From the NCBI RefSeq assembly GCF_001597735.1, contig NZ_LUTS01000001.1:1-64000 (forward strand): a DNA stretch of 64,000 nucleotides, read 5' to 3'. Below the pieces are notes generated by a model. The model ran no database searches, was not told where the DNA came from, and saw only the letters and a list, made by a program, of their open reading frames with translations. The stretch comes from Neptuniibacter pectenicola (lineage in GTDB: Bacteria; Pseudomonadota; Gammaproteobacteria; Pseudomonadales; Balneatricaceae). This document shows positions 1 to 64,000 of this stretch, piece by piece. The position numbers and the translations under genes were made by a program. Positions within the stretch are counted from its first letter, which is position 1. Each line of letters opens with the position of its first letter.

Positions 1-82
1 GATATAAATCGCTATGGATGGTGACCTTCCTACAGAGGACTTTCACCTCATTAGTTCATGCCCATGCTGGGCGTACACAAGT

Positions 83-171
83 TGCTTAAACGGACAAAAA
101 ACAGCTGGCTTTTGCTCGTTCCTCGCTAATTTTAGCCAGCTATTTTATTGCTGCTTAGCAAAGCGTTAGGC
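83..171 (+). other. attC-like integron recombination site
   Basis: The segment ends in GTTAGGC (165-171), which fits the integron core-site consensus GTTRRRY. It contains a perfect inverted pair AGCTGGCT (103-110) and AGCCAGCT (134-141) around a short loop, as in attC sites. The left core box near 84-92 matches poorly. It precedes a run of small same-strand genes, as expected for a cassette array. It could instead be a terminator hairpin. Confidence 0.45.
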
Positions 172-248
172 TCCTATGCCTTTACGTAGCTTTCATCAAT
201 TAAATCTCAATAAATGAATTGTCATTGAGTTGTTAAAAGGATATCGAA

Positions 249-641
249 ATGTTTAGCCATGTTATGATCGGAACCGATGATATAGAAGGTTCAGAACGTT
301 TTTATAACGCTGTATTAGCTGTGCTAGGTATCAACGAGCCAGTACATAATGTAAATGACACTGGCCAGAAACGACTGTTCTATGTTCATAATGGGTCAGT
401 GTTTTGTGTTACTGAGCCTATAAATGGTGAACCCGCATGTGCAGCTAATGGTTCAACTATTGGCTTTGCTTGTGACTCACCAGAGCAAGTAAAAGAATTT
501 CATTCTGTTGCCATATCAAACGGCGCTACTAGCATTGAAGCTCCTCCAGGCTTACGTGATAATTCTACTGGCAAAAAGCACCTGTGCTATTTCTTGGATC
601 TCGATGGTCATAAAATTTGTGGAATGTACCGCTGCGACTAA
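249..641 (+). CDS. VOC superfamily (glyoxalase/bleomycin-resistance fold) protein
   Basis: This 130-residue protein has the size and layout of a single-domain vicinal oxygen chelate protein. The N-terminal strand contains HVMIGTDDIEGSERFY and the C-terminal half ends in FLDLDGHKICGMY, the usual last strand with its DPDG-like turn. VOC proteins bind a metal and act as glyoxalases, dioxygenases or drug-binding proteins; the substrate here cannot be read from the sequence. An AAAGG-like ribosome site lies just upstream of the ATG. The gene follows an attC-like site and may be an integron cassette. Family confidence is high, function unknown. Confidence 0.8.
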   Translation: MFSHVMIGTDDIEGSERFYNAVLAVLGINEPVHNVNDTGQKRLFYVHNGSVFCVTEPINGEPACAANGSTIGFACDSPEQVKEFHSVAISNGATSIEAPPGLRDNSTGKKHLCYFLDLDGHKICGMYRCD

Positions 642-681
642 GGAGCACCTATCCGTTTTATCGGGGCAAGATCAAGCGCGC

Positions 682-758
682 TTTGTCCACTAAAGCACAC
701 TATCGAGAGTCCCGTATGCTAATAAGATTATTCAGTTTAATTTTGTGTTTATGGTGTA
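682..758 (+). repeat. 77-bp direct repeat, copy 1 (start of the hydrolase gene)
   Basis: This stretch, which covers the ribosome-binding region and the signal-peptide codons of the hydrolase gene, recurs at 3136-3212 in the same orientation with only three mismatches. The two copies bracket about 2.4 kb containing the hydrolase and two lipoprotein genes, so they could serve as substrates for deletion by homologous recombination. Confidence 0.9.
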
Positions 759-1423
759 CTTTTTCAATGGCTGAGGAATGTGTTGTCTTACTTCATGGGA
801 TGGCTCGTTCCGATAGTTCTATGAATAAAATGGAAGCAGAACTTGAAAAGTCTGGCTATGCCGTAGTGAACTTTGACTACCCTTCAACCAAACATGATAT
901 TGAAAGTATAGCCAAAAATTATATTCCTAATGCTGTCGCGCAATGTAAACCTAACCTAACCATAAATTTTGTCACTCACTCTTTGGGTGGGATTGTGTTA
1001 CGTCAATATTTAAGTGATAACAAATTAGACCGCTTAGGTCGTGTGGTAATGCTAGGTCCACCGAATAAAGGAAGTGAGGTTGTTGATAAATTAAAAAACG
1101 TTCCTGGATTTGAATTTATTAATGGCCCTGCAGGTTTAGAATTAGGCACAGATAAAACAAGTGTTCCAAATTCACTTGGAGCAGTGACCTATCAAGTAGG
1201 CGTAATAGCGGGCAGTTCAACTATTAATCCAATACTTTCTCAAATGCTTCCAAACCCTGACGATGGCAAAGTGTCTGTCGAAAAAACAAAAGTAAAAGGG
1301 ATGACTGACCACATCATTATGCCCGTTTCTCACCCCTTTCTTATGCGAGATGATGCGGTGATTCAACAAGTAAAAATATTCCTGAAAAAGGGAAAGTTTC
1401 AGCATCATAGGGTTTCGCTCTAA
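716..1423 (+). CDS. Secreted alpha/beta hydrolase (triacylglycerol lipase-like)
   Basis: The start is placed at ATG 716 because a GAGAG ribosome site precedes it and the protein then begins with a typical signal peptide (MLIRLFSLILCLWCTFSMA). The product is about 235 residues. It shows the first-strand VVLLHGMA (oxyanion region) and the nucleophile elbow FVTHSLGG (GxSxG-like, Ser in HSLGG); DHIIMPVSHPFLM near the C-terminus probably supplies the catalytic His. Family members hydrolyse esters in the periplasm or outside the cell. The gene sits among small plus-strand accessory genes. Its 5' end is duplicated at 3136-3212. Confidence 0.8.
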   Translation: MLIRLFSLILCLWCTFSMAEECVVLLHGMARSDSSMNKMEAELEKSGYAVVNFDYPSTKHDIESIAKNYIPNAVAQCKPNLTINFVTHSLGGIVLRQYLSDNKLDRLGRVVMLGPPNKGSEVVDKLKNVPGFEFINGPAGLELGTDKTSVPNSLGAVTYQVGVIAGSSTINPILSQMLPNPDDGKVSVEKTKVKGMTDHIIMPVSHPFLMRDDAVIQQVKIFLKKGKFQHHRVSL

Positions 1424-1450
1424 CTACACGTTAAACGAACACAGCATGTG

Positions 1451-1570
1451 TTCCTGCTGAAAGCTTATGAAAGTGGCCATTACACCATGAAGGAGATAAG
1501 TGATTATATTGGAGTTAGTTACTCTACAGTGAGCCGAAGAATAACGGGTACTGCACAATGCCAGGCTTGA
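1451..1570 (+). pseudogene. C-terminal fragment of a REP-associated tyrosine transposase (RAYT)
   Basis: An open frame of 39 codons reads FLLKAYESGHYTMKEISDYI followed by a VSYSTVSRRI-like helix and a TGA stop. This is the characteristic C-terminal helix-turn-helix of RAYT (Y1/IS200-like) transposases. The catalytic HUH part is absent, so this is a remnant. It lies between the hydrolase and a lipoprotein gene. A perfect 7-bp hairpin (GAACACA/TGTGTTC, 1437-1453) overlaps its start. Confidence 0.65.
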
Positions 1571-1616
1571 GCCGTAAGTTTCTGTCAATCAAACCAACAA
1601 AGGATAGTGGTTAATA

Positions 1617-2084
1617 ATGTTTAGATTTATTTGCATTTTCTTATTAGTAGCTCTTAGTGGCTGTGCTTCTTTCTATGAGCCTATTCCACAAGGGTACTCG
1701 GGAGAAACGGCAACAGTCATGGACTCATATGCCAACAAAACGTCTCTTGATGCACACTATTTTTATGTCACTAAAATCGATGAGAAAAGAGTAGAAACAA
1801 GTTGGTATTTAACCCGAGTAGCCCACATAGGAAAGGGAACGATGTTTTCTCCAATTATTAAAGAGCATCAGGTAACTACTCAGGAACAAACCTTTTCAGT
1901 AATAGGTCATATTTTTTACCCAACTGATGCTCAGGGTCTGTTTTCAGATGACCTTACTGTCGAGAAAAATGTAACGTTCTCTCCTAAAGCTGGTGAGGTA
2001 TATACAGTTAAAGGGAAGCTAAGCCCGCAAGGTTCAACAATTTGGATTGAAGATTCGTCAGGAAGAAAAGTTGCTGACAGCTAA
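1617..2084 (+). CDS. Small lipoprotein of unknown function
   Basis: The 155-residue product starts with a lipoprotein signal peptide: hydrophobic FICIFLLVA, then lipobox LSGC with the acylated Cys near residue 16. The remainder is strand-rich with no motif I recognise; it resembles small outer-membrane or periplasmic lipoproteins often found in integron cassettes and genomic islands. It stands alone, with more than 100 bp of non-coding DNA on each side, which fits a one-gene cassette. No function is assigned. Confidence 0.7.
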   Translation: MFRFICIFLLVALSGCASFYEPIPQGYSGETATVMDSYANKTSLDAHYFYVTKIDEKRVETSWYLTRVAHIGKGTMFSPIIKEHQVTTQEQTFSVIGHIFYPTDAQGLFSDDLTVEKNVTFSPKAGEVYTVKGKLSPQGSTIWIEDSSGRKVADS

Positions 2085-2207
2085 CAAAAACAGGCAGTTG
2101 ACACATGATACACTCAACTGCTGTAAGCGCTATATGGAACACCAAATTTCATTAACAAGCAGGCACGTTGGGCCTACTAATTTTTAAACAAACAAGGAAT
2201 AAAAAGT

Positions 2208-2744
2208 ATGTTTCCAAAAATTATTGTAACGTTGTTCTTAGCCGTAGTTATGACAGGTTGCTCAACCTACTCAGCTAACCGTTATTCAATATCAGTCGAT
2301 AATGTAACGGCTTTAAAAGAGATCAATGGAACAAAACTGGATGTAGGTGAGTTTACCGCGTCGAAACCAGGCCAAACAGAAATCATGTGTCGTGGCGTTG
2401 GTCCAATTAAAACTCCTGACGGACAGACCTTTGAGAACTTTATTAAAAAAGCTTTAGTAGATGAGCTGAAAATCGCAGAGGCTTATTCCAATTCAGCAAC
2501 AATTACACTGACAGGAAATTTAGACGCTATCGATTTCTCATCAAACTCAGGGACATGGAATCTCGCGCTTACTGTTAATTCATCAAACGGACATTCCCTT
2601 TCCGCATCAGAAAATTATTCATATACAACAAGCTTTTATGGCGAAACGGCTTGTAACCAAACAGCTCAGGCGCTAATGCCAGCCGTTCAAAACCTCATTG
2701 GTAAAGTTGTGCAGAACAATGAATTTAGAAAGCTAATTCAATAA
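2208..2744 (+). CDS. Small lipoprotein of unknown function
   Basis: The 178-residue product begins with a signal peptide ending in lipobox VMTGC (Cys at about residue 18), so it is predicted to be lipid-anchored. The mature part is polar with an internal Cys in EIMCRGVG. I do not recognise a domain. A possible ribosome site (AAGGAAT) precedes the ATG, and a compact hairpin directly after the stop may end its transcript. Like its neighbour it looks like a one-gene accessory unit. Confidence 0.7.
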   Translation: MFPKIIVTLFLAVVMTGCSTYSANRYSISVDNVTALKEINGTKLDVGEFTASKPGQTEIMCRGVGPIKTPDGQTFENFIKKALVDELKIAEAYSNSATITLTGNLDAIDFSSNSGTWNLALTVNSSNGHSLSASENYSYTTSFYGETACNQTAQALMPAVQNLIGKVVQNNEFRKLIQ

Positions 2745-2745
2745 A

Positions 2746-2771
2746 TAGCCTAATAAAAGTAGGCTAAAAAA
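2746..2771 (+). terminator. Putative rho-independent terminator
   Basis: A perfect 7-bp inverted repeat TAGCCTA/TAGGCTA starts two bases after the lipoprotein stop codon and has a 7-base loop. The following run is A-rich rather than T-rich on the plus strand, so termination efficiency is uncertain. Confidence 0.45.
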
Positions 2772-2782
2772 CAAACAGAGTC

Positions 2783-2980
2783 AGAGTAAAATTAAATACA
2801 TAGGAGGCTTAAATGAGCTTTTAGATTAAATGCGTTTATTTTTACTCTACCCCCATTCTATCGTATGCCTCTGGCTTTCAGCTAACCCACGAAAATGGGG
2901 GTCAGCACCTCGTGGAAGTCATTATGTCTAAGCGAAAAGGAGAATCAAAAACCTAAGGGGTCAGGTCTTGCATCGTGCAT
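2783..2980. repeat. RAYT/REP-associated inverted repeat remnants
   Basis: Two nested-style inverted repeats are visible: AGAGTAAAA (2783-2791) with TTTTACTCT (2840-2848), and ACCCCCATT (2849-2857) with AATGGGGGT (2894-2902). About 55 bp further on lies GGGGTCAGGTCTTGCAT, a sequence I associate with the flanks of RAYT transposases in gammaproteobacteria. No gene is seen in 2745-3135. I read this as debris of a REP-transposase element, consistent with the RAYT tail at 1451-1570. Confidence 0.45.
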
Positions 2981-3135
2981 GTTGGTGGCTGATACCTAAC
3001 TAGGCCATATTCTTTTACAGGTTTTTACAAGGTGTGTGAAGTATGTCACGACCGCTTAGCATTGAATGTTCAGCTGCGCCACCAGCGGCTAATCAATTTT
3101 ATGAACACATTGAGTTTACAAATAATCCTCGCTGT

Positions 3136-3212
3136 TTTGTCCACTACAGCGCACTATCGAGAGTCCCGTATGCTAATAAGATTATTCAGTTTAATTTTGT
3201 GTTTATGGCGTA
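3136..3212 (+). pseudogene. 77-bp direct repeat, copy 2 (truncated hydrolase 5' end)
   Basis: This copy matches 682-758 at 74 of 77 positions and would encode the same signal peptide start (MLIRLFSLILCLW), but the reading frame then diverges and stops after a few unrelated codons. It is therefore a dead fragment of the hydrolase gene left by duplication or rearrangement. Confidence 0.8.
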
Positions 3213-3254
3213 TAAAAATAAAAAGAGATGGATTCGAGCATAAGCATCAATAGG

Positions 3255-3336
3255 AATAACCGGCTCAGATACCTTACTGAAAGCAATTTTCGATAGTGAA
3301 GCGTTCTCACTAAAAAGGCTTTCTGAGCCCGTTATT
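3255..3336. repeat. Long imperfect inverted repeat at the island/core boundary
   Basis: Arms of 15 bp (3255-3269 and 3322-3336, one mismatch) enclose 52 bp that contain a smaller AGTGA/TCACT hairpin. The right arm touches the mesD stop codon, so on the minus strand it could be the mesD terminator. It also marks where accessory DNA meets core genes. Confidence 0.6.
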
Positions 3337-4365
3337 TTAAGCTAAAAGCTCCCGTCTAATAATCTCTGTACCTGCTCTTAATGCTTCGAGCTTGGCGCTG
3401 GCGACTCGACGAGATAAAGGTGCCATACCGCAGTTGGTACAGGGGTAGAGTTTATCAGCATCGACAAATTCAAGTGCTTTTCGCAAGGTGTCGGCGACCT
3501 CTTCAGGGGTCTCAATCTTGTCAGTCGCGACATCAATCGCCCCTACCATCACTTTTTTACCTCGAATCAGTTCAAGTAACTCGATAGGGACATGGGCGTT
3601 ATGACACTCTAATGAGATAATATCGATATTCGATTGTTGCAGCTTGGGAAACACCGCTTCATATTGTCGCCACTCGGACCCTAATGTTTTTTTCCAATCG
3701 GTATTGGCTTTAATGCCATAGCCGTAACAGATATGTACAACCGTTTCACATTTCAGCCCTTCAATTGCCCGCTCTAGGCACGCGATCCCCCACGCATTAA
3801 CCTCATCAAAAAAAACATTAAATGCGGGCTCGTCAAATTGAATAATATCAACGCCTGCCGCCTCTAACTCCTTGGCTTCTTGATTAAGAATTTTGGCAAA
3901 CTCCCATGCGAGCTTTTCACGGCTCTTATAGTGGTCATCATAGAGCGTGTCGATCATCGTCATGGGGCCAGGCAATGCCCATTTAATCGGTTGTTTGGTT
4001 TGCTGACGTAAAAATTTAGCATCGTCAACAAACGCAGGTTTTTGGCGGGAAACAGGACCAACAACCGTGGGGACGCTCGCGTCATAACGATCGCGAATTT
4101 TAACGGTTTTACGTTTTTCAAAATCAACACCGTCTAGGTGCTCAATAAAGGTTGTCACAAAATGTTGCCGCGTTTGCTCGCCATCACTGACGATATCAAT
4201 ACCCGCCTGTTGCTGCTCGTGTAATGACACACGTAATGCATCCTGTTTGCCATCAATTAATGCCTCACCTTGCAGCTTCCAAGGCGACCAGAGTGTTTCA
4301 GGTTCTGCAAGCCACGAAGGTTTAGGTAAACTGCCTGCGGTTGATGTTGGTAATAGTGTTTTCAT
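3337..4365 (-). CDS. mesD: Folate-independent methionine synthase MesD (core-MetE family)
   Basis: The 342-residue protein corresponds only to the C-terminal catalytic barrel of cobalamin-independent methionine synthase MetE; the N-terminal folate-binding half is missing. Zinc-site residues are present: His and Cys in VVHICYGYG, Glu in ISLECHN, and Cys in LYPCTNCGM. Homocysteine-site features such as AGSLPKP and SDGEQTR are also visible. It lies 44 bp downstream of a DUF1852 gene. That pairing is diagnostic of MesD, a folate-independent methionine synthase that needs oxygen and its partner MesX, known from Acinetobacter baylyi. The native methyl donor of this family is unsettled. A MetR-type box lies upstream of the pair. 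Confidence 0.85.
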   Translation of the reverse strand: MKTLLPTSTAGSLPKPSWLAEPETLWSPWKLQGEALIDGKQDALRVSLHEQQQAGIDIVSDGEQTRQHFVTTFIEHLDGVDFEKRKTVKIRDRYDASVPTVVGPVSRQKPAFVDDAKFLRQQTKQPIKWALPGPMTMIDTLYDDHYKSREKLAWEFAKILNQEAKELEAAGVDIIQFDEPAFNVFFDEVNAWGIACLERAIEGLKCETVVHICYGYGIKANTDWKKTLGSEWRQYEAVFPKLQQSNIDIISLECHNAHVPIELLELIRGKKVMVGAIDVATDKIETPEEVADTLRKALEFVDADKLYPCTNCGMAPLSRRVASAKLEALRAGTEIIRRELLA

Positions 4366-4409
4366 AATAAATCATGCCGTCTCTGTCATTGAATAATTGA
4401 ACGTAATGC

Positions 4410-5384
4410 TTAAGCGTAATTAGCGGACCATTGCTCAAGCACCGTTTGGTAAGGTTTGATAAAGTGCTTTTCAGCAAACTTACCTTGTTCATTAGCTAAT
4501 TGGCTTCGCTCTTCTCTGTCATAAATAATTTGGGTGACGGAGTGATCTCGGTTTTTCAACTTAGGCTGATAGCGTTGGCCTGCCACAGCGTTGGCATTAT
4601 AAATTTCAGGACGATAGATTTTCTGAAAGGTCTCCATCGTACTGATCGTACTGATCAGTTCGAGGGGGGTATAATCATTCAGCAAATCGCCAAAGAAATA
4701 AAACGCTAACGGAGCCACGCTATTTGGGGGCATGAAATAACGCACCTGTAAGCCCATTTTTTCAAAGTATTGCTCCGTCAAGGATGGCTCATTCGGCTGA
4801 TATTCAAACCCTAAAACAGGGTGCTGATTCTCTGTTCGATAGTACGTTTTACTGTCAGAAACGCTCAAACAGATCACCGGCGGTTTTGTAAAATGCTGTT
4901 TATAAGCCGTTGAATTAACAAAATATTTAAACAACTTACCGTGCAGGTCACCAAAGTTCTCTGGAATACTGAATGTGGACTGATGCTTATTATGATCCAA
5001 CAGCAAGACACTAAAATCATAATCGCGAACATAAGAAGAAAAGTTATTGCCAACAATCCCTTCGATTCGCTCTTCCGTTTTATGATCAACAATGTTTGTT
5101 TTTAATACTTCAATCGCGGGGAAGCTTTGGCCATTACCCTCAATATCGAGATCAACAGAAATAATGTCTAATTCGACAGAGTAACGATCCCCATTAGGGT
5201 TATCCCAATGGGCCATGGCATTAAAACGGTTATCAATCATCTCTAGGGTGTTAGACAAGTTCTCTTGACGACGCTCGCCTCTGGCTAAATTGGCAAAGTT
5301 AGTTGTAATGCGCGTATTGTTTGACGGGCGATAGTTTTTATCGAAGCCAATGCGCTTAATCGTAAAGGTAAAATCTGTATTCAT
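4410..5384 (-). CDS. mesX: MesX, DUF1852 partner of MesD
   Basis: The 324-residue protein is a full-length DUF1852 member (start MNTDFTFTIKRIGFD, internal RITTNFANLARGERRQENL). This family occurs next to core-MetE genes and was shown genetically to be required with MesD for methionine synthesis. Its biochemical activity is not established; it has been proposed to take part in oxygen-dependent supply of the methyl group. It is the first gene of a two-gene unit with mesD. No signal peptide or membrane segment is seen, so it should be cytosolic. Confidence 0.85.
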   Translation of the reverse strand: MNTDFTFTIKRIGFDKNYRPSNNTRITTNFANLARGERRQENLSNTLEMIDNRFNAMAHWDNPNGDRYSVELDIISVDLDIEGNGQSFPAIEVLKTNIVDHKTEERIEGIVGNNFSSYVRDYDFSVLLLDHNKHQSTFSIPENFGDLHGKLFKYFVNSTAYKQHFTKPPVICLSVSDSKTYYRTENQHPVLGFEYQPNEPSLTEQYFEKMGLQVRYFMPPNSVAPLAFYFFGDLLNDYTPLELISTISTMETFQKIYRPEIYNANAVAGQRYQPKLKNRDHSVTQIIYDREERSQLANEQGKFAEKHFIKPYQTVLEQWSANYA

Positions 5385-5885
5385 CGTAATCGCACCCTAA
5401 TTCCTTGTATAAAGCCTGAATTGATTCCTGACTATGTCTCGCCTGTTTAGCTTATTGTGCCGGTTCCCTCTGTTGGCCTGTATGGCCTTATCAGAGTCAA
5501 CTGCAATATTGTCTAGGCTGAATAGCTGAATAGCTGAATGTATTTTATACCTGCTCTTTATGATGAATAAAAATGCTTTATATTCAAATTTTATTGAATT
5601 AAATTCATAATTAAAAATACGAGGACTATCAACAGATCGCTGTCATATTTTTTTAGGTGGGTTCGAACATAAGATCTCTACTGTTCGTTATAAGGTGATG
5701 GCGCTCACCCACGCTGCAACGAAAGCCAACCGGTTGACAGCCAAAGTCTCGTCAGAGGATAATGCGTTTAGGCTTATTGGACGCCTGCCTCGCAAAAGCG
5801 ATAGTGCCAATCATATATATTTCGCAAGCAGCCGCTTGCATATCATCTCAGGTTGATAGCGAGTAGACCGATTAAAGTAGGCGAT
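5385..5885. other. 500-bp divergent intergenic region
   Basis: No gene is seen here. It holds the upstream region of mesX, an A+T-rich stretch with a MetR-type box (5595-5607), three tandem copies of AGCTGAAT-like sequence near 5520-5538, and a hairpin GGTGA/TCACC at 5694-5709. GGGTTCGAAC at 5659-5668 mimics a tRNA T-loop but no tRNA fold surrounds it. Confidence 0.6.
5595..5607. promoter_or_regulatory. Putative MetR-binding box
   Basis: TGAATTAAATTCA matches the MetR consensus TGAANNNNNTTCA exactly. It lies about 210 bp upstream of mesX. A second exact match lies before metH at 48802-48814, which supports a shared homocysteine-responsive control of both methionine synthases. MetR itself is not in the window. 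Confidence 0.55.
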
Positions 5886-6344
5886 ATGCATATGACAAAG
5901 CCCAGCCGTGGTCTTAACACACCCGAAAACGACAGACTTAAACTGATACTACGTGTAGCAAAATCATTACACCGTGCGGCTAGATCTGATTCACGTCCAC
6001 ACTCTCTGCCTGTGTTGCGCAGATTGATTGCCAGCGAAACCTTTCGCCACATTTCATTACCCGAACTCTACCGTCAACGAATGACTATCCAGCGCAAACA
6101 TATATTGCACATGCTAGCCCTAGAGGCTGGAAACCTTAATTGGTCAGACTACAAGACAACGATCAAAGCCCACCCCGAAGCACAACCGCTTGATTACAAT
6201 TTGGCATTAAAGCATGCCGGTTACCCCAATATCTGGTTCACATCCCTGCCCGAAGCGGAAAGATACGCGGCGGCACAGGGAGGCCAACCGATCGCTGTAG
6301 GGAAACAAGCCGTTGTGATCCCCTTTCAGGAACAGGCTTGCTAA
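5886..6344 (+). CDS. Conserved hypothetical protein
   Basis: The protein of about 152 residues is basic in its first half (KLILRVAKSLHRAARSDS, then SLPVLRRLIAS) and has an ELYRQRMTIQRKHILHMLAL segment that looks helical. I recognise it as a type of small conserved gammaproteobacterial protein but know no function. Starts at ATG 5886 or 5892 are both possible and neither has a strong ribosome site. An in-frame upstream ATG at 5853 would add 11 residues. It is transcribed away from mesX. Confidence 0.6.
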   Translation: MHMTKPSRGLNTPENDRLKLILRVAKSLHRAARSDSRPHSLPVLRRLIASETFRHISLPELYRQRMTIQRKHILHMLALEAGNLNWSDYKTTIKAHPEAQPLDYNLALKHAGYPNIWFTSLPEAERYAAAQGGQPIAVGKQAVVIPFQEQAC

Positions 6345-6485
6345 AGTAGCCGAACACAACCGATAAACCCGCTCGCCACCCCAGTCACAACAAGGGTGGC
6401 GAGTGGTGCTCAACAATGGGGTGATCTTACAGAAGATCTGGTATATTGCTTCGTAAATACCCTCTAATCACTGTGAAGGTCGAGT

Positions 6486-6911
6486 TTGTTTATGCAGCGC
6501 TTATCGTTAAAACTAGTACTGAGTGCTTTGTCGCTTATCTTGTTAGTCGCTTTCTCTGGATATAGCAGCGCAGGGGAACCCCTAAATTTAAAGAAAACCA
6601 TGAAGCAGATGCGACTGCATTATAAACATGCATTGGATGCCGATTCAGCTCAGGGCTTTAATCAAAATCTTGGCGAGTTCAAAACCTACCTCAAAAGCGC
6701 GCAAGCTTATGATTTTTCGCCGGAACGTAAAGTCATTTCGCTGGAAGGTTTAGATAAAGTAGCGCGTTTTGTTGATGCGATTCCACCAGCAACAGCTGAC
6801 AACCTCAGCCTAGTTCAACAAGAGCTCAGCACAATCGACCAGTTGCGTACGGAGTACCATAAAAAAGCTAAGCCCGGTCTCTGGGAGATGTTCCTAAGCT
6901 TTTTTAAATAA
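6486..6911 (+). CDS. Cytochrome b562 family protein, periplasmic
   Basis: The product has a signal peptide (LVLSALSLILLVAFSGYSSA), then four predicted helices of about 110 residues. Features fit cytochrome b562: an early Met in LKKTMKQMRLHYKHAL that could be the axial Met, and a C-terminal LRTEYHKKAKPG segment with the His ligand, as in the LKTTRNAYHQK end of the E. coli protein. The family are periplasmic haem-b proteins or haem-free relatives. The start is probably TTG 6486, because GAAGG (6475-6479) sits six bases upstream; the ATG at 6492 is spaced 12 bases from it. Whether haem is bound here is not proven. Confidence 0.7.
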   Translation: MFMQRLSLKLVLSALSLILLVAFSGYSSAGEPLNLKKTMKQMRLHYKHALDADSAQGFNQNLGEFKTYLKSAQAYDFSPERKVISLEGLDKVARFVDAIPPATADNLSLVQQELSTIDQLRTEYHKKAKPGLWEMFLSFFK

Positions 6912-6966
6912 AAAGGAACCTAATCACCTGATTTAGGTAAAAACAAGAAACAAACAAGGACTCATT

Positions 6967-7545
6967 ATGAAAAGACTATTAACACTCTCAGGCATTATTC
7001 TTTCCATACTTCTTCCCAGCGTCGCTTTTGCACATCAAGCAAATGGCGGAGGCTTTATAGCGGGGTTATCTCACCCTGTCCTTGGGTTTGACCATCTATT
7101 AGCCATGTTAAGTGTTGGTATTCTTAGCGCACAAATGGGCGGCCGTGCGCTATGGTTAGTACCTACAACATTTGTATTAGTCATGCTAGTAGGCGGTGTT
7201 CTAGGCTTAAATGATATTGCCTTAATGTCTGTGGAAACTGGCATTTCAATTTCGGTGCTTGTTTTAGGTATCTCACTGACAATCGAGAGAAAAATTGCAC
7301 CTATTTTGGCCATGTGTTTTGTCGGTTTTTTTGCGATTTTTCATGGTTACGCCCACGGCATTGAAATGCCTTACTTAGCAAACCCAGCCTATTATGCCCT
7401 CGGCTTTATTGTAGGCACAGCGAGTATCCATGTTATAGGCGTGTTGATCGGCACAATTGCCACTCAACTATCTAATGGAGCACAGCTCTTAAGGTATCTA
7501 GGCGCGGGTATCGCAGGTATAGGTTTCCACTTAGTTATCATGTAA
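6967..7545 (+). CDS. hupE: HupE/UreJ family nickel/cobalt transporter
   Basis: The 192-residue protein has a cleavable signal sequence ending in VAFAHQ and about five hydrophobic membrane segments. It carries the family signatures HPVLGFDHLLAM near residue 35 and FHGYAHGIEMP near residue 125, whose His residues bind metal. HupE/UreJ proteins mediate nickel or cobalt uptake across the inner membrane, or diffusion across the outer membrane after signal cleavage. It lies 55 bp after the b562 gene in the same direction with its own AAGGA ribosome site. No hydrogenase or urease gene is nearby, so cobalt supply for the B12-dependent MetH (48.9 kb) is one possible use. Confidence 0.85.
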   Translation: MKRLLTLSGIILSILLPSVAFAHQANGGGFIAGLSHPVLGFDHLLAMLSVGILSAQMGGRALWLVPTTFVLVMLVGGVLGLNDIALMSVETGISISVLVLGISLTIERKIAPILAMCFVGFFAIFHGYAHGIEMPYLANPAYYALGFIVGTASIHVIGVLIGTIATQLSNGAQLLRYLGAGIAGIGFHLVIM

Positions 7546-7577
7546 AAACCTCATCAGGCGCTTATTAGATCGCCATA

Positions 7578-7620
7578 ATCATGGCCGCTTTCTACACATA
7601 CGGTAAACAGCGGCCATGAT
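7578..7620 (+). terminator. Strong inverted repeat after hupE
   Basis: Perfect 12-bp arms ATCATGGCCGCT (7578-7589) and AGCGGCCATGAT (7609-7620) are separated by 19 bases, 33 bp after the hupE stop. A short GCTTT follows. It is probably a terminator or transcript-stabilising hairpin. The 300 bp from 7546 to 7850 hold no other gene. Confidence 0.6.
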
Positions 7621-7850
7621 GCTTTCACCAATTAGAGAATGGCTAACCCAAGTATTCCTCCAGTGGTTACGGGCAGTAACCGCCACTTTTTAAACCGAGC
7701 TAGTTTTAGACAACTAAAAGCCCCCTATTTTTAATGACGGTCTTCCTATAGGATCGCCCCTATGATTTTTACTGATTAAATGCCCTCACAATGGGACGCC
7801 ATACTGTAAGCTTAATCAGCCCCCTCTTCCTTTTTGATAAGACAAAACCA

Positions 7851-8723
7851 ATGACTGATATAACAGTAGCAACGCACAGCGGTAATTTTCATGCAGATGA
7901 CGTATTTAGTATCGCTGCACTTAAACATATTTTTCCGTCGCTTACACTGATACGCACACGTGATTTAGCCTTGATTGCTAAGGCTGATCTTGCGATTGAT
8001 GTGGGCGGTGAATATGACCCCGAGACGGGCCGTTTTGATCATCATCAACGGGGCGGTGCCGGTGAGCGCGAGAACGGTATTCCCTACTCTTCTTTTGGTT
8101 TGATTTGGCAAACCTATGGTTTAGAAATATGCCAAGGCAATCAAGAGGTCGCGGACTCTGTCGATGCGGGCCTTGTCTCGACCATTGATGCCATCGATTG
8201 TGGCCATGTAGAAGGGGTTGCTAAAGGGATTAGCCTTAGCCAAACAATCTCTATGTTTAACCCGACATGGCAGGAAGATAGTCACTTTGATACCGGCTTT
8301 GATGAGGCGGTTGAGTTTGCCACGCGCGTTTTAACACGCTTTATTGCATCAGCAAATGGCGGTATTAGTGCCAAATCGATTGTCGCTAAGGCGATTGAAG
8401 ATGCCAAAGATCCACGCGTCATTGTGTTAGAAAAATTTACCCCCTGGAAAAGAACCGTACACGCCTTATCTGAAGAGGCGCTCTACATGATCTATCCATC
8501 AGATTCGGGTCAATGGCGAATTCAAACCGTTCCGGTAGAACCGGGGTCATTTGAAGATAGAAAATCACTGCCTAAACCTTGGGCGGGCTTATCTGATCAA
8601 GCCCTGCAAGAAGTGACAGGGCTTGATGATGCTATGTTCTGCCATAACGGATTATTTATTGCAGGTGCTGAGTCGTTTGAAAGCACAATGAAAATGGCAG
8701 CAATGGCACTTGAATACGCTTAA
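7851..8723 (+). CDS. MYG1/DHH-type metal-dependent hydrolase
   Basis: The start at ATG 7851 gives MTDITVATHSGNFHADDVFS, which aligns with the conserved N-terminus of the MYG1 family (THxGxFHxDD). Other family motifs are DVGGEYDPETGRFDHHQR (Asp/His metal site), SSFGLIWQTYG and DAIDCG. The length of 290 residues fits. Eukaryotic MYG1 is an RNA exonuclease; the bacterial role is poorly known. The gene is monocistronic and ends at a hairpin (8791-8824). The upstream open frame back to 7791 lacks a ribosome site and was not included. Confidence 0.85.
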   Translation: MTDITVATHSGNFHADDVFSIAALKHIFPSLTLIRTRDLALIAKADLAIDVGGEYDPETGRFDHHQRGGAGERENGIPYSSFGLIWQTYGLEICQGNQEVADSVDAGLVSTIDAIDCGHVEGVAKGISLSQTISMFNPTWQEDSHFDTGFDEAVEFATRVLTRFIASANGGISAKSIVAKAIEDAKDPRVIVLEKFTPWKRTVHALSEEALYMIYPSDSGQWRIQTVPVEPGSFEDRKSLPKPWAGLSDQALQEVTGLDDAMFCHNGLFIAGAESFESTMKMAAMALEYA

Positions 8724-8790
8724 ACGGGCGCTTCAACTAAACAGATCATTTGGTTGCTAGCAGCGTTACGCTTAGCAATTGATAAACAGG

Positions 8791-8824
8791 TTTATAAAAG
8801 GGAAGCTTCTTTCCTTTTATAAAC
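8791..8824. terminator. Bidirectional terminator
   Basis: TTTATAAAAGG and CCTTTTATAAA arms close around GAAGCTTCTTT, with A/T tracts within the arms. It lies between the MYG1 gene and the end of the small minus-strand frame. Confidence 0.65.
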
Positions 8825-8826
8825 GT

Positions 8827-9009
8827 TTACGTTGCGGTTAAACCACCCTGCCCCTCGCTCTTGCTATCTTTGGGCACAGACATAGATTGCGTTGATTGCG
8901 CCCCTCTCTGATCGGCCTGTTCAGCGATAAGGGTTGAACAATAGCGTCCGCAACATAAGGTTATCAATACAGTCACAACAAACACTAATAAACTAATACG
9001 TATCTTCAT
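8827..9009 (-). CDS. Possible small membrane protein
   Basis: A 60-residue frame starts MKIRISLLVFVVTVLITL, one clear membrane or signal segment, followed by a polar Ser/Gln-rich tail. It fits the gap between MYG1 and hisI and ends just inside a terminator hairpin. The best ribosome site (AAGGAG) is about 20 bases upstream of ATG, which is too far. I do not recognise the family, and it may be spurious. Confidence 0.35.
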   Translation of the reverse strand: MKIRISLLVFVVTVLITLCCGRYCSTLIAEQADQRGAQSTQSMSVPKDSKSEGQGGLTAT

Positions 9010-9138
9010 TTTTTATATCCATCTACTGACTCCTTGTTTGAGTGCAAGATCGGATAAAAATTCAATCTTTATTCCTTAGCCCTAAATAAGCTTGTGGTAT
9101 GATGCCCGCAAGATCAGCTTGCATAGACGAATTCGATT

Positions 9139-9561
9139 ATGAAAAACAACTTTTACTACGATTTAGAGTCCGCAAAAATCGGCGCTCAAACAGATCTAAC
9201 CTCAGCCTTAGATAATTTACGTTTTAATGAGGACGGATTAATTCCCGCTATCGCTCAGCAAAACGAAACCGGTGAAGTCTTAATGATGGCGTGGATGAAC
9301 CGCGCATCAATTGAGGAAACCTTAAAAACGGGCCACGTATGTTACTGGTCCCGCTCCCGCCAAGCTTACTGGCGCAAAGGTGAAAGCTCTGGGCACGTGC
9401 AACATTTGGTCGAGATGCGTATTGATTGTGATGGCGACACCCTACTGTGCTTAGTCAATCAGTCGGGGCCCGCTTGCCATACCGAACGCTCTAACTGCTT
9501 CTTCCATGCGGTAAAGGGTGATCAGATCGAGATTATTGCTGAGCCGTGCTGCGCAGAATAG
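9139..9561 (+). CDS. hisI: Phosphoribosyl-AMP cyclohydrolase
   Basis: HisI hydrolyses phosphoribosyl-AMP in the third step of histidine synthesis. The 140-residue protein has the diagnostic motifs GEVLMMAWMN, TGHVCYWSRSRQAYWRKG, and the metal-binding DCDGDTLLCLV followed by GPACHTERSNCF. It lacks a C-terminal HisE domain, so the pyrophosphohydrolase must be encoded elsewhere. The gene stands alone. A TGGTATGAT extended -10 element lies about 35 bp upstream of the ATG, and a terminator follows at 9587. Confidence 0.95.
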   Translation: MKNNFYYDLESAKIGAQTDLTSALDNLRFNEDGLIPAIAQQNETGEVLMMAWMNRASIEETLKTGHVCYWSRSRQAYWRKGESSGHVQHLVEMRIDCDGDTLLCLVNQSGPACHTERSNCFFHAVKGDQIEIIAEPCCAE

Positions 9562-9586
9562 GCGCAGCGCTCGAAAATAAGACAAT

Positions 9587-9614
9587 AAAAAACCACGCAA
9601 TGGCGTGGTTTTTT
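9587..9614. terminator. Bidirectional rho-independent terminator
   Basis: AACCACGC/GCGTGGTT with a four-base loop is flanked by A and T runs. It lies between the convergent hisI and trhO genes. Confidence 0.85.
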
Positions 9615-9627
9615 ATTCGCTAGATGA

Positions 9628-10635
9628 TTAGCGATTAGAGCGATCTTTCTGCGCTTCACGGTAGGCTTCTTTTGCTTTACGGTGTGCTTTAACCGCATCT
9701 TGCACATCGCCGCCTAAATGGGCTTCGCCCCGTTCATTCGCCAGTTGAACTTGATGTTCCCGCTCTCTAAAGCGGCTTTTCTGCTCATCCGTCATGGTCT
9801 CTATACAATGTAGACAACTGACACCACGCTCATAACTATCTAACTGCTTCTCTTCTTCGGTAATCGGCATACGACACGCATGACACTGATCGTAATCACC
9901 CACTTCGAGCCCATGCTTTACGGATACACGACCGTCAAATACGAAACAGTCCCCTTTCCACATAGATTCGGTTTCAGGCACTTCTTCTAGGTATTTTAAA
10001 ATGCCGCCTTCAAGGTGATAAACCTCATCAAACCCTTGCTCTTTTAAGTAGGCCGTAGATTTCTCACAACGGATACCACCGGTACAGAACATCGCCACTT
10101 TTTTGTTCTTTTCAGGGTCTAAGTTATTTGCAACATACTCAGGAAATTCACGGAACGTTTTTGTCTCTGGATCTAAAGCGTTCTCAAAAGTACCAATCGC
10201 CACCTCATAGTCATTACGGGTATCAACCAGTACAACATCTGGGTCTGAGATTAACGCATTCCAATCTTTCGGCTTAACGTACGTGCCTACCACACGTTTA
10301 GGGTCAATACCTTCAACCCCCATGGTCACAATCTCTTTCTTTAACTTAACCTTGGTCCGCATAAACGGATTGCTGCTATCAAACGATTCTTTATAACCTA
10401 CATCCGATAAACGCTCATCCTGACGCAACCAATTAAGGACCGCATCAATCCCCTGACGTGTACCGGCAATGGTGCCGTTAATCCCTTCCACCGCAAGCAG
10501 CAAGGTGCCCTTAACGTCCGCCTCGACCATACAGTCATGCAGTGGTTGACGTAACGCTTCGTAATCATCGAGGGTGACAAATTTATATAAGGCACACACC
10601 ACTATAGGGGTGTTGTTTTGATCTGGGTTAGACAT
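9628..10635 (-). CDS. trhO: tRNA uridine(34) 5-hydroxylase TrhO (rhodanese family)
   Basis: TrhO (YceA) uses oxygen to form 5-hydroxyuridine at tRNA position 34, a precursor of cmo5U/mcmo5U. The 335-residue protein shows the N-terminal acylphosphatase-like region ([23 protein letters not shown]), a rhodanese domain with the catalytic loop [12 protein letters not shown], and a Cys-rich tail (CHACR, CLHC). The start was set at ATG 10635 because GGAG lies eight bases upstream; a longer frame starting at 10695 lacks such support. It is convergent with hisI. Confidence 0.92.
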
Positions 10636-10801
10636 ATAGACTCCGCTAATTGGGGCGTAATCCCAACGCAAAATAGAGGCAGCCAACGTGGCCACATAGC
10701 AAACAGAATGTAGGGAATACCTACCTGAAAACCGAGTAAAATACTCAGAAAACGGATTTTAAAGCATTAGGAAAGGAAGCGCACATACTATCGATGAAAG
10801 C

Positions 10802-11186
10802 CCTTGTAGGAGCTCACCCCGTGGGCGAATGAATTACGCTCTTTAACCCAAACACAATCCTTCGGCCAGAGGCTGGCCTCCTACAAATACCCCCTGTCGG
10901 TGCCGGGGCGAATGAATTACGCATCCAACCCCACAAAAACACCAATCCCTTGTAGGAGCTCACCCCGTGAGCGAATGAATTACACACCCAACCCCAACAA
11001 ACACACCAATCCCTTGTAGGAGCCCACCCTGTGGGCGAATGAATTACGCATCCACCCCAACGAAAACACCAATCCCTTCGGCCAGACACTCGTTCCGAGC
11101 ATAAAGGCTGGCCTCCTACAAACACCCCCTATAGACACACCCCATCCCTTGTAGGAGCTCACCCCGTGAGCGAATGAATTACGCTC
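10802..11186. repeat. REP-like palindromic repeat cluster A
   Basis: Seven or so related units fill the gap between trhO and the GST gene. Plus-oriented units read TTGTAGGAGC, a short hairpin, then GCGAATGAATTACG; inverted units read TTCGGCCAGAGGCTGGCC then TCCTACAA. The hairpin arms vary in a paired way (GCTCA/TGAGC in some units, GCCCA/TGGGC in others). One unit (11073-11118) has an enlarged loop. Similar clusters occur at 19.7-20.2 and 22.5-22.8 kb. Apparent open frames across the cluster are artefacts of the repeats. Confidence 0.85.
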
Positions 11187-11187
11187 C

Positions 11188-11826
11188 TTAACCCAGAATA
11201 TCTTTGGCAAAGGCTTCTGCACGTATTTTTTCAATGTACGCTAATAGGTTGGCATGTTTAGCAACGCGGGGTTTACCCACTTCTGCTTTTTCGATGTAAT
11301 CGATAATTGGAATCAAAATCAGGTCGGCCGCTGTTATTTCATTACCGCACAGGTAAGGCTGTTCCGCTAACTGATCAGCAACAACAGCTAATCCATGCTC
11401 AACCCCGGGAAGCGCAGCTTCTACTTTATCCATGCGCACTGAGCCATCTTCACCTTGGGGGAAAATAAACTCCAACAGCACTTTACGAACAATCTTAAAA
11501 TCCACATAGATACCGCTAATGCCGCTCCACTGCTCAACCTGCGCTTGGGCAAACGCATCGGTTGGGTACAACGGCGTACCACCGTACGCATTCTCTAAAT
11601 AATGCAAAATCGCGACGGTCTCAGCAATCGGACCTTGATCGGTTAATAGCACGGGGAATTTGGTAAAAGGATGAATCGCTTTATGGCCCGCAGTATGAAA
11701 GCCAACCTCTTCACCATTCACCTCTGTCGTAACTTCATAAGCGAGTCCTTTAAGTTCACATGCCATCATGACACTACGTACAAACGTGCTAAAAGAGGGG
11801 CCGTAAATTTTAATAGGTGCGGTCAT
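11188..11826 (-). CDS. Glutathione S-transferase family protein
   Basis: The 212-residue protein has an N-terminal thioredoxin-like domain (IKIYGPSFSTFVRSVMMACE, then the cis-Pro loop TKFPVLLTDQG and the glutathione-binding IAETVAILHYLE) and an all-helical C-terminal domain with the N-capping motif GNEITAADLILIPI. GSTs conjugate glutathione to electrophiles or bind hydrophobic ligands; the substrate is unknown. It is divergent from a tetR gene with an operator-like palindrome between them, so it is probably that repressor's target. Its stop codon lies only a few bases from a REP unit. Confidence 0.88.
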   Translation of the reverse strand: MTAPIKIYGPSFSTFVRSVMMACELKGLAYEVTTEVNGEEVGFHTAGHKAIHPFTKFPVLLTDQGPIAETVAILHYLENAYGGTPLYPTDAFAQAQVEQWSGISGIYVDFKIVRKVLLEFIFPQGEDGSVRMDKVEAALPGVEHGLAVVADQLAEQPYLCGNEITAADLILIPIIDYIEKAEVGKPRVAKHANLLAYIEKIRAEAFAKDILG

Positions 11827-11878
11827 AACTGTACTCCAGTTTTATGAATAATGAGGTACCACTGTAGTAACTACCACT

Positions 11879-11896
11879 ATATGTTCAAGAACATAT
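11879..11896. promoter_or_regulatory. Putative TetR-family operator
   Basis: ATATGTTC-AA-GAACATAT is a perfect palindrome with 8-bp half-sites, placed in the 118-bp gap between the divergent GST and tetR genes. A second small palindrome GTAGT-A-ACTAC lies at 11864-11874. The position fits control of both genes by the neighbouring regulator. Confidence 0.6.
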
Positions 11897-11944
11897 TTTG
11901 AACCTATGCCATACTCATTTAACGCAAGCGAGGAGCGATAGCTA

Positions 11945-12493
11945 ATGGGTTGGACAACAGAGCAAAAAAACACAAGCCGCGAAAAGATTATCAGCAGCGC
12001 AGCCGAACTCTTTACCAAACAGGGGTTTGATAATGTAGCGATCAACGATGTGATGAAGCATGCAGGCCTTACCCGCGGTGCGTTTTACAACCACTTTAAC
12101 TCTAAAAGCGAGCTCTATGCCGAAGCGATTTTAACGGCCGCCAAGCTCGCTAAACGCCATACTTTAGAGCAATCAGGGTTTAAGCTAGCCGATATTATTG
12201 AAACCTATTTAAGCGATAAACACCGACAAGGTGAGTTCTCCTGCCCGCTTGCTTTTTTAACCACCGACATCCATCAACGTGATGACAACGTACGGTCGAC
12301 CTATACCCGCGTGCTAAAAGGTTTTATTGATAACATTCATGAATTGAATGGCGATGAAAAAGCCCTGAGCGAAAAAGACGCAATGAAAAAAGCCGTGCTG
12401 ATGATTGGAGGCTTAGCCATTGCCCGTGCGGTGAACGAGGATGATTTTGCCGAACGTCTGCTCAATGCCTGCCGTGAGGGCGTTAACCCTTAA
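11945..12493 (+). CDS. TetR/AcrR family transcriptional regulator
   Basis: The 182-residue protein has the TetR DNA-binding helix-turn-helix near residues 10-55 (IISSAAELFTKQGFDNVAIN, then VMKHAGLTRGAFYNHFNSK). The C-terminal helical ligand domain is of the type found in regulators of GST or oxidoreductase genes (TYLSDKHRQGEFSCPLAFL). It probably represses itself and the divergent GST gene through the palindrome at 11879. The inducer is unknown. It ends at a terminator shared with glnS. Confidence 0.9.
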   Translation: MGWTTEQKNTSREKIISSAAELFTKQGFDNVAINDVMKHAGLTRGAFYNHFNSKSELYAEAILTAAKLAKRHTLEQSGFKLADIIETYLSDKHRQGEFSCPLAFLTTDIHQRDDNVRSTYTRVLKGFIDNIHELNGDEKALSEKDAMKKAVLMIGGLAIARAVNEDDFAERLLNACREGVNP

Positions 12494-12529
12494 CGACTCA
12501 ATAGGGTCCCGCCCGGTAGGCGCATAAAA

Positions 12530-12556
12530 AAACGGCCTCTTAAAGAGACCGTTTTT
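12530..12556. terminator. Bidirectional terminator
   Basis: AAACGGCCTCTT and AAGAGACCGTTT arms (one mismatch) are flanked by A and T runs between the convergent tetR and glnS genes. Confidence 0.75.
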
Positions 12557-12586
12557 ATCGCGTACCTAATGTTAGGCGTAGGTGTA

Positions 12587-14254
12587 TTACTTACCCCAAG
12601 AGTCGCGCAATCCAACCGTACGGTTAAACACTAAGGTCTCTGCCGTAGAATCCGCATCAACACAGAAGTAACCGGTCCGCTCAAACTGGTAGCGACTTTC
12701 AACCGCAGCATCCGCTAAACCACTCTCGCAGCGCCCGCCCGTTACTACCACAAGTGACTCAGGATTGATAAATTCATTAAAGTCGCGTTCTTTATCCGCG
12801 TCAGGGTTTTCAACCGTAAACAAACGATCATATTCACGCACTTCGCATGGCACAGAGTTATCAGCCGATACCCAATGAATAACACCTTTAGGTTTGTACC
12901 CTTCCGGGTTAGCGCCTTTAGTAGCCGCATCGTATGAACATTTAAGTTCAACCACGTTACCCTCAGCGTCTTTAATCACTTCATCACAAGTGATGACATA
13001 AGCGCCACGTAAACGAACCGCCACACCTTGTGTTAAACGTTTCCATTTGCGAGGAGGCACTTCAGCGAAGTCATCCTGCTCTATCAACAAGTTGCGAGTA
13101 AAAGGCACTTTTCGCATACCCATTGTGTCATCTTTTGGATGTTTCGGTAGCTCAAACCACTCTTCTAACGCGTCATCATAGTTAGTGATTGTCACTTTTA
13201 AAGGGCGAACAACACACATGGCACGTGGCGAGTTTTTATCGAGATCTTCACGCACTGCGGCTTCAAGCATCCCCATATCAACCACACCATTGGAGCGCGT
13301 AACACCCACCATGTCGCAGAAGTTACGTAACGATGCGGGGGTATAACCACGACGACGTAAACCAGAGATTGTCGGCATACGTGGATCATTCCAACCGGTG
13401 ACAATGTTCTCATCCACCAACTGTTTAAGCTTACGCTTACTGGTGATGGTGTAGTTAAGTTCTAAACGTGAGAACTCATACTGCTTAGGCACCACCGGTA
13501 CCGGTAAGTTTTCAAGAAACCACTCATACAGTGGACGGTGGTCTTCAAACTCTAAGGTACAGATCGAGTGCGTCACACCTTCTATAGCATCAGATTGGCC
13601 ATGGGCAAAATCATAGATGGGATAGATACACCATTTATCGCCTGTCTGATGGTGATTAGTATGCAGGATACGATAGATCATCGGATCACGCAGGTTCATG
13701 TTAGGTGATTGCATATCAATCTTGGCGCGTAAAGAGCAAGCACCTTCCGCAAACTCACCGTTTTTCATCTTTTCAAAGAGTGCGAGGTTCTCTTCAACAC
13801 TGCGGTTGCGATACGGGCTATCTTTACCCGGTGTAGTGAAGTTACCACGGTACTCACGCGCTTCGTCTGGACCTAAGTCACACACATAGGCTTTACCTTC
13901 ATTAATAAGGTATACCGCCCACGCGTAAAGCTGATCAAAGTAATTGGAGGTGTAGCAGATATCGCCCTGCCATTGAAAACCTAACCATTTAACGTCTTCA
14001 ATAATAGAATCGATATATTCTTGGCTCTCTTTCTCTGGGTTTGTATCATCAAACCGAAGATTACACCCACCTTTATATTTTTCTGCTGTTCCAAAATTCA
14101 AACAGATCGATTTAGCATGACCAATGTGCAAGTAGCCATTGGGCTCTGGCGGAAAACGGGTAACAACTTTACCGCCGTTTTTACCCTGCTCCAGATCCTG
14201 TTCTATCACTTGATGGATGAAGTTTGTTGGCTTGCTGCTTTCTGTTGTGCTCAT
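12587..14254 (-). CDS. glnS: Glutaminyl-tRNA synthetase
   Basis: GlnRS charges tRNA-Gln with glutamine. The 555-residue protein matches the bacterial length. It has the class I HIGH motif in [16 protein letters not shown] near residue 40, the acceptor-binding [11 protein letters not shown], and the second signature as TITSKRKL near residue 275, followed by [10 protein letters not shown]. The two C-terminal anticodon-binding beta-barrels are present to the end. The usual Met of MSK is Thr here, which is uncommon. It is divergent from ppiB and convergent with tetR. Confidence 0.95.
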
Positions 14255-14537
14255 AGGTAGCGTCTTAATCCTGGAATAGCATGAATTCTGTATCGCCTTA
14301 CTATACGGTCAAAATCCGTAAGGCGAGTAAAAAGTTGCCCCATTATAAACGGATGCTCTCTATAAATGGCAGAGCACAAACAAACAAATTGATCGATTTA
14401 CCTATTATTTAGTCCGTTCAGTTCTTCGGAGCGCCCTATTGCCTTTAGAGTTACTCCCAAAGAACAAACAAGGATGCGTTTCTTTTCGACTTGAGTATAA
14501 TGGCCCGGTTAAAGGCGAAGAAGTGGACACTATAACG

Positions 14538-15068
14538 ATGATAATTCTCCATACCAATTTTGGTGACATATCCTTAGAGCTTGATTACGAAAAAGCCCCA
14601 AAAACAGCAGAAAACTTTGAACAATACGTAACCGACGGTTTTTACGATGGTGTGATTTTTCACCGCGTGATTAACGGGTTTATGCTTCAGGGTGGTGGCT
14701 TTGAACCGGGCATGGTTCAAAAAGTAACACGCGAAACAATAGAAAACGAAGCCGATAACGGACTTTCCAATGCAGCGGGTACGGTTGCAATGGCGCGGAC
14801 AATGGACCCGCATAGCGCTTCTGCACAATTCTTTATTAACGTATCCGATAATACCTTTTTGGATCATACGGCTAAAACAACAGAAGGCTGGGGTTATGCC
14901 GTCTTTGGTAAAGTCGTTGAAGGTATGGATGTAGTTAACAAACTAAAAACGGCTGCGACGACGATGCGTGCGGGCCATCAAGATGTGCCTGTAGAAGACA
15001 TCATTATTGAATCGGCTGAACTTGTAGACGAAAAAGCAGACGCCGAAGCAGAAAGCACTGAAGAGTAA
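14538..15068 (+). CDS. ppiB: Peptidyl-prolyl cis-trans isomerase B (cyclophilin)
   Basis: Cyclophilin B speeds proline isomerisation in the cytosol. The protein has the signature [15 protein letters not shown], the active-site block [13 protein letters not shown] and [15 protein letters not shown]. The start at ATG 14538 gives [16 protein letters not shown], matching cyclophilin N-termini; an open frame extends 33 codons further but lacks homology. The C-terminus has an extra acidic tail ([13 protein letters not shown]) not found in E. coli PpiB. It ends two bases before lpxH, so the two are co-transcribed. A TATAAT -10 box lies at 14496. Confidence 0.93.
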
Positions 15069-15070
15069 AC

Positions 15071-15805
15071 ATGTCTGTTTATTTCATCTCAGATTTACAT
15101 CTGAAACCCGAACGCCCGGATCTTTCTCGGGCGTTTTCATCTTTCCTATCACACACCGCTCAAGGTGCTGATGCGTTATACCTGTTAGGTGATATTTTTG
15201 ATGCCTGGATCGGCGATGATGCGCCCGTACCCGGTATTGAGCCGTTAGTCGCTCAGCTCAAACAGCTCAGTGATGGCGGTTGCAAAATTTACTTTCAACA
15301 TGGCAACCGTGATTTTTTAGTGGGTTCAGACTTTACCGACCGTATTGGGGCCGAGTTACTTCCCGAACAAACCGTACACACCCTGCCCATAGGCAAGGCG
15401 CTCATCTTGCACGGTGATCAGCTCTGCACTGACGATCAAGAGTATATGCAGTTTCGTGCGATGGTACGTAACCCCGCATGGCAACAACAGATCCTCAGTA
15501 AACCTATAGATGAACGTATAGCCCTCGCAAAACAGCTACGCACCACCAGTCAAGAACGGACAGCGGAAAAGGATGATTACATCACGGATGTTAATGCCGA
15601 TGAAGTGAATAAGCAGCTTAACAAGGCCGATGTTACGCTCATGATTCATGGTCATACCCACCGTCCAGCCATCCATACCTTTGATACTCAAGGCCATGAA
15701 GCCACTAGGATTGTACTCGGGGATTGGGACACGCAGGGTTGGTATTTAAAAGTCGATCATGACAACTATCAACTGATCAGCTTTGGTATTGCCGATGCGC
15801 CTTAA
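15071..15805 (+). CDS. lpxH: UDP-2,3-diacylglucosamine diphosphatase
   Basis: LpxH cleaves UDP-2,3-diacylglucosamine to lipid X at the inner membrane in lipid A synthesis. The 244-residue protein has calcineurin-like phosphoesterase motifs: YFISDLHL at the start, LGDIFDAWIGDD near residue 40, HGNRDF near 79, LHGDQLC near 114, and MIHGHTHRPAIH near 195. It lies two bases after ppiB, a common gammaproteobacterial arrangement. A hairpin at 15848 follows. Confidence 0.95.
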   Translation: MSVYFISDLHLKPERPDLSRAFSSFLSHTAQGADALYLLGDIFDAWIGDDAPVPGIEPLVAQLKQLSDGGCKIYFQHGNRDFLVGSDFTDRIGAELLPEQTVHTLPIGKALILHGDQLCTDDQEYMQFRAMVRNPAWQQQILSKPIDERIALAKQLRTTSQERTAEKDDYITDVNADEVNKQLNKADVTLMIHGHTHRPAIHTFDTQGHEATRIVLGDWDTQGWYLKVDHDNYQLISFGIADAP

Positions 15806-15847
15806 ATAAGACGTACGCTAGATAAAGAGTATTCAGTTATTACGATA

Positions 15848-15869
15848 AGCGCTTGCCTTAACAAGCGCT
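15848..15869. terminator. Hairpin between convergent lpxH and miaE
   Basis: Perfect arms AGCGCTTG and CAAGCGCT enclose six bases. No long T run follows, so it may be a weak terminator serving both strands. Confidence 0.55.
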
Positions 15870-15886
15870 GATAACCTCAGCCAGCC

Positions 15887-16498
15887 TTACGCCATAAATG
15901 TCGGCTTACCACTATGAAAACGAAACTCATCGTCATCACTTTCAACCAAGTTCTGTTCCACCTCTCTAAAGACTTGAATACGGTCTTCAATAGGCTCACC
16001 CGCATACTCTTCCGCTAAACCAAGATAATCTTGATAATGACGCCCTTCCGATTTAAGTAATGAACGGTAAAACTTAGCCAGCTCATCATCTAAGAAAGGG
16101 GCCAGTTTGGCGAACCGTTCACAGGATCGAGCCTCTATAAATGCACCTACAATTAATAGATCAATAAGGTGGCCGGGTTCATAGGTACGTACCTTTTTCA
16201 GCATTCCACCAGCATAACGTGCCGATGAAAGGTGCGTATAAACCACACCCCGCTCCTGCATAATCGCAAGCACTTGCTCAAAATGGATCAACTCCTCCCT
16301 CGCCAAACGGGACATTTTATTTAACAGGTCAACACGATCTACATAGCGAAACATCAAACGCATCGCCGTTGATGCCGCCTTCTTTTCACAATGGGCATGA
16401 TCGATCAATAAAATATCCTGATTGGCCAGTGCCGCCTGAATCCATAAATCAGGGGTTTCACAGGCTAAAAAGCCTTTAATCTCATCGAGCGCGTCCAT
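15887..16498 (-). CDS. miaE: tRNA-(ms2io6A) hydroxylase
   Basis: MiaE is a diiron monooxygenase that hydroxylates the isopentenyl group of ms2i6A37 in tRNA. The 203-residue protein has the expected carboxylate/His iron ligands in paired helices: DHAHCEKKAA, LAREELIHFEQVL, GAFIEARSCERF and KSEGRHYQDYL. The length matches the family. It stands alone, convergent with lpxH. Together with trhO it is a second oxygen-dependent tRNA modification enzyme in the window. Confidence 0.93.
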   Translation of the reverse strand: MDALDEIKGFLACETPDLWIQAALANQDILLIDHAHCEKKAASTAMRLMFRYVDRVDLLNKMSRLAREELIHFEQVLAIMQERGVVYTHLSSARYAGGMLKKVRTYEPGHLIDLLIVGAFIEARSCERFAKLAPFLDDELAKFYRSLLKSEGRHYQDYLGLAEEYAGEPIEDRIQVFREVEQNLVESDDDEFRFHSGKPTFMA

Positions 16499-16878
16499 TA
16501 ATTGTATCCAATACCATGCTAACTAAAGTGGGGAGGCATTATAGCGAGCGATGAATACGCATGCACCACCCCATACCCAGAGAACCGCGACAAAGTATGA
16601 ATAAATTGATAAAGCGCAGTCCTACTCTCTTTTTATTCGATACCCAACGCAATAAAGACACCGTTACCGACTAACAAGCAACTAGAAAAAACACCGCCCG
16701 CGCCCTTGTAAAACAGGCTAAAAACCCTCTCGCCAGCGGCGTTAATTTCTCGATAAATTCCAAGGATAAAAAAAAACTAATCAAAAGCCCCATTTACTTG
16801 TAATTTTTCTTCGAAAAGTCATAAAAAAGACTGTATACTGTCGCGCAATTTTAGGACCTCACATAGTCGAGTAAAGAG
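16499..16878 (+). promoter_or_regulatory. Upstream region of the second fusA gene
   Basis: The 380 bp hold no gene. A TATACT -10 candidate lies at 16834-16839, about 40 bp before the ATG, with a poor -35 element near 16811. A purine-rich AAAGAG ribosome site precedes the start. I see no S10/str operon genes nearby. Confidence 0.4.
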
Positions 16879-18963
16879 ATGACAGACCTATCCAAGTACA
16901 GAAACATTGGTATTTTCGCGCACGTAGATGCGGGTAAAACCACTACAACAGAACGTATCCTAAAGCTTACGGGTAAAATCCATAAGACTGGTGAGGTTCA
17001 CGATGGTGAATCTACTACTGACTTCATGGAACAGGAAGCTGAGCGCGGTATTACCATTCAGTCCGCGGCGATCACCACTTTCTGGAAAGATCACCGTATG
17101 AACGTAATCGATACTCCGGGACACGTTGACTTCACTGTTGAAGTATATCGTTCTCTTAAAGTACTTGATGGCGGCATCGGCGTATTCTGTGGTTCTGGTG
17201 GTGTTGAACCACAATCAGAAACTAACTGGCGTTATGCAGATGAATCCGGCGTATCCCGTATCATCTTCGTAAACAAACTAGACCGTTTGGGTGCTGACTT
17301 CCTTAAAGTTGTTGAGCAGATCGAAAACGTACTAGCGGCTAAGCCTCTTGTTATGACATTACCAATCGGTCGTGAAGATGACTTTGTTGGTGTTGTCGAC
17401 ATCCTAAGCAAAAAAGCTTACGTTTGGGATGATACTGGCCTACCTGAGAACTTCGAAGTTAAAGACGTACCTGCCGACATGGTAGACGACGTTGATATGT
17501 ACCACGAACAGCTAATCGAAACAGCTGTTGAGCAAGATGACGACCTAATGATGGCTTACATGGAAGGCGAAGTACCTTCTATTGAAGAGATCAAACGTTG
17601 CATCCGTAAAGGTACACTTGAACTAGCGTTCTTCCCAACATACTGTGGTTCCGCATTCAAAAACAAAGGTATCCAGCTAATCCTTGATGCCGTTGTAGAT
17701 TACCTACCATCACCGACAGAAGTTGTTCCACAGGATCTAACGGATGAATTAGGTGAACCAACAGGTCAGGTTGCTACCGTATCTGTTGACGAGCCATTCC
17801 GTGCCCTTGCATTCAAAATCATGGATGACCGTTTCGGTGCCCTTACCTTTATCCGTATCTACTCCGGTAAGTTGAAGAAAGGCGACACTATCCTCAACTC
17901 GTTCACAGGCAAAACTGAACGTATTGGTCGTATGTGTGAAATGGAAGCCGACGAGCGTAAAGAACTTGAATCCGCTCAAGCCGGTGACATCATCGCTATC
18001 GTAGGCATGAAAAACGTACAGACAGGTCACACACTTTGTGATCCTAAACATGAATGTACGCTTGAAGCTATGGTATTCCCTGAGCCAGTAATCTCTATCG
18101 CTGTTGAGCCTAAAGATAAAGGCGGTGCTGAGAAAATGGGTCTTGCCATTGGTAAAATGGTTGCAGAAGATCCAACATTCCTAGTACACACAGATGAAGA
18201 TAGCGGCCAAACAATCCTTCGTGGTATGGGCGAGCTTCACCTAGATATCAAAGTAGATATCCTTAAGCGTACTTACGGCGTTGACCTAATTGTTGGTGAG
18301 CCTCAAGTAGCTTACCGCGAAACAATCACTAAAGAGATTGAAGATTCTTATACCCATAAGAAACAGTCTGGTGGTTCTGGTCAGTTCGGTAAAATCGATT
18401 ACCGTATCAAACCAGGTGAGCCAAACTCTGGCTTCACATTTACCTCTACAGTTGTAGGCGGTAACGTACCTAAAGAATTCTTCCCTGCTGTTGAGAAAGG
18501 CTTCAAGAGCATGATGGAACAGGGTGTTCTAGCTGGCTTCCCAGTACTAGACGTTGAAGTAGAGCTTTTCGACGGTGGTTTCCACGCGGTTGACTCCTCT
18601 GCTGTAGCCTTCGAAATCGCTGCAAAAGGCGCATTCCGTCAGTCTATCCCTAAAGCAGGCGCACAGCTTCTTGAACCTATCATGAAAGTTGACGTGTTCA
18701 CGCCAGAAGATCACGTAGGTGATGTTATCGGTGACCTTAACCGTCGTCGCGGCATGATCTCTGGTCAAGAAGCAGCAGGTTCTGGTGTACGTATTAAAGC
18801 AGACGTTCCACTATCTGAAATGTTCGGTTACATCGGACACCTACGTACAATGACATCCGGTCGTGGTCAGTTCTCTATGGAGTTCTCTCACTACAGCGCT
18901 TGTCCAACAAGTGTTGCAGAAACGGTTATTGCTGACGTTAAAGCACGCAATGCCGCTAAGTAA
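16879..18963 (+). CDS. fusA2: Elongation factor G, second paralogue (EF-G1B/FusA2 type)
   Basis: EF-G is the GTPase for ribosome translocation and, with RRF, recycling. The 694-residue protein has G1 [16 protein letters not shown]2 [10 protein letters not shown]3 DTPGHVDF and G4 NKLDRLGAD, then domains II-V ending in [11 protein letters not shown]. It is not in the rpsL-rpsG-fusA-tuf cluster but stands alone with its own promoter and terminator. Details such as [19 protein letters not shown] resemble the Pseudomonas-type second EF-G. That this genome also has a canonical fusA is inferred, not seen. Confidence 0.88.
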
Positions 18964-18984
18964 TCTAATTACTTAACGCACAAC

Positions 18985-19018
18985 AAAAAGCCCGATGAGA
19001 AATCATCGGGCTTTTTTG
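18985..19018 (+). terminator. Rho-independent terminator of fusA2
   Basis: AAAAGCCCGATGA and TCATCGGGCTTTTTT arms with a four-base loop end in a T run, 21 bp after the stop codon. Confidence 0.92.
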
Positions 19019-19060
19019 TATAGTCCATTTAGCAAACCCGATAAAACCTAGAGCCACCCT

Positions 19061-19714
19061 ATGAAATTTATTAACCTTGACGCCACAACCGCTTATAACA
19101 AAGCAATCAAATCCTGCGGCAAAGACAACAAGGTTATTGTCTGCGGTACCCAAGAAGATCTAACCTATATCGAAGACGCCATAGAATCCCGCCAGCGCAG
19201 CCCAAAAGAGATCATCAAAGACTCAACCTTGATCAACCCCAACACGTGGCTGCAAGAACGACTCAATGTACTAAACGATGAAATTGACCTCCCCGCGATC
19301 ACCGGTACATGGCAAGGCGAATCAAAAGAGAAACAAAGCTTTAGCCTAGCCCAAGACATCATGACAGGCGAACCAATCAGCGACTTAATCGGCGCAAAAA
19401 TAAAGACAGATCGTAACTGGAAAATACCCGCTTACTTCAACTTTGGCGGTTGGAACCAATGCCCTACCCCAGACATCCACTGCGCTATATGGAAACACTG
19501 GCAGCAAGCATACGGCGCACAGATCGTTGCCGTCAGCAATGACCTGATCGAAGCCCATATTAGCAACCCACCTACAACCGAAGAAGACGCGATGGCACTC
19601 GCTTGGCAGCAATACGCTTACTGCAACGACATCGTAGACCAAGGCGTAGAAAGCGTCGCTAAACTCGCATCGATGCTAATCAACCACGACAGCTGGTATT
19701 TTTGGTGGGATTAA
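19061..19714 (+). CDS. DUF4253 domain-containing protein
   Basis: The 217-residue protein has a C-terminal DUF4253 domain, recognised from PAYFNFGGWNQCPTP, HCAIWKHWQQAYGAQIVAV and the following DLIEA block, then ALAWQQYAYCNDIV. DUF4253 proteins are of unknown function and scattered among bacteria, sometimes near toxin-immunity genes. The gene is monocistronic, between the fusA2 terminator and REP cluster B. No signal peptide is seen. Confidence 0.82.
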   Translation: MKFINLDATTAYNKAIKSCGKDNKVIVCGTQEDLTYIEDAIESRQRSPKEIIKDSTLINPNTWLQERLNVLNDEIDLPAITGTWQGESKEKQSFSLAQDIMTGEPISDLIGAKIKTDRNWKIPAYFNFGGWNQCPTPDIHCAIWKHWQQAYGAQIVAVSNDLIEAHISNPPTTEEDAMALAWQQYAYCNDIVDQGVESVAKLASMLINHDSWYFWWD

Positions 19715-19724
19715 CCCACCTTCA

Positions 19725-20190
19725 TGCCCGGTACGGATGCCAGTGCGAATGAATTACGCACCCAACATCCTATAGACACCGTATCCCGTGTAGGACCTCA
19801 CCCTGTGGGCGAATGAATTACACACCTCAACCTCCTATATACACCGCATCCCTTGTAGGAGACCACCCCGTGGGCGAATGAATTACGCACCCTCCCCCAA
19901 CAAACACACCAACCCCTTCGGCCAGAGGCTGGCCTCCTACAGACAACCCCTATAGACACCGCATCCCTTGTAGGAGCCCACCCTGTGGGCGAATGAATTA
20001 CACACCTCAACCCCACAAACACACCAATCCCTTGTAGGAGCTCACCCTTTATGCCCGGAACGGGTGCCAGGGCGAATGAATTACACACCTCAACCCCACA
20101 AAAACACAAACACCTTTGGCCAGGCACTCGTTCCGAGCATAAAAGCTGGCCTCCTACAAACACTGCATCAACGCACCAATACGGTGCGAA
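19725..20190. repeat. REP-like palindromic repeat cluster B
   Basis: At least seven units of the family described at 10.8 kb occur here in both orientations, e.g. TTGTAGGAGCCCACCCTGTG at 19967 and TTCGGCCAGAGGCTGGCC at 19917. A plus-oriented unit near 20032 and an inverted unit near 20115 carry an enlarged loop with the same insert (TTTATGCCCGGAACGGGTGC or its complement). No gene is supported in the cluster. Confidence 0.85.
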
Positions 20191-20371
20191 ATCTCTAGCC
20201 GTTATTGCAACACGCACCATAACAAAATGCGCCATATCCCATAAAGCCCGCGAATATTGCTTCCTCGGGGAATTTTCCTTTTGAATTCATTACTACCCAA
20301 TTTAACGGCATGCTATTTGCACTAACATAATTATCTATATATTTTTATACTGTTTGAGGGTAGTCGTAGTC

Positions 20372-22519
20372 ATGGATCAACTTAAAAGTAGTTCAATGAA
20401 CCTCAGCGCGCAGGAAAGAAAGTGGCTTAACTGGTTTGGTAGCACTGGTAAGTTTGCAATGTATAAATCCTGCTTTCTAAACCGTCACACCTATTCATCA
20501 GTGGAGCAAACCTTTGAAGGTATTGCCGCCACTCGCGTGAAAATTCTTAATCAATGGGTAGAACACCAATGGGATCAGCTCGCCTTTCTTGCTGAGCACC
20601 TTGGCCCCACCTTTGATAATATCGACCTGTCGTGGCTCACCCAACGATTGGAAGCGAACCGCGATTTTTCTGAACTGTTTTTGATCGACCTTGAAGGCAC
20701 GGTCATCAGTTCGACTCATCGCACTCATATAGGAGCATCCGACCTTGCCAGCGCCGCCTGGACCCAAGGCGTAAGAAAACAGTTTTTACATGGTCCCTAC
20801 ACCGACCCTCTCACGCTAGATATTGGTGCCTCCAGCTCTAAGTTCCACGATGAAGTCACCCTGATGTTCTACCAACCCATTGAGAAAAATGGCGAGTCTA
20901 TCGGCGCTATTTGTGGTCGTGTACCGAACGATGTTCTCGGTGACCTGATCCAACGGGAGGCTGGCCATATTTATCCAGAATCCGGTGATAACTATATTTT
21001 TATGGTCGATTCTCATCTCGACCGGAATATTCAGCCGGGTACGGCGTTATCACGCTCCCGGTTTGAAGATAATACCTTTTCCCACGGCGAGAACTTAAAA
21101 AGTGGCATCCACACCCGATGGGGTACGGTCAGAGTCCAACGCCATACTGAGCTAGAGTTGCGGTTTACCGATCCCGCCACCGGCCAACTCCATCCGGGCG
21201 TACGCGAAACTATTCGTAACGGTGAAAATCTATTTATCACCTACCCGGGTTATTCTGACTATCGCCACATTCCGGTGATCGGCAAGGGAGTAACCTTTCA
21301 ACTAAAAGGCTCGCCCGACCGTTGGGGTATGATGTGCGAAGGTGATTTAGAAGAGGTCTATCGTCGCCGCTCGATCAACCTAAGCTTAATGAAAGGCTTT
21401 GGCTTCACTGCCGCGGCGATTCTGGGCATTAACAGCGCCCTGCACACCTTCACTGAGCTACCGCAATATGCGATTGATGCGGTATCGCTGCTGCTGTTAC
21501 TGGTTACTACCCTAATGTTCCCTAAACTCAGCACCAACAAGTTAGCATCTCGGCTCGATGATATGACCGAGGTTATTCGCACCATTGCTGAAGGTGAAGG
21601 CAACTTGCGACAACGGGTGGAGCCCCACAAACTGGTCGCCGATGAAACCGGCGACATGGCCCGCTGGATTAATAGTTTTATTGATAGCCTCGACGGTATT
21701 GTTGGCCAAGTTATTACCTCCAGCAGCCACGTTAAACAGACCAACCAAGCGATGCTCGAGACCAATAAAGAGGCTTATCAAGTATCAGCTGAGGTCAGCG
21801 ATGCGATTCAGGAAATACTGGTACTACTCGAAGAGCAACTCACTGAAATCGGTCAAGCCTCAAACACCGCTGAATCTCTCAAAGAGGCAATGGATACAGT
21901 CGTGTCGGAGGCCCGTCAACAGTTTGAATCCGTGCGCTCTGGTACTGAAGATATTCGCAACATCGTTGAAACATCGGCGAAACAAGTTAACTCACTCAAT
22001 AGCCGTACCGTTGAAGTCGGTAAAATTATTGGCGTTATTAGTGACATCACCAACCAAACCAACTTATTGGCTCTTAATGCCGCCATTGAAGCGGCCCGAG
22101 CCGGTGAACATGGACGAGGCTTTTCCGTTGTCGCAGAAGAGGTTCGCGGCTTAGCCCATCGCACCGCCGCTTCGGCGAATGAGATTCAGCAGATGATCGA
22201 AGGGATTCAGCAAGAAACCCAGAGCGCCGTAGATTTTATGGAATCAGGGGTACAAGAGGTTGATCGCAATTTGAAAAGAACGGAAGAAGCCTCGAATGAG
22301 AACACATCCTTGCACAACCTCGTGGAGCATATGTTTTTAGCCATCAAACAGCTAAATGATAACAGCCAACGTCACGGTGATGCTGCCCGACGAGTAGGCG
22401 TCTCCGCAGAACAGATGAATGGGTCGATTAGCACGCTACAAGAACGCTCCACCTCGGTGAAAAACACCGCCCATAAACTCAACCAGTTAGTTAGCGTGTT
22501 CCAAGTTAGCGCATACTAA
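20372..22519 (+). CDS. Methyl-accepting chemotaxis protein with N-terminal Cache-like domain
   Basis: The protein is about 715 residues. Residues 1-335 resemble a PDC/Cache sensor ([17 protein letters not shown], then [19 protein letters not shown]), but no N-terminal membrane segment precedes it. Two hydrophobic stretches follow at roughly 338-358 and 366-388, then a HAMP-like linker and the methyl-accepting domain with hairpin tip [20 protein letters not shown]. It relays a ligand signal to CheA/CheW. Because both membrane segments come after the sensor, the sensor may be cytosolic. The start is ATG 20372, with GAGGG 11 bases upstream. Confidence 0.88.
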
Positions 22520-22524
22520 AGCAG

Positions 22525-22838
22525 GCTCAAGCCCATTCGCCCAAAGGTTGGCCTCCTACATGCACGTCCGGTGTAGGAGCTCACCCCGTGGGCGAAAGAA
22601 TTAGGTGCAAGAACAAGAAAAAATCACCCGAATAATTTACGTACTTAACCTCACAAAAACACAACCCATTCGGCCAAAGGTTGGCCTCCTACACACCGCT
22701 CTATGTGGAGCCCACCCTTTATGCCCGGAACAGGTGCCAGGGCGAATAAATTACGCACCCAACCCAACAAAAACACCTCCTCCCTGTAGGCGCTCACCTT
22801 TATATGCCCAAAACGGCTGCCTCAGCGAATAGGACTCC
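22525..22838. repeat. REP-like palindromic repeat cluster C
   Basis: Degraded units of the same repeat family lie between the chemotaxis gene and the CRISPR trailer, e.g. TGTAGGAGCTCACCCCGTGG near 22572 and a long-loop unit near 22700-22748. The units are more divergent than in clusters A and B. Confidence 0.75.
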
Positions 22839-22853
22839 GCGCGAAGCACTACC

Positions 22854-22881
22854 TTTCTAAACGGGCTGTGTGCAGTGAAAC
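22854..22881 (+). repeat. Degenerate type I-F CRISPR repeat at the trailer
   Basis: The 28 bases keep TTTCTAA at one end, CTGTG in the middle and GCAGTGAA at the other, aligning to the array repeat at about 23 of 28 positions with one small gap. The two stem arms (CTGCC/GGCAG) of the normal repeat are destroyed. It lies 270 bp beyond the last perfect repeat, with a KilA-N gene fragment between them. Confidence 0.75.
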
Positions 22882-23150
22882 TCTTTAATCAGATAGAGCT
22901 TGAATTCAACAGAGATCCAGCTGGCAAACTCAAAGGCGATATCTTTTTGCGCGAAGGTGCCACCATAGCGGCCTCGTCTGGAAACCAGCCCTTTAGCATT
23001 GGTCGATTCGATCCACTGCTTGGGTGTTAGGGTGAAGCTATTAAGTCCAGCCTCTTTTTTAAACCCGTCGAATTCGACGTATTTAAACTCTGAATTATTC
23101 AGCTGCTCCCAAATCCCAAGAAATTCAATGATGTTCCTGTTACGAAGCCC
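22857..23150 (-). pseudogene. KilA-N domain gene fragment, broken at both ends
   Basis: An open minus-strand frame of about 97 codons with no start codon reads RNRNIIEFLGIWEQLNN, KQWIESTNAKGL, GRYGGTFAQKDIAFEFASWI and ends VEFKLYLIKEF. This is the KilA-N DNA-binding domain of phage and prophage proteins. It begins right at the last perfect CRISPR repeat, where roughly the first 30-40 residues of the domain are missing. It loses homology exactly at the degenerate repeat, whose bases encode HCTQPV and a stop. It is thus a gene piece bounded by repeat sequence on both sides. Confidence 0.75.
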
Positions 23151-23151
23151 G

Positions 23152-26100
23152 TTTCTAAGCTGCCTGTGCGGCAGTGAACTCCTACCGATACGCGCAAGCG
23201 CGAAAGCGGTATTTCTAAGCTGCCTGTGCGGCAGTGAACCTGCTGCTGGCCTATCTGTTTTATGCCTATGTTTCTAAGCTGCCTGTGCGGCAGTGAACTT
23301 GGTAGAAATGGAGCTACGTATGTCCCCGATTTTCTAAGCTGCCTGTGCGGCAGTGAACTGTGAAATCAAAGTTTAAACCGCCTGCGCCTATTTCTAAGCT
23401 GCCTGTGCGGCAGTGAACCAGCAGAGGCGTTATTCGCTGGAGATTCAGGATTTCTAAGCTGCCTGTGCGGCAGTGAACGGATTAGACATATAACCATAAG
23501 CTTTGCGGGATTTCTAAGCTGCCTGTGCGGCAGTGAACGTATCTATGATTTTATTTATCATTTTTTAACGTTTCTAAGCTGCCTGTGCGGCAGTGAACTG
23601 CCATTTGACTCTAGTCCCCTCGAACGCATCTTTCTAAGCTGCCTGTGCGGCAGTGAACATGTATCAGCATACGTGAATTGAGGCTCACCTTTTCTAAGCT
23701 GCCTGTGCGGCAGTGAACTGTGTACGCGTTAACTGATGTATCACAAGGTATTTCTAAGCTGCCTGTGCGGCAGTGAACTAATCGTTCAACTTTATCACAG
23801 TGTTATGAACTTTCTAAGCTGCCTGTGCGGCAGTGAACGTTCCTTCCGCATTTAATCGTGACGATGAAAATTTCTAAGCTGCCTGTGCGGCAGTGAACTA
23901 TTATCAGTATTTTTGTTTTCGGTTTCTGTTTTTCTAAGCTGCCTGTGCGGCAGTGAACGCGATCGATACATACTGCTCGGATGTTGCAATTTTCTAAGCT
24001 GCCTGTGCGGCAGTGAACCTAAGCAAGCAGAATTGACTTGGTGACAGGCTTTTCTAAGCTGCCTGTGCGGCAGTGAACTTTTGCCAGTCGTCTTCAGCTT
24101 CTTTTTTGCATTTCTAAGCTGCCTGTGCGGCAGTGAACCATCGGAAAATACTCCGGTGACTGAGCCTTCATTTCTAAGCTGCCTGTGCGGCAGTGAACTA
24201 TGTATTAACTAGCATGATATTCGAGCTAACTTTCTAAGCTGCCTGTGCGGCAGTGAACAGATAGGATCTGATGTCACACCTGATCATCTATTTCTAAGCT
24301 GCCTGTGCGGCAGTGAACTCTGTCTGATGCTGATAGCTCTATTCAACAAATTTCTAAGCTGCCTGTGCGGCAGTGAACACGTTTCAACCGTCTAATCCGG
24401 TCGAGTGTCATTTCTAAGCTGCCTGTGCGGCAGTGAACGTTCTTATTGGGCTGCTGAGTTCTATGGTTCGTTTCTAAGCTGCCTGTGCGGCAGTGAACTC
24501 CATAAATTCATTTCGTTGATCTCCTTAGTTTTTCTAAGCTGCCTGTGCGGCAGTGAACGAAATTGCTGGGATTTCACAACAGATGTCGATTTTCTAAGCT
24601 GCCTGTGCGGCAGTGAACCCATAGAATCAAAATATAAAATCTCACCATCTTTTCTAAGCTGCCTGTGCGGCAGTGAACTCTCCGATGCAGACTGGCTAGC
24701 AGGCCGCACATTTCTAAGCTGCCTGTGCGGCAGTGAACGGATCTGAATAAATCGCACGAACTTCTGAAGTTTTCTAAGCTGCCTGTGCGGCAGTGAACTC
24801 ATTGCAGGAGATCGACCGTATGTTTCCATCTTTCTAAGCTGCCTGTGCGGCAGTGAACTGAAATTACCCGCAGAGGCGGTAACAGCAAACTTTCTAAGCT
24901 GCCTGTGCGGCAGTGAACGATGCTCACAAACCGCACACATGCCACCTTTATTTCTAAGCTGCCTGTGCGGCAGTGAACTCTTCATCACTATCTCCCGCGC
25001 CAAATAACAATTTCTAAGCTGCCTGTGCGGCAGTGAACGCGCTTTGTTGGCTTAGTGCGAGTGATAGCTCTTTCTAAGCTGCCTGTGCGGCAGTGAACGC
25101 TCGTATCTATGCTATGGATAGGGTTATGAATTTCTAAGCTGCCTGTGCGGCAGTGAACATATAGACGTTGCTGACGAAAACGGAGTAACTTTTCTAAGCT
25201 GCCTGTGCGGCAGTGAACTCCTTGGTGCGTTAATTTCTGCTTTCTTCACTTTTCTAAGCTGCCTGTGCGGCAGTGAACGCTTATCCCTGTTTAGAAAATG
25301 TTATCAACTCTTTCTAAGCTGCCTGTGCGGCAGTGAACTGCAGATTCGTCGATGTCCCCCAAATAAATACTTTCTAAGCTGCCTGTGCGGCAGTGAACGT
25401 TTTCATTAATGAGCTGGTCGGCGCTTTGTTTTTCTAAGCTGCCTGTGCGGCAGTGAACCGTGATGTAGAGGAGCTATGGCGTGAAGTAGCTTTCTAAGCT
25501 GCCTGTGCGGCAGTGAACGTAGTAGATTGATAAGAGCCACACCACTCATGTTTCTAAGCTGCCTGTGCGGCAGTGAACAACCGTGTTGAGAGTGTTTTGC
25601 TGGGTGTGTCTTTCTAAGCTGCCTGTGCGGCAGTGAACCGCTAGATAAGCGAAGAGCTGCGGCCTCTGCTTTTCTAAGCTGCCTGTGCGGCAGTGAACAT
25701 TAAAAAAACAGCACATAGGGCATTAGAACTTTTCTAAGCTGCCTGTGCGGCAGTGAACTTAAAAGAACCCGGATCACCATGATGTATAGCTTTCTAAGCT
25801 GCCTGTGCGGCAGTGAACATTCGTTGGGTCGTGCGCGTTGTATGGTAGATTTTCTAAGCTGCCTGTGCGGCAGTGAACGTTTCCTTATTTCTAAAGGTGT
25901 CCACGATGTCTTTCTAAGCTGCCTGTGCGGCAGTGAACGTTTTCATTAATGAGTTGGTCGGCGCTTTGTTTTTCTAAGCTGCCTGTGCGGCAGTGAACAT
26001 AACGTCTACTAGTACCTCCGATACTGGGCATTTCTAAGCTGCCTGTGCGGCAGTGAACAGAAGCTAGAGACAGAATAAGTTGAGCCTACTTTTCTAAGCT

Positions 26101-26298
26101 GCCTGTGCGGCAGTGAACTTATTATCAACGCATATACAGAGACGTTGGCATTTCTAAGCTGCCTGTGCGGCAGTGAACGTGTTGGCGGTTCCTTATATCA
26201 GTATAACTGTTTTCTAAGCTGCCTGTGCGGCAGTGAACTAATCCCCAGTGCGGGTCGTACGTTTTATGTTTTTCTAAGCTGCCTGTGCGGCAGTGAAC
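23152..26298 (-). CRISPR. Type I-F CRISPR array, 53 repeats and 52 spacers
   Basis: The 28-bp repeat, written on the plus strand, starts TTTCTAAGCTGCC and ends GGCAGTGAAC, with stem CTGCC/GGCAG, the I-F repeat type. Repeats recur every 60 bp with 32-bp spacers; the second spacer from the trailer (23240-23270) has 31. All 53 repeats appear identical. The cas genes and leader lie at the 26.3-kb end, so transcription runs on the minus strand and new spacers enter at 26298. Spacers at 25399-25430 and 25939-25970 differ by one base. Open frames across the array are repeat artefacts. Confidence 0.98.
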
Positions 26299-26427
26299 TG
26301 GAAGTATAACGCAGAAAAAATAGCTGCATCAAACACTTAACCTGATATTGGCAAAAAGACCAATGGTTTCAGCGATTTCTGCAACTATCTGTTTCTATTA
26401 CTTATTTTTAAAGAGCAATTTTTTTGG
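26299..26427 (-). promoter_or_regulatory. CRISPR leader with putative IHF site
   Basis: The 129 bp between the csy4 stop and the first repeat are A+T-rich and gene-free. CATCAAACACTTA (26327-26339) matches the IHF consensus WATCAANNNNTTR at all but the first base and lies 29 bp from the leader-proximal repeat, as expected for IHF-assisted spacer integration. ATTGG/CCAAT forms a small dyad around 26346-26364. Confidence 0.6.
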
Positions 26428-27066
26428 TTAAAAATCAGGAACAGTAGAAGCTTGATCTCCACTTAAGGCGCTCAGGCCATAGCAGTTAAAAAGCCCTTCT
26501 TGCGCGTCACTGACCTTTATTCGTTCAATGAACAGTGGGAATCTGGCGGCGCCCTTGGAATTCCCCGCTTTGGTTTCTTGGCTTTCCATCCAAATAAAAG
26601 GCGCTTTTGATTCTGCCTTTGGTTTGGTTTTTTCAAGCTGTTTTAGACAGTCCGCAATGCTTTGTCCTGATTGTTTTGCCCAAAGCTCCGCTTTAGCCTG
26701 CATATCTTTTTCGATACGAGCCAGCCCTTTTACTTTCTTGCGGACGAAGGTAACAAGAGGTGCGTCCTCCGGCACTGGCTGTATTGATTTAAGATGCGTG
26801 TAATCCTCGAATCGACTCAGAAATCCAACGAGATTTAATGTTTCCAATTGCTCTTTTTCTTTAGCCAGCACCCTCAGCTTATTACCCAAAGGAAAGCCTT
26901 TACCGCCATAAGCCGGGAAGCTGACCGCTATAGCACTATGCTGTGCATCCACCTTCTGCTCCACTAAGGCGATATGCACTTGCTGATAGATTTTCTGCCA
27001 GAGAAAACCTAGTGCAATATCCGCATCCGACAGCAGGGTGATATCTTGGTAGTAGTTCATTGTCAC
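26428..27066 (-). CDS. cas6f: Cas6f/Csy4 crRNA-processing endoribonuclease
   Basis: Csy4 cleaves pre-crRNA at the base of the repeat hairpin and stays bound to the crRNA 3' end in the I-F Cascade. The 212-residue protein starts with the MNYYQDITLLSDADI block. It has a His near residue 31 (QQVHIALVE) in the position of the general base of the Pseudomonas enzyme, and the C-terminal FPLFIERIKV and FNCYGLS segments with a conserved Tyr. It is the last gene of the cas operon, 12 bp after csy3 and 129 bp before the array. Confidence 0.93.
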   Translation of the reverse strand: MTMNYYQDITLLSDADIALGFLWQKIYQQVHIALVEQKVDAQHSAIAVSFPAYGGKGFPLGNKLRVLAKEKEQLETLNLVGFLSRFEDYTHLKSIQPVPEDAPLVTFVRKKVKGLARIEKDMQAKAELWAKQSGQSIADCLKQLEKTKPKAESKAPFIWMESQETKAGNSKGAARFPLFIERIKVSDAQEGLFNCYGLSALSGDQASTVPDF

Positions 27067-27078
27067 CTCTCACTACCC

Positions 27079-28059
27079 TTACTTCGCTGATTTACTAAAT
27101 ACACCGCCACGAATTAAGTTCGCAGTAACATACATTTTTTGCTCTGGTAATAATTCACTGCTATTGACCCAGTCAACCAATAACGAATACAAGTCGCCTT
27201 CTTTTTTGCTTTTACGGAAAGCATCACCAATTTGGGTAACCGCACCAAAAGGTTCAATCGCAATAGGTTGCCCTTGTTCTTCATAACGATTATACCAAGT
27301 ATCGATCGTGCGAATAGCGTTACCGATTTTTACATTATGGATAGCGGCGCAGCCTTCAAGTTTAAACAAGACCTTGCCCTTTTCACCCATATTCATTTCT
27401 TGTGAGGGGAACACATGCTGCTGATGGCCTAGTTTAACAAAGGCATCCACCTCAACAAGCACAAAGTTTTGTTGATCTCCTTTTAACCCTTCAGCAATGA
27501 TTGCTGCCAACTCCTGTAAACCAGCATTGTCGCTAGATTTTTCAAACTCATTTAAAGAAAAGTCATAAGCATTAAATTTAAAAGAGCTGCTCCTTGCCTT
27601 AACAATAATCGTTATTTCTTCTGCACCAACACGGTTACGCCATAGAAAACGTCCATTAGCTATATTGTAAGCGTAGCGATAAGCCAAAGTATCAATACCT
27701 TTACCTTGTTTAAAATCTGCTGTTTTAGCTTTAATTACGTCACTAAAGGCGGGGGAATTACACCCAAAAGGTATGCCCAAATTACCAACAACACGCATGC
27801 TAAAACTTACTTTTAGGGTATCGTGTTTCAAAGGCAAATTAGCATCATCACTGTCTGATGATACGGGATTAGGCTTGATTTTATCCGCATCACTTGTGCC
27901 ATGCGCACTTTGGGTAGAACGGTTTTGTCTTTTAGTAATAGGGATAGCCTGCCATATCTCTGAAGATGTAATATTTTCCCATTCGCCTGAAAACATTAAA
28001 GCGTCGGATGTTTCTAATTTACGTTCAAAAGCTAACATACTTGGTAATTCAATAGTCAT
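27079..28059 (-). CDS. cas7f: Cas7f/Csy3, Cascade backbone subunit
   Basis: Six copies of Csy3 coat the crRNA spacer in the I-F complex. The 326-residue protein has the characteristic N-terminus (PSMLAFERKLETSDALMFSG) and family blocks RFLWRNRVGAEEI and VFPSQEMN. Length is typical. It lies 18 bp after csy2 with an AAAGGAATAA ribosome site just before the ATG. Confidence 0.94.
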   Translation of the reverse strand: MTIELPSMLAFERKLETSDALMFSGEWENITSSEIWQAIPITKRQNRSTQSAHGTSDADKIKPNPVSSDSDDANLPLKHDTLKVSFSMRVVGNLGIPFGCNSPAFSDVIKAKTADFKQGKGIDTLAYRYAYNIANGRFLWRNRVGAEEITIIVKARSSSFKFNAYDFSLNEFEKSSDNAGLQELAAIIAEGLKGDQQNFVLVEVDAFVKLGHQQHVFPSQEMNMGEKGKVLFKLEGCAAIHNVKIGNAIRTIDTWYNRYEEQGQPIAIEPFGAVTQIGDAFRKSKKEGDLYSLLVDWVNSSELLPEQKMYVTANLIRGGVFSKSAK

Positions 28060-28077
28060 TATTTATTCCTTTTAAAA

Positions 28078-29250
28078 TTAATAATAAACTTCATCTGTTA
28101 TTGATTCAGTGGGTGAAACTTTATTTTCTGTGCTTTGCTTGCACAAATACCAATCTTTTTTATAAGGCGCATATCTCCAGATACTGGCTTGCCATTGCTC
28201 TTGTCTTTTTAAGCGATGAACACTTTGCCACTCACCGACAGAATGTACCGATTCAACAAAACACAAGTCAGTTTCAGAATCTCTGGAGCCATCAATTTCT
28301 CCTGCTGGATAAACATCCGTAATGGCTTTATAGCCTGTCATTATTGGCACCAAATAACCCGCTTTCGGTTTTTTAACAAACTCCCAATTAGCCGCCGTTT
28401 TTTCATTTGGTTCTAAGTAACTTTCCCATTGCATTAAAATTTTAGGATTAATATTTTCCTGCTGCTCTTCAAAGTAAGCAATTAACTCATTAGGTATATT
28501 TTCTTTTTGATAGGGCTGACTTTTATGTTCAAGCCAAATATCATTTAATACCAAAATTGACTCAGATTTCTCCGCTTGTTTGGCCAAGTGCTTATCTAAC
28601 AATTCACAAACTGGCCGCGCCACTTGCTTCAAGGCAATAAAATCAAACCATGCATCTAGTAGCTCTTCTTTAGGGTTACTCTCCTTAAACTTTGAAAAAT
28701 ACTCGGCTAAATAACTGGATCTATCTTGCAAAATAAAGCCGGGTAATAGCTTCCGTCTAACACTTTTAAGTTGCTCGTCTTTATCCAAGTCTATAATTTC
28801 TACATTCTCTACAGACAACACTGTTCCGCCTGCTAAGCGTTGTATTTGGCAGTTTTTTTTAATAAATGCTGTCAATAAGTCTTGTAAACCACCTAAGTAA
28901 CCATCTACTGGTATTAGTAGGGAAACCGTCATATTCATTTTGGCTTCTTCAATAACAGATGGTGCTTTGTGAGTATCTCCTGGCTTTGTAGCTTCTAAGT
29001 AATTAATTCCTCTATTCTGAGAAAATAACAATCCATTTTCTGTTTTAAACGTAATAGGTTTACTACTGTGTGCGATAACTGCGCACCCACCTAGAGAAAA
29101 ACTATTTAAAGTTAAATCTGTTTTTAATTTTCTATTTAAATTATGACTAAAGCCTAAAAAATGCGTTATTGCTGGAAATCCCCACGTAAAACCAGAAGCG
29201 GCATTAGCGTTTTGCACCTTAACTCTTTCAATTAATAGGTACTGGCTCAT
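28078..29250 (-). CDS. cas5f: Cas5f/Csy2, Cascade subunit
   Basis: Csy2 caps the 5' handle of the crRNA together with Csy1. The 390-residue protein starts YLLIERVKVQNANAASGFTW followed by GFPAITHFLGFSH, the typical Csy2 start, and has LLPGFILQDRS and a C-terminal GEWQSVHRLKR block. It is longer than many Csy2 proteins, with extra sequence in its second half. Its first codons overlap the csy1 end by four bases. Confidence 0.92.
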   Translation of the reverse strand: MSQYLLIERVKVQNANAASGFTWGFPAITHFLGFSHNLNRKLKTDLTLNSFSLGGCAVIAHSSKPITFKTENGLLFSQNRGINYLEATKPGDTHKAPSVIEEAKMNMTVSLLIPVDGYLGGLQDLLTAFIKKNCQIQRLAGGTVLSVENVEIIDLDKDEQLKSVRRKLLPGFILQDRSSYLAEYFSKFKESNPKEELLDAWFDFIALKQVARPVCELLDKHLAKQAEKSESILVLNDIWLEHKSQPYQKENIPNELIAYFEEQQENINPKILMQWESYLEPNEKTAANWEFVKKPKAGYLVPIMTGYKAITDVYPAGEIDGSRDSETDLCFVESVHSVGEWQSVHRLKRQEQWQASIWRYAPYKKDWYLCKQSTENKVSPTESITDEVYY

Positions 29251-30683
29251 ATTGTTTCCTCCTGCTGCCTTAATCCTTTAGTGTTAAACTCTTCTCTAAA
29301 GTTAAATTTAAATATTTTCATCCACAGCTTGGAATGTGCATCTTGTGGTGTAAATTTTTCATTGGTATTAGTTAGGCGATTATTTAGCCAAGCAGAAAAA
29401 TCTTGAATAACAACCGTCTGCCAATCACTGCTATTTTTAATTGCTGAAAAAACTTCATCTTGGCGATAGCGATCTAATAACACTTGATGCTCAACCTTTA
29501 ATTTAATTCCCTCTGTGGCAGACCAACCTGATGGCAAGGCTTGTATAGATTTAATATAAACCAGCACCTCATCAGCTATATTTTCAATCCACTCTTCAAC
29601 CCAGCGCATGCGTTTAGGATCTTTAATGCTGAGTTGTAAGTTTTCAAAGCGAGTTAAAAAGTCAGCCAAATATTGAATATTTTCTTTAACTTCATAATTT
29701 CCGGATAATTCATAAAAAAAGTTCACTTTGTCTGCGGGAGCTTTTAGCTGTGAATGCCAAACGGGTGGTTCAGATGAAACTACGTAGTAAACACCATAAG
29801 AACTTTTTGAATCTTTATATAATTTCCAGTTTCTTCCTCTATTTAGCATTGAAACATTCTGCGGATTATTTCCACCAACTCTAATAACTGCGTTTTTATT
29901 TTCCGGCATTATCAACCGAGGTGCTAAAGAACCATTTTTATCAAAATAATCAGCTCTTTTTTTATATTTAGCACTTGTTATTTTGGTAAAAATTGATTCA
30001 GAAAGTGTAGACGATGTCAATGGAGCTAGCAGATGATAGTTTTCACTATCGACAGGAAAATAGACCTGCTTAGTGAAACTTACTGACTTTATACTTCTTT
30101 TCTCTACAAGAGCTTTAAAGCCCGCTTTCCAAATTTCTAACTGCTCTTTATTTTTATAAAAACCATCTAAAAAACAAAAGTTATCTTCAAAGATTAAGTC
30201 ATAAATAGTCGAGCCGTCATAAGACAATGCTAAGAATCTAGAGATACTTATTAATGCACCATTATTGTGTGCCATATCGAAAACTTTAGAATCGTTCGCA
30301 ATAGAAGCAGTTGTTAGTAAAGGGAATTGGTCTTCATAGTCCACTAAAATCCCGTCGTTGGGTGCTGAGCTATGGCTGAACTTTAGTGGATGAGTGGTTT
30401 TAATTATTCTATTTCCAACACCTATTTTTGTTGTTGTGCTTTTATCGAGCCACTCAGCTATTTCATCCGGGTTAGTTTTTAGTTCATCAAGCTCTAATCG
30501 CTTATTTTCTATAGAAACAGAAAGCCTTACTTGCTTTTTTTCGTTCAATTCAGTTTTTAAAGCAGCAGTCTTTTCTTCTATATATTTAGTCGTTTTAGCC
30601 AAAGCTGATGTGTTTATCCTTGTCTGAAAAAATAAAATTATTGCATCACGCCAACCATTCATACTGAGATCTTCATTCATCAC
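29247..30683 (-). CDS. cas8f: Cas8f/Csy1, PAM-recognising Cascade subunit
   Basis: Csy1 is the large subunit that recognises the PAM (GG/CC in known I-F systems) and recruits Cas2-3. The 478-residue protein has the recognisable blocks WLDKSTTTKIGVGNRIIKTT, THPLKFSHSSAPNDG and IRVGGNNPQNVSMLNR. It overlaps cas2-3 and csy2 by four bases on each side, so translation is coupled. Confidence 0.92.
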   Translation of the reverse strand: MMNEDLSMNGWRDAIILFFQTRINTSALAKTTKYIEEKTAALKTELNEKKQVRLSVSIENKRLELDELKTNPDEIAEWLDKSTTTKIGVGNRIIKTTHPLKFSHSSAPNDGILVDYEDQFPLLTTASIANDSKVFDMAHNNGALISISRFLALSYDGSTIYDLIFEDNFCFLDGFYKNKEQLEIWKAGFKALVEKRSIKSVSFTKQVYFPVDSENYHLLAPLTSSTLSESIFTKITSAKYKKRADYFDKNGSLAPRLIMPENKNAVIRVGGNNPQNVSMLNRGRNWKLYKDSKSSYGVYYVVSSEPPVWHSQLKAPADKVNFFYELSGNYEVKENIQYLADFLTRFENLQLSIKDPKRMRWVEEWIENIADEVLVYIKSIQALPSGWSATEGIKLKVEHQVLLDRYRQDEVFSAIKNSSDWQTVVIQDFSAWLNNRLTNTNEKFTPQDAHSKLWMKIFKFNFREEFNTKGLRQQEETI

Positions 30684-33600
30684 CTTACCTCTTGGTAAAC
30701 CCCTAAATTAGAAAAATATTTATATTCGTTTATATCGTTTTTTTTATAGCTAACCAGCCTTAATTCACCAAAACGCTGGGCAGCAGTTTCTTCACTGATG
30801 TTAAAATCATGGGCTAATTCGCGGTATATTTTTTGCGGGTTTAAATCAAACCAAAAACTGAATCCTTTGGCTGGAAAAATGGAGGGCTCTTCCTTAATTG
30901 AGATACCAGCCCCTGATAATGCGCCCATTTTTGGTGGGTAAACCGTTTCGTTCTTCCATTCCCAAGTCAGTTCATTGTTCTTGTAGAGTAAATAAACAGC
31001 TTCGTCTTTATCGGACTTTCTAAATACTTGTAATTTTTGAAGCACCCCGCACCAATGTGCCTGCTCTTTCCACCATAGTTTGGCTGAATCAGGGTTTTTA
31101 AATAACTTTTCAAGTAACGCTTGGTGCTCTAGTGACACCAAATTGTCTAGCGGTGGCTGTTTGCTCTTAACCACCCTTTCTACCGCGTTAATGGTTTGAT
31201 ATTGTGACTCTTGCAATATTTCCCTTAACGTATGCGCATTTAACTTAAGCTTTAAGTTTTCCACTTCAAAACCCGGTTTATTAAAACAGCGCTCACAGCC
31301 TTTAAGCTGTTTTATATTCTGATTAATAAGTAGAATATTCTCTTGATCAGGTACGTGATCTCTATGTCTTAGCAGCCGCCCTGCGATCTGAATAATCGAA
31401 CGCATAGAGCTAGGTTCAATAATTGCCCAATCATAATCGTGGTCACGTCCAACCTCTGCTACAGGCGAAGCTAATACAATAAACAATTGGTTTTTTGCTG
31501 TTGTTTGTTCAATTAAATTTTGTAGGTTTTGCGGTGGCCAGTTTTCTTTACGGTTTAACATTTGGTCTAACTGACTTTCTAAGTGGGAACGCACTGCTAA
31601 AGGGTAACAGCTGTGATACACACATAAATGTATGTGCGTATGTTCAGGTACAGATAAGTTTAGTAAAGCCTTAGCGACTGCAACCATTGGTTTGATGTTA
31701 GCCATGCGCACTAAACCAATAGAAACCTGCTTGCCGTTTAGCTTTACATGATTGTTGTTATGTAGCGCCATTGCTCCTTGCAAAATTGTTTGAGCAAAAT
31801 TGACATAGATATTATCTGTTAATGTTAAATTATCGAGAATTTCAGCTTTGTGCTTTGCTACGCCTGAACTTAAATATTCCACTCGTTTTTTAACATACTT
31901 TTCATGCTGCTCTTTAAAGTTAGAAAAATATTGAACTTCCGCTTTAATAGCGCCGCCCTTTTCACGCTCATCAAACCAAGCACAGTTAATGTTTTTATTC
32001 CAAACAGTAATATTCACTTTGGTATATTCAGCCCAGCCTGCTTGATATGCCTGGAAAGCAGCAAAGGCCAAATCTGGTGGCATGGTGGCAGTAGAAAGTA
32101 GAACCCGACTACCTAACATGCCAGCCCAGTAAACCAATCGACATAAAGCTGGCAAGTCTTCTAGACCGAAATCATCAGGTTCATCAATGACTAAATCAGA
32201 AGTGAGCAGTCTTAACATCGGACCAATTTGTTTGCCGCCTTTGGTTCCATCTGTTGCAGGGATTAAATGATCAATAGTGCAAACCAACGCAGGGGCTTGC
32301 ACAAGCTTTTCAATGCGCGGATTAGTGCAAGTCCAGTGATGTAAACTGTGTTCGGCACCTGATAAGTCATAATCAACATATAGTTCTGGATCTAAGAATT
32401 CTTCAACAGACTCACTGCCGGTCCCGAAGCTTTCTTCAGATAATTTTTTGTTTTGCTCATTTTCAAATAAGGCTTTAGAAGCAGAACCGCCTACGGCAAT
32501 CGCTAATTGCTCTGAGGTTAAATCCAACTGTTTACGATATTCTCGGCCTGTTTGTAAGGTGAGCGTTCTTAACCCCAGAGCTACGGTAAAGCGAGAATCT
32601 TGCTCTTTATTCGCTAAGGCATACATGATTTTGGCATTGGCAAGGGTTTTCCCCTTACCTGTCGATGCCATATTAATACCAAAAAAGCCTTGTTTCTTAC
32701 TGGATTCACTTAGCTCTAATGCAACTTTTTGCGCTGTTATTTGCCAAGCGTATTTATCATCAGCTTTGCTACTTTTTAAAAACTTATTATCTTCCAACGC
32801 TTGTAAGCTGCTTTTAAGTTGTGGCAAAGCGCCTACAATATCTACCGCGTGTTTAGCTACACCAATTAAATGCTCATCAAGCTGTTGTTTACACGCTTTC
32901 GTTTCCCTGTCTGTATTAGCAAAAACTTCATAGTTAGGGCTTTGCCATTCTTTGGTTGGCTCTTTTTGTGCCGAGTAATGATGATCTGCAAGCATCAATG
33001 CCATACGAGCAAGATGACTAGTAAATAATTCATCATGTAGAAGGTTTTTATCGGATAACTGTTTGATATTTTGCAGTGCTTTATCTGCGGCCTTTATGGC
33101 TCTAAGTCGCCACTTAGTGCTTTTATACGGCAAACCTTCGCCATCAAACGTCCAATTATCTTGTAGATAACTTTGGCTATCTTCGTCTTTAAAGTTGTAA
33201 GAGTTCCAGAAAACTTGTAACTCTTCTGCAAACCAACTATTTAGCGGACTGACTCCATTTTTATGCAGAATTGCTGGTAAGGTTTCTGGAATTAAGTTCT
33301 CCTTCCAACTAGGTACAAAAGGCAACTTATGGTGGCTAAGCACTAACCAACCGACCAACTGAGCCAAAGGTGGTAAATGAGCTAATGGGTTATTTCTACC
33401 ATCACTAATACCGTCTTGGTAGATATCATCACTATGATTTTTATCTATTTCAGTTAACGCTATTAACCACTGTTCGTCTGTTTGCTCTCCAACAAATGCC
33501 TGAAAAATTCTTAGTGACACCCATTCATGCCTGACAGGTTCATATTTATTCTTACTTTCGCCTTTTAATTTTTCCTGAAATAGAATATTTGCTTTACCAA

Positions 33601-33973
33601 AATCATGAAAGAGAGCTGCTATAGCGACTGCATTTTTCATTAAAGTTAAGCGCTGCCATTTTTCTTTATCCATAAACGGCACTAAAGCACCTTCGGTATA
33701 GTTCACTGGCACGATGCCTTCACTGTTGAATTTCCGTTTATTGCCCACGACCCATAATAACTGGCTACGTGATCGTGAGCGCATCCAATGGCAGCTCACC
33801 GCTGTGCTTTTACTCGCGGTTTTACGAAGCAGTTTTTTAACCGCTAGAAGACCGTCTTGAGTAATGATGGTTTGCCATGTGTTATCACCAATACGGTCGG
33901 CAAAGGCATCTAATACGCGGCGGGTCTTTTTCAGTGCATTTTTTTCGCATTGGGAAACGAAGGTGACCATCAT
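30680..33973 (-). CDS. cas3: Cas2-Cas3 fusion nuclease-helicase (type I-F)
   Basis: This fusion degrades target DNA after Cascade binding and also joins Cas1 in spacer acquisition. The 1097-residue protein has an N-terminal Cas2-like domain (MVTFVSQCEKNALKKTRRVL). An HD nuclease follows (ALFHDFGKANILFQ near 155). The SF2 helicase has Walker A ASTGKGKTLANAK, Walker B LVIDEPDDF, STATM and the motif VI QIAGRLLRHRD, and a C-terminal domain completes the protein. All catalytic motifs look intact. It overlaps cas1 and csy1 by four bases. Confidence 0.96.
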   Translation of the reverse strand: MMVTFVSQCEKNALKKTRRVLDAFADRIGDNTWQTIITQDGLLAVKKLLRKTASKSTAVSCHWMRSRSRSQLLWVVGNKRKFNSEGIVPVNYTEGALVPFMDKEKWQRLTLMKNAVAIAALFHDFGKANILFQEKLKGESKNKYEPVRHEWVSLRIFQAFVGEQTDEQWLIALTEIDKNHSDDIYQDGISDGRNNPLAHLPPLAQLVGWLVLSHHKLPFVPSWKENLIPETLPAILHKNGVSPLNSWFAEELQVFWNSYNFKDEDSQSYLQDNWTFDGEGLPYKSTKWRLRAIKAADKALQNIKQLSDKNLLHDELFTSHLARMALMLADHHYSAQKEPTKEWQSPNYEVFANTDRETKACKQQLDEHLIGVAKHAVDIVGALPQLKSSLQALEDNKFLKSSKADDKYAWQITAQKVALELSESSKKQGFFGINMASTGKGKTLANAKIMYALANKEQDSRFTVALGLRTLTLQTGREYRKQLDLTSEQLAIAVGGSASKALFENEQNKKLSEESFGTGSESVEEFLDPELYVDYDLSGAEHSLHHWTCTNPRIEKLVQAPALVCTIDHLIPATDGTKGGKQIGPMLRLLTSDLVIDEPDDFGLEDLPALCRLVYWAGMLGSRVLLSTATMPPDLAFAAFQAYQAGWAEYTKVNITVWNKNINCAWFDEREKGGAIKAEVQYFSNFKEQHEKYVKKRVEYLSSGVAKHKAEILDNLTLTDNIYVNFAQTILQGAMALHNNNHVKLNGKQVSIGLVRMANIKPMVAVAKALLNLSVPEHTHIHLCVYHSCYPLAVRSHLESQLDQMLNRKENWPPQNLQNLIEQTTAKNQLFIVLASPVAEVGRDHDYDWAIIEPSSMRSIIQIAGRLLRHRDHVPDQENILLINQNIKQLKGCERCFNKPGFEVENLKLKLNAHTLREILQESQYQTINAVERVVKSKQPPLDNLVSLEHQALLEKLFKNPDSAKLWWKEQAHWCGVLQKLQVFRKSDKDEAVYLLYKNNELTWEWKNETVYPPKMGALSGAGISIKEEPSIFPAKGFSFWFDLNPQKIYRELAHDFNISEETAAQRFGELRLVSYKKNDINEYKYFSNLGVYQEVR

Positions 33974-34932
33974 TGCACGATCTCCTCTTCTGGCTCACCG
34001 CGCAAAGCGAGTTGTTTCACTTGTTCAAACATAAACTCTAAAGACTTATGATCAGTAAAGGCTTGCAGGCATTGTTGGCGAAACTCTTGTTCGGTTGCCC
34101 CTTCTTTCGCACAGATGAAAGCCCAAGGTAAGATAATGGCGTCTTTTATCAAATCCGCTATATCAAATACCAACGCACCCCGTCGCGTTTTCCCGTGCAT
34201 CACAGCAAATCCATGGGGAATCCCCAGCACCCATAGCGTAGTGGCTGCTAACCCATAGGCTAGGTAGTTGCCGTGATTGAGAAAGGCATTGGCTTTGTCG
34301 GTTCCTTCTCGCTCCCTTTTAAAGTCACCAAAGGAAACGGATTGCACAATAAATTTATATAGGGATTTTGTTAGCTGCGCTTCTGCTAACAATAGATCAG
34401 CCGGTTTTTCTGCGGCAGTCAGTCGGTCTGTATAACGTGTTAATGATGTTTTGAGTTGGCCTGCGTCAAGAGATATACCCTCATTTTGGAGGTCACGATC
34501 TTTACCCCAAACTCGCTCAAGATAGGTAACTCTTGCTTCTTGAATATGTTTACCCGCCTGAAAACGCTTTTCATCATCAAACCAGAAGCTAAGCCAACCT
34601 TGTAGATATTGAGTAGGACGGTATTCACTTTGTGGTGTTAACCATTCTACTTCTGTTGCCATTAATAACGGCGTCCCTCCGCCACCACAAAATCCGACTA
34701 AGACACCCGCTTGCGCTAACATCCGCATAGCTGCTTGAGTAATAGATGTACCTGTTCCTAAAAGCAATACGGTCGTGTTTGCTATAGGTATGTTGTAATA
34801 GAGGTTTTGTTTATTCGCTTCGGTGAGGTATAGGACACGGCCATCTTTTTGCATCACTCGGCAATGTTCCAAGTAATAAAGGTTCGCTCGGTGAGAATGC
34901 AAAATAGCTTTTAGATCGGTCAACTGATCCAT
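33970..34932 (-). CDS. cas1: Cas1f integrase
   Basis: Cas1 inserts new spacers next to the leader. The 320-residue protein has I-F type blocks TTVLLLGTGTSITQAAMRML, GFCGGGGTPL and the C-terminal active-site region FAVMHGKTRRGALVFDIADL with conserved His and Asp. It is the first cas gene; 156 bp separate it from the WYL regulator upstream, enough for a separate promoter. A candidate -10 (TATATA) lies on the minus strand near 35045. Confidence 0.95.
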   Translation of the reverse strand: MDQLTDLKAILHSHRANLYYLEHCRVMQKDGRVLYLTEANKQNLYYNIPIANTTVLLLGTGTSITQAAMRMLAQAGVLVGFCGGGGTPLLMATEVEWLTPQSEYRPTQYLQGWLSFWFDDEKRFQAGKHIQEARVTYLERVWGKDRDLQNEGISLDAGQLKTSLTRYTDRLTAAEKPADLLLAEAQLTKSLYKFIVQSVSFGDFKREREGTDKANAFLNHGNYLAYGLAATTLWVLGIPHGFAVMHGKTRRGALVFDIADLIKDAIILPWAFICAKEGATEQEFRQQCLQAFTDHKSLEFMFEQVKQLALRGEPEEEIVQ

Positions 34933-35088
34933 ATTCGTGTGTCCTAGTTTATTAATAAGCCATCCTTGGCTTTTCCTTTTCCTTGGTATCCTTTACCTTA
35001 TTCCAACGTCCTGCTGTCATCCTGACGATGCTTATTCAACCTTGTTTATATAAATCCAACAATGCTGGTTAAAAACACATGTCGTTTT

Positions 35089-35940
35089 TTAAGGCAGGTA
35101 GTATGAAACACGCTTGAGGCATTCAGGCTCTATAATGATCTGCTGGGCTTCAGGCGTTTTATCGTAGTGATCAAGCCGTAGGCGCTGAATCAGATACATA
35201 ACCAATGCCGCACGCACGGGGATGACACGCTGACCATTTTCCATTTGGTAATCCAGTTCTAACAACCTACGCTTTTGAGGGGTAAGCCTTGGATCTGGTT
35301 GGATAATTAGGTCTAGCCACGTGTTCCACCGCTCGTCTTGCTCGGCGGCGCATGATGCAGGGCCTTCAAATTCGGCCTCGCCATTAAAACGTGAGAGTAC
35401 GAAATCGCGAAACTCATGACTTTTTCCACAATGCGCACGAACGTGCCAGCGGATACCATCAAAGACTAAACAATGAGGTGAGATAATGCGAGATTCATAT
35501 TCAGGACTACTTAGAGACGTATACCCAATATCTATACGTAGCTTGTCGCGAATCGCCCGCATAATAGGTTGGACTAATTTAGGAGAGATATTACGTAAGG
35601 GCGCTTCTAAGTAACAAAAACCTGTCTCAAAAATAGACAGGTACTCTGGATGCCCGCTGCGATAAAGCAGCTGGCTATAATCATCTATATGCCCAGAAGC
35701 GTAATAAGGTGAAAATTCATCCGTGGGAACATGCCCTCTAAGAGAAGCGTCATAATGTAGGTTTTCTGGATGCAAGTGCTGGTAAAGGGCAAATAAGTCC
35801 GATGCTTTTTGACGACTAACACCTAAAATATTCCGTAGATAGGTTGTATTAACCCTTCCCTCCCATAAGGCAAAGTTTTCAATAATAAGAAAACATTCTC
35901 TCTCTTGAAAACTAGTTTCAATATGCTCTTGTGTATCCAT
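35089..35940 (-). CDS. WYL-domain transcriptional regulator (BrxR/CapW type)
   Basis: The 283-residue protein has an N-terminal winged helix-turn-helix (residues about 15-80, LRNILGVSRQKASDLFALYQ). A WYL domain follows at about 130-200 with the block IISPHCLVFDGIRWHVRAHC and FRDFVLSRF, then a C-terminal WCX-like region. Layout and length match BrxR/CapW regulators, which repress phage-defence operons. It lies directly upstream of cas1 in the same direction, so it is a likely regulator of this CRISPR-Cas operon. A small palindrome 39 bp before its ATG may be its operator. The ligand of the WYL pocket is unknown. Confidence 0.82.
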   Translation of the reverse strand: MDTQEHIETSFQERECFLIIENFALWEGRVNTTYLRNILGVSRQKASDLFALYQHLHPENLHYDASLRGHVPTDEFSPYYASGHIDDYSQLLYRSGHPEYLSIFETGFCYLEAPLRNISPKLVQPIMRAIRDKLRIDIGYTSLSSPEYESRIISPHCLVFDGIRWHVRAHCGKSHEFRDFVLSRFNGEAEFEGPASCAAEQDERWNTWLDLIIQPDPRLTPQKRRLLELDYQMENGQRVIPVRAALVMYLIQRLRLDHYDKTPEAQQIIIEPECLKRVSYYLP

Positions 35941-35979
35941 ACACGTCCTATCTCTATGCCCAGTTGAATAGCGTTATAA

Positions 35980-35995
35980 CTTAATAATCATTAAG
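35980..35995. promoter_or_regulatory. Possible operator of the WYL regulator
   Basis: CTTAAT-AATC-ATTAAG is a perfect 6-bp inverted repeat about 39 bp upstream of the regulator start. On the minus strand a TATAAC -10-like element directly follows. The position fits autoregulation. Confidence 0.4.
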
Positions 35996-36031
35996 CAATC
36001 AAATTTTCAAACTAATGCCAGTAATACTAAA

Positions 36032-36063
36032 CAAAAAAAAGCCTTATGTTTACACATAAGGCT
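36032..36063 (-). terminator. Rho-independent terminator of the prp operon
   Basis: On the minus strand AGCCTTATGT/ACATAAGGCT with a four-base loop is followed by eight T residues. It lies 125 bp beyond the prpF stop. Confidence 0.88.
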
Positions 36064-36187
36064 CAAAGAAGAACTGCAGATTGATCCTGATAGGGAAACC
36101 AATCTACGCGGCGTTCTTCAACTCTCAGATCCAGTTAGATCTATAAATCTAAAAAATGCCTCGGCATCACGTGGCATTCTCCAGAGA

Positions 36188-37369
36188 TTAGAAGGAATCA
36201 CCCGGTATTCTTACCCAGCCTTCCATTAATACGCGTGCACTGCGGCTCATGATGGCTTTTGTCGCAGTCCATTCTCCATCCACTAATTTTGCTTCAGCAC
36301 CTACTTTTAAGGAGCCCGATGGGTGACCAAAGGTGACGGCGGTACGCTCTCCTCCACCGGCCGCAATATTTACGAGCGTACCTGGGATGGCGGCGGCTGT
36401 ACCGATGGCAACGGCGGCGGTTCCCATCATCGCGTGATGCAGTTTGCCCATAGAGAGTGCGCGAACAACAAGGTCTATATCGTTTTCAGTGAGCTGTTTA
36501 CCACTTGAAGAAACGTACGCTTTAGCGGGTGCACAGAAAGCAACTTTAGGGGTATGTTGACGGGCAGCCGCTTCTGATAGGTCGTTGATCAGTCCCATAC
36601 GCATGGCGCCGTGGGCACGGATCGTTTCAAAACGCTCTAAGGCCGCTGGATCACCATTGATGGCATCTTGCAGTTCAGTTCCGGTATAGCCAATCTCTTC
36701 AGCGTTGAGGAAGATAGTGGGGATACCGGCATTGATCATGGTCGCTTTAAAGGTACCTACGCCTGGCACTTCAAGGTCATCAACGAGATTACCTGTAGGG
36801 AACATGGATCCTTCGCCATCGGCAGGGTCCATGAACTCTACGGCAACTTCAGCCGCTGGGAATGTAACACCATCCAGCTCAAAGTCACCCGTTTCTTGTA
36901 CTTCACCATTAGTGATAGGCACATGGGCAATAATGGTTTTTTTGATATTTGCCTGCCAAATACGCACGACACACATACCATTTTCAGGAATACGGTCAGC
37001 CTCAACTAACCCACCACTGATGGCGAATGCACCCACGGCAGCGGTTAAGTTACCGCAGTTACCACTCCAATCAACAAAAGCTTTGTCGATCGCTACTTGA
37101 CCAAACAGATAGTCAACGTCGTGATCGGGCTGGCTGCTTTTATCCAAAATAACCGTTTTACTGGTACTTGAGGTTGCTCCCCCCATACCGTCGGTCTGTT
37201 TACCATAAGGGTCTGGGCTGCCGATCACGCGCAGTAGAATATTATCGCGCGCCTTACCCGGCACTTGTGCGACTTCAGGCAGGTCTTGTCGACGGAAGAA
37301 AACACCTTTACTTGTGCCGCCCCGGATGTAGGTTGCAGGGATTTTAATCTGAGGTACATGCGCTGCCAT
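36188..37369 (-). CDS. prpF: 2-methylaconitate cis-trans isomerase PrpF
   Basis: PrpF isomerises the AcnD product so it can be hydrated to 2-methylisocitrate. The 393-residue protein has the PrpF start IPATYIRGGTSKGVFFRRQD, the catalytic loop SGNCGNLTAAVGAFA with Cys, and HPSGSLKVGAE near the C-terminus. It is the last gene of the methylcitrate operon, separated from acnD by 250 bp with strong hairpins. Confidence 0.96.
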   Translation of the reverse strand: MAAHVPQIKIPATYIRGGTSKGVFFRRQDLPEVAQVPGKARDNILLRVIGSPDPYGKQTDGMGGATSSTSKTVILDKSSQPDHDVDYLFGQVAIDKAFVDWSGNCGNLTAAVGAFAISGGLVEADRIPENGMCVVRIWQANIKKTIIAHVPITNGEVQETGDFELDGVTFPAAEVAVEFMDPADGEGSMFPTGNLVDDLEVPGVGTFKATMINAGIPTIFLNAEEIGYTGTELQDAINGDPAALERFETIRAHGAMRMGLINDLSEAAARQHTPKVAFCAPAKAYVSSSGKQLTENDIDLVVRALSMGKLHHAMMGTAAVAIGTAAAIPGTLVNIAAGGGERTAVTFGHPSGSLKVGAEAKLVDGEWTATKAIMSRSARVLMEGWVRIPGDSF

Positions 37370-37389
37370 ATGATTTAAACCTGTAAAAA

Positions 37390-37597
37390 CTATGCAGGGG
37401 CTTTACTGCACCCGCGATGATGAAAAACATTTAGTAACAATAACGTTCCTACTCTCTAATGGAGTCTCTACTCTGGCCAGTTATTGTTAGTAAATGATCT
37501 TAACTATTAGTCATCTCGATGATGACGGGTGCAGCGTGTTAAATTAACGGGTTAGTTAATAAAAACCTATCAACTAACCCTATCTAAACGCTGCACC
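37390..37597. repeat. Hairpin-rich spacer between acnD and prpF
   Basis: Several dyads lie in the 250-bp gap: TGCAG/CTGCA near 37393-37409; 14-bp arms with one mismatch at 37431-37444 and 37480-37493 (core TAACAATAAC/GTTATTGTTA). A nested pair follows: GGTGCAGCGT/ACGCTGCACC (37528-37537, 37588-37597) enclosing GGGTTAGTT/AACTAACCC (37549-37557, 37572-37580). No T run follows, so partial termination or RNA processing is likelier than full termination. Confidence 0.75.
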
Positions 37598-37620
37598 TAT
37601 CAGGTGTTTATGCGAATAAC

Positions 37621-40224
37621 TTAAGCGCTCTCTTCAAGGAAGTCTTGAGCAAAGCGTTGCAATACACCACCGGCGTTATAAACATGTACTTCTGCGGCCG
37701 TATCTAAACGACAGATCACAGGCACTTTAACCGTTTCACCATTGGTACGATGAATAACAACCGTCAATTCTGCACGGGGTGATAGTTCACCCTCAACATC
37801 AAAGGTTTCAGTACCATCGATATTATAGGTATGACGTGTTTCGCCCTCTTTAAACTGCAATGGCAAGACACCCATGCCCACAAGGTTAGTACGGTGGATA
37901 CGCTCAAAGCCTTCAGCCATGATCGCTTCAACACCCGCTAAACGTACACCTTTGGCTGCCCAATCGCGTGAAGACCCCTGACCGTAGTCAGCGCCAGCAA
38001 CGATAATTAGCGGTTGTTTACGCTCCATGTAGGTTTCAATCGCTTCCCACATGCGGCTCTCTTTACCTTCAGGCTCAATGCGCGCAAGCGATCCCTGTTT
38101 AACCTCACCGTTTTCATCACGGCACATTTCGTTAAGCAGTTTAGGGTTAGCGAAGGTCGCACGCTGCGCGGTTAAGTGATCACCACGGTGCGTTGCGTAG
38201 GAGTTAAAGTCCTCTTCAGGCAGTCCCATTTTGGCACAGTATTCACCGGCCGCACTGGACGCTTGAATGGCGTTGGACGGTGATAAATGATCGGTTGTGA
38301 TGTTATCGCCGAGTACCGCTAACGGACGCATACCTTTCATGGTGCGCTCGCCTGCGAGTGCGCCTTCCCAGTAAGGAGGTCGACGAATATAGGTCGACAT
38401 TGGACGCCAATCGTATAGTGGGCTCTTCGCTTGTTCACGCGCGCCTAAGTCAAACATTGGGATGTAAACCTGCTTGAACTGCTCAGGTTTAACGCATGTA
38501 GCTACCAATGCATCGATCTCTTCATCACTTGGCCAGATATCTTTTAGGGTAATTGGGTTACCCTCTTTATCTTTACCTAGAACGTCTTTCTCAATATCGA
38601 AACGAACTGTACCCGCAATTGCATACGCAACAACTAAGGGTGGCGATGCGAGGAAAGCTTGCTTCGCATACGGGTGGATACGCCCATCAAAGTTACGGTT
38701 ACCGGACAGTACGGCAGTAGCATAAAGGTCGCGATCGATAATCTCTTGTTGGATTTTTGGATCCAGTGCGCCGGACATACCGTTACAGGTTGTACACGCG
38801 TAAGCAACAATACCGAAACCTAGCTTCTCCATCTCGGAGAGCAGACCCGCTTCTTCTAAATAAAGCTTGGCAACTTTAGAGCCGGGCGCAAACGAGGATT
38901 TAACCCAAGGCTTACGCACTAAGCCCAGCTCATTGGCTTTTTTAGCAATTAGCCCCGCCGCAATAACGTTGCGTGGGTTAGAGGTGTTAGTGCACGAGGT
39001 AATGGCGGCAATGATCACGGCACCATCGGGCATTAAGCCTTCGGCTTCCTCTTCAAGCGCTTCATCTAAATGTACAGCAATACCACGGGATTCAAGATCA
39101 GCGGTAGGCAAGCGACGATGAGGGTTGGATGGGCCAGCCATATTACGGCACACGGTGGACAGGTCAAACTCAAGCACACGTTCATATTCAACGTTTTCTA
39201 GATCGTCCGCCCATAGGCCGGTTAATTTAGCGTACTTTTCAACCAGTTCAACTTGCTCTGGCTCACGACCGGTCAATTTTAAGTAATCGATGGTTTGTTC
39301 ATCAATGTAGAACATACCCGCTGAGGCACCAAACTCAGGTGTCATATTGGAGATCGTTGCACGGTCACCAATGGTCAGCTCTTTTGCACCGTCACCAAAA
39401 AACTCTAGGTAAGACGATACCACTTTTTCGTTACGCAAGAATTCAGTAATCGCTAAAACAATATCTGTAGCGGTAATACCCGGCTGGCGCTTACCTGTTA
39501 GTTTTACGCCAATAATATCTGGTAGGCGCATCATAGACGGTAGGCCAAGCATAACGGTTTCGGCTTCAAGACCACCGACACCGATCGCGACAACACCTAA
39601 TGCATCAACATGCGGTGTATGGGAATCGGTACCAACACAGGTATCAGGAAAAGCTACGCCATCACGTGCCTGAATAACCGGAGACATCTTCTCCAAGTTA
39701 ATCTGATGCATGATGCCGTTACCCGCAGGAATCACATCGACATTTTCAAAGGCTGTTTTTGTCCATTCGATAAAGTGAAAACGGTCTTCGTTACGACGGT
39801 CTTCAATCGCACGGTTTTTTTCGAAAGCATCGGGATCAAAACCCGCCGCTTCAACAGCAAGTGAGTGGTCCACAATCAACTGTGTAGGCACAACAGGGTT
39901 TACTTTAGCGGGATCTCCGCCTTGTTCTGCAATCGCATCACGAAGGCCAGCTAAATCCACCAGTGCGGTTTGCCCCAAAATATCATGACAAACAACACGG
40001 GCTGGATACCATGGGAAATCAAGGTCACGCTTAAACTCAATAATTTGTTTTAGTGAGTCAGTTAAGGCATCAGGTTCACAACGGCGTACCAACTGCTCCG
40101 CTAATACGCGAGAGGTGTAAGGTAGCTTTGCATAGGCGCCCGGCTGGATCGCTTCGATCGCGGCACGCGTATCAAAGTAATCAAGATCAGTACCCGGTAA
40201 GGGCTTACGGTATTCAGTATTCAT
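37621..40224 (-). CDS. acnD: Fe/S-dependent 2-methylcitrate dehydratase AcnD
   Basis: AcnD is an aconitase-family enzyme that dehydrates 2-methylcitrate; it works with PrpF in place of PrpD. The 867-residue length is typical. The [4Fe-4S] ligands are visible in AITSCTNTSNP and YACTTCNGMSG, and active-site segments include DTCVGTDSHTPHVDALGV and GADYGQGSSRDWAAKG. The presence of prpF next door distinguishes it from AcnA. It is third in the operon after prpC. Confidence 0.96.
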   Translation of the reverse strand: MNTEYRKPLPGTDLDYFDTRAAIEAIQPGAYAKLPYTSRVLAEQLVRRCEPDALTDSLKQIIEFKRDLDFPWYPARVVCHDILGQTALVDLAGLRDAIAEQGGDPAKVNPVVPTQLIVDHSLAVEAAGFDPDAFEKNRAIEDRRNEDRFHFIEWTKTAFENVDVIPAGNGIMHQINLEKMSPVIQARDGVAFPDTCVGTDSHTPHVDALGVVAIGVGGLEAETVMLGLPSMMRLPDIIGVKLTGKRQPGITATDIVLAITEFLRNEKVVSSYLEFFGDGAKELTIGDRATISNMTPEFGASAGMFYIDEQTIDYLKLTGREPEQVELVEKYAKLTGLWADDLENVEYERVLEFDLSTVCRNMAGPSNPHRRLPTADLESRGIAVHLDEALEEEAEGLMPDGAVIIAAITSCTNTSNPRNVIAAGLIAKKANELGLVRKPWVKSSFAPGSKVAKLYLEEAGLLSEMEKLGFGIVAYACTTCNGMSGALDPKIQQEIIDRDLYATAVLSGNRNFDGRIHPYAKQAFLASPPLVVAYAIAGTVRFDIEKDVLGKDKEGNPITLKDIWPSDEEIDALVATCVKPEQFKQVYIPMFDLGAREQAKSPLYDWRPMSTYIRRPPYWEGALAGERTMKGMRPLAVLGDNITTDHLSPSNAIQASSAAGEYCAKMGLPEEDFNSYATHRGDHLTAQRATFANPKLLNEMCRDENGEVKQGSLARIEPEGKESRMWEAIETYMERKQPLIIVAGADYGQGSSRDWAAKGVRLAGVEAIMAEGFERIHRTNLVGMGVLPLQFKEGETRHTYNIDGTETFDVEGELSPRAELTVVIHRTNGETVKVPVICRLDTAAEVHVYNAGGVLQRFAQDFLEESA

Positions 40225-40358
40225 TAGGTCTGAACTCCATCAAGTATGGCTCAGAGAGGCGAAGCAGGCATATTAAACGCGCAAAGCCCGCTCCCCTTAT
40301 CTAAAAATTTAAAAATGATTTAGCGGCTGTTCAAGGGCTGGCCGCCAAACCCGATCGC

Positions 40359-41486
40359 TTAGTCGCGATCTTCGATAGCAACCCACTCGGCACTTTCAGG
40401 GCCGGTGTAATCTGCACTTGGGCGGATAATACGGTTGTTAGCACGCTGCTCCATCGCATGGGCTGTCCAACCCGCTACACGTGAACACACAAAGATAGGT
40501 GTGAACAACTCAGTAGGGATACCCATAAAGTGGTAAGCGGACGCATGGAAGAAGTCAGCATTACAAAACAGTTTCTTCTCGCGCCACATAACCGCTTCAA
40601 CACGCTCAGATACGGCGTATAGGTATTGATCGCCCACTTGCTCAGATAGCTTCTTAGACCACTCTTTGATGATCGCATTACGGGGGTCTGATTCACGGTA
40701 TATCGCGTGTCCAAATCCCATAATTTTATCTTTACGCGCCAGCATACCCATGACTTCAGCTTCCGCTTCATCCGCCGAACGCCAGTTTTCAATCATCGCC
40801 ATGGCTGCTTCGTTAGCACCACCATGCAGTGGGCCACGTAGGGAACCGATCGCTGCGGTAACACAGCTGTGAATATCCGACAGCGTTGAAGCACAGACCC
40901 GTGCGGTAAACGTAGAGGCATTGAATTCATGCTCGGCATAAAGAATCAACGAGGCGTGCATAACATCAACATGAAGAGGCTCAGGCTTTTTATCATGTAG
41001 CGTCCATAAGAACTGTTCACCGATGGAATCAGCGTCGGTCTCTACATTGATACGCTTGCCTTTGTGGCTGAAGTTATACCAGTAGTTAATAATGCCTGGG
41101 AACGTCGCCAACATACGATCGATATGATCATGCTGTTCTGAAAAGTCTTTTTCGGTTTCTAGATTACCCAGCATAGAGCAACCTGTACGCATAACATCCA
41201 TAGGATGGGCGTCAGCAGGAATCTGTTCTAGAACGATTTTTAGCGCGTCAGGCAGCGCACGCATGCCCTTTAGTTTTGCTTTATAGGCATCCAGTTCTGC
41301 CTGATTAGGCAATTTCCCGTAAAGCAGCAGATAAGCAACTTCTTCAAACTGCGCTTTGTCAGCCAGTTCTTTAATATCGTAGCCACGGTAGGTTAGACCA
41401 GCGCCGGTTTGACCTACAGTGCACAGTGCGGTTTCACCAGCGGATTGTCCTCGCAGACCCGCGCCGCTAAGTTTTTTATCTACCAT
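40359..41486 (-). CDS. prpC: 2-methylcitrate synthase
   Basis: PrpC condenses propionyl-CoA with oxaloacetate. The 375-residue protein has citrate-synthase motifs GLTYRGYDIKELAD, the His-containing GPLHGGANEAAM, MGFGHAIYRESDPR and the C-terminal SADYTGPESAEW. Its shorter length and operon context separate it from GltA. It lies 81 bp after prpB. Confidence 0.96.
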   Translation of the reverse strand: MVDKKLSGAGLRGQSAGETALCTVGQTGAGLTYRGYDIKELADKAQFEEVAYLLLYGKLPNQAELDAYKAKLKGMRALPDALKIVLEQIPADAHPMDVMRTGCSMLGNLETEKDFSEQHDHIDRMLATFPGIINYWYNFSHKGKRINVETDADSIGEQFLWTLHDKKPEPLHVDVMHASLILYAEHEFNASTFTARVCASTLSDIHSCVTAAIGSLRGPLHGGANEAAMAMIENWRSADEAEAEVMGMLARKDKIMGFGHAIYRESDPRNAIIKEWSKKLSEQVGDQYLYAVSERVEAVMWREKKLFCNADFFHASAYHFMGIPTELFTPIFVCSRVAGWTAHAMEQRANNRIIRPSADYTGPESAEWVAIEDRD

Positions 41487-41567
41487 ATTGTGCTCCTGTT
41501 ATATAAGGCAGGCTCTAGCGGCCTGCTCGTTACTAATTTAAAATTATTAACCGTCAAACTCGCCTAC

Positions 41568-42461
41568 TTACTTATTTTTGCCTTCAGCAAACAGACCATC
41601 TAATTTCTGTTCGAAATCGTGGTAGTTCAAGAAATCGTATAGTTCCATACGTGTTTGCATTGTGTCGACAACTGCTTTTTGATCGCCGTCACGTAGGAGT
41701 GCTTCATACACATTAAGTGCTGCTTTATTGGCCGCACGGAATGCAGACAGAGGATAAAGCACCATCGTTGAGCCGGTTTCCGCGAGTTCGTCTTTATTGA
41801 ACAACGGTGTCGCGCCAAACTCAGTAATGTTAGCCAATAGATGAGCGCCGTTGATCCCTTTAGAGAAGGCTTTGTAATCATCTAATGTGTGAACCGCTTC
41901 AGCGAAGATACCATCCGCACCCGCTTCTAGGCAGGCTTGTGCACGTTCAACCGCAGCGTTAAGACCTTCCATTTGGAATGCATCGGTACGCGCAATGATA
42001 AAGAAGTCGTCATCTGTTTTAGCGTCAACAGCCGCTTTAACACGATCGACCATCTCTTCTAGTGAAACGATCTCTTTATTAGGACGGTGTCCGCAACGTT
42101 TTTGTGCAATCTGATCTTCCAAATGCACAGCGGCTGCGCCCGCTTTTGTCATCTCTTTAATGGTACGAGCAATGTTAAACGCACCACCCCACCCCGTATC
42201 AATATCAACGAGAAGCGGCGTTTCAACAGCGCTGCTAATACGGCGTACATCTTCAAGTACGTCGTTCATTGATGTCATACCTAAATCAGGAAGACCGTAG
42301 GATGCATTAGCAACACCGCCGCCAGATAAGTAAATAGCTTTATGACCAACGCGTTCCGCCATCATCGCGTGATAAGCATTAGTCGTACCTACAATCTGTA
42401 ATGGGCTAGCTTCAGCTAGCGCTTTACGAAAACGTGCACCTGCAGATAGGTGTTTAGACAT
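41568..42461 (-). CDS. prpB: 2-methylisocitrate lyase
   Basis: PrpB splits 2-methylisocitrate into pyruvate and succinate. The protein of 297 residues shows ATG 42461 as the best start, preceded by GAGGGG; a frame reaching 42491 overlaps gntR. Motifs include [30 protein letters not shown] with the catalytic Cys (KRCGH), and FIIARTDAF. It begins directly after the gntR stop, so the two are coupled. Confidence 0.96.
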
Positions 42462-42462
42462 G

Positions 42463-43170
42463 TTATTCCCCTCTGGATTCGGTCGCTGCATTCAGCTTCT
42501 CTTCCACATTTTTGCGGGCTGCTCCAATATGACGACGCATAAGCATTTCTGCCAATTCGGGATCACGGGACTCAATAGCGTCTATGATCTGGCGATGCTC
42601 TTTTAGTGCGCGTTTTGGTCTGGAGCTAGAGACACTGAACTGATATCGATACATTCTTACAAGGTGGTAGAGATCGCCACCGAGAAATTCCAACAGCTTT
42701 GCATTTTTGCTGCCGTTAACAATTCGGTAATGAAAATCTAAATCACCCTCTTTTTGAAAATAAGAGCGCCCATCAAGTTGATCGATGCTCTGTTCATGTT
42801 CATCAAGCAGGTCTCGTAAACTATCAATCTCATCTTGCGGCATATTCTCTGCTGCTAAGCGACAAGCCATTCCTTCTAGGGCTTCTCTGACTCGATAGAT
42901 TTCGATCAGCTCTTTTGCCGACAGATTAACAACACGGGCACCTATATGCGGCTTACGCTCAACCAACCTTAAGGCTTCCAATTTACGCATTGCTTCACGT
43001 AAAGGGCCTCGGCTAATGCCGTAAGTCTTAGCAAGCTCAGGCTCACTAATTTTTTGGCCGGGAGGAATCTCCCCTATTACGATTGCGGTTACAATTTGTT
43101 CGCAAACGCTATCAGCCAAGGTACGTGTTTTAGATTGAAACATTTTACTACTTATCGTTTCTGTCATCAC
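42463..43170 (-). CDS. GntR/FCD-family regulator of the methylcitrate operon
   Basis: The 235-residue protein has an N-terminal GntR winged helix (residues about 15-80: [20 protein letters not shown], then [16 protein letters not shown]) and a C-terminal all-helical FCD domain with the metal/ligand His positions. It is the first gene of the operon and abuts prpB, so it very likely represses the prp genes and responds to methylcitrate or a related acid. A TTGTCGACAA palindrome sits next to its -10 region. It is not the sigma54-type PrpR found in enteric bacteria. Confidence 0.92.
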
Positions 43171-43177
43171 AACTCAC

Positions 43178-43267
43178 ATTATAAATTGTCGACAATCTCG
43201 AACTGAAGCCACGATACTACCGCCAAATAACGCAGTCAACACGAAAACGCCCAATTATTGTCAACAC
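43178..43267 (-). promoter_or_regulatory. prp operon promoter with GntR operators
   Basis: ATTGTCGACAAT (43185-43196) is a perfect palindrome immediately upstream of a minus-strand TATAAT (43178-43183). This is where a repressor would block RNA polymerase. A related site TTGTCAACAC lies at 43258-43267. The motif has the form typical of FCD-class GntR operators. Confidence 0.65.
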
Positions 43268-43309
43268 AATACAAAAGTTTAAGGGTTTTACCCCCTTATT
43301 TGAATATTT

Positions 43310-44176
43310 CTATTTATCCATATAACGCAGCAACTCGTCATTCATTATCCGGGCGATCTGGCGCGGCTTCTGAAACGGTAACGAGTGGTCTGTACCTACC
43401 ATCAAAAAGTAGTGCCAATTAGGTAAACGCTCAGCGAGTTCCCGTTGATACTGATGCATTAATTCAACACTGTTACCCCCAATCACACTACTTACATCCC
43501 CCTGAGAAGCAACCAAGCTATCACGGTCCAGTTGCTTGATGGCGGTCGTTACACAATCCAGTGCATTCGCGAACCCTTCAGGCCTTAACCCTAACCGCTG
43601 AATAGTTAACGCTTCGACTTCAGGCGAGATTTTACGGTTGGGAGAGATCGCATCCAAAAAGTTTACGATCCCCTTCTTGATATCAGCCGCACCGCGCAAG
43701 TGAACGGCGGCTTGGGAAAACTGCTGCCTCAAATCGATGGTTGTTTCCCAACAAGGACGATCCAACACGGCAGATTCTAATAAATACTGTTTCTCTACAC
43801 GGTCTGAGTGCTGCTGCTTAAATAGAAGCGCCACTAAGCCCCCCATAGAGTAGCCACCTAAATCAAAGGTCCACCAGCACAGATGATCAACCAACGCATT
43901 AAGGTCGCCGACCAGCTCTTGCGCCGTATAAGGGTGCTCGTTACCGTCGGGATAATGGGTATCACCCATCCCTCGCTGGTCAGGGACGAGTACTTCTGAC
44001 CATTGGGTTAAGAAGGCAATAATAAACGACCAGGTATCCTCACCGGCGACGCCTGCCCCATGCAGTAAAACTAAGCGGCGGTTACTTTTAATCTTAGGGT
44101 TACGATACAGTCGGTAAACAATATGCTGATCGGGAAGATGAAATTCACGTTGCTCTACCGTAAAAGGATGTTTCAT
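43310..44176 (-). CDS. Alpha/beta hydrolase
   Basis: The 288-residue protein has the alpha/beta hydrolase blocks LVLLHGAGVAGEDTW (oxyanion), VLVPDQRGMGDTH, the nucleophile elbow LGGYSMGGLVALLF (Ser in GYSMG), and a C-terminal VGTDHSLPFQKP with the likely catalytic His. No signal peptide is seen, so it is cytosolic. The start is ATG 44176; an open frame continues 42 codons upstream without homology. A copy of the GntR palindrome lies about 100 bp upstream, hinting that it belongs to the prp regulon. The substrate is unknown. Confidence 0.82.
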   Translation of the reverse strand: MKHPFTVEQREFHLPDQHIVYRLYRNPKIKSNRRLVLLHGAGVAGEDTWSFIIAFLTQWSEVLVPDQRGMGDTHYPDGNEHPYTAQELVGDLNALVDHLCWWTFDLGGYSMGGLVALLFKQQHSDRVEKQYLLESAVLDRPCWETTIDLRQQFSQAAVHLRGAADIKKGIVNFLDAISPNRKISPEVEALTIQRLGLRPEGFANALDCVTTAIKQLDRDSLVASQGDVSSVIGGNSVELMHQYQRELAERLPNWHYFLMVGTDHSLPFQKPRQIARIMNDELLRYMDK

Positions 44177-44274
44177 TAACTGCGTTCTCTTCTTTAACTT
44201 ATTCAATACGTAAAATTTAAGCCTACCACTGTATCTACTGTATTTTAGCCTAATCCCACCTCGGGTTAAGCATT

Positions 44275-44284
44275 TTGTCGACAA
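44275..44284. promoter_or_regulatory. Second GntR-type palindrome
   Basis: TTGTCGACAA repeats the core of the operator at 43186-43195. It lies between the hydrolase gene and the divergent pabB, about 100 bp from each start. Confidence 0.5.
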
Positions 44285-44385
44285 TCTTTGGTAGCAATGC
44301 AATTAATGAGACTTTCATAGACAGTGACTATCCGGTTACTTACAATCTACCCCTACTTTTGTAACTTGCTATTTAAGCTGATTCT

Positions 44386-45744
44386 TTGATTATTCAACGC
44401 CCACTTCCGTATTTGGCTGACAGCCAACCTTACTTTGAAACTGTGCGCCCTTTAGGCCATGCGGTGTTTCTCGACAGTGGGCGGCCAAAGTGCCCCTGGG
44501 GACGCTATGACATCATTGCCGCAGCACCGGTGGAACGTTTAGAGTTAAACGCCGATACCCCCGATGCGTTTGCCCAACTCGAACGGCTTTACAGCAAATA
44601 CAAAACAGATCATAAAGAGATGGAAGATCTGCCCTTTCAAGGGGGGATCATCGGCCACTTTTCCTATGATTTAGGCAGATCGATTGAAAAGATGCCCACC
44701 CTGGCTGAGCACTTTTCTACGCTTCCCGATATGCGCGTAGGCATGTATTTATGGGCCATAGTCACGGACCATAAAACACAAACAACACGGCTAGTGGCAG
44801 ATGCCCAAGTTGATGCGACGCTATTAACAACCCTTGAGGCACTGTTAGCAGACACCGCTCCAAACGCAGCCACAGCGGAATCTGATCCCTTTACGTTGAC
44901 CCGTCCTTTTAGCGCCAACCTTAGCGCACCAGAGTATAAAGATAAGTTAGCTCAGGTTAACGAGCTGATCCATGCGGGTGACTGTTATCAAGTTAATTTT
45001 GCCCAACGCTTTGATAGCCAATTTACCGGAGACCCTTGGCACGCGTACAAAGCACTAAGGGAGGTTGCACCGACCCCCTATTCTGCCTTTATAGACTCAG
45101 ACCACTCGCCTATTTTGTCACTCTCGCCAGAGCAGTTTCTGGAAGTCAAAATGCAGCAGGTCACGACAAAACCGATTAAAGGTACACGTCCGCGCTCCGA
45201 TTCTCCCGAAGAGGATCAACGTTTGAAGCAAGCACTGGTGGATTCAGTTAAAGACCGTGCAGAAAACTTGATGATCGTCGACCTGTTACGCAATGACCTC
45301 AGTAAGGTCTGCACCCATAACAGCGTAAAAGTCCCTAAACTCTTTTCAATCGAAAGTTATGCCAACGTTCATCACAAAGTAAGCACCGTGACCGGCACCT
45401 TAAGCCCGCAACACACACCGATCTCCTTACTGGCACACTGTTTCCCTGGCGGCTCGATCACTGGGGCGCCAAAAATACGTGCGATGGAAATTATTGAATC
45501 ACTAGAGCCCCATCGTCGCACCATCTATTGCGGCTCGATTGGCTATATAAGTTTGTGCGGAAGGATGGACACCAGTATTACCATCAGAACACTGCTCTGT
45601 GAAGACGATCATATCTATTGCTGGGCAGGCGGCGGGATTGTGGCAGACTCGGTAAACGAGATGGAGTACGAGGAGACCTTTGATAAGGTTAATAATCTAC
45701 TTAATTGCTTACATGCGACCCTGCCAAAAGAAACACCCCATTAA
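44386..45744 (+). CDS. pabB: Aminodeoxychorismate synthase component I
   Basis: PabB makes 4-amino-4-deoxychorismate from chorismate, with ammonia from PabA, for folate synthesis. The 452-residue protein has chorismate-enzyme motifs DCYQVNFAQRF, PIKGTRPRS, the DRAENLMIVDLLRNDLS block, and PGGSITGAPKIRAMEI. The Lys in PIKGT marks it as PabB rather than TrpE (which has Ala there). An in-frame stop at 44374 leaves TTG 44386 as the only reasonable start, with a weak ribosome site. Confidence 0.93.
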   Translation: MIIQRPLPYLADSQPYFETVRPLGHAVFLDSGRPKCPWGRYDIIAAAPVERLELNADTPDAFAQLERLYSKYKTDHKEMEDLPFQGGIIGHFSYDLGRSIEKMPTLAEHFSTLPDMRVGMYLWAIVTDHKTQTTRLVADAQVDATLLTTLEALLADTAPNAATAESDPFTLTRPFSANLSAPEYKDKLAQVNELIHAGDCYQVNFAQRFDSQFTGDPWHAYKALREVAPTPYSAFIDSDHSPILSLSPEQFLEVKMQQVTTKPIKGTRPRSDSPEEDQRLKQALVDSVKDRAENLMIVDLLRNDLSKVCTHNSVKVPKLFSIESYANVHHKVSTVTGTLSPQHTPISLLAHCFPGGSITGAPKIRAMEIIESLEPHRRTIYCGSIGYISLCGRMDTSITIRTLLCEDDHIYCWAGGGIVADSVNEMEYEETFDKVNNLLNCLHATLPKETPH

Positions 45745-45750
45745 GAGACA

Positions 45751-45778
45751 CCCCGTTATAGGCGATCTTAATAAGGGG
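45751..45778. terminator. Hairpin between convergent pabB and HD-GYP genes
   Basis: CCCC(G)TTAT and ATAAGGGG arms pair with one bulged base. It lies 6 bp after the pabB stop and just before the HD-GYP stop. Confidence 0.45.
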
Positions 45779-45783
45779 CACGC

Positions 45784-46986
45784 TTAGCTCGGTGAGGACA
45801 CGCTATCATCAGCCCCCATCAGATCTGAAATGGAATGTAAGGTCATCTCGGCAGATGACGGAAAAGCATCCTCTAACGCGTGCGAAATACGCTCAAACAT
45901 ATCTTCAAGATCCAAAAATGCGTTAACCACACTGGGGTCAAAATGGCTGCCACTCCCTTTCGCGATCACATTTTTCACATAAGCATGATCCATTGCATTT
46001 TTATACGGACGACGTGAGATCATCGCATCATAAACATCAGCCACAGCCATCAGTCGCGCAACCAATGGGATACTTTTTCCTTTTAAACCTTCAGGATAGC
46101 CTTCACCATCCCAGCGCTCATGGTGGCTCAATGTCACCTGTTGGGCGATGGCAAGAAAACGGATCGTTCGGCTACTGGATTGATGCTCGATTAACTGTTG
46201 AGCGGAGTGCATCGCTTCGTAACCAAGTCGCGCATGGCTTTTCATAATCTCATACTCTTCGGGCGAAAGTTCACCCGGATTTTTTAAGATATGATCCGGT
46301 ATGCCCACCTTGCCAATATCATGCAACGCTGAGGTTTTATAAAAAAGCTCAATCGTTTCATCATCCAGTTCATCACAATATTCCGGACTCCGCCGTAAAT
46401 GCTCAGCTAACGCTTTGACATAATGCTGTGTCCGTAGAATATGGTTGCCTGTCGAATGATCCCTCACCCGCGCAATAGTTGCGAGGCATAAAATAGCCGC
46501 ATCCTGCACCGTATGAAGATCGTTGAGGTTCACCTCACCCTCACCTATACCTGAAGAACGCTCAACAGCGCCTGTGGGTTCAACGAAGAGATTCTTTCTA
46601 AGGTTGGCAAGGCCTGAGTAGGTTTTGCATTTGGAATTTACAACGGACTCGATAAAAGGCGGGGCAAGGTAATCGGTACAACCTAATTTAAGCGCTAACT
46701 CTCGGAAATCATCCTTTGAATCGGTCCACGCTAAAAAGACAGGAATACCTAAATGCGCATAGTATTGGATCGCATTTTCCACATCGCTTTTATCCGCACC
46801 CGTGTTGGCGGCATCCGCCTTGCCTACCGATTGAAACTGATCGCTACCGATAATGGCAATATTACAATCTGCCGTAAATGTTCCACCCTTACATTGCGCA
46901 TAGCTAAGATCATATCCGTCACAAAAACATCCGGACAATTGGTCGGTCAAATCGGCACACGCCGTCAGAATCTTTGCTTTGAGCAT
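45784..46986 (-). CDS. HD-GYP domain phosphodiesterase with receiver-like N-terminus
   Basis: HD-GYP enzymes hydrolyse c-di-GMP or cGAMP. In this 400-residue protein residues 1-130 resemble a degenerate response-regulator receiver without a clear phospho-acceptor Asp. The HD-GYP domain follows (about 165-370) with DHSTGNHILRTQHYV, ALHDIGKVGIPD, HARLGYEAM, LSHHERWDGEGYPEGLKG and RLMAVADVYDAM. The HD and GYP residues are intact, so it should be active. It is monocistronic. The missing acceptor Asp suggests regulation other than phosphorylation. Confidence 0.88.
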   Translation of the reverse strand: MLKAKILTACADLTDQLSGCFCDGYDLSYAQCKGGTFTADCNIAIIGSDQFQSVGKADAANTGADKSDVENAIQYYAHLGIPVFLAWTDSKDDFRELALKLGCTDYLAPPFIESVVNSKCKTYSGLANLRKNLFVEPTGAVERSSGIGEGEVNLNDLHTVQDAAILCLATIARVRDHSTGNHILRTQHYVKALAEHLRRSPEYCDELDDETIELFYKTSALHDIGKVGIPDHILKNPGELSPEEYEIMKSHARLGYEAMHSAQQLIEHQSSSRTIRFLAIAQQVTLSHHERWDGEGYPEGLKGKSIPLVARLMAVADVYDAMISRRPYKNAMDHAYVKNVIAKGSGSHFDPSVVNAFLDLEDMFERISHALEDAFPSSAEMTLHSISDLMGADDSVSSPS

Positions 46987-47192
46987 GAATTAAAAAAACC
47001 TAATCAGTGGGTAAGTATCAGAATAGTGAAGAATAATGCGCATCACAACGCAAGCAATTACGGAAACAGCCTGCATTATAGAGTAAAAACATGGTGCAAA
47101 ATTGATATAGAACAAGCTTAAGGAAGGGAACCTGCAATTAAACCTTAATAGACATGCAGGTTCACCTGACCTCGCTAAACAGCGAGTGTGAG

Positions 47193-47810
47193 TTAAAGGC
47201 TTAAGTTACGGTTACTTGCCTTAAGGAACTCTTGTTTAAGATCTTCGTAAGTATGTACCGCAGGAAACTGAGGAAACTCCGCGATAACATTATCCGGTGC
47301 ATGGAACAAAATACCAGACTCTGCTTGCGTCAGCATGGTTGTATCATTATACGAATCACCCGCTGCAATCACACGGTAATTCAATAACTGGAATGCACGA
47401 ACAGACTGACGTTTTGGATCTTTCTGGCGTAGCGTGTAATCCGTAATACGACCGTCTTCATTCACTTCTAATTTATGACATAGCAGTGTTGGGAAGCCCA
47501 GTTGACGCATAAGCGGCTGCGCAAACTCGTAGAACGTGTCAGACAAAATCACCACTTGGAAACGCTCACGCAACCAATCAACAAATTCAGCCGCCCCTTC
47601 TAAAGGAGATAAACGACTAATCGTATCCTGAATCTGTGGCAGTGTAAGGCCATGTTCATCAAGAATACGCAGGCGTTGCTGCATCAACTCATCGTAATCA
47701 GGAATATCACGGGTAGTGGCTTTTAACGCTTCGATACCGGTTTCTTCGGCAAAAGCGATCCAGATTTCAGGGATTAGGACCCCTTCAAGGTCAAGACAAG
47801 CGAGTTCCAC
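47193..47810 (-). CDS. thrH: Bifunctional phosphoserine phosphatase / homoserine phosphotransferase ThrH
   Basis: ThrH, known from Pseudomonas, is a HAD phosphatase that removes phosphate from phosphoserine and can transfer it to homoserine. The 205-residue protein starts with the HAD nucleophile motif ACLDLEGVLIPEIWIAFAEE. It has motif II VVILSDTFYEF, the Lys of motif III in LRQKDPKR and motif IV AAGDSYNDTTML. The short length and the EGVL variant identify ThrH rather than SerB. It is monocistronic, followed by no clear terminator. Confidence 0.93.
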   Translation of the reverse strand: MELACLDLEGVLIPEIWIAFAEETGIEALKATTRDIPDYDELMQQRLRILDEHGLTLPQIQDTISRLSPLEGAAEFVDWLRERFQVVILSDTFYEFAQPLMRQLGFPTLLCHKLEVNEDGRITDYTLRQKDPKRQSVRAFQLLNYRVIAAGDSYNDTTMLTQAESGILFHAPDNVIAEFPQFPAVHTYEDLKQEFLKASNRNLSL

Positions 47811-47963
47811 ACGCGACTCCTATTAAATTAATTGGTGTATTTATTTAAACAGATGCAATAAAGCATAATCTTGGCCGCCAATTTACCTGCTATCACGCGG
47901 CCTTGCAAGAATGCCTTGCACCTATCCATAAAGACAGATGTGCTTATTAACATCCAAAAAAAA

Positions 47964-48015
47964 CCCGTTGTAATCAACGGGATTTATATAAAAAAGCCAC
48001 CTGAGTAGGTGGCTT
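47964..48015 (-). terminator. Tandem terminator hairpins after panD
   Basis: Two hairpins lie just beyond the panD stop on the minus strand: AAGCCACCT/AGGTGGCTT (47994-48015) followed by TTTTT, and CCCGTTG/CAACGGG (47964-47981) followed by a T run. Tandem intrinsic terminators would isolate panD from thrH. Confidence 0.85.
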
Positions 48016-48026
48016 TGAAAATCTAA

Positions 48027-48461
48027 TTAAATATCTTTAGGTTGAACAGGTATAGCCTGTTTAACGCCTGTTAGTACGTTACGTTGATGAAGTTCTTCAT
48101 CTGTAGCACCAACACCGCCATCCGCTTTGGCATTTTCAAAGTAGCAAAGCGTTGGTTGATGAGCGTCGGCTTCTTTTTCGTCCAATTGAACGTAGGAAGC
48201 AACGATCAACAAATCGCCCTTACTTGCTTTGTGCGCAGCTGCGCCATTCACAGAAATAATTCCGCTATTATCTTCAGCACGAATTGCATACGTACTGAAG
48301 CGTTCGCCATTATTAACATTGTAGATATGAATTAATTCATATTCACGAATGCCTGACTGATCAAGCAATACACCATCGATCGCACATGAACCTTCGTAGT
48401 GAAGCTCAGCGTGAGTGACTGTTACACGGTGTAGCTTGCACTTTAAGAATGTCTGCAGCAT
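48027..48461 (-). CDS. panD: Aspartate 1-decarboxylase
   Basis: PanD makes beta-alanine for pantothenate. The 144-residue protein has the self-cleavage site EGSCAID (Gly-Ser, the Ser becoming the pyruvoyl group) near residue 24, [10 protein letters not shown] and [14 protein letters not shown]. The C-terminal region has about 15 extra residues compared with E. coli PanD but keeps the KQAIPVQ end. panB and panC are not nearby. Confidence 0.95.
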
Positions 48462-48906
48462 AGACTAATCCTGCGTTTGCTCATCTATACCGAGTTACCC
48501 CGGTTTCCCCTTTCGCTACCTATCACCCATGTGTATAGGTAGCACGTAAACACCACATAACTGGATCATTTAATCCAAACTACGTGTTATTGCTCGCAAT
48601 GGCTATACAACCATTTATGTTGCGGCGCACATAATACTAAAAAATGTTCAATATATTAACCAAACAGATCATTATTTGTGCGGATAAACCACAAAGTGCG
48701 CGCATTCTACCACCATCCGCAGAAATTTTAAGGGGGTAGATCCTATTCTTTTGGCCAACACCGATAAATTATTCCGTCTACGGTAAAAATAAAGCACAAG
48801 TTGAACAGGGTTCATCAAGACATTAACTTTCCTCACTCCCTTTCTTAACTAATTGATTTACAATAGCGGCCTATAAATTTTTAGTCGCTGATTCAGGTAT
48901 GTTGTT
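48462..48906 (+). promoter_or_regulatory. metH upstream region with MetR box
   Basis: The 445 bp between divergent panD and metH contain no gene. TGAACAGGGTTCA (48802-48814) is an exact match to the MetR consensus TGAANNNNNTTCA, about 95 bp before the metH start. TATAAA at 48872-48877 could be the -10. A dyad CTACCTAT/ATAGGTAG spans about 48517-48542. No cobalamin riboswitch features were recognised. Confidence 0.6.
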
Positions 48907-51900
48907 GTGACAGATAAAACGCTTTATGAAACGCTCTCGGAAAGCCTAAAAAACCGCATCATGATTTTAGATGGCGGTATGGGCACCATGATCCAAGATT
49001 ATAAATTGGAAGAAAAGGATTATCGCGGCGAGCGCTTTGCAGATTGGCAGGTCGACGTTAAAGGGAATAACGATCTATTAGTCCTCTCCCAACCTGACAT
49101 CATTAAAGCGATTCACCGTGAATATCTACTCGCGGGCGCTGATATTATCGAAACCAACACCTTTAACGCGACCCAGATTGCGATGGCCGATTACGAGATG
49201 GAATCGATCAGTCGTGAGATCAACGTTGAAGCGGCCCGTTTAGCACGCCAAGCCTGTGACGAGATGACTCAGGAAACACCTGACCGCCCTCGCTACGTGG
49301 CGGGGGTGCTCGGCCCAACAAACCGAACCTGTTCTATTTCACCTGATGTTAATGACCCTGCGTTTCGTAACGTATCATTTAAGCAGCTGGTCGATGCGTA
49401 CACCGAATCCCTTGCAGGCTTAATTGAGGGGGGCGCCGATATTATCTTGATCGAAACCATCTTCGATACGCTCAATGCTAAAGCCTGTATCTACGCAGTT
49501 GAAACCTATTTCGAAGAACATGAGATTCGCCTCCCCGTGATGATCTCTGGCACGATCACGGATGCGTCTGGACGTACATTAACAGGCCAAACAACAGAAG
49601 CCTTCTGGAACTCCGTACGCCATGCCAAACCTATCTCTATCGGGCTGAACTGTGCGCTGGGGCCAAGAGAACTGCGCCAATACGTAGAAGAGCTATCACG
49701 TATCTCTGAAACCTTTGTCTCCGCTCATCCAAACGCTGGCTTACCTAATGCGTTTGGCGCTTATGATGAAACACCTGAGCAGATGGCAGAAGAGATCGGC
49801 GAATGGGCACGTGCAGGCTTCCTCAATATTATTGGCGGTTGCTGTGGTACTACACCTGAGCATATTAAAGCGATTAGGGAAGCGGTCGAAGTCGAAGCCC
49901 CTCGCGTGCTACCGGATCTACCGATTGAGTGCCGCCTATCCGGCCTTGAACCAATGAACATTGGCGCAGACGCCTTATTTGTAAACGTCGGGGAACGTAC
50001 AAACGTAACCGGCTCAGCCATGTTTAAACGCTTAATTAAAGAGCAAGACTACGAAACCGCGCTTGACGTTGCTCGCCAACAGGTTGAAAACGGTGCGCAG
50101 ATTATTGATATCAACATGGATGAAGGGATGCTTGATTCCCTTGCTGCCATGGATCGGTTCCTTAAGCTAATTGCCTCCGAACCTGATATCTCGTGTGTAC
50201 CGATTATGATCGACTCCTCCAAGTGGGAGGTCATCGAGGCCGGTCTGCAATGTATCCAAGGCAAAGGGATTGTAAACTCCATTAGCTTAAAAGAGGGCCA
50301 TGATAACTTTGTCCACCAAGCACGCAAATTACGTCGCTATGGTGCAGCCGTGGTCGTCATGGCATTTGATGAAGACGGTCAAGCGGATACCTATGAGCGT
50401 AAAATCAATATATGCGAACGCTCCTACCGTGTTTTAGTGGATGAAGTGGGTTTCCCGCCTGAAGATATTATCTTTGACCCGAATATCTTTGCCGTCGCAA
50501 CCGGTATCGATGAGCATAACAACTACGCTGTAGACTTTATTCAAGCGACCGGATGGATCAAAAAGAACCTTCCCCACGCAAAAGTCTCTGGCGGCGTATC
50601 CAATGTGTCCTTCTCTTTCCGTGGTAACAACCCGGTCCGTGAAGCGATTCACTGCGTCTTCCTCTATCACGCGATCCAACAAGGGATGGATATGGGGATC
50701 GTTAACGCAGGCCAACTGGCAATCTATGATGATCTACCAGAAGAGCTGCGTCTGGCGGTTGAAGATGTTATTCAGAACAAACGCGATGATTCCACCGAGC
50801 GCTTACTGGATATTGCCGAAAAATATCGTGGCGATGGCGTAGAGGTCGAAGAAAAAACACAGGAGTGGCGCAATTTAGAGGTTAATGAACGCTTAGCCCA
50901 CGCCCTCGTTAAAGGTATTACTGAGTTTATCGAAGAAGATACCGAAGAAGCACGCCAAAACCATGACCGCCCTCTGCACGTTATCGAAGGCCCTCTCATG
51001 GATGGCATGAGTATCGTAGGTGATCTCTTCGGTGCAGGAAAAATGTTCCTGCCTCAGGTTGTAAAATCAGCGCGCGTAATGAAGAAAGCCGTTGCCTATC
51101 TGATGCCGTTTATCGAAGAGGAAAAAACCGGTTCCAGCCAAACCAACGGTAAAGTGGTACTGGCTACCGTTAAAGGGGATGTGCACGATATAGGTAAAAA
51201 CATTGTTGGCGTTGTGCTGCAATGTAACAACTATGAAATTATCGACTTAGGTGTGATGGTTTCCTCTGAAACCATTCTCCGTACCGCGCGCGAAGAGAAT
51301 GCCGACATTATCGGATTATCAGGGCTGATCACTCCCTCCCTTGATGAGATGGTACACGTAGCGAAAGAGATGGAGCGCCAAGGATTTGATATCCCACTCC
51401 TTATTGGTGGCGCAACGACCTCTAAAGCACATACAGCGGTAAAAATTGATCGCGGTTATAAACGTGACCAAGTGGTCCACGTTACCAACGCATCCCGAGC
51501 GGTTAACGTTGTCTCTAACCTATTAAACGAAAAGAAAACCGCTTACGTAAAAGAGATCCAAGAGGAATATGAAGCGGTTCGTCAACGTCATGCAGCACGC
51601 ATGACCGACAAACGCCGTGTCAGCCTAAAAGCTGCGCGAGCTAATAAGTTTAAAATTGATTGGGATAACTACACCCCACCGGTTCCTATCAAACAAGGGA
51701 TTACGGTCTTCGATAATATCTCACTAGAAGAGATTGAACCTTACTTAGATTGGACGCCGTTCTTCCACGCATGGGAACTTGCAGGCCGTTACCCGCGCAT
51801 TCTCAATGACGAAATCATCGGCGAAGAAGCCACTAAGCTTTTTGCCGATGCCAAGGTCATGCTGAAAAAGCTGATTGATGAAAAACTACTCACCGCCAAA

Positions 51901-52608
51901 GCGGTCGTCGGCCTATTCCCGGCGAATACCGTCGACCACGATGATATTGAGCTGTATACCGATGACAGCCGCTCAGACGTGCGGATGCGAATTCACAACC
52001 TGCGTCAACAAACCGAGAAAATCGCAGGCAAAGCCCATATGTGCCTCTCTGATTTTGTCGCGCCTAAAGAGAGCGGCAAAGCAGACTACCTCGGCGCATT
52101 TGCGGTGACCGCTGGTCACGGCTGTGATGAGCTGGTCGCTATCTATGAAGCTGACCATGATGATTACAACTCCATTATGGTAAAAGCCCTTGCTGACCGT
52201 TTTGCCGAAGCGCTGGCAGAGATGATGCATGACAAAGTACGTAAAGAGCTTTGGGGTTACGCAGCGGATGAAACCCTAACGAACGACGACCTCATTGCTG
52301 AAAAGTATAAAGGGATCCGTCCGGCACCGGGCTACCCTGCTTGCCCAGAACACACCGAGAAAGGCCTACTCTGGGAACTGCTTGATGTTGAGAAAAACAC
52401 AGGCATGACCATTACGGATTCATTTGCCATGCTGCCGACAGCAGCGGTGAGTGGCTTCTACTACAGCCATCCTGATTCTCAGTATTTTGGGGTCGCAAAA
52501 ATCAGTGAAGACCAAGTTGAAAGCTATGCCAAACGTAAAGGCATGGAGATGAAAGAAGCGGAACGCTGGTTATCACCTAATTTAGGCTATGAGCCAGAAG
52601 AAGGTTAA
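48907..52608 (+). CDS. metH: Cobalamin-dependent methionine synthase
   Basis: MetH transfers the methyl group of methyltetrahydrofolate through cobalamin to homocysteine. The 1233-residue protein has all four modules. The homocysteine barrel has zinc Cys in IGLNCALG and [10 protein letters not shown] (residues 1-330). The pterin barrel carries [11 protein letters not shown] and [11 protein letters not shown] (about 355-620). The B12 domain has [11 protein letters not shown] with the axial His (about 650-900), and the SAM-binding reactivation domain ends [20 protein letters not shown]. The start is GTG 48907, overlapped by a short ATGTTGTTGTGA frame. A MetR-type box lies upstream. Confidence 0.96.
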
Positions 52609-52638
52609 GCACTGACCCATTAAACAAACCACATAAAG

Positions 52639-52666
52639 CCGAGCGTGAAAGCGTTCGGTTTTTTTA
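52639..52666 (+). terminator. Terminator of metH
   Basis: CCGAGCGT-GAAA-GCGTTCGG (with wobble pairs) is followed by a run of T residues, 30 bp after the stop. From 52667 to 52879 no gene is seen. Confidence 0.8.
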
Positions 52667-52879
52667 TGCCCAACATTTAGAAATAGAGATAAAGGTGAAG
52701 AGAGATAAACGAGGCCCTGATCTAAAAAAAGGAGCGCGGGTTACGCGCTCAAAAGATAGATGCAGAGAAAAATCTGAAATACGATGCAATAACAAGGGGC
52801 CGCTTACTCACTGACCCCTTACGCACCTTCGTAAGCGCTGGAGATGCTGCTCGCGAAGATGCAGGAAAATATAGGTAAC

Positions 52880-53260
52880 TTACAACTCCTCAATGGTTCC
52901 TAAAAATTTGATATATGAGACAAGCTCCCATATCTCCTCTTCGCTAAACACTTCGCCCCATGGAGGCATCGGTGTAGCACCCTGACCACCGTTAAAGATG
53001 GTTTGATAAATATACTGCGGCTCTAACTCATCCCCCCGACCAATAAACAGGGCGGGCTCATGACCATGACAGTAATCTGCACAGGTAGAATGAAAAGTCC
53101 CTTTGCCCGCTTCAATCGCGTCTGGATCCGTTAAATCGATAGGCACCACAAGCTCATTATCCGAATCCCCATCCGATGCCGGTACTCCGCCCGCCAATGA
53201 CACATTGAAACTAAAGACAGCAACAATAATTGATAGGTAAAAAACTATTTTTTTCATCAT
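52880..53260 (-). CDS. Periplasmic c-type cytochrome with CX3CH haem motif
   Basis: The protein of about 126 residues has a signal peptide (MMKKIVFYLSIIVAVFSFNV, cleaved near SLAGG). A single class I-like domain follows. The haem site reads STCADYCHGHE, i.e. three rather than two residues between the Cys pair, and MPPWG supplies the likely axial Met. It lies 59 bp after the PQQ dehydrogenase gene and is probably its electron acceptor. ATG 53260 is preferred over 53281 because a purine-rich site precedes it and the signal peptide then starts cleanly. Confidence 0.82.
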   Translation of the reverse strand: MMKKIVFYLSIIVAVFSFNVSLAGGVPASDGDSDNELVVPIDLTDPDAIEAGKGTFHSTCADYCHGHEPALFIGRGDELEPQYIYQTIFNGGQGATPMPPWGEVFSEEEIWELVSYIKFLGTIEEL

Positions 53261-53319
53261 AAACTCACTTAGCACGATCAATGAGGGCTGAAAGCGATAG
53301 CATTCCAGCCCTCACCGCC

Positions 53320-55305
53320 TTACTGACCGCCTACTTGAACAGCTACAAGCTTGGCATCTGTACCCGCACCACCTACTGGCATTACCACATAGTGTTTGCC
53401 GTTAATACTGTAGGACATCAGTGCTCCAAACACGCCACCGGGTAGTTTTATCTCAGAGATCAACTTACCGGTTTTCGCATCATGGGCGTACATATAAGGC
53501 TCTTCCTCTTCCTGAGAGGCTTGCGCTACCAAGGCGTTACCCCGTGTCGATAAACCTAAGACACTATAAGTACCCTCAGGTGCCACAAACAGCACATCTT
53601 TCGTCAAGGTGAAGTGACTCTGGCGAGGCACACCGACCCGTCCAAGATTAAGGTGTTTAATCTCTGGATGATTCACCGGCCCCTTACCTGCCGGAATGCG
53701 CCACAAGTGTTCACCTGTATTCATATCAATCGCGGTCATGGTCGAGAACGGTGGTTTAAATAGGGGTAAACCTTTAGGACCACCTACACCGGCCCACGTA
53801 CCTGTATATTTATAAGCTGATGATTTCTCTTTCTTCAGCTTAATACCGAACGGAATAGTGAAGGAGTTGACATAAAGAACGTTGCTATTAGGGTTGTGAG
53901 CAGCCCCAACCCAGCTTGCGCCACCCAGTACACCTGGCACTTGCAGAGTACCGGCCTTAGACGTTGTAGGCGGTGTGAATAGATCCCCATAGTTATAACG
54001 TTTAAGGATTTTCATGGCGCCTTTTTTCAGCTCGGGTGTCAGGTCAATCAGGTCATCCTGCGTCACTCCCTGCTGAACAAAAGGTGCAGGTTTAGTTGGG
54101 AATGGCTGGGTCGGTGACGATTTTTCACCCTCTACCGTTGATTGAGGAACGGCACGCTCTTCAATTGGCCAGATAGGCTTACCGTTTAAACGGTCAAACG
54201 CGTAAATAAAGCCCTGCTTGGTTACTTGGACTGCCGCTTTAATCTTCTTACCATCAACCGTCAGATCCATTAAGTTAGGTGCTGTTGGAATATCGTAATC
54301 CCACAGTCCATGATGTACTAACTGATAGTACCAAGCGATTTTTCCTGATTTAACATTCAATGCAACCAGCGAATCACCAAACAAACCATCGCCGGGACGC
54401 TCACCACCATAGAAGTCATTGGTCGGTGTCGAGAACGGCAGGTACACCAAACCACTTTCTTCATCACAGCTTGGGCGCGCCCACATATTCATGCCACCGG
54501 TTTGTTTCCACGCATCGGTATCCCAGCTTTCATTCCCTTTTTCACCCTTTTGTGGAGGGTTATGGAACACCCAAGAACGCTTACCGGTTTTAATATCAAA
54601 CGCTTGAATATCCCCGGCTGGATGACTTTGCATCGGCGCACGACCGACGGCAAAAGAGTCCAACACGGCCATACTTGGAATAATCTGATTACCACACACG
54701 ATCGGCGGCGAGGTTAAGGAGATGTTTGCGCGATCAACCGCCTTCAGCAGACCTTTGGTCAAATCAGCACGTCCATTATCACCCCAGGACCTAATTGGCT
54801 TACCGGTTTTAGCATCCAGTGCGATTAAGTAACCATCCGCAGTACCTACGATGATCCGTTTATCGTTACCCTCTTCCCAATAGGTTAAACCACGACTAAT
54901 AAAGCCTAAATTTGGTGGAGAGCCAAAGGTGTACGCTTCAGGATCGAACGTCCATAACGTTTTACCTGTTTCGCCATCTAAGGCCGAGACGAACGTCATA
55001 GGTGAACTGGAATAGATAATGCCATCAACCGCTAAGGGTGTACTTTGGTTCATCCATGTCCGAAGATCTGGATTATCTTTCCATAATTGATTATCTGGCA
55101 TGGACCATTCCCATGCGACCGACATATGCTTAACGCTTTCTGTCGTCACAAGCGGTGCTTCTGAATACTTAGATCCAGCTTTGTCACCATTGTATTCGGT
55201 CCAATTAGATTGCGTTGCCGCGTACGAAATACCGCTTGCCGCTACACTGGAGACAGCAATGGCTAAGGCGAGTTTTCTAGGGCTGAATAATTTATATTTA
55301 TACAT
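53320..55305 (-). CDS. PQQ-dependent dehydrogenase, periplasmic
   Basis: The 661-residue protein has a signal peptide (LALAIAVSSVAASGISYA) and an eight-bladed quinoprotein propeller with repeated W-motifs such as ALDGETGKTLWTF, ALDAKTGKPIRSWG and AFDIKTGKRSWVFH. The block QLVHHGLWDYDIPTAPNL is like that of glucose, polyol and quinate dehydrogenases. The vicinal Cys-Cys pair of methanol/ethanol dehydrogenases is absent, as are the N-terminal membrane helices of membrane glucose dehydrogenase. It should oxidise a sugar or alcohol in the periplasm and pass electrons to the adjacent cytochrome. The substrate is unknown. No pqq synthesis genes are in the window. Confidence 0.88.
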   Translation of the reverse strand: MYKYKLFSPRKLALAIAVSSVAASGISYAATQSNWTEYNGDKAGSKYSEAPLVTTESVKHMSVAWEWSMPDNQLWKDNPDLRTWMNQSTPLAVDGIIYSSSPMTFVSALDGETGKTLWTFDPEAYTFGSPPNLGFISRGLTYWEEGNDKRIIVGTADGYLIALDAKTGKPIRSWGDNGRADLTKGLLKAVDRANISLTSPPIVCGNQIIPSMAVLDSFAVGRAPMQSHPAGDIQAFDIKTGKRSWVFHNPPQKGEKGNESWDTDAWKQTGGMNMWARPSCDEESGLVYLPFSTPTNDFYGGERPGDGLFGDSLVALNVKSGKIAWYYQLVHHGLWDYDIPTAPNLMDLTVDGKKIKAAVQVTKQGFIYAFDRLNGKPIWPIEERAVPQSTVEGEKSSPTQPFPTKPAPFVQQGVTQDDLIDLTPELKKGAMKILKRYNYGDLFTPPTTSKAGTLQVPGVLGGASWVGAAHNPNSNVLYVNSFTIPFGIKLKKEKSSAYKYTGTWAGVGGPKGLPLFKPPFSTMTAIDMNTGEHLWRIPAGKGPVNHPEIKHLNLGRVGVPRQSHFTLTKDVLFVAPEGTYSVLGLSTRGNALVAQASQEEEEPYMYAHDAKTGKLISEIKLPGGVFGALMSYSINGKHYVVMPVGGAGTDAKLVAVQVGGQ

Positions 55306-56144
55306 TAGCCTCTTCCTTTATATTATTTTAATTTTTATTTATCGTTTTTTACTAAACATTCAAAAAATAAGTTATTCAGGACGCACCGTTAGAAGCTCTA
55401 ACATTCCCAACTTATCCTTTAAATAAAAAGTCATCTAACGATAACCTTAAGAAATACCTCCATAAGAAAGTATTACGTTTATTAATAACAGTTTAAGACC
55501 GCACTTTTAAAAACCTAAAACCAGCAAGCAAAACAACCCATTAAAAAACAGATAATTTATTGCTAAAAAATAATCGTTATTCTGAACTTATCTACTTTAT
55601 TGTTAAGAACAAAACAGAGCACGCACTTTGCATCTGCCTTGCTTAAACCACTTGTTATAAACACTGGGCATAAGGAGGCCCTAGCCACTAAAAATAGTGA
55701 CATCAAGACAATACACACATGTAAAATAACGGGTTAATTTCTAGGTAAAAAAGACGCTCTACGGTTAAAAACAAATCGTAACCTGTTTTATAAAACAGAA
55801 GCGATAAACCCTAATAAAAAACTAACACGAATAGATTAAAATAGTTGCATCTCGTTTACGTCTCACTGCCCCTTAGCTGATTCTATAAATCCATAATATA
55901 TCCAGTAACAAGAGAAGTGTTATAGGAAAATTTCCTTTTCTATTACTATAAAAAAGACAGATAAAAACACACTAAAGCTTTTAAATAGTAGCGGGCACGA
56001 TATAGAAAACCCTAGCCTTCGCCGCAAGACGAAAGAGAATGGAATAGATAAAACCAAGATAGGTTGGCAAACGGAAGACGCGAGCGAAGGTAATAAAAAG
56101 AGGACAGCCTTATCTAACCTCCAAACTCAACGACAAGAAAACAA
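55306..56144. other. 840-bp A+T-rich intergenic region
   Basis: No gene of convincing coding character is present on either strand. A perfect 16-bp palindrome CTGTTTTATAAAACAG lies at 55783-55798 and could bind a regulator of the dehydrogenase gene. The stretch 56000-56100 is richer in G and C but has no open frame of note. A small regulatory RNA cannot be excluded. Confidence 0.55.
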
Positions 56145-56174
56145 AAAAACCGAACAGGGAGCCGCTCGGTTTTT
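56145..56174 (-). terminator. Terminator of the 2OG oxygenase gene
   Basis: On the minus strand AAAAACCGA/TCGGTTTTT arms close around 12 bases and end in a T run, 46 bp after the stop codon. Confidence 0.85.
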
Positions 56175-56219
56175 CTAGTAGATAAGGTATACAGGTATTG
56201 AGCAGCCCAAGCCCGTTCG

Positions 56220-56894
56220 CTACAGGGGTGGATCAACTTTATCAGTCGCTGATGTATTAACACGAAACCATCCCGCTATAGAGTAACGATCTCGGGTTGC
56301 CGGCAGCACTTCATGGGGAAACTCTTCACTCAAGAAAGTAACCAATGTGCCCATCAATGGCACCACCTTAACACCTTCCTTATCGGCGTCATCTTTATAG
56401 AGCACTAACGCGCCGCCCTCTTCATGGGTCCACCCCGTATTAAAGTAAACGACAACAGATAACACTCGGTTGGCTTCACCTTTAAAGGCATCGTAATGTC
56501 TTTTGTAGTAATCACCTGGGCCATAATGGGCAAAATGGCTTTCAAATGAAAAAAGACCTAAAAATAAGCGGCGATTTAAGAAACTTTGCAAACCTGAGGA
56601 CCAGTCTAGCCACGCTTTACCCACCTCAGTTTCACCCGTAATCCAGCAGATCTCATCCGTACGAACAAATTTATTTTCTAGGTAGTCATCTCCCCTACCA
56701 ATACCCGCACGTTTAAACTTTTCAGTTTCTACGTTTTGCTGATAGAGCAATAAAGCATTGGCCAACTCTTCCGGCAATGCGCCCGGACGAATGCTGTAAC
56801 CTTGCTTTTCAATATCTTGCGCGATAAGGCCAAACAGTGTTTCATCACCGGTGCTATCGCCACCCATAGAGGGCCGTTGTCTTAGGGCTACCAC
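56220..56894 (-). CDS. 2OG-Fe(II) oxygenase, prolyl-hydroxylase type
   Basis: The 224-residue protein has the jelly-roll iron site: HYDAF near 133 (HxD), then FPHEVLP with the distal His and DRYSIAGWFR with the 2-oxoglutarate-binding Arg. The block FESHFAHYGPGDYYKRHYDA and VYFNTGWTHEEGGALVLY match SM-20-related bacterial prolyl 4-hydroxylases. The Pseudomonas putida member (PPHD) hydroxylates a proline of EF-Tu; the same role here is an inference. It has no signal peptide and is monocistronic. Confidence 0.87.
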   Translation of the reverse strand: MVALRQRPSMGGDSTGDETLFGLIAQDIEKQGYSIRPGALPEELANALLLYQQNVETEKFKRAGIGRGDDYLENKFVRTDEICWITGETEVGKAWLDWSSGLQSFLNRRLFLGLFSFESHFAHYGPGDYYKRHYDAFKGEANRVLSVVVYFNTGWTHEEGGALVLYKDDADKEGVKVVPLMGTLVTFLSEEFPHEVLPATRDRYSIAGWFRVNTSATDKVDPPL

Positions 56895-56969
56895 GTTATC
56901 TACCTTTACAAAGCCATATTATTAGAGGGATACCCTTCACCGAGCGAGCAACTAACGTTAGCGTCGCCA

Positions 56970-57443
56970 TTAATCACTCAATGGGGGCGCTAAAAACGCA
57001 TCTGATCCCATATTAATATAGTCGATTTGATAACTATCACCCGCCGTCACTAAGGTAAGAGTGATTTCAGCATCCCCCGCCTCAAAATGTCCTAATATAG
57101 AGAAATTGATAACTTCGTATGGCTCTTTATCGAGGGCCACACCCGCCTTAGCATTTAAAAATTTAGGCGCGTCCAGTGACGTTAATCTACCCAGCTTTGA
57201 GAACATTTTATAGACTCTTTGACCTTGCTCTGTCTCAAATACAGCCCGTGACTCAGGCGTCAACAAAGGTTTTAAGCGCTCAAAATCCCAGCTGACAACA
57301 GCGGGCATATTCTGCTCTAAATAGGGTGTCGCAGCGTCTAGGTATTTAGAGGCATAAAGATTAAACCCAATACCAACCACGGCAAATGCCACCATCAAAA
57401 TAAGGGCAAACGATCCCGCGAGCTTTAGAGGTTTTTTAAACAT
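56970..57443 (-). CDS. Membrane-anchored hypothetical protein
   Basis: The 157-residue protein has one N-terminal membrane segment (FALILMVAFAVVGIGFNLYA), then a soluble domain with YLEQNMPAVVSWDFERLKPL and several beta strands (VINFSILGHF, AEITLTLVTAG, YQIDYINMG). The layout resembles small periplasmic alpha+beta (cystatin/NTF2-like) domains held at the inner membrane. I do not recognise a named family. It lies 75 bp upstream of the oxygenase gene on the same strand and may be co-transcribed. Confidence 0.7.
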   Translation of the reverse strand: MFKKPLKLAGSFALILMVAFAVVGIGFNLYASKYLDAATPYLEQNMPAVVSWDFERLKPLLTPESRAVFETEQGQRVYKMFSKLGRLTSLDAPKFLNAKAGVALDKEPYEVINFSILGHFEAGDAEITLTLVTAGDSYQIDYINMGSDAFLAPPLSD

Positions 57444-57648
57444 GTGTTTCCTTTAATGTATACGTTAGGTGTCATCAAAAAATGTAATCACAACCGATCA
57501 ATGTACCATATCGCCGAGGAGGGTGAGATTAAGAACAAAGGCGTGATGATTTTGTCTAGGCTCCCTCTCCCGCAGCGAAACCTATCCATCCAATACGTAG
57601 ATCCTTTTTACAGTATATCGGTGCTTAAACGCTATCTTATTTAGCGCC

Positions 57649-58434
57649 TTACACCAGATTTAAACCGCCATCAGACAATATAATCTCGCCGGTAAGGTAA
57701 CTGCTGGCAACAAGCATTGACACAATATGCGCAATTTCACTTGGTTTAGCGCCACGCCCCATGGGTGATCTTTCTTTCCACAACTGATGTGCTTCGACCC
57801 ACGCTTGAGTCATGGGCGTATCCACTAAACCCGGCGCGACCGCATTTACACGAATCGCGGGTGATAAGCTAAGTGCGAGCAGTTGTGTCACATGATTTAA
57901 CGCGGCTTTACTCGCTGCATAGGGAATAGAGGCCCCTTTAGGGCGCACCCCTGCATGGGAACTTATATTCACCACACAGCTAGGTTGCTCTGGACGAGAC
58001 GCCTCACGCAAAGCGTTCTCCGCTTCGGCAATAAGGGTCCATGGTGCAATCACATTCACTTCATAAAGCTGCCGCCACACATCGGGTGTCGCCGCCTTAA
58101 GCGCACTATGGGGTATCACTTCATTGATACCGGCATTGTTGATCAATACATCCAAGCGGCCATGCAAAGCAAGTACATCCTGAATGAGATGGGCCGCTTG
58201 CGTTTGATCCGATAGATCTGCTTGGGTATAGGTTGCGCCACGATAAGTGTTCGCTAACGTCGTCCCTTCATCCACAGAAGCGCGCGAGTGAAACGCAAGC
58301 GTAAACCCATCGTTGGCCAATTGCTCTGCTATCGCTTTGCCAATACCCGAGGTGGAGCCTGTAACAAGTGCCACTCGCTTACTATTTTCACCTGACAATT
58401 TCACGTCTCCCTTTTGCCGTGAACCTAACAACAT
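57649..58434 (-). CDS. Short-chain dehydrogenase/reductase
   Basis: The 261-residue SDR has the cofactor motif VALVTGSTSGIGKAIAEQLA, INNAGI, and the catalytic Ser-Tyr-Lys in NISSHAG and PYAASKAALNHV. It ends with the substrate loop and the C-terminal GEIILSDGGLNL block, like 3-oxoacyl-ACP reductase FabG relatives. HSRAS after the second strand suggests NADP(H). The start may be somewhat downstream of 58434, since the first 15 residues precede the homologous part. The substrate is unknown. It follows gdx by 14 bp. Confidence 0.87.
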   Translation of the reverse strand: MLLGSRQKGDVKLSGENSKRVALVTGSTSGIGKAIAEQLANDGFTLAFHSRASVDEGTTLANTYRGATYTQADLSDQTQAAHLIQDVLALHGRLDVLINNAGINEVIPHSALKAATPDVWRQLYEVNVIAPWTLIAEAENALREASRPEQPSCVVNISSHAGVRPKGASIPYAASKAALNHVTQLLALSLSPAIRVNAVAPGLVDTPMTQAWVEAHQLWKERSPMGRGAKPSEIAHIVSMLVASSYLTGEIILSDGGLNLV

Positions 58435-58448
58435 CGGTTAGGTGTGGG

Positions 58449-58766
58449 TTAGGTATGGGCTAGTTTTAAACCAATTATCCCGATAAAAATAAGGCTGAGA
58501 CTAAGTAATTTAAGCGGGTCAGTTGATTCACCAAAGAGGAAAATACCGAATATTGCCGTCCCTATAGCACCAATGCCAACCCAGACAGCATACGCCGTAC
58601 CCACCGGTAATGCCTTCATGGCAAAAGCTAACAGTAAAAAACTTGCCAGTAATAAAAGAAGGGTTCCGATCGAGGGCCACAACCGGGTAAAGCCGTCGGT
58701 ATATTTCAGACCAATGGCCCAACCGATCTCAAGCAACCCCGCAATAATTAAAATAAACCAATGCAT
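58449..58766 (-). CDS. gdx: Guanidinium exporter Gdx (SugE, SMR family)
   Basis: The 105-residue protein has four membrane helices and the SMR catalytic Glu in [34 protein letters not shown] and [11 protein letters not shown] match SugE/Gdx rather than the EmrE drug pump. Gdx exchanges protons for guanidinium to export it. A guanidine-II riboswitch directly upstream confirms the assignment. The ribosome site GAGGGGG lies just before the ATG. The SDR gene downstream is close enough to share the transcript. Confidence 0.95.
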
Positions 58767-58784
58767 ACAACCCCCTCATGGTAC

Positions 58785-58827
58785 GGGGTCGTCCCCATTA
58801 ATAGTTGAGCGGTGAGGTCGTCCCCAC
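58785..58827 (-). ncRNA. Guanidine-II (mini-ykkC) riboswitch
   Basis: On the minus strand two hairpins with ACGA tetraloops occur in tandem. GTGGGG-ACGA-CCTCAC (58812-58827, one G-U pair) comes first and GGGG-ACGA-CCCC (58785-58796) second, joined by 15 bases. This is the defining architecture of guanidine-II. The CCCC of the second hairpin can instead pair with the GAGGGGG ribosome site of gdx, so guanidine binding should free that site. Confidence 0.93.
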
Positions 58828-59061
58828 TTCGTTGATAATGTGCTAACGTTTTAATCTAACCTAGGCTCGAATACAAGCCTTGACCTAGCACAATTCTGAC
58901 CCAAAAAATCGGGTCACACCTCCCCGCGCAGTAACCGAGGCAAACGAAGCCACACCCGCCACTTCCCTTGATCGGTTTCTATCATTAATTTTCCACCCCA
59001 TTAAGGCTATATTCGGACTTGTTTGTTATGCTTAGATTAACTGCTACATAGGAAAAGCATA

Positions 59062-59832
59062 ATGAAAAGATCATATCTCATCGCCTCAATGTTCGCCGTT
59101 TCAATTTCATCCGCTACCGCTTATGCAGGCTGGGCAGATATGCTCAAAGAAGCGGTTCAAGATGAAGAGGTACAAAAGAAAGTGTTAGACACCGCGGTTG
59201 GTACCAGTACAACAGGTAAAACAACCAGCCTCAGCACTGAAACGGTGATAAACGGTTTAAAAGAAGCACTTGAAGTGGGCAGCCGACGTGCGATCGAAGA
59301 GATTAGCCAGCCCGGTGGTTACTTGGATAATCAAGATATTCGCATTCCTCTACCTGACGGTATCAACAAAGTTGCTTCCTTACTTAAAAAATACGGTTTA
59401 GAAAGCCAAGTGAATGAGTTTGAAGAGAGCATGAACCGTGCTGCTGAGAAAGCCGCTCCGCAAGCAACTGAGCTGATTGTAAGTGCCGTAAAAGAGATGA
59501 GCTTTGATGATGCCAAAAAGATCTACTCAGGCTCTGATGATGCAGCAACTCAATACTTTAAAGAGAAAACCAGCGGAAAACTCAGAGAACTGTTTCAGCC
59601 AACCGTTCAAGAGTCTCTCGGTCAAGTGGGCGCAACCCGTTACTACAATGACTTAGCCAGTGAAGCCAAAGAGATTCCGTTTGTTGGGGATAAGGTTAAT
59701 GTAGATTTAGATAACTATGTAACCGAAGAAGCATTAAATGGCTTATTTACCATGCTCGCAGTCGAAGAGAAGAAAATTCGTGAAAACCCTGCAGCCCGTA
59801 CAACCGATCTCTTAAAACAAGTGTTCCAATAA
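59062..59832 (+). CDS. DUF4197 periplasmic protein
   Basis: The 256-residue protein has a signal peptide (cleavage after ATAYA, before GWADML) and is predicted mostly helical. Blocks VINGLKEALEVGSRRAIEEI, RIPLPDGINKVASLLKKYGL and FKEKTSGKLRELFQPTVQ are those of the DUF4197 family. Its function is unknown. It is monocistronic with an AGGAAA ribosome site and a strong terminator. Confidence 0.9.
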   Translation: MKRSYLIASMFAVSISSATAYAGWADMLKEAVQDEEVQKKVLDTAVGTSTTGKTTSLSTETVINGLKEALEVGSRRAIEEISQPGGYLDNQDIRIPLPDGINKVASLLKKYGLESQVNEFEESMNRAAEKAAPQATELIVSAVKEMSFDDAKKIYSGSDDAATQYFKEKTSGKLRELFQPTVQESLGQVGATRYYNDLASEAKEIPFVGDKVNVDLDNYVTEEALNGLFTMLAVEEKKIRENPAARTTDLLKQVFQ

Positions 59833-59863
59833 GTCTACGTGCACTACGTGTTACCTAAGACAC

Positions 59864-59901
59864 AAAAAAGCCGAGTGATGATGATCATACTCGGCTTTTT
59901 T
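59864..59901. terminator. Bidirectional terminator
   Basis: AAAAAAGCCGAGT/ACTCGGCTTTTTT arms lie between the convergent DUF4197 and DUF3622 genes with A and T runs on both sides. Confidence 0.92.
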
Positions 59902-59934
59902 AATGGACCTTTATGTGATTAAAGGTCGGACCTG

Positions 59935-60240
59935 CTAGTCTTCTTCAGTACGTGATGCTTCATAACGCGCTTGCGCTTCATCATAACGTGCCTGAGCTTG
60001 CGCTTCAGCTTCATCTCGCTCAACACGGCGTTCTGCTTTACGCTTATTACGCTCGATCTGCTGTTCCATAAACTGTTTTAGCTCAGCTTCACCCCACGCC
60101 TTGGCTTCATCTTCAGTTGCAAAACCATCCTGACGTTTTGATACTACAATTCTACGGGCACTTGCCTGTCGCAAAATTTTTACAGACCAGGTTTCACCTT
60201 CTGCTACTACCTGATAGTCGTATTTCTTACCCTTGGCCAT
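59935..60240 (-). CDS. DUF3622 small protein
   Basis: The 101-residue protein starts MAKGKKYDYQVVAEGETWSV and continues with RQASARRIVVSKRQDGFATE, the DUF3622 domain. The second half is one long charged helix (EQQIERNKRKAERRVERDEA onward), probably a coiled coil. It is common in marine gammaproteobacteria and of unknown function. AGGAAAA precedes the ATG. Confidence 0.85.
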   Translation of the reverse strand: MAKGKKYDYQVVAEGETWSVKILRQASARRIVVSKRQDGFATEDEAKAWGEAELKQFMEQQIERNKRKAERRVERDEAEAQAQARYDEAQARYEASRTEED

Positions 60241-60472
60241 TCATTTTTCCTGAAGATATAGATGAGTCATAAAAGCAATCCATTCTACCACGCTTCCCCT
60301 AAAGTTAAGATAGATTTATTTACCTTATACGCGATGCAGATCGCCTAGCCTTTTTAATACCGATGCCACTTGACCTCTTCTTAGCCTTTCCGCTGCTAGC
60401 CTGATCCTGCCTGAACGTTTAGAATAGCCACTGTTTACTATTTTGCTCATTGTTTTTAAGTAAAGAGACGCC

Positions 60473-60892
60473 ATGAAATCGCCTGAAATAGACACGCCCG
60501 TATCCACTGAGTCAGAAACAAACCAAACTAAAAACGGCTTTTTAGCACTCGTATCTAAGCTATGCTTTGACGAGACGCTGCCTATTCGTTTTATGTATAA
60601 AACGGTCCCTGAACACCTCAACGATACTGGATGGAGAATGTTTACAGGGTACGAAACCGAAGAGTTTCTTGAAGACGAACTATCAAACTTAGTGCCCGTT
60701 CCCGTGGTTAAAATGTGCAGTTTAGATCCCTCTCTGAGCGAACTCGTCACATTTAATGCAGGCACCGTTTGGGAGCGTGCACCCGGCAGTGAAAACTGGG
60801 AACGTGTACACGATTATAAAATCCCATCACCTAAAGTTGATGTGGAGATCACAAACGATGTTGACCGCTTTAATGTAGAGATCAGCGACTAG
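60473..60892 (+). CDS. DUF2185 domain protein
   Basis: The 139-residue protein contains a DUF2185 domain: FLALVSKLCFDETLPIRFMY, then LNDTGWRMFTGYETEEFLED and the VVKMCSLDPSLSELV block. DUF2185 overlaps with immunity-protein families of contact toxins, but no toxin gene is adjacent, so immunity is not claimed. It is divergent from the DUF3622 gene and has an AAAGAG-like ribosome site. Confidence 0.8.
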   Translation: MKSPEIDTPVSTESETNQTKNGFLALVSKLCFDETLPIRFMYKTVPEHLNDTGWRMFTGYETEEFLEDELSNLVPVPVVKMCSLDPSLSELVTFNAGTVWERAPGSENWERVHDYKIPSPKVDVEITNDVDRFNVEISD

Positions 60893-60995
60893 ACCCGTTT
60901 TTTCACACACCGCATCTGTCGATGCAAGCTGATTGAGCTAGGGAGCCTGTCTATATAAGATGGATTCCCTCCAATCGCCCATCTATACCCTTATG

Positions 60996-62324
60996 CTATT
61001 TATCCCTGTAATACTGATGTCGCTTAATGGTCGTTTCAATCTTTTCGACGGCTAAATCAAGTGCAGTTTTCACCGGCATCCCATCTAAAATATCAGCCAT
61101 CGCTTTTTTGTAACTTGAGGAGATAACCGAGTATGCTGGGGTTTCTGGCCTTAATTTAGCAAAGCGCTCCGAAAACTCGTAAATCATCCGCCACTTTCCA
61201 CCCTCAGCATAATAAGGTGTCTGCGCCACGGCCTCGCGACGGGTTGGAAATAACCCGGTCACATGGGGCGTAGGAGAAACACCATTAGCGATATAAACCA
61301 TCTCATCGGTTGAGAGTAAAAACGTAATAAAGGCTTTGGCCGCCGGTACATTTGAGCAGGTACGACTGACCGCCCAATGCCAAGACCCTCCACCCACTAC
61401 GGTTCCATGGCCAAAATCTGGTAACGGCAGAACTAAAAGATCATCACCCACTGCTTTGTCATAATAGGGTAAAGCCCAGGAACCATTTAATTGAACAGCC
61501 ACACGCCCGTCCGGAAAACCAGCATCATCTTTAGGCGCAGGATCCATCAGTTTGTCATGTACCAATTGCTGGACCCATTGACCAAATGCAACCGCTTCAG
61601 GTGAATTGAGCACGCCATCCGCTTGGGTATAATTATCACGATTGATCAAATCAGCCCCCCACGACCGCATTAAGGGAGCCCAAGCATAGGAAATCCATTC
61701 CGTTTTATCGTGAGGGCGCATATCAAATGGGTAGTCATACTCACCCAGCCCTTTAGTCGCGCGGATCACATGCATAAATTCCACCTTACTCCACGGATGA
61801 TCAGAGGTAGGTATTCTGACTGAGATTTTCTTAAGTAGGGAGCGACGGGTGAACAGCGCTAAAGAGACATCAAACTGGCCCACAGAGTAGACCTCACCTC
61901 GATAGGTTCCCTTTCCTGATGCGTTGATAGTGCTAAGTACCGACTGATCAATCAGCCCATCAAGGGGGCGAATCACATCGTTCCACGCAAAATTAGGTAC
62001 CAGTGGCTGATCAATATCAATAATGCATGGCAAGACATCAGCCCGGGCCGCCGCCGTAAGCGCCTGCGTATAGGTATGCTCTGGAATAAAATCAGGGACA
62101 ATCCTCCACTGAGACTGACGCTGATTAAACCGCGCAATGGCTGCTAAGGATGCATTCACCTCAGTCTCATTCGCGAGGTGACGCCACAGTGAAACCTCAA
62201 CGGGTTCCGCAGTCACCCCATGGGAAAGGAGACTGAGCACAACCCCACTAAGGATAGACAGCGTTACACCCTTGCTAGCAAATGGGTTAAAACCTAGAGT
62301 AAACAGCGGATAACAGTGTCTCAA
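60996..62324 (-). CDS. Periplasmic solute-binding protein (ABC sugar-type), likely signalling partner
   Basis: The 442-residue protein has a long signal sequence (cleavage near GVTAEP) and the fold of family 1 extracellular solute-binding proteins: VSLWRHLANETEVNASLAAI, FAWNDVIRPLDGLID, YSVGQFDVSLALFTRRSLL, GRVAVQLNGSWALPYY and AKAFITFLLSTDE. Its ligand is probably a sugar or polyol. No permease or ATPase gene is adjacent. It overlaps the upstream GGDEF-EAL gene by four bases, so it likely serves as a ligand sensor for that protein rather than for transport. Confidence 0.88.
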   Translation of the reverse strand: MRHCYPLFTLGFNPFASKGVTLSILSGVVLSLLSHGVTAEPVEVSLWRHLANETEVNASLAAIARFNQRQSQWRIVPDFIPEHTYTQALTAAARADVLPCIIDIDQPLVPNFAWNDVIRPLDGLIDQSVLSTINASGKGTYRGEVYSVGQFDVSLALFTRRSLLKKISVRIPTSDHPWSKVEFMHVIRATKGLGEYDYPFDMRPHDKTEWISYAWAPLMRSWGADLINRDNYTQADGVLNSPEAVAFGQWVQQLVHDKLMDPAPKDDAGFPDGRVAVQLNGSWALPYYDKAVGDDLLVLPLPDFGHGTVVGGGSWHWAVSRTCSNVPAAKAFITFLLSTDEMVYIANGVSPTPHVTGLFPTRREAVAQTPYYAEGGKWRMIYEFSERFAKLRPETPAYSVISSSYKKAMADILDGMPVKTALDLAVEKIETTIKRHQYYRDK

Positions 62325-64000
62325 GCGATCGCCTCACTTAATGCCTTGTAACGCTCAACAAGGGATTCAATCGAGAGGGGTCGATCAAAATAGTAGCCTT
62401 GTACTAAATCACATCCATAGCTCACTAATTTTTCAAACTGAGCTTCCGTCTCAACCCCTTCAGCAACCACAATCATTCCACAGGAATGCCCTAGGCCGAT
62501 GATCATACGTACCAGCATGTCGCTTTGTCCCCCCTCTAAAAACTTATCAATAAACGAGCGGTCAATTTTGATCTCATTTAATGGTAAGTGATTAATATAG
62601 CTGAGGGAGGAATAGCCGGTGCCAAAATCATCCAGCGATAAATTAAACCCATAGTCTCGTAATTGGTTAAAGACCGGCTGTACGTTATCCATATTATGGA
62701 TAAAAATATTCTCAGTAATTTCCAATGTAACACGTGCGGGGTCTATGCCGACCTCCGCACAGAGTGAGATTACCGTTGCACTAAATTCAGGTTCTAGCAC
62801 CTGCACCGGCGACACATTAACCGATAAACCAATTGCGCCCTCACCGTTAGGAGAGCAGCGATAAATATCTTCACAGGCTTTCTTAAACACAAATAGCCCG
62901 AGTGAATGTATCAGACCGGTTTCTTCTGCTGCAGTAATAAATGTCCCCGGTGGAACACTGCCCAACGTAGGGTTATTCCAGCGGGCTAGCGCTTCAACGC
63001 TAATAAGCTGCTGGGTTTGTACATTAACCTGAGGCTGGTAACAGACGGAGATCTCATCATTGGTAATCGCACGCACCACCTCATGCTCAACATTCATTAA
63101 ATAGTTTATATATTCACTGATCGACTCATCATAAAAAACAATCTGTCCCTTTTTATGCATTTTAGAGCGATAAAGTACGGTATCCGCCTTACTGATCAAG
63201 GTACCTGTATCAGTACTATCATCAGGATAGATCGTTGCGCCGATACTACAGCTCACCGTCATAATTTTACTGTCGATAATAAAAGGATCAGCCAATGCGG
63301 ATTGGATACATTGTGCATACTGACTCGCTTCTTGCTGGCTTTTTAGGTCGGGGTAACAGAACACAAACTCATCCCCACCAAAGCGGCACACCATACCTTT
63401 TTCGATGGTCAGCGTTTCAAATTTTTGACTAATCGCTTTCAGTAACTGATCACCCACAGCGTGGCCGTGTAGGTCATTCACATTTTTAAAATTATCTAGG
63501 TCAACAAAAAACACGGCGAGCTTGCTGCCCTGCTCAGTCGTATAGCGGATGCTGTTTTCTAACTCTTGAGAAAGGTGGAATCGATTGGGAAGCCCTGTTA
63601 AGTCATCATGTAGGGCCATAAATTCCATTTTATCTTTAGCTTTTTCGAGTGTATTAAAGTCATTTTTTATCCGTTGTTGTAATACTTCAAAACGACGGGC
63701 AATCAAATGACTCACATACAGCGAGATTGCGACAAGCAGCAAAATGGAGATCGTCGCAATAGCGATCAGTTTAATTAAACTTTGATCATTATCCCGCGAT
63801 AACAGGTCTTCTTTTTCTTTCAGGTATTTAGCAAAGGTTTTGTAATTAAAGCCAGTGCCTATAATCCAATCCCAATCACTCACCAACCGCACATAGCTAA
63901 TATGCTCCAGTGAAGCGTTTCCGCTCAGCGTCAGTGGTTTAAGGTGACTCACATAGCCGCCCCCTTGTGCAACCTGCGTTGATATATCCTCAAGCAAAGG
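62321..64000 (-). CDS. Cache-GGDEF-EAL c-di-GMP signalling protein (N-terminus outside the window)
   Basis: The frame runs off the window end, so the protein is incomplete; at least 558 residues are visible. It has the end of a periplasmic Cache domain (GGGYVSHLKPLTLSG, VSDWDWIIGTGF), one membrane helix (LIKLIAIATISILLLVAISL) and a GGDEF domain with CRFGGDEFVF. An EAL domain follows with SVEALARWNNP, SVNVSPVQ, LEITENI, LDDFGTGYSS, IKIDRSFI and VVAEGVET. Catalytic residues of both domains look intact; the RxxD inhibitory site before GGDEF is absent. It is the first gene of a pair with a solute-binding protein. Confidence 0.92.
   Translation of the reverse strand, partial: PLLEDISTQVAQGGGYVSHLKPLTLSGNASLEHISYVRLVSDWDWIIGTGFNYKTFAKYLKEKEDLLSRDNDQSLIKLIAIATISILLLVAISLYVSHLIARRFEVLQQRIKNDFNTLEKAKDKMEFMALHDDLTGLPNRFHLSQELENSIRYTTEQGSKLAVFFVDLDNFKNVNDLHGHAVGDQLLKAISQKFETLTIEKGMVCRFGGDEFVFCYPDLKSQQEASQYAQCIQSALADPFIIDSKIMTVSCSIGATIYPDDSTDTGTLISKADTVLYRSKMHKKGQIVFYDESISEYINYLMNVEHEVVRAITNDEISVCYQPQVNVQTQQLISVEALARWNNPTLGSVPPGTFITAAEETGLIHSLGLFVFKKACEDIYRCSPNGEGAIGLSVNVSPVQVLEPEFSATVISLCAEVGIDPARVTLEITENIFIHNMDNVQPVFNQLRDYGFNLSLDDFGTGYSSLSYINHLPLNEIKIDRSFIDKFLEGGQSDMLVRMIIGLGHSCGMIVVAEGVETEAQFEKLVSYGCDLVQGYYFDRPLSIESLVERYKALSEAIA

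Follow-up and report, generated by a model that had tools for sequence, protein, structure and literature searches.

A KilA-N gene fragment in the last spacer slot of a Neptuniibacter type I-F CRISPR array: a probable relic that carries a palindrome common to KilA-N genes

INTRODUCTION

How did an internal piece of a KilA-N gene come to lie between two repeats at the trailer end of a CRISPR array, and does it have a function there? The question is raised by a 64,000-nucleotide stretch of Neptuniibacter pectenicola DNA (contig NZ_LUTS01000001.1, positions 1 to 64,000), which we call the window. The initial annotation of this DNA had offered three origins for the piece, namely, an abnormally long captured fragment, a recombination scar between repeats, and a repeat-flanked RNA with a regulatory role. 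Here, we compare the window genome (G000) with Neptuniibacter sp. 1_MG-2023 (G003; its locus is L009), a sister species of the same genus, and with KilA-N genes found elsewhere.

RESULTS

Organization of the type I-F locus and its trailer

The features of the window that bear on the question are as follows.

22854 to 22880, minus strand: degenerate terminal CRISPR repeat (27 nt, 22 of 28 consensus bases, stem broken)
22881 to 23151, minus strand: internal piece of a KilA-N gene (271 nt, in the last-spacer slot, without start codon)
23058 to 23087, no strand assigned: 30-bp quasi-palindrome with centre GAATTC (13 of 15 arm pairs; perfect in the G003 copy)
23152 to 23179, minus strand: last perfect type I-F repeat (Rfam CRISPR-DR4)
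23152 to 26298, minus strand: type I-F CRISPR array (53 perfect repeats, 52 spacers)
26299 to 26427, minus strand: leader, from array to cas6f (112 of 120 aligned positions identical to G003)
26428 to 27066, minus strand: cas6f (csy4)
27079 to 28059, minus strand: cas7f (csy3)
28078 to 29250, minus strand: cas5f (csy2)
29247 to 30683, minus strand: cas8f (csy1)
30680 to 33973, minus strand: cas2-3 of the I-F1 type (alignable with the I-F2 cas2-3 of G003 over about its first 76 codons)
33970 to 34932, minus strand: cas1 (matches Cas1fv better than Cas1f)

On the minus strand, the order is thus cas1, cas2-3, cas8f, cas5f, cas7f, cas6f, leader, and array. The array belongs to type I-F by its 28-nt I-F repeat, its regular spacers of about 32 nt, and the adjoining I-F cas operon; Rfam CRISPR-DR4 counts 53 repeats in the window, and the spacers are 32 nt long in 51 cases and 31 nt in one. 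The lone 31-nt spacer (window positions 23240 to 23270) is the next to last, at the trailer end. Dispersed intergenic repeat families (GTAGGAG...GTGGGCGAATGAATTA and others) were also seen at window positions 19719 to 20163 and 22529 to 22820, and the part that was searched has many matches in the window genome and some elsewhere in the genus.

A KilA-N piece joined to repeats at both ends

The piece replaces a 32-nt spacer between the last perfect repeat and the degenerate repeat. Its match to the Pfam KilA-N family (PF04383; E value of 6.5e-12, 45.7 bits against a curated cut-off of 23.8) places it in that family, and its nearest intact homologues are 85 to 87% identical in protein sequence. 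Comparison with intact homologues bore out the earlier description of a fragment that has neither a start codon nor the N- and C-terminal parts of the gene. At 271 nt, the piece is not an ordinary spacer, the 104 ordinary spacers of the window and G003 arrays all being 31 to 33 nt long.

The initial annotation had placed the boundaries of the piece at repeats on both sides. We agree, with homology ending at the repeats to within 4 to 5 nt that are common to the repeat and some intact genes. At the 5' join, the repeat ends in AGAAA and is followed by C, and GAAAC is present in 3 of 11 aligned intact or partial homologues, the exact shared bases being absent from the other 8. At the 3' join, the repeat sequence GTTCAC meets the gene sequence TTTCA, and TTCA is common to the same three homologues, which include the two closest intact ones (G624 and G294). 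A search for the exact repeat-to-KilA-N join gave two matches in genome_contigs (84,980 species), both in G003, and none in viral_contigs.

The degenerate repeat reached a gapped score of 15 (22 identities, 5 mismatches, and one deleted base). This score was reached by none of 2,000 dinucleotide shuffles of the 670-nt trailer and, among 100 shuffles of the ~60 kb beyond the array, by one; a comparison with shuffled sequence had been proposed in the initial annotation. The orthologous terminal repeat in G003 lies nearer the consensus, with a score of 21 versus 15, and, by eye, its terminal stem can still pair with one G-U, whereas that of the window is broken. The shuffle scores and the better-kept G003 ortholog led us to reject chance as the source of the degenerate repeat. 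Its presence and its destroyed stem were described correctly at the outset; its size and matches are 27 nt and 22 of 28 rather than 28 bp and about 23 of 28. A decayed last repeat at the normal spacing of 59 to 60 nt is found in two of five array stretches of relatives (G030 and G024), so a decayed end repeat alone is ordinary.

The piece in a related species

Two of 11 Neptuniibacter genomes, G000 and G003, carry the piece. The two copies are identical at 253 of 270 aligned bases (93.7%) and have the same two joins, and in G003 the piece has a repeat remnant of 14 nt on one side and a terminal repeat that is almost intact on the other. The initial annotation had named an intact, repeat-free KilA-N gene at this position in a close relative as evidence against its reading; G003 has none there, and what it has is the same piece beside a better-kept repeat.

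No spacer is common to the window and G003 arrays, each with 52. The effectors differ as well, being Cas8f, Cas5f, Cas7f, and Cas6f (I-F1) in the window and Cas5fv, Cas7fv, Cas6f, and Cas3fv (I-F2) in G003. Despite these differing effector modules, the two loci have cas1, the start of cas2-3, the leader, and the repeat in common. Thus, the piece outlived both the spacers and an effector exchange. The effector-module difference spans window positions 26428 to 33973 and L009 positions 11544 to 17032. Both arrays (window positions 23152 to 26298 and L009 positions 8265 to 11414) have 53 repeats and 52 spacers, probably by coincidence, the G003 repeat count allowing up to 3 substitutions.

A second KilA-N piece, about 150 nt long, lies in G003 on the leader side of the first and has the same 5' join and other palindrome arms. 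It is fused at ACCGG, as judged by eye, to about 200 nt of unrelated DNA that ends at the 14-nt repeat remnant and has partial matches to G004 (61 nt, 90%) and G001 (116 nt, 73%). In a tree drawn for the two G003 pieces as duplicates versus separate captures, 3 of 26 inner branches were starred. The repeat was the sole Rfam match above the gathering score in the G003 insert.

Over-long spacer or recombination between repeats

One origin for such an insert is aberrant spacer capture, in which Cas1 with Cas2-3 would have integrated a KilA-N fragment of about 270 bp as an over-long spacer when the array was young. The piece starts and stops at repeats and fills the last spacer slot, and G003 has two long inserts in succession, all of which such an event could produce. 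We nevertheless consider it quite unlikely, given the uniform length of all 104 ordinary spacers and the bases next to the segment in homologues, which by eye are AA before it and TT after it and not CC (or GG on the far side); the neighbour of an I-F protospacer is a CC PAM, as stated in passages of PMC10097628. Moreover, an integrase needs no shared bases, and both joins share bases with the closest homologues. If the donor itself carried these bases, the joins would favour illegitimate recombination over integration by Cas1. Because both joins share short sequence with the closest homologues, a scar fits somewhat better than a captured fragment. Two of the three origins first offered, scar and over-long fragment, are therefore consistent with the evidence; the third, a regulatory RNA, is not supported by the results that follow.

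Conservation of the piece and tests of function

Differences between the G000 and G003 pieces fall evenly on the three codon positions (6/6/5), and the G003 copy contains stops, so the piece is not kept as protein; on this two-species comparison, we rejected a coding role. It is, however, 93.7% identical between the species, against 73 to 76% for four-fold sites of the MCP and cas1 genes and 83% (206 of 249) for aligned intergenic DNA, and the piece also exceeds the adjacent 85 nt downstream in conservation (Fisher P value of 0.001). Four-fold identity over seven neighbouring genes ranges from 39% to 88% (beyond MCP and cas1, three genes at 77 to 88% and two at 39 to 50%), so local rates vary. 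The piece is thus more conserved than intergenic DNA and most nearby four-fold sites, which could reflect either constraint or later exchange.

To look for a guide RNA, we tested two guides, one formed by the last perfect repeat and the piece and the other by the terminal repeat and the trailer. In the window, neither had a CC-flanked target better than those of shuffled guides, and the exact 12-letter pattern of the second, CCGGTAGNGCTT, is absent from the genome. A guide RNA for a local target was accordingly rejected, there being no match beyond chance in the window. Since no PAM-flanked target was found, the terminal stem is broken, and the reading frame is not conserved, a guide-RNA role of the piece is not supported, and the regulatory-RNA origin lacks support on the same three grounds: no CC-flanked target beyond chance in the window, no Cas6f stem in the window, and differences spread evenly over codon positions. 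Among the matches listed for the 52 window spacers in the loci compared, none was aimed at KilA-N.

The piece might instead be kept for another non-coding function, for example, through its palindrome or an RNA fold that ends array transcription or binds a KilA-N protein. Its excess conservation, a fold z-score of -2.49 when it is taken with the flanking repeats, and the perfect palindrome of the G003 copy point this way. However, the window palindrome has two mismatched pairs, the piece contains no terminator-like site (a nearby one at 22522 to 22535 is no more than shuffles give), and only 2 of 11 genus genomes have the piece. The protein search gave no other KilA-N match in G000 or G003, so no such protein was found to bind the palindrome. 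These points make a retained non-coding function very doubtful.

KilA-N genes beside defence genes

A defence-type gene lies next to KilA-N at 10 of the 14 loci for which one or more neighbouring proteins were scanned. The neighbour is a type I-C-like cas operon in L042, an I-E cas operon in L010, type I restriction genes in L043, L044, L048, and L057, type III methyltransferases in L047 and L050, a DrmD-like helicase plus methyltransferase (DISARM-like) in L045, and a weak methyltransferase match in L053; L046, L049, L051, and L054 have no defence-type gene among the neighbouring proteins scanned. Given how often KilA-N accompanies defence genes, its arrival at a CRISPR locus is less of a surprise. 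We also observed that the KilA-N ORF of L042 (7771 to 8526) lies between cas3 and cas4 and that of L010 (7593 to 8324) between cas6e and cas1, the latter with the second half of the domain missing in frame, and that KilA-N often adjoins restriction-modification genes in L043 to L057, several of them overlapping the neighbour by a few bases.

KilA-N together with a degenerate repeat brings to mind the CrePA modules, whose CreP toxins typically contain KilA-N and whose CreA RNA is crRNA-like, as described in passages of PMC12737573. The piece could be what remains of a KilA-N toxin gene with a crRNA-like antitoxin beside the array, a deletion between repeats having removed the promoter and both gene ends, and KilA-N homologues do occur inside type I-C-like and type I-E cas operons. 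Against this, the piece has no start codon, a scan with the sigma-70 consensus found no promoter-like site in 22500 to 23300, and for both possible guides the CC-flanked targets are no better than chance. The CrePA architecture was looked for in the I-C and I-E loci and set aside, as no degenerate repeat was found upstream of KilA-N there. KilA-N was likewise rejected as a regular partner of type I-F: with 350 genomes drawn per family (the Csy4 and KilA-N draws having the same handles where comparable), Csy4 was found in 32, KilA-N in 26, and both in five, and the two lie on one contig only in the window genome. A decayed CrePA-like module is therefore unlikely.

A covarying palindrome within KilA-N coding sequences

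The quasi-palindrome of the piece, TTTAAATACGTCGAATTCGACGGGTTTAAA, has counterparts of about 32 bp at the same codons, with other arms, in KilA-N homologues of Pseudomonadota, Bacteroidota, Bacillota, phages, and plasmids (KilA-N genes of L010, L042 to L060, and L085 to L099). When synonymous codons were resampled according to each gene's own usage, the palindrome had a P value of <0.01 in 35 of 43 genes or gene pieces, and it ranks first within its gene in 34 of 35 long ORFs, with one tie (L034) and L089 as the exception. Across 42 distinct rows (46 less the window piece, L089, and the two pieces of G003), Watson-Crick pairs fill 603 of 672 cells, compared to a shuffle mean of 476, and 102 cells are changed on both sides, compared to a shuffle mean of 29. 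No equal of this covariation arose in 2,000 shuffles, which are not a strict probability because the rows are kin by descent, and the signal was lost in slid registers. Arm pairing ends sharply after position 16. As a measure of RNA hairpin versus DNA site, G-T and A-C mismatches number 11 versus 16 at positions 1 to 13 and 32 versus 25 at positions 1 to 16.

With 40 shuffled sites as controls for each locus, a second copy of a gene's own palindrome was clearest in L095 (23 of 28 matches, control maximum of 19); L042, L048, and L053 exceeded the control maximum by 1 to 2, and the rest did not. In 399,445 bases of 43 loci, two further loci having no recognised site, 58 palindromes had at least 12 of 14 pairs; 36 are at the KilA-N site, 8 lie within 1.2 kb of it, and 14 are farther away. 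Of the 8 near ones, five are laid out alike: L048 has two that overlap, immediately before KilA-N; L089, whose gene has no trace of the internal one (centre GAAATC), has one immediately before the start codon; L095 has one just past the stop codon; and L052 (about 8344 to 8372) has a perfect one within what by eye is an apparently decayed KilA-N piece, with an intact KilA-N gene downstream of it. The remaining three near palindromes, like all 14 that lie farther away, belong to other kinds. The near-gene palindromes would fit a cis-acting site of KilA-N genes at these few loci.

Because the arms vary freely as long as they are complementary, recognition would be of shape, hairpin, or centre and not of arm sequence. 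Tentatively, we propose that KilA-N proteins may regulate themselves and the defence operons around them via a putative intragenic palindromic site, TTTTAAnnnnnCGAATTCGnnnnnTTAAAA, and that the trailer pieces preserve this site. By the same proposal, which we hold with equal reserve, the site would dictate part of the protein sequence, with the promoter region as an alternative place for it. A mutational process, the templated correction of imperfect palindromes, could also keep arms complementary without selection. In the full-text literature, judged mostly from titles, we found no published description of a palindrome within KilA-N genes.

DISCUSSION

Our analysis suggests that the KilA-N piece is probably a relic without function, which recombination attached to the repeats where gene and repeat have a few bases in common. 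The event would date to an ancestor that both Neptuniibacter species share. Part of the interior of a KilA-N gene, whose family is often found beside defence genes, would then have been joined between two repeats at the trailer end by illegitimate recombination at those bases, leaving it in the slot of the oldest spacer. Since spacers are added at the leader end and a deletion between identical repeats should rarely extend across the decayed last repeat, the piece would stay while spacers turn over. In this model, the anatomy, the same joins in two species, the lack of common spacers, the unconserved reading frame, and the failure to find a guide target are observed, whereas we infer the recombination mechanism, the order of events, the lack of function, and the rarity of deletions that cross the decayed repeat. 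Counting against this model are the excess conservation of the piece compared to most neighbouring neutral sites, the absence of the exact 5' shared bases from 8 of 11 homologues, and the occurrence in G003 of two pieces with the same 5' join and differing arms, each self-complementary. Simple duplication and decay leave these differing self-complementary arms unexplained.

In these arrays, a long gene fragment is a fixed end piece that outlasted full spacer replacement and a difference in effector type, and it can serve to mark how array ends have changed over time. The locus also carries a warning, since a degenerate repeat with KilA-N, an arrangement that recalls CrePA, can be a relic. A covarying palindrome within the reading frame, common to KilA-N genes of several phyla, is a by-product that outweighs the relic itself; if it is a binding site, it ties a widespread protein family, of which little is understood, to the regulation of CRISPR and restriction-modification operons.

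CrePA (Shu et al. 2025, as cited in a part of PMC13131331) is the closest known system. In the account given in passages of PMC12737573, crRNA-like CreA lets Cascade repress CreP. As far as those passages describe it, CrePA resembles the present locus in a KilA-N sequence that adjoins a type I CRISPR-Cas locus together with a degenerate repeat, and differs in that the window has a 271-nt internal fragment without a start codon and no guide target was found. An intact creP with start codon and promoter (scanned for as the sigma-70 consensus) is absent, as is a PAM-flanked CreA target at a creP promoter, by the window scan and the genome-wide search for the exact pattern. A further trait of CrePA is a CreP that halts cell division once Cascade is lost.

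The CreTA modules of Acinetobacter I-F loci, as set out in passages of PMC10097628, lie between cas3 and csy1 and have two palindromic pseudo-repeats around a 20-nt pseudo-spacer with a CC-flanked target. The likeness, on that description, is of degenerate I-F repeats outside the regular array; the window, in contrast, has one broken repeat at the array end in place of two pseudo-repeats with intact inverted repeats around a pseudo-spacer, and no target was found. RacrIF1, according to the relevant part of PMC10651486, has a promoter of its own that drives high expression, and it loses activity when the stem-loop is disrupted. Like such Racr or phage solitary repeat units, as described there, the window has an isolated I-F-like repeat by a gene of likely mobile origin, but its repeat lies at a chromosomal array and has neither a stem-loop for Cas6f (by eye) nor a promoter of its own (sigma-70 consensus).

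Ordinary decayed terminal repeats, such as the degenerate last repeats of G030 and G024, offer a plainer parallel, except that they follow a normal spacer of 31 to 32 nt, whereas that of the window follows 271 nt of a gene. The KilA-N (PF04383) genes that adjoin defence genes are of the same family as the piece; they stand between operon genes, whereas the window copy is broken and lies in the trailer of an array.
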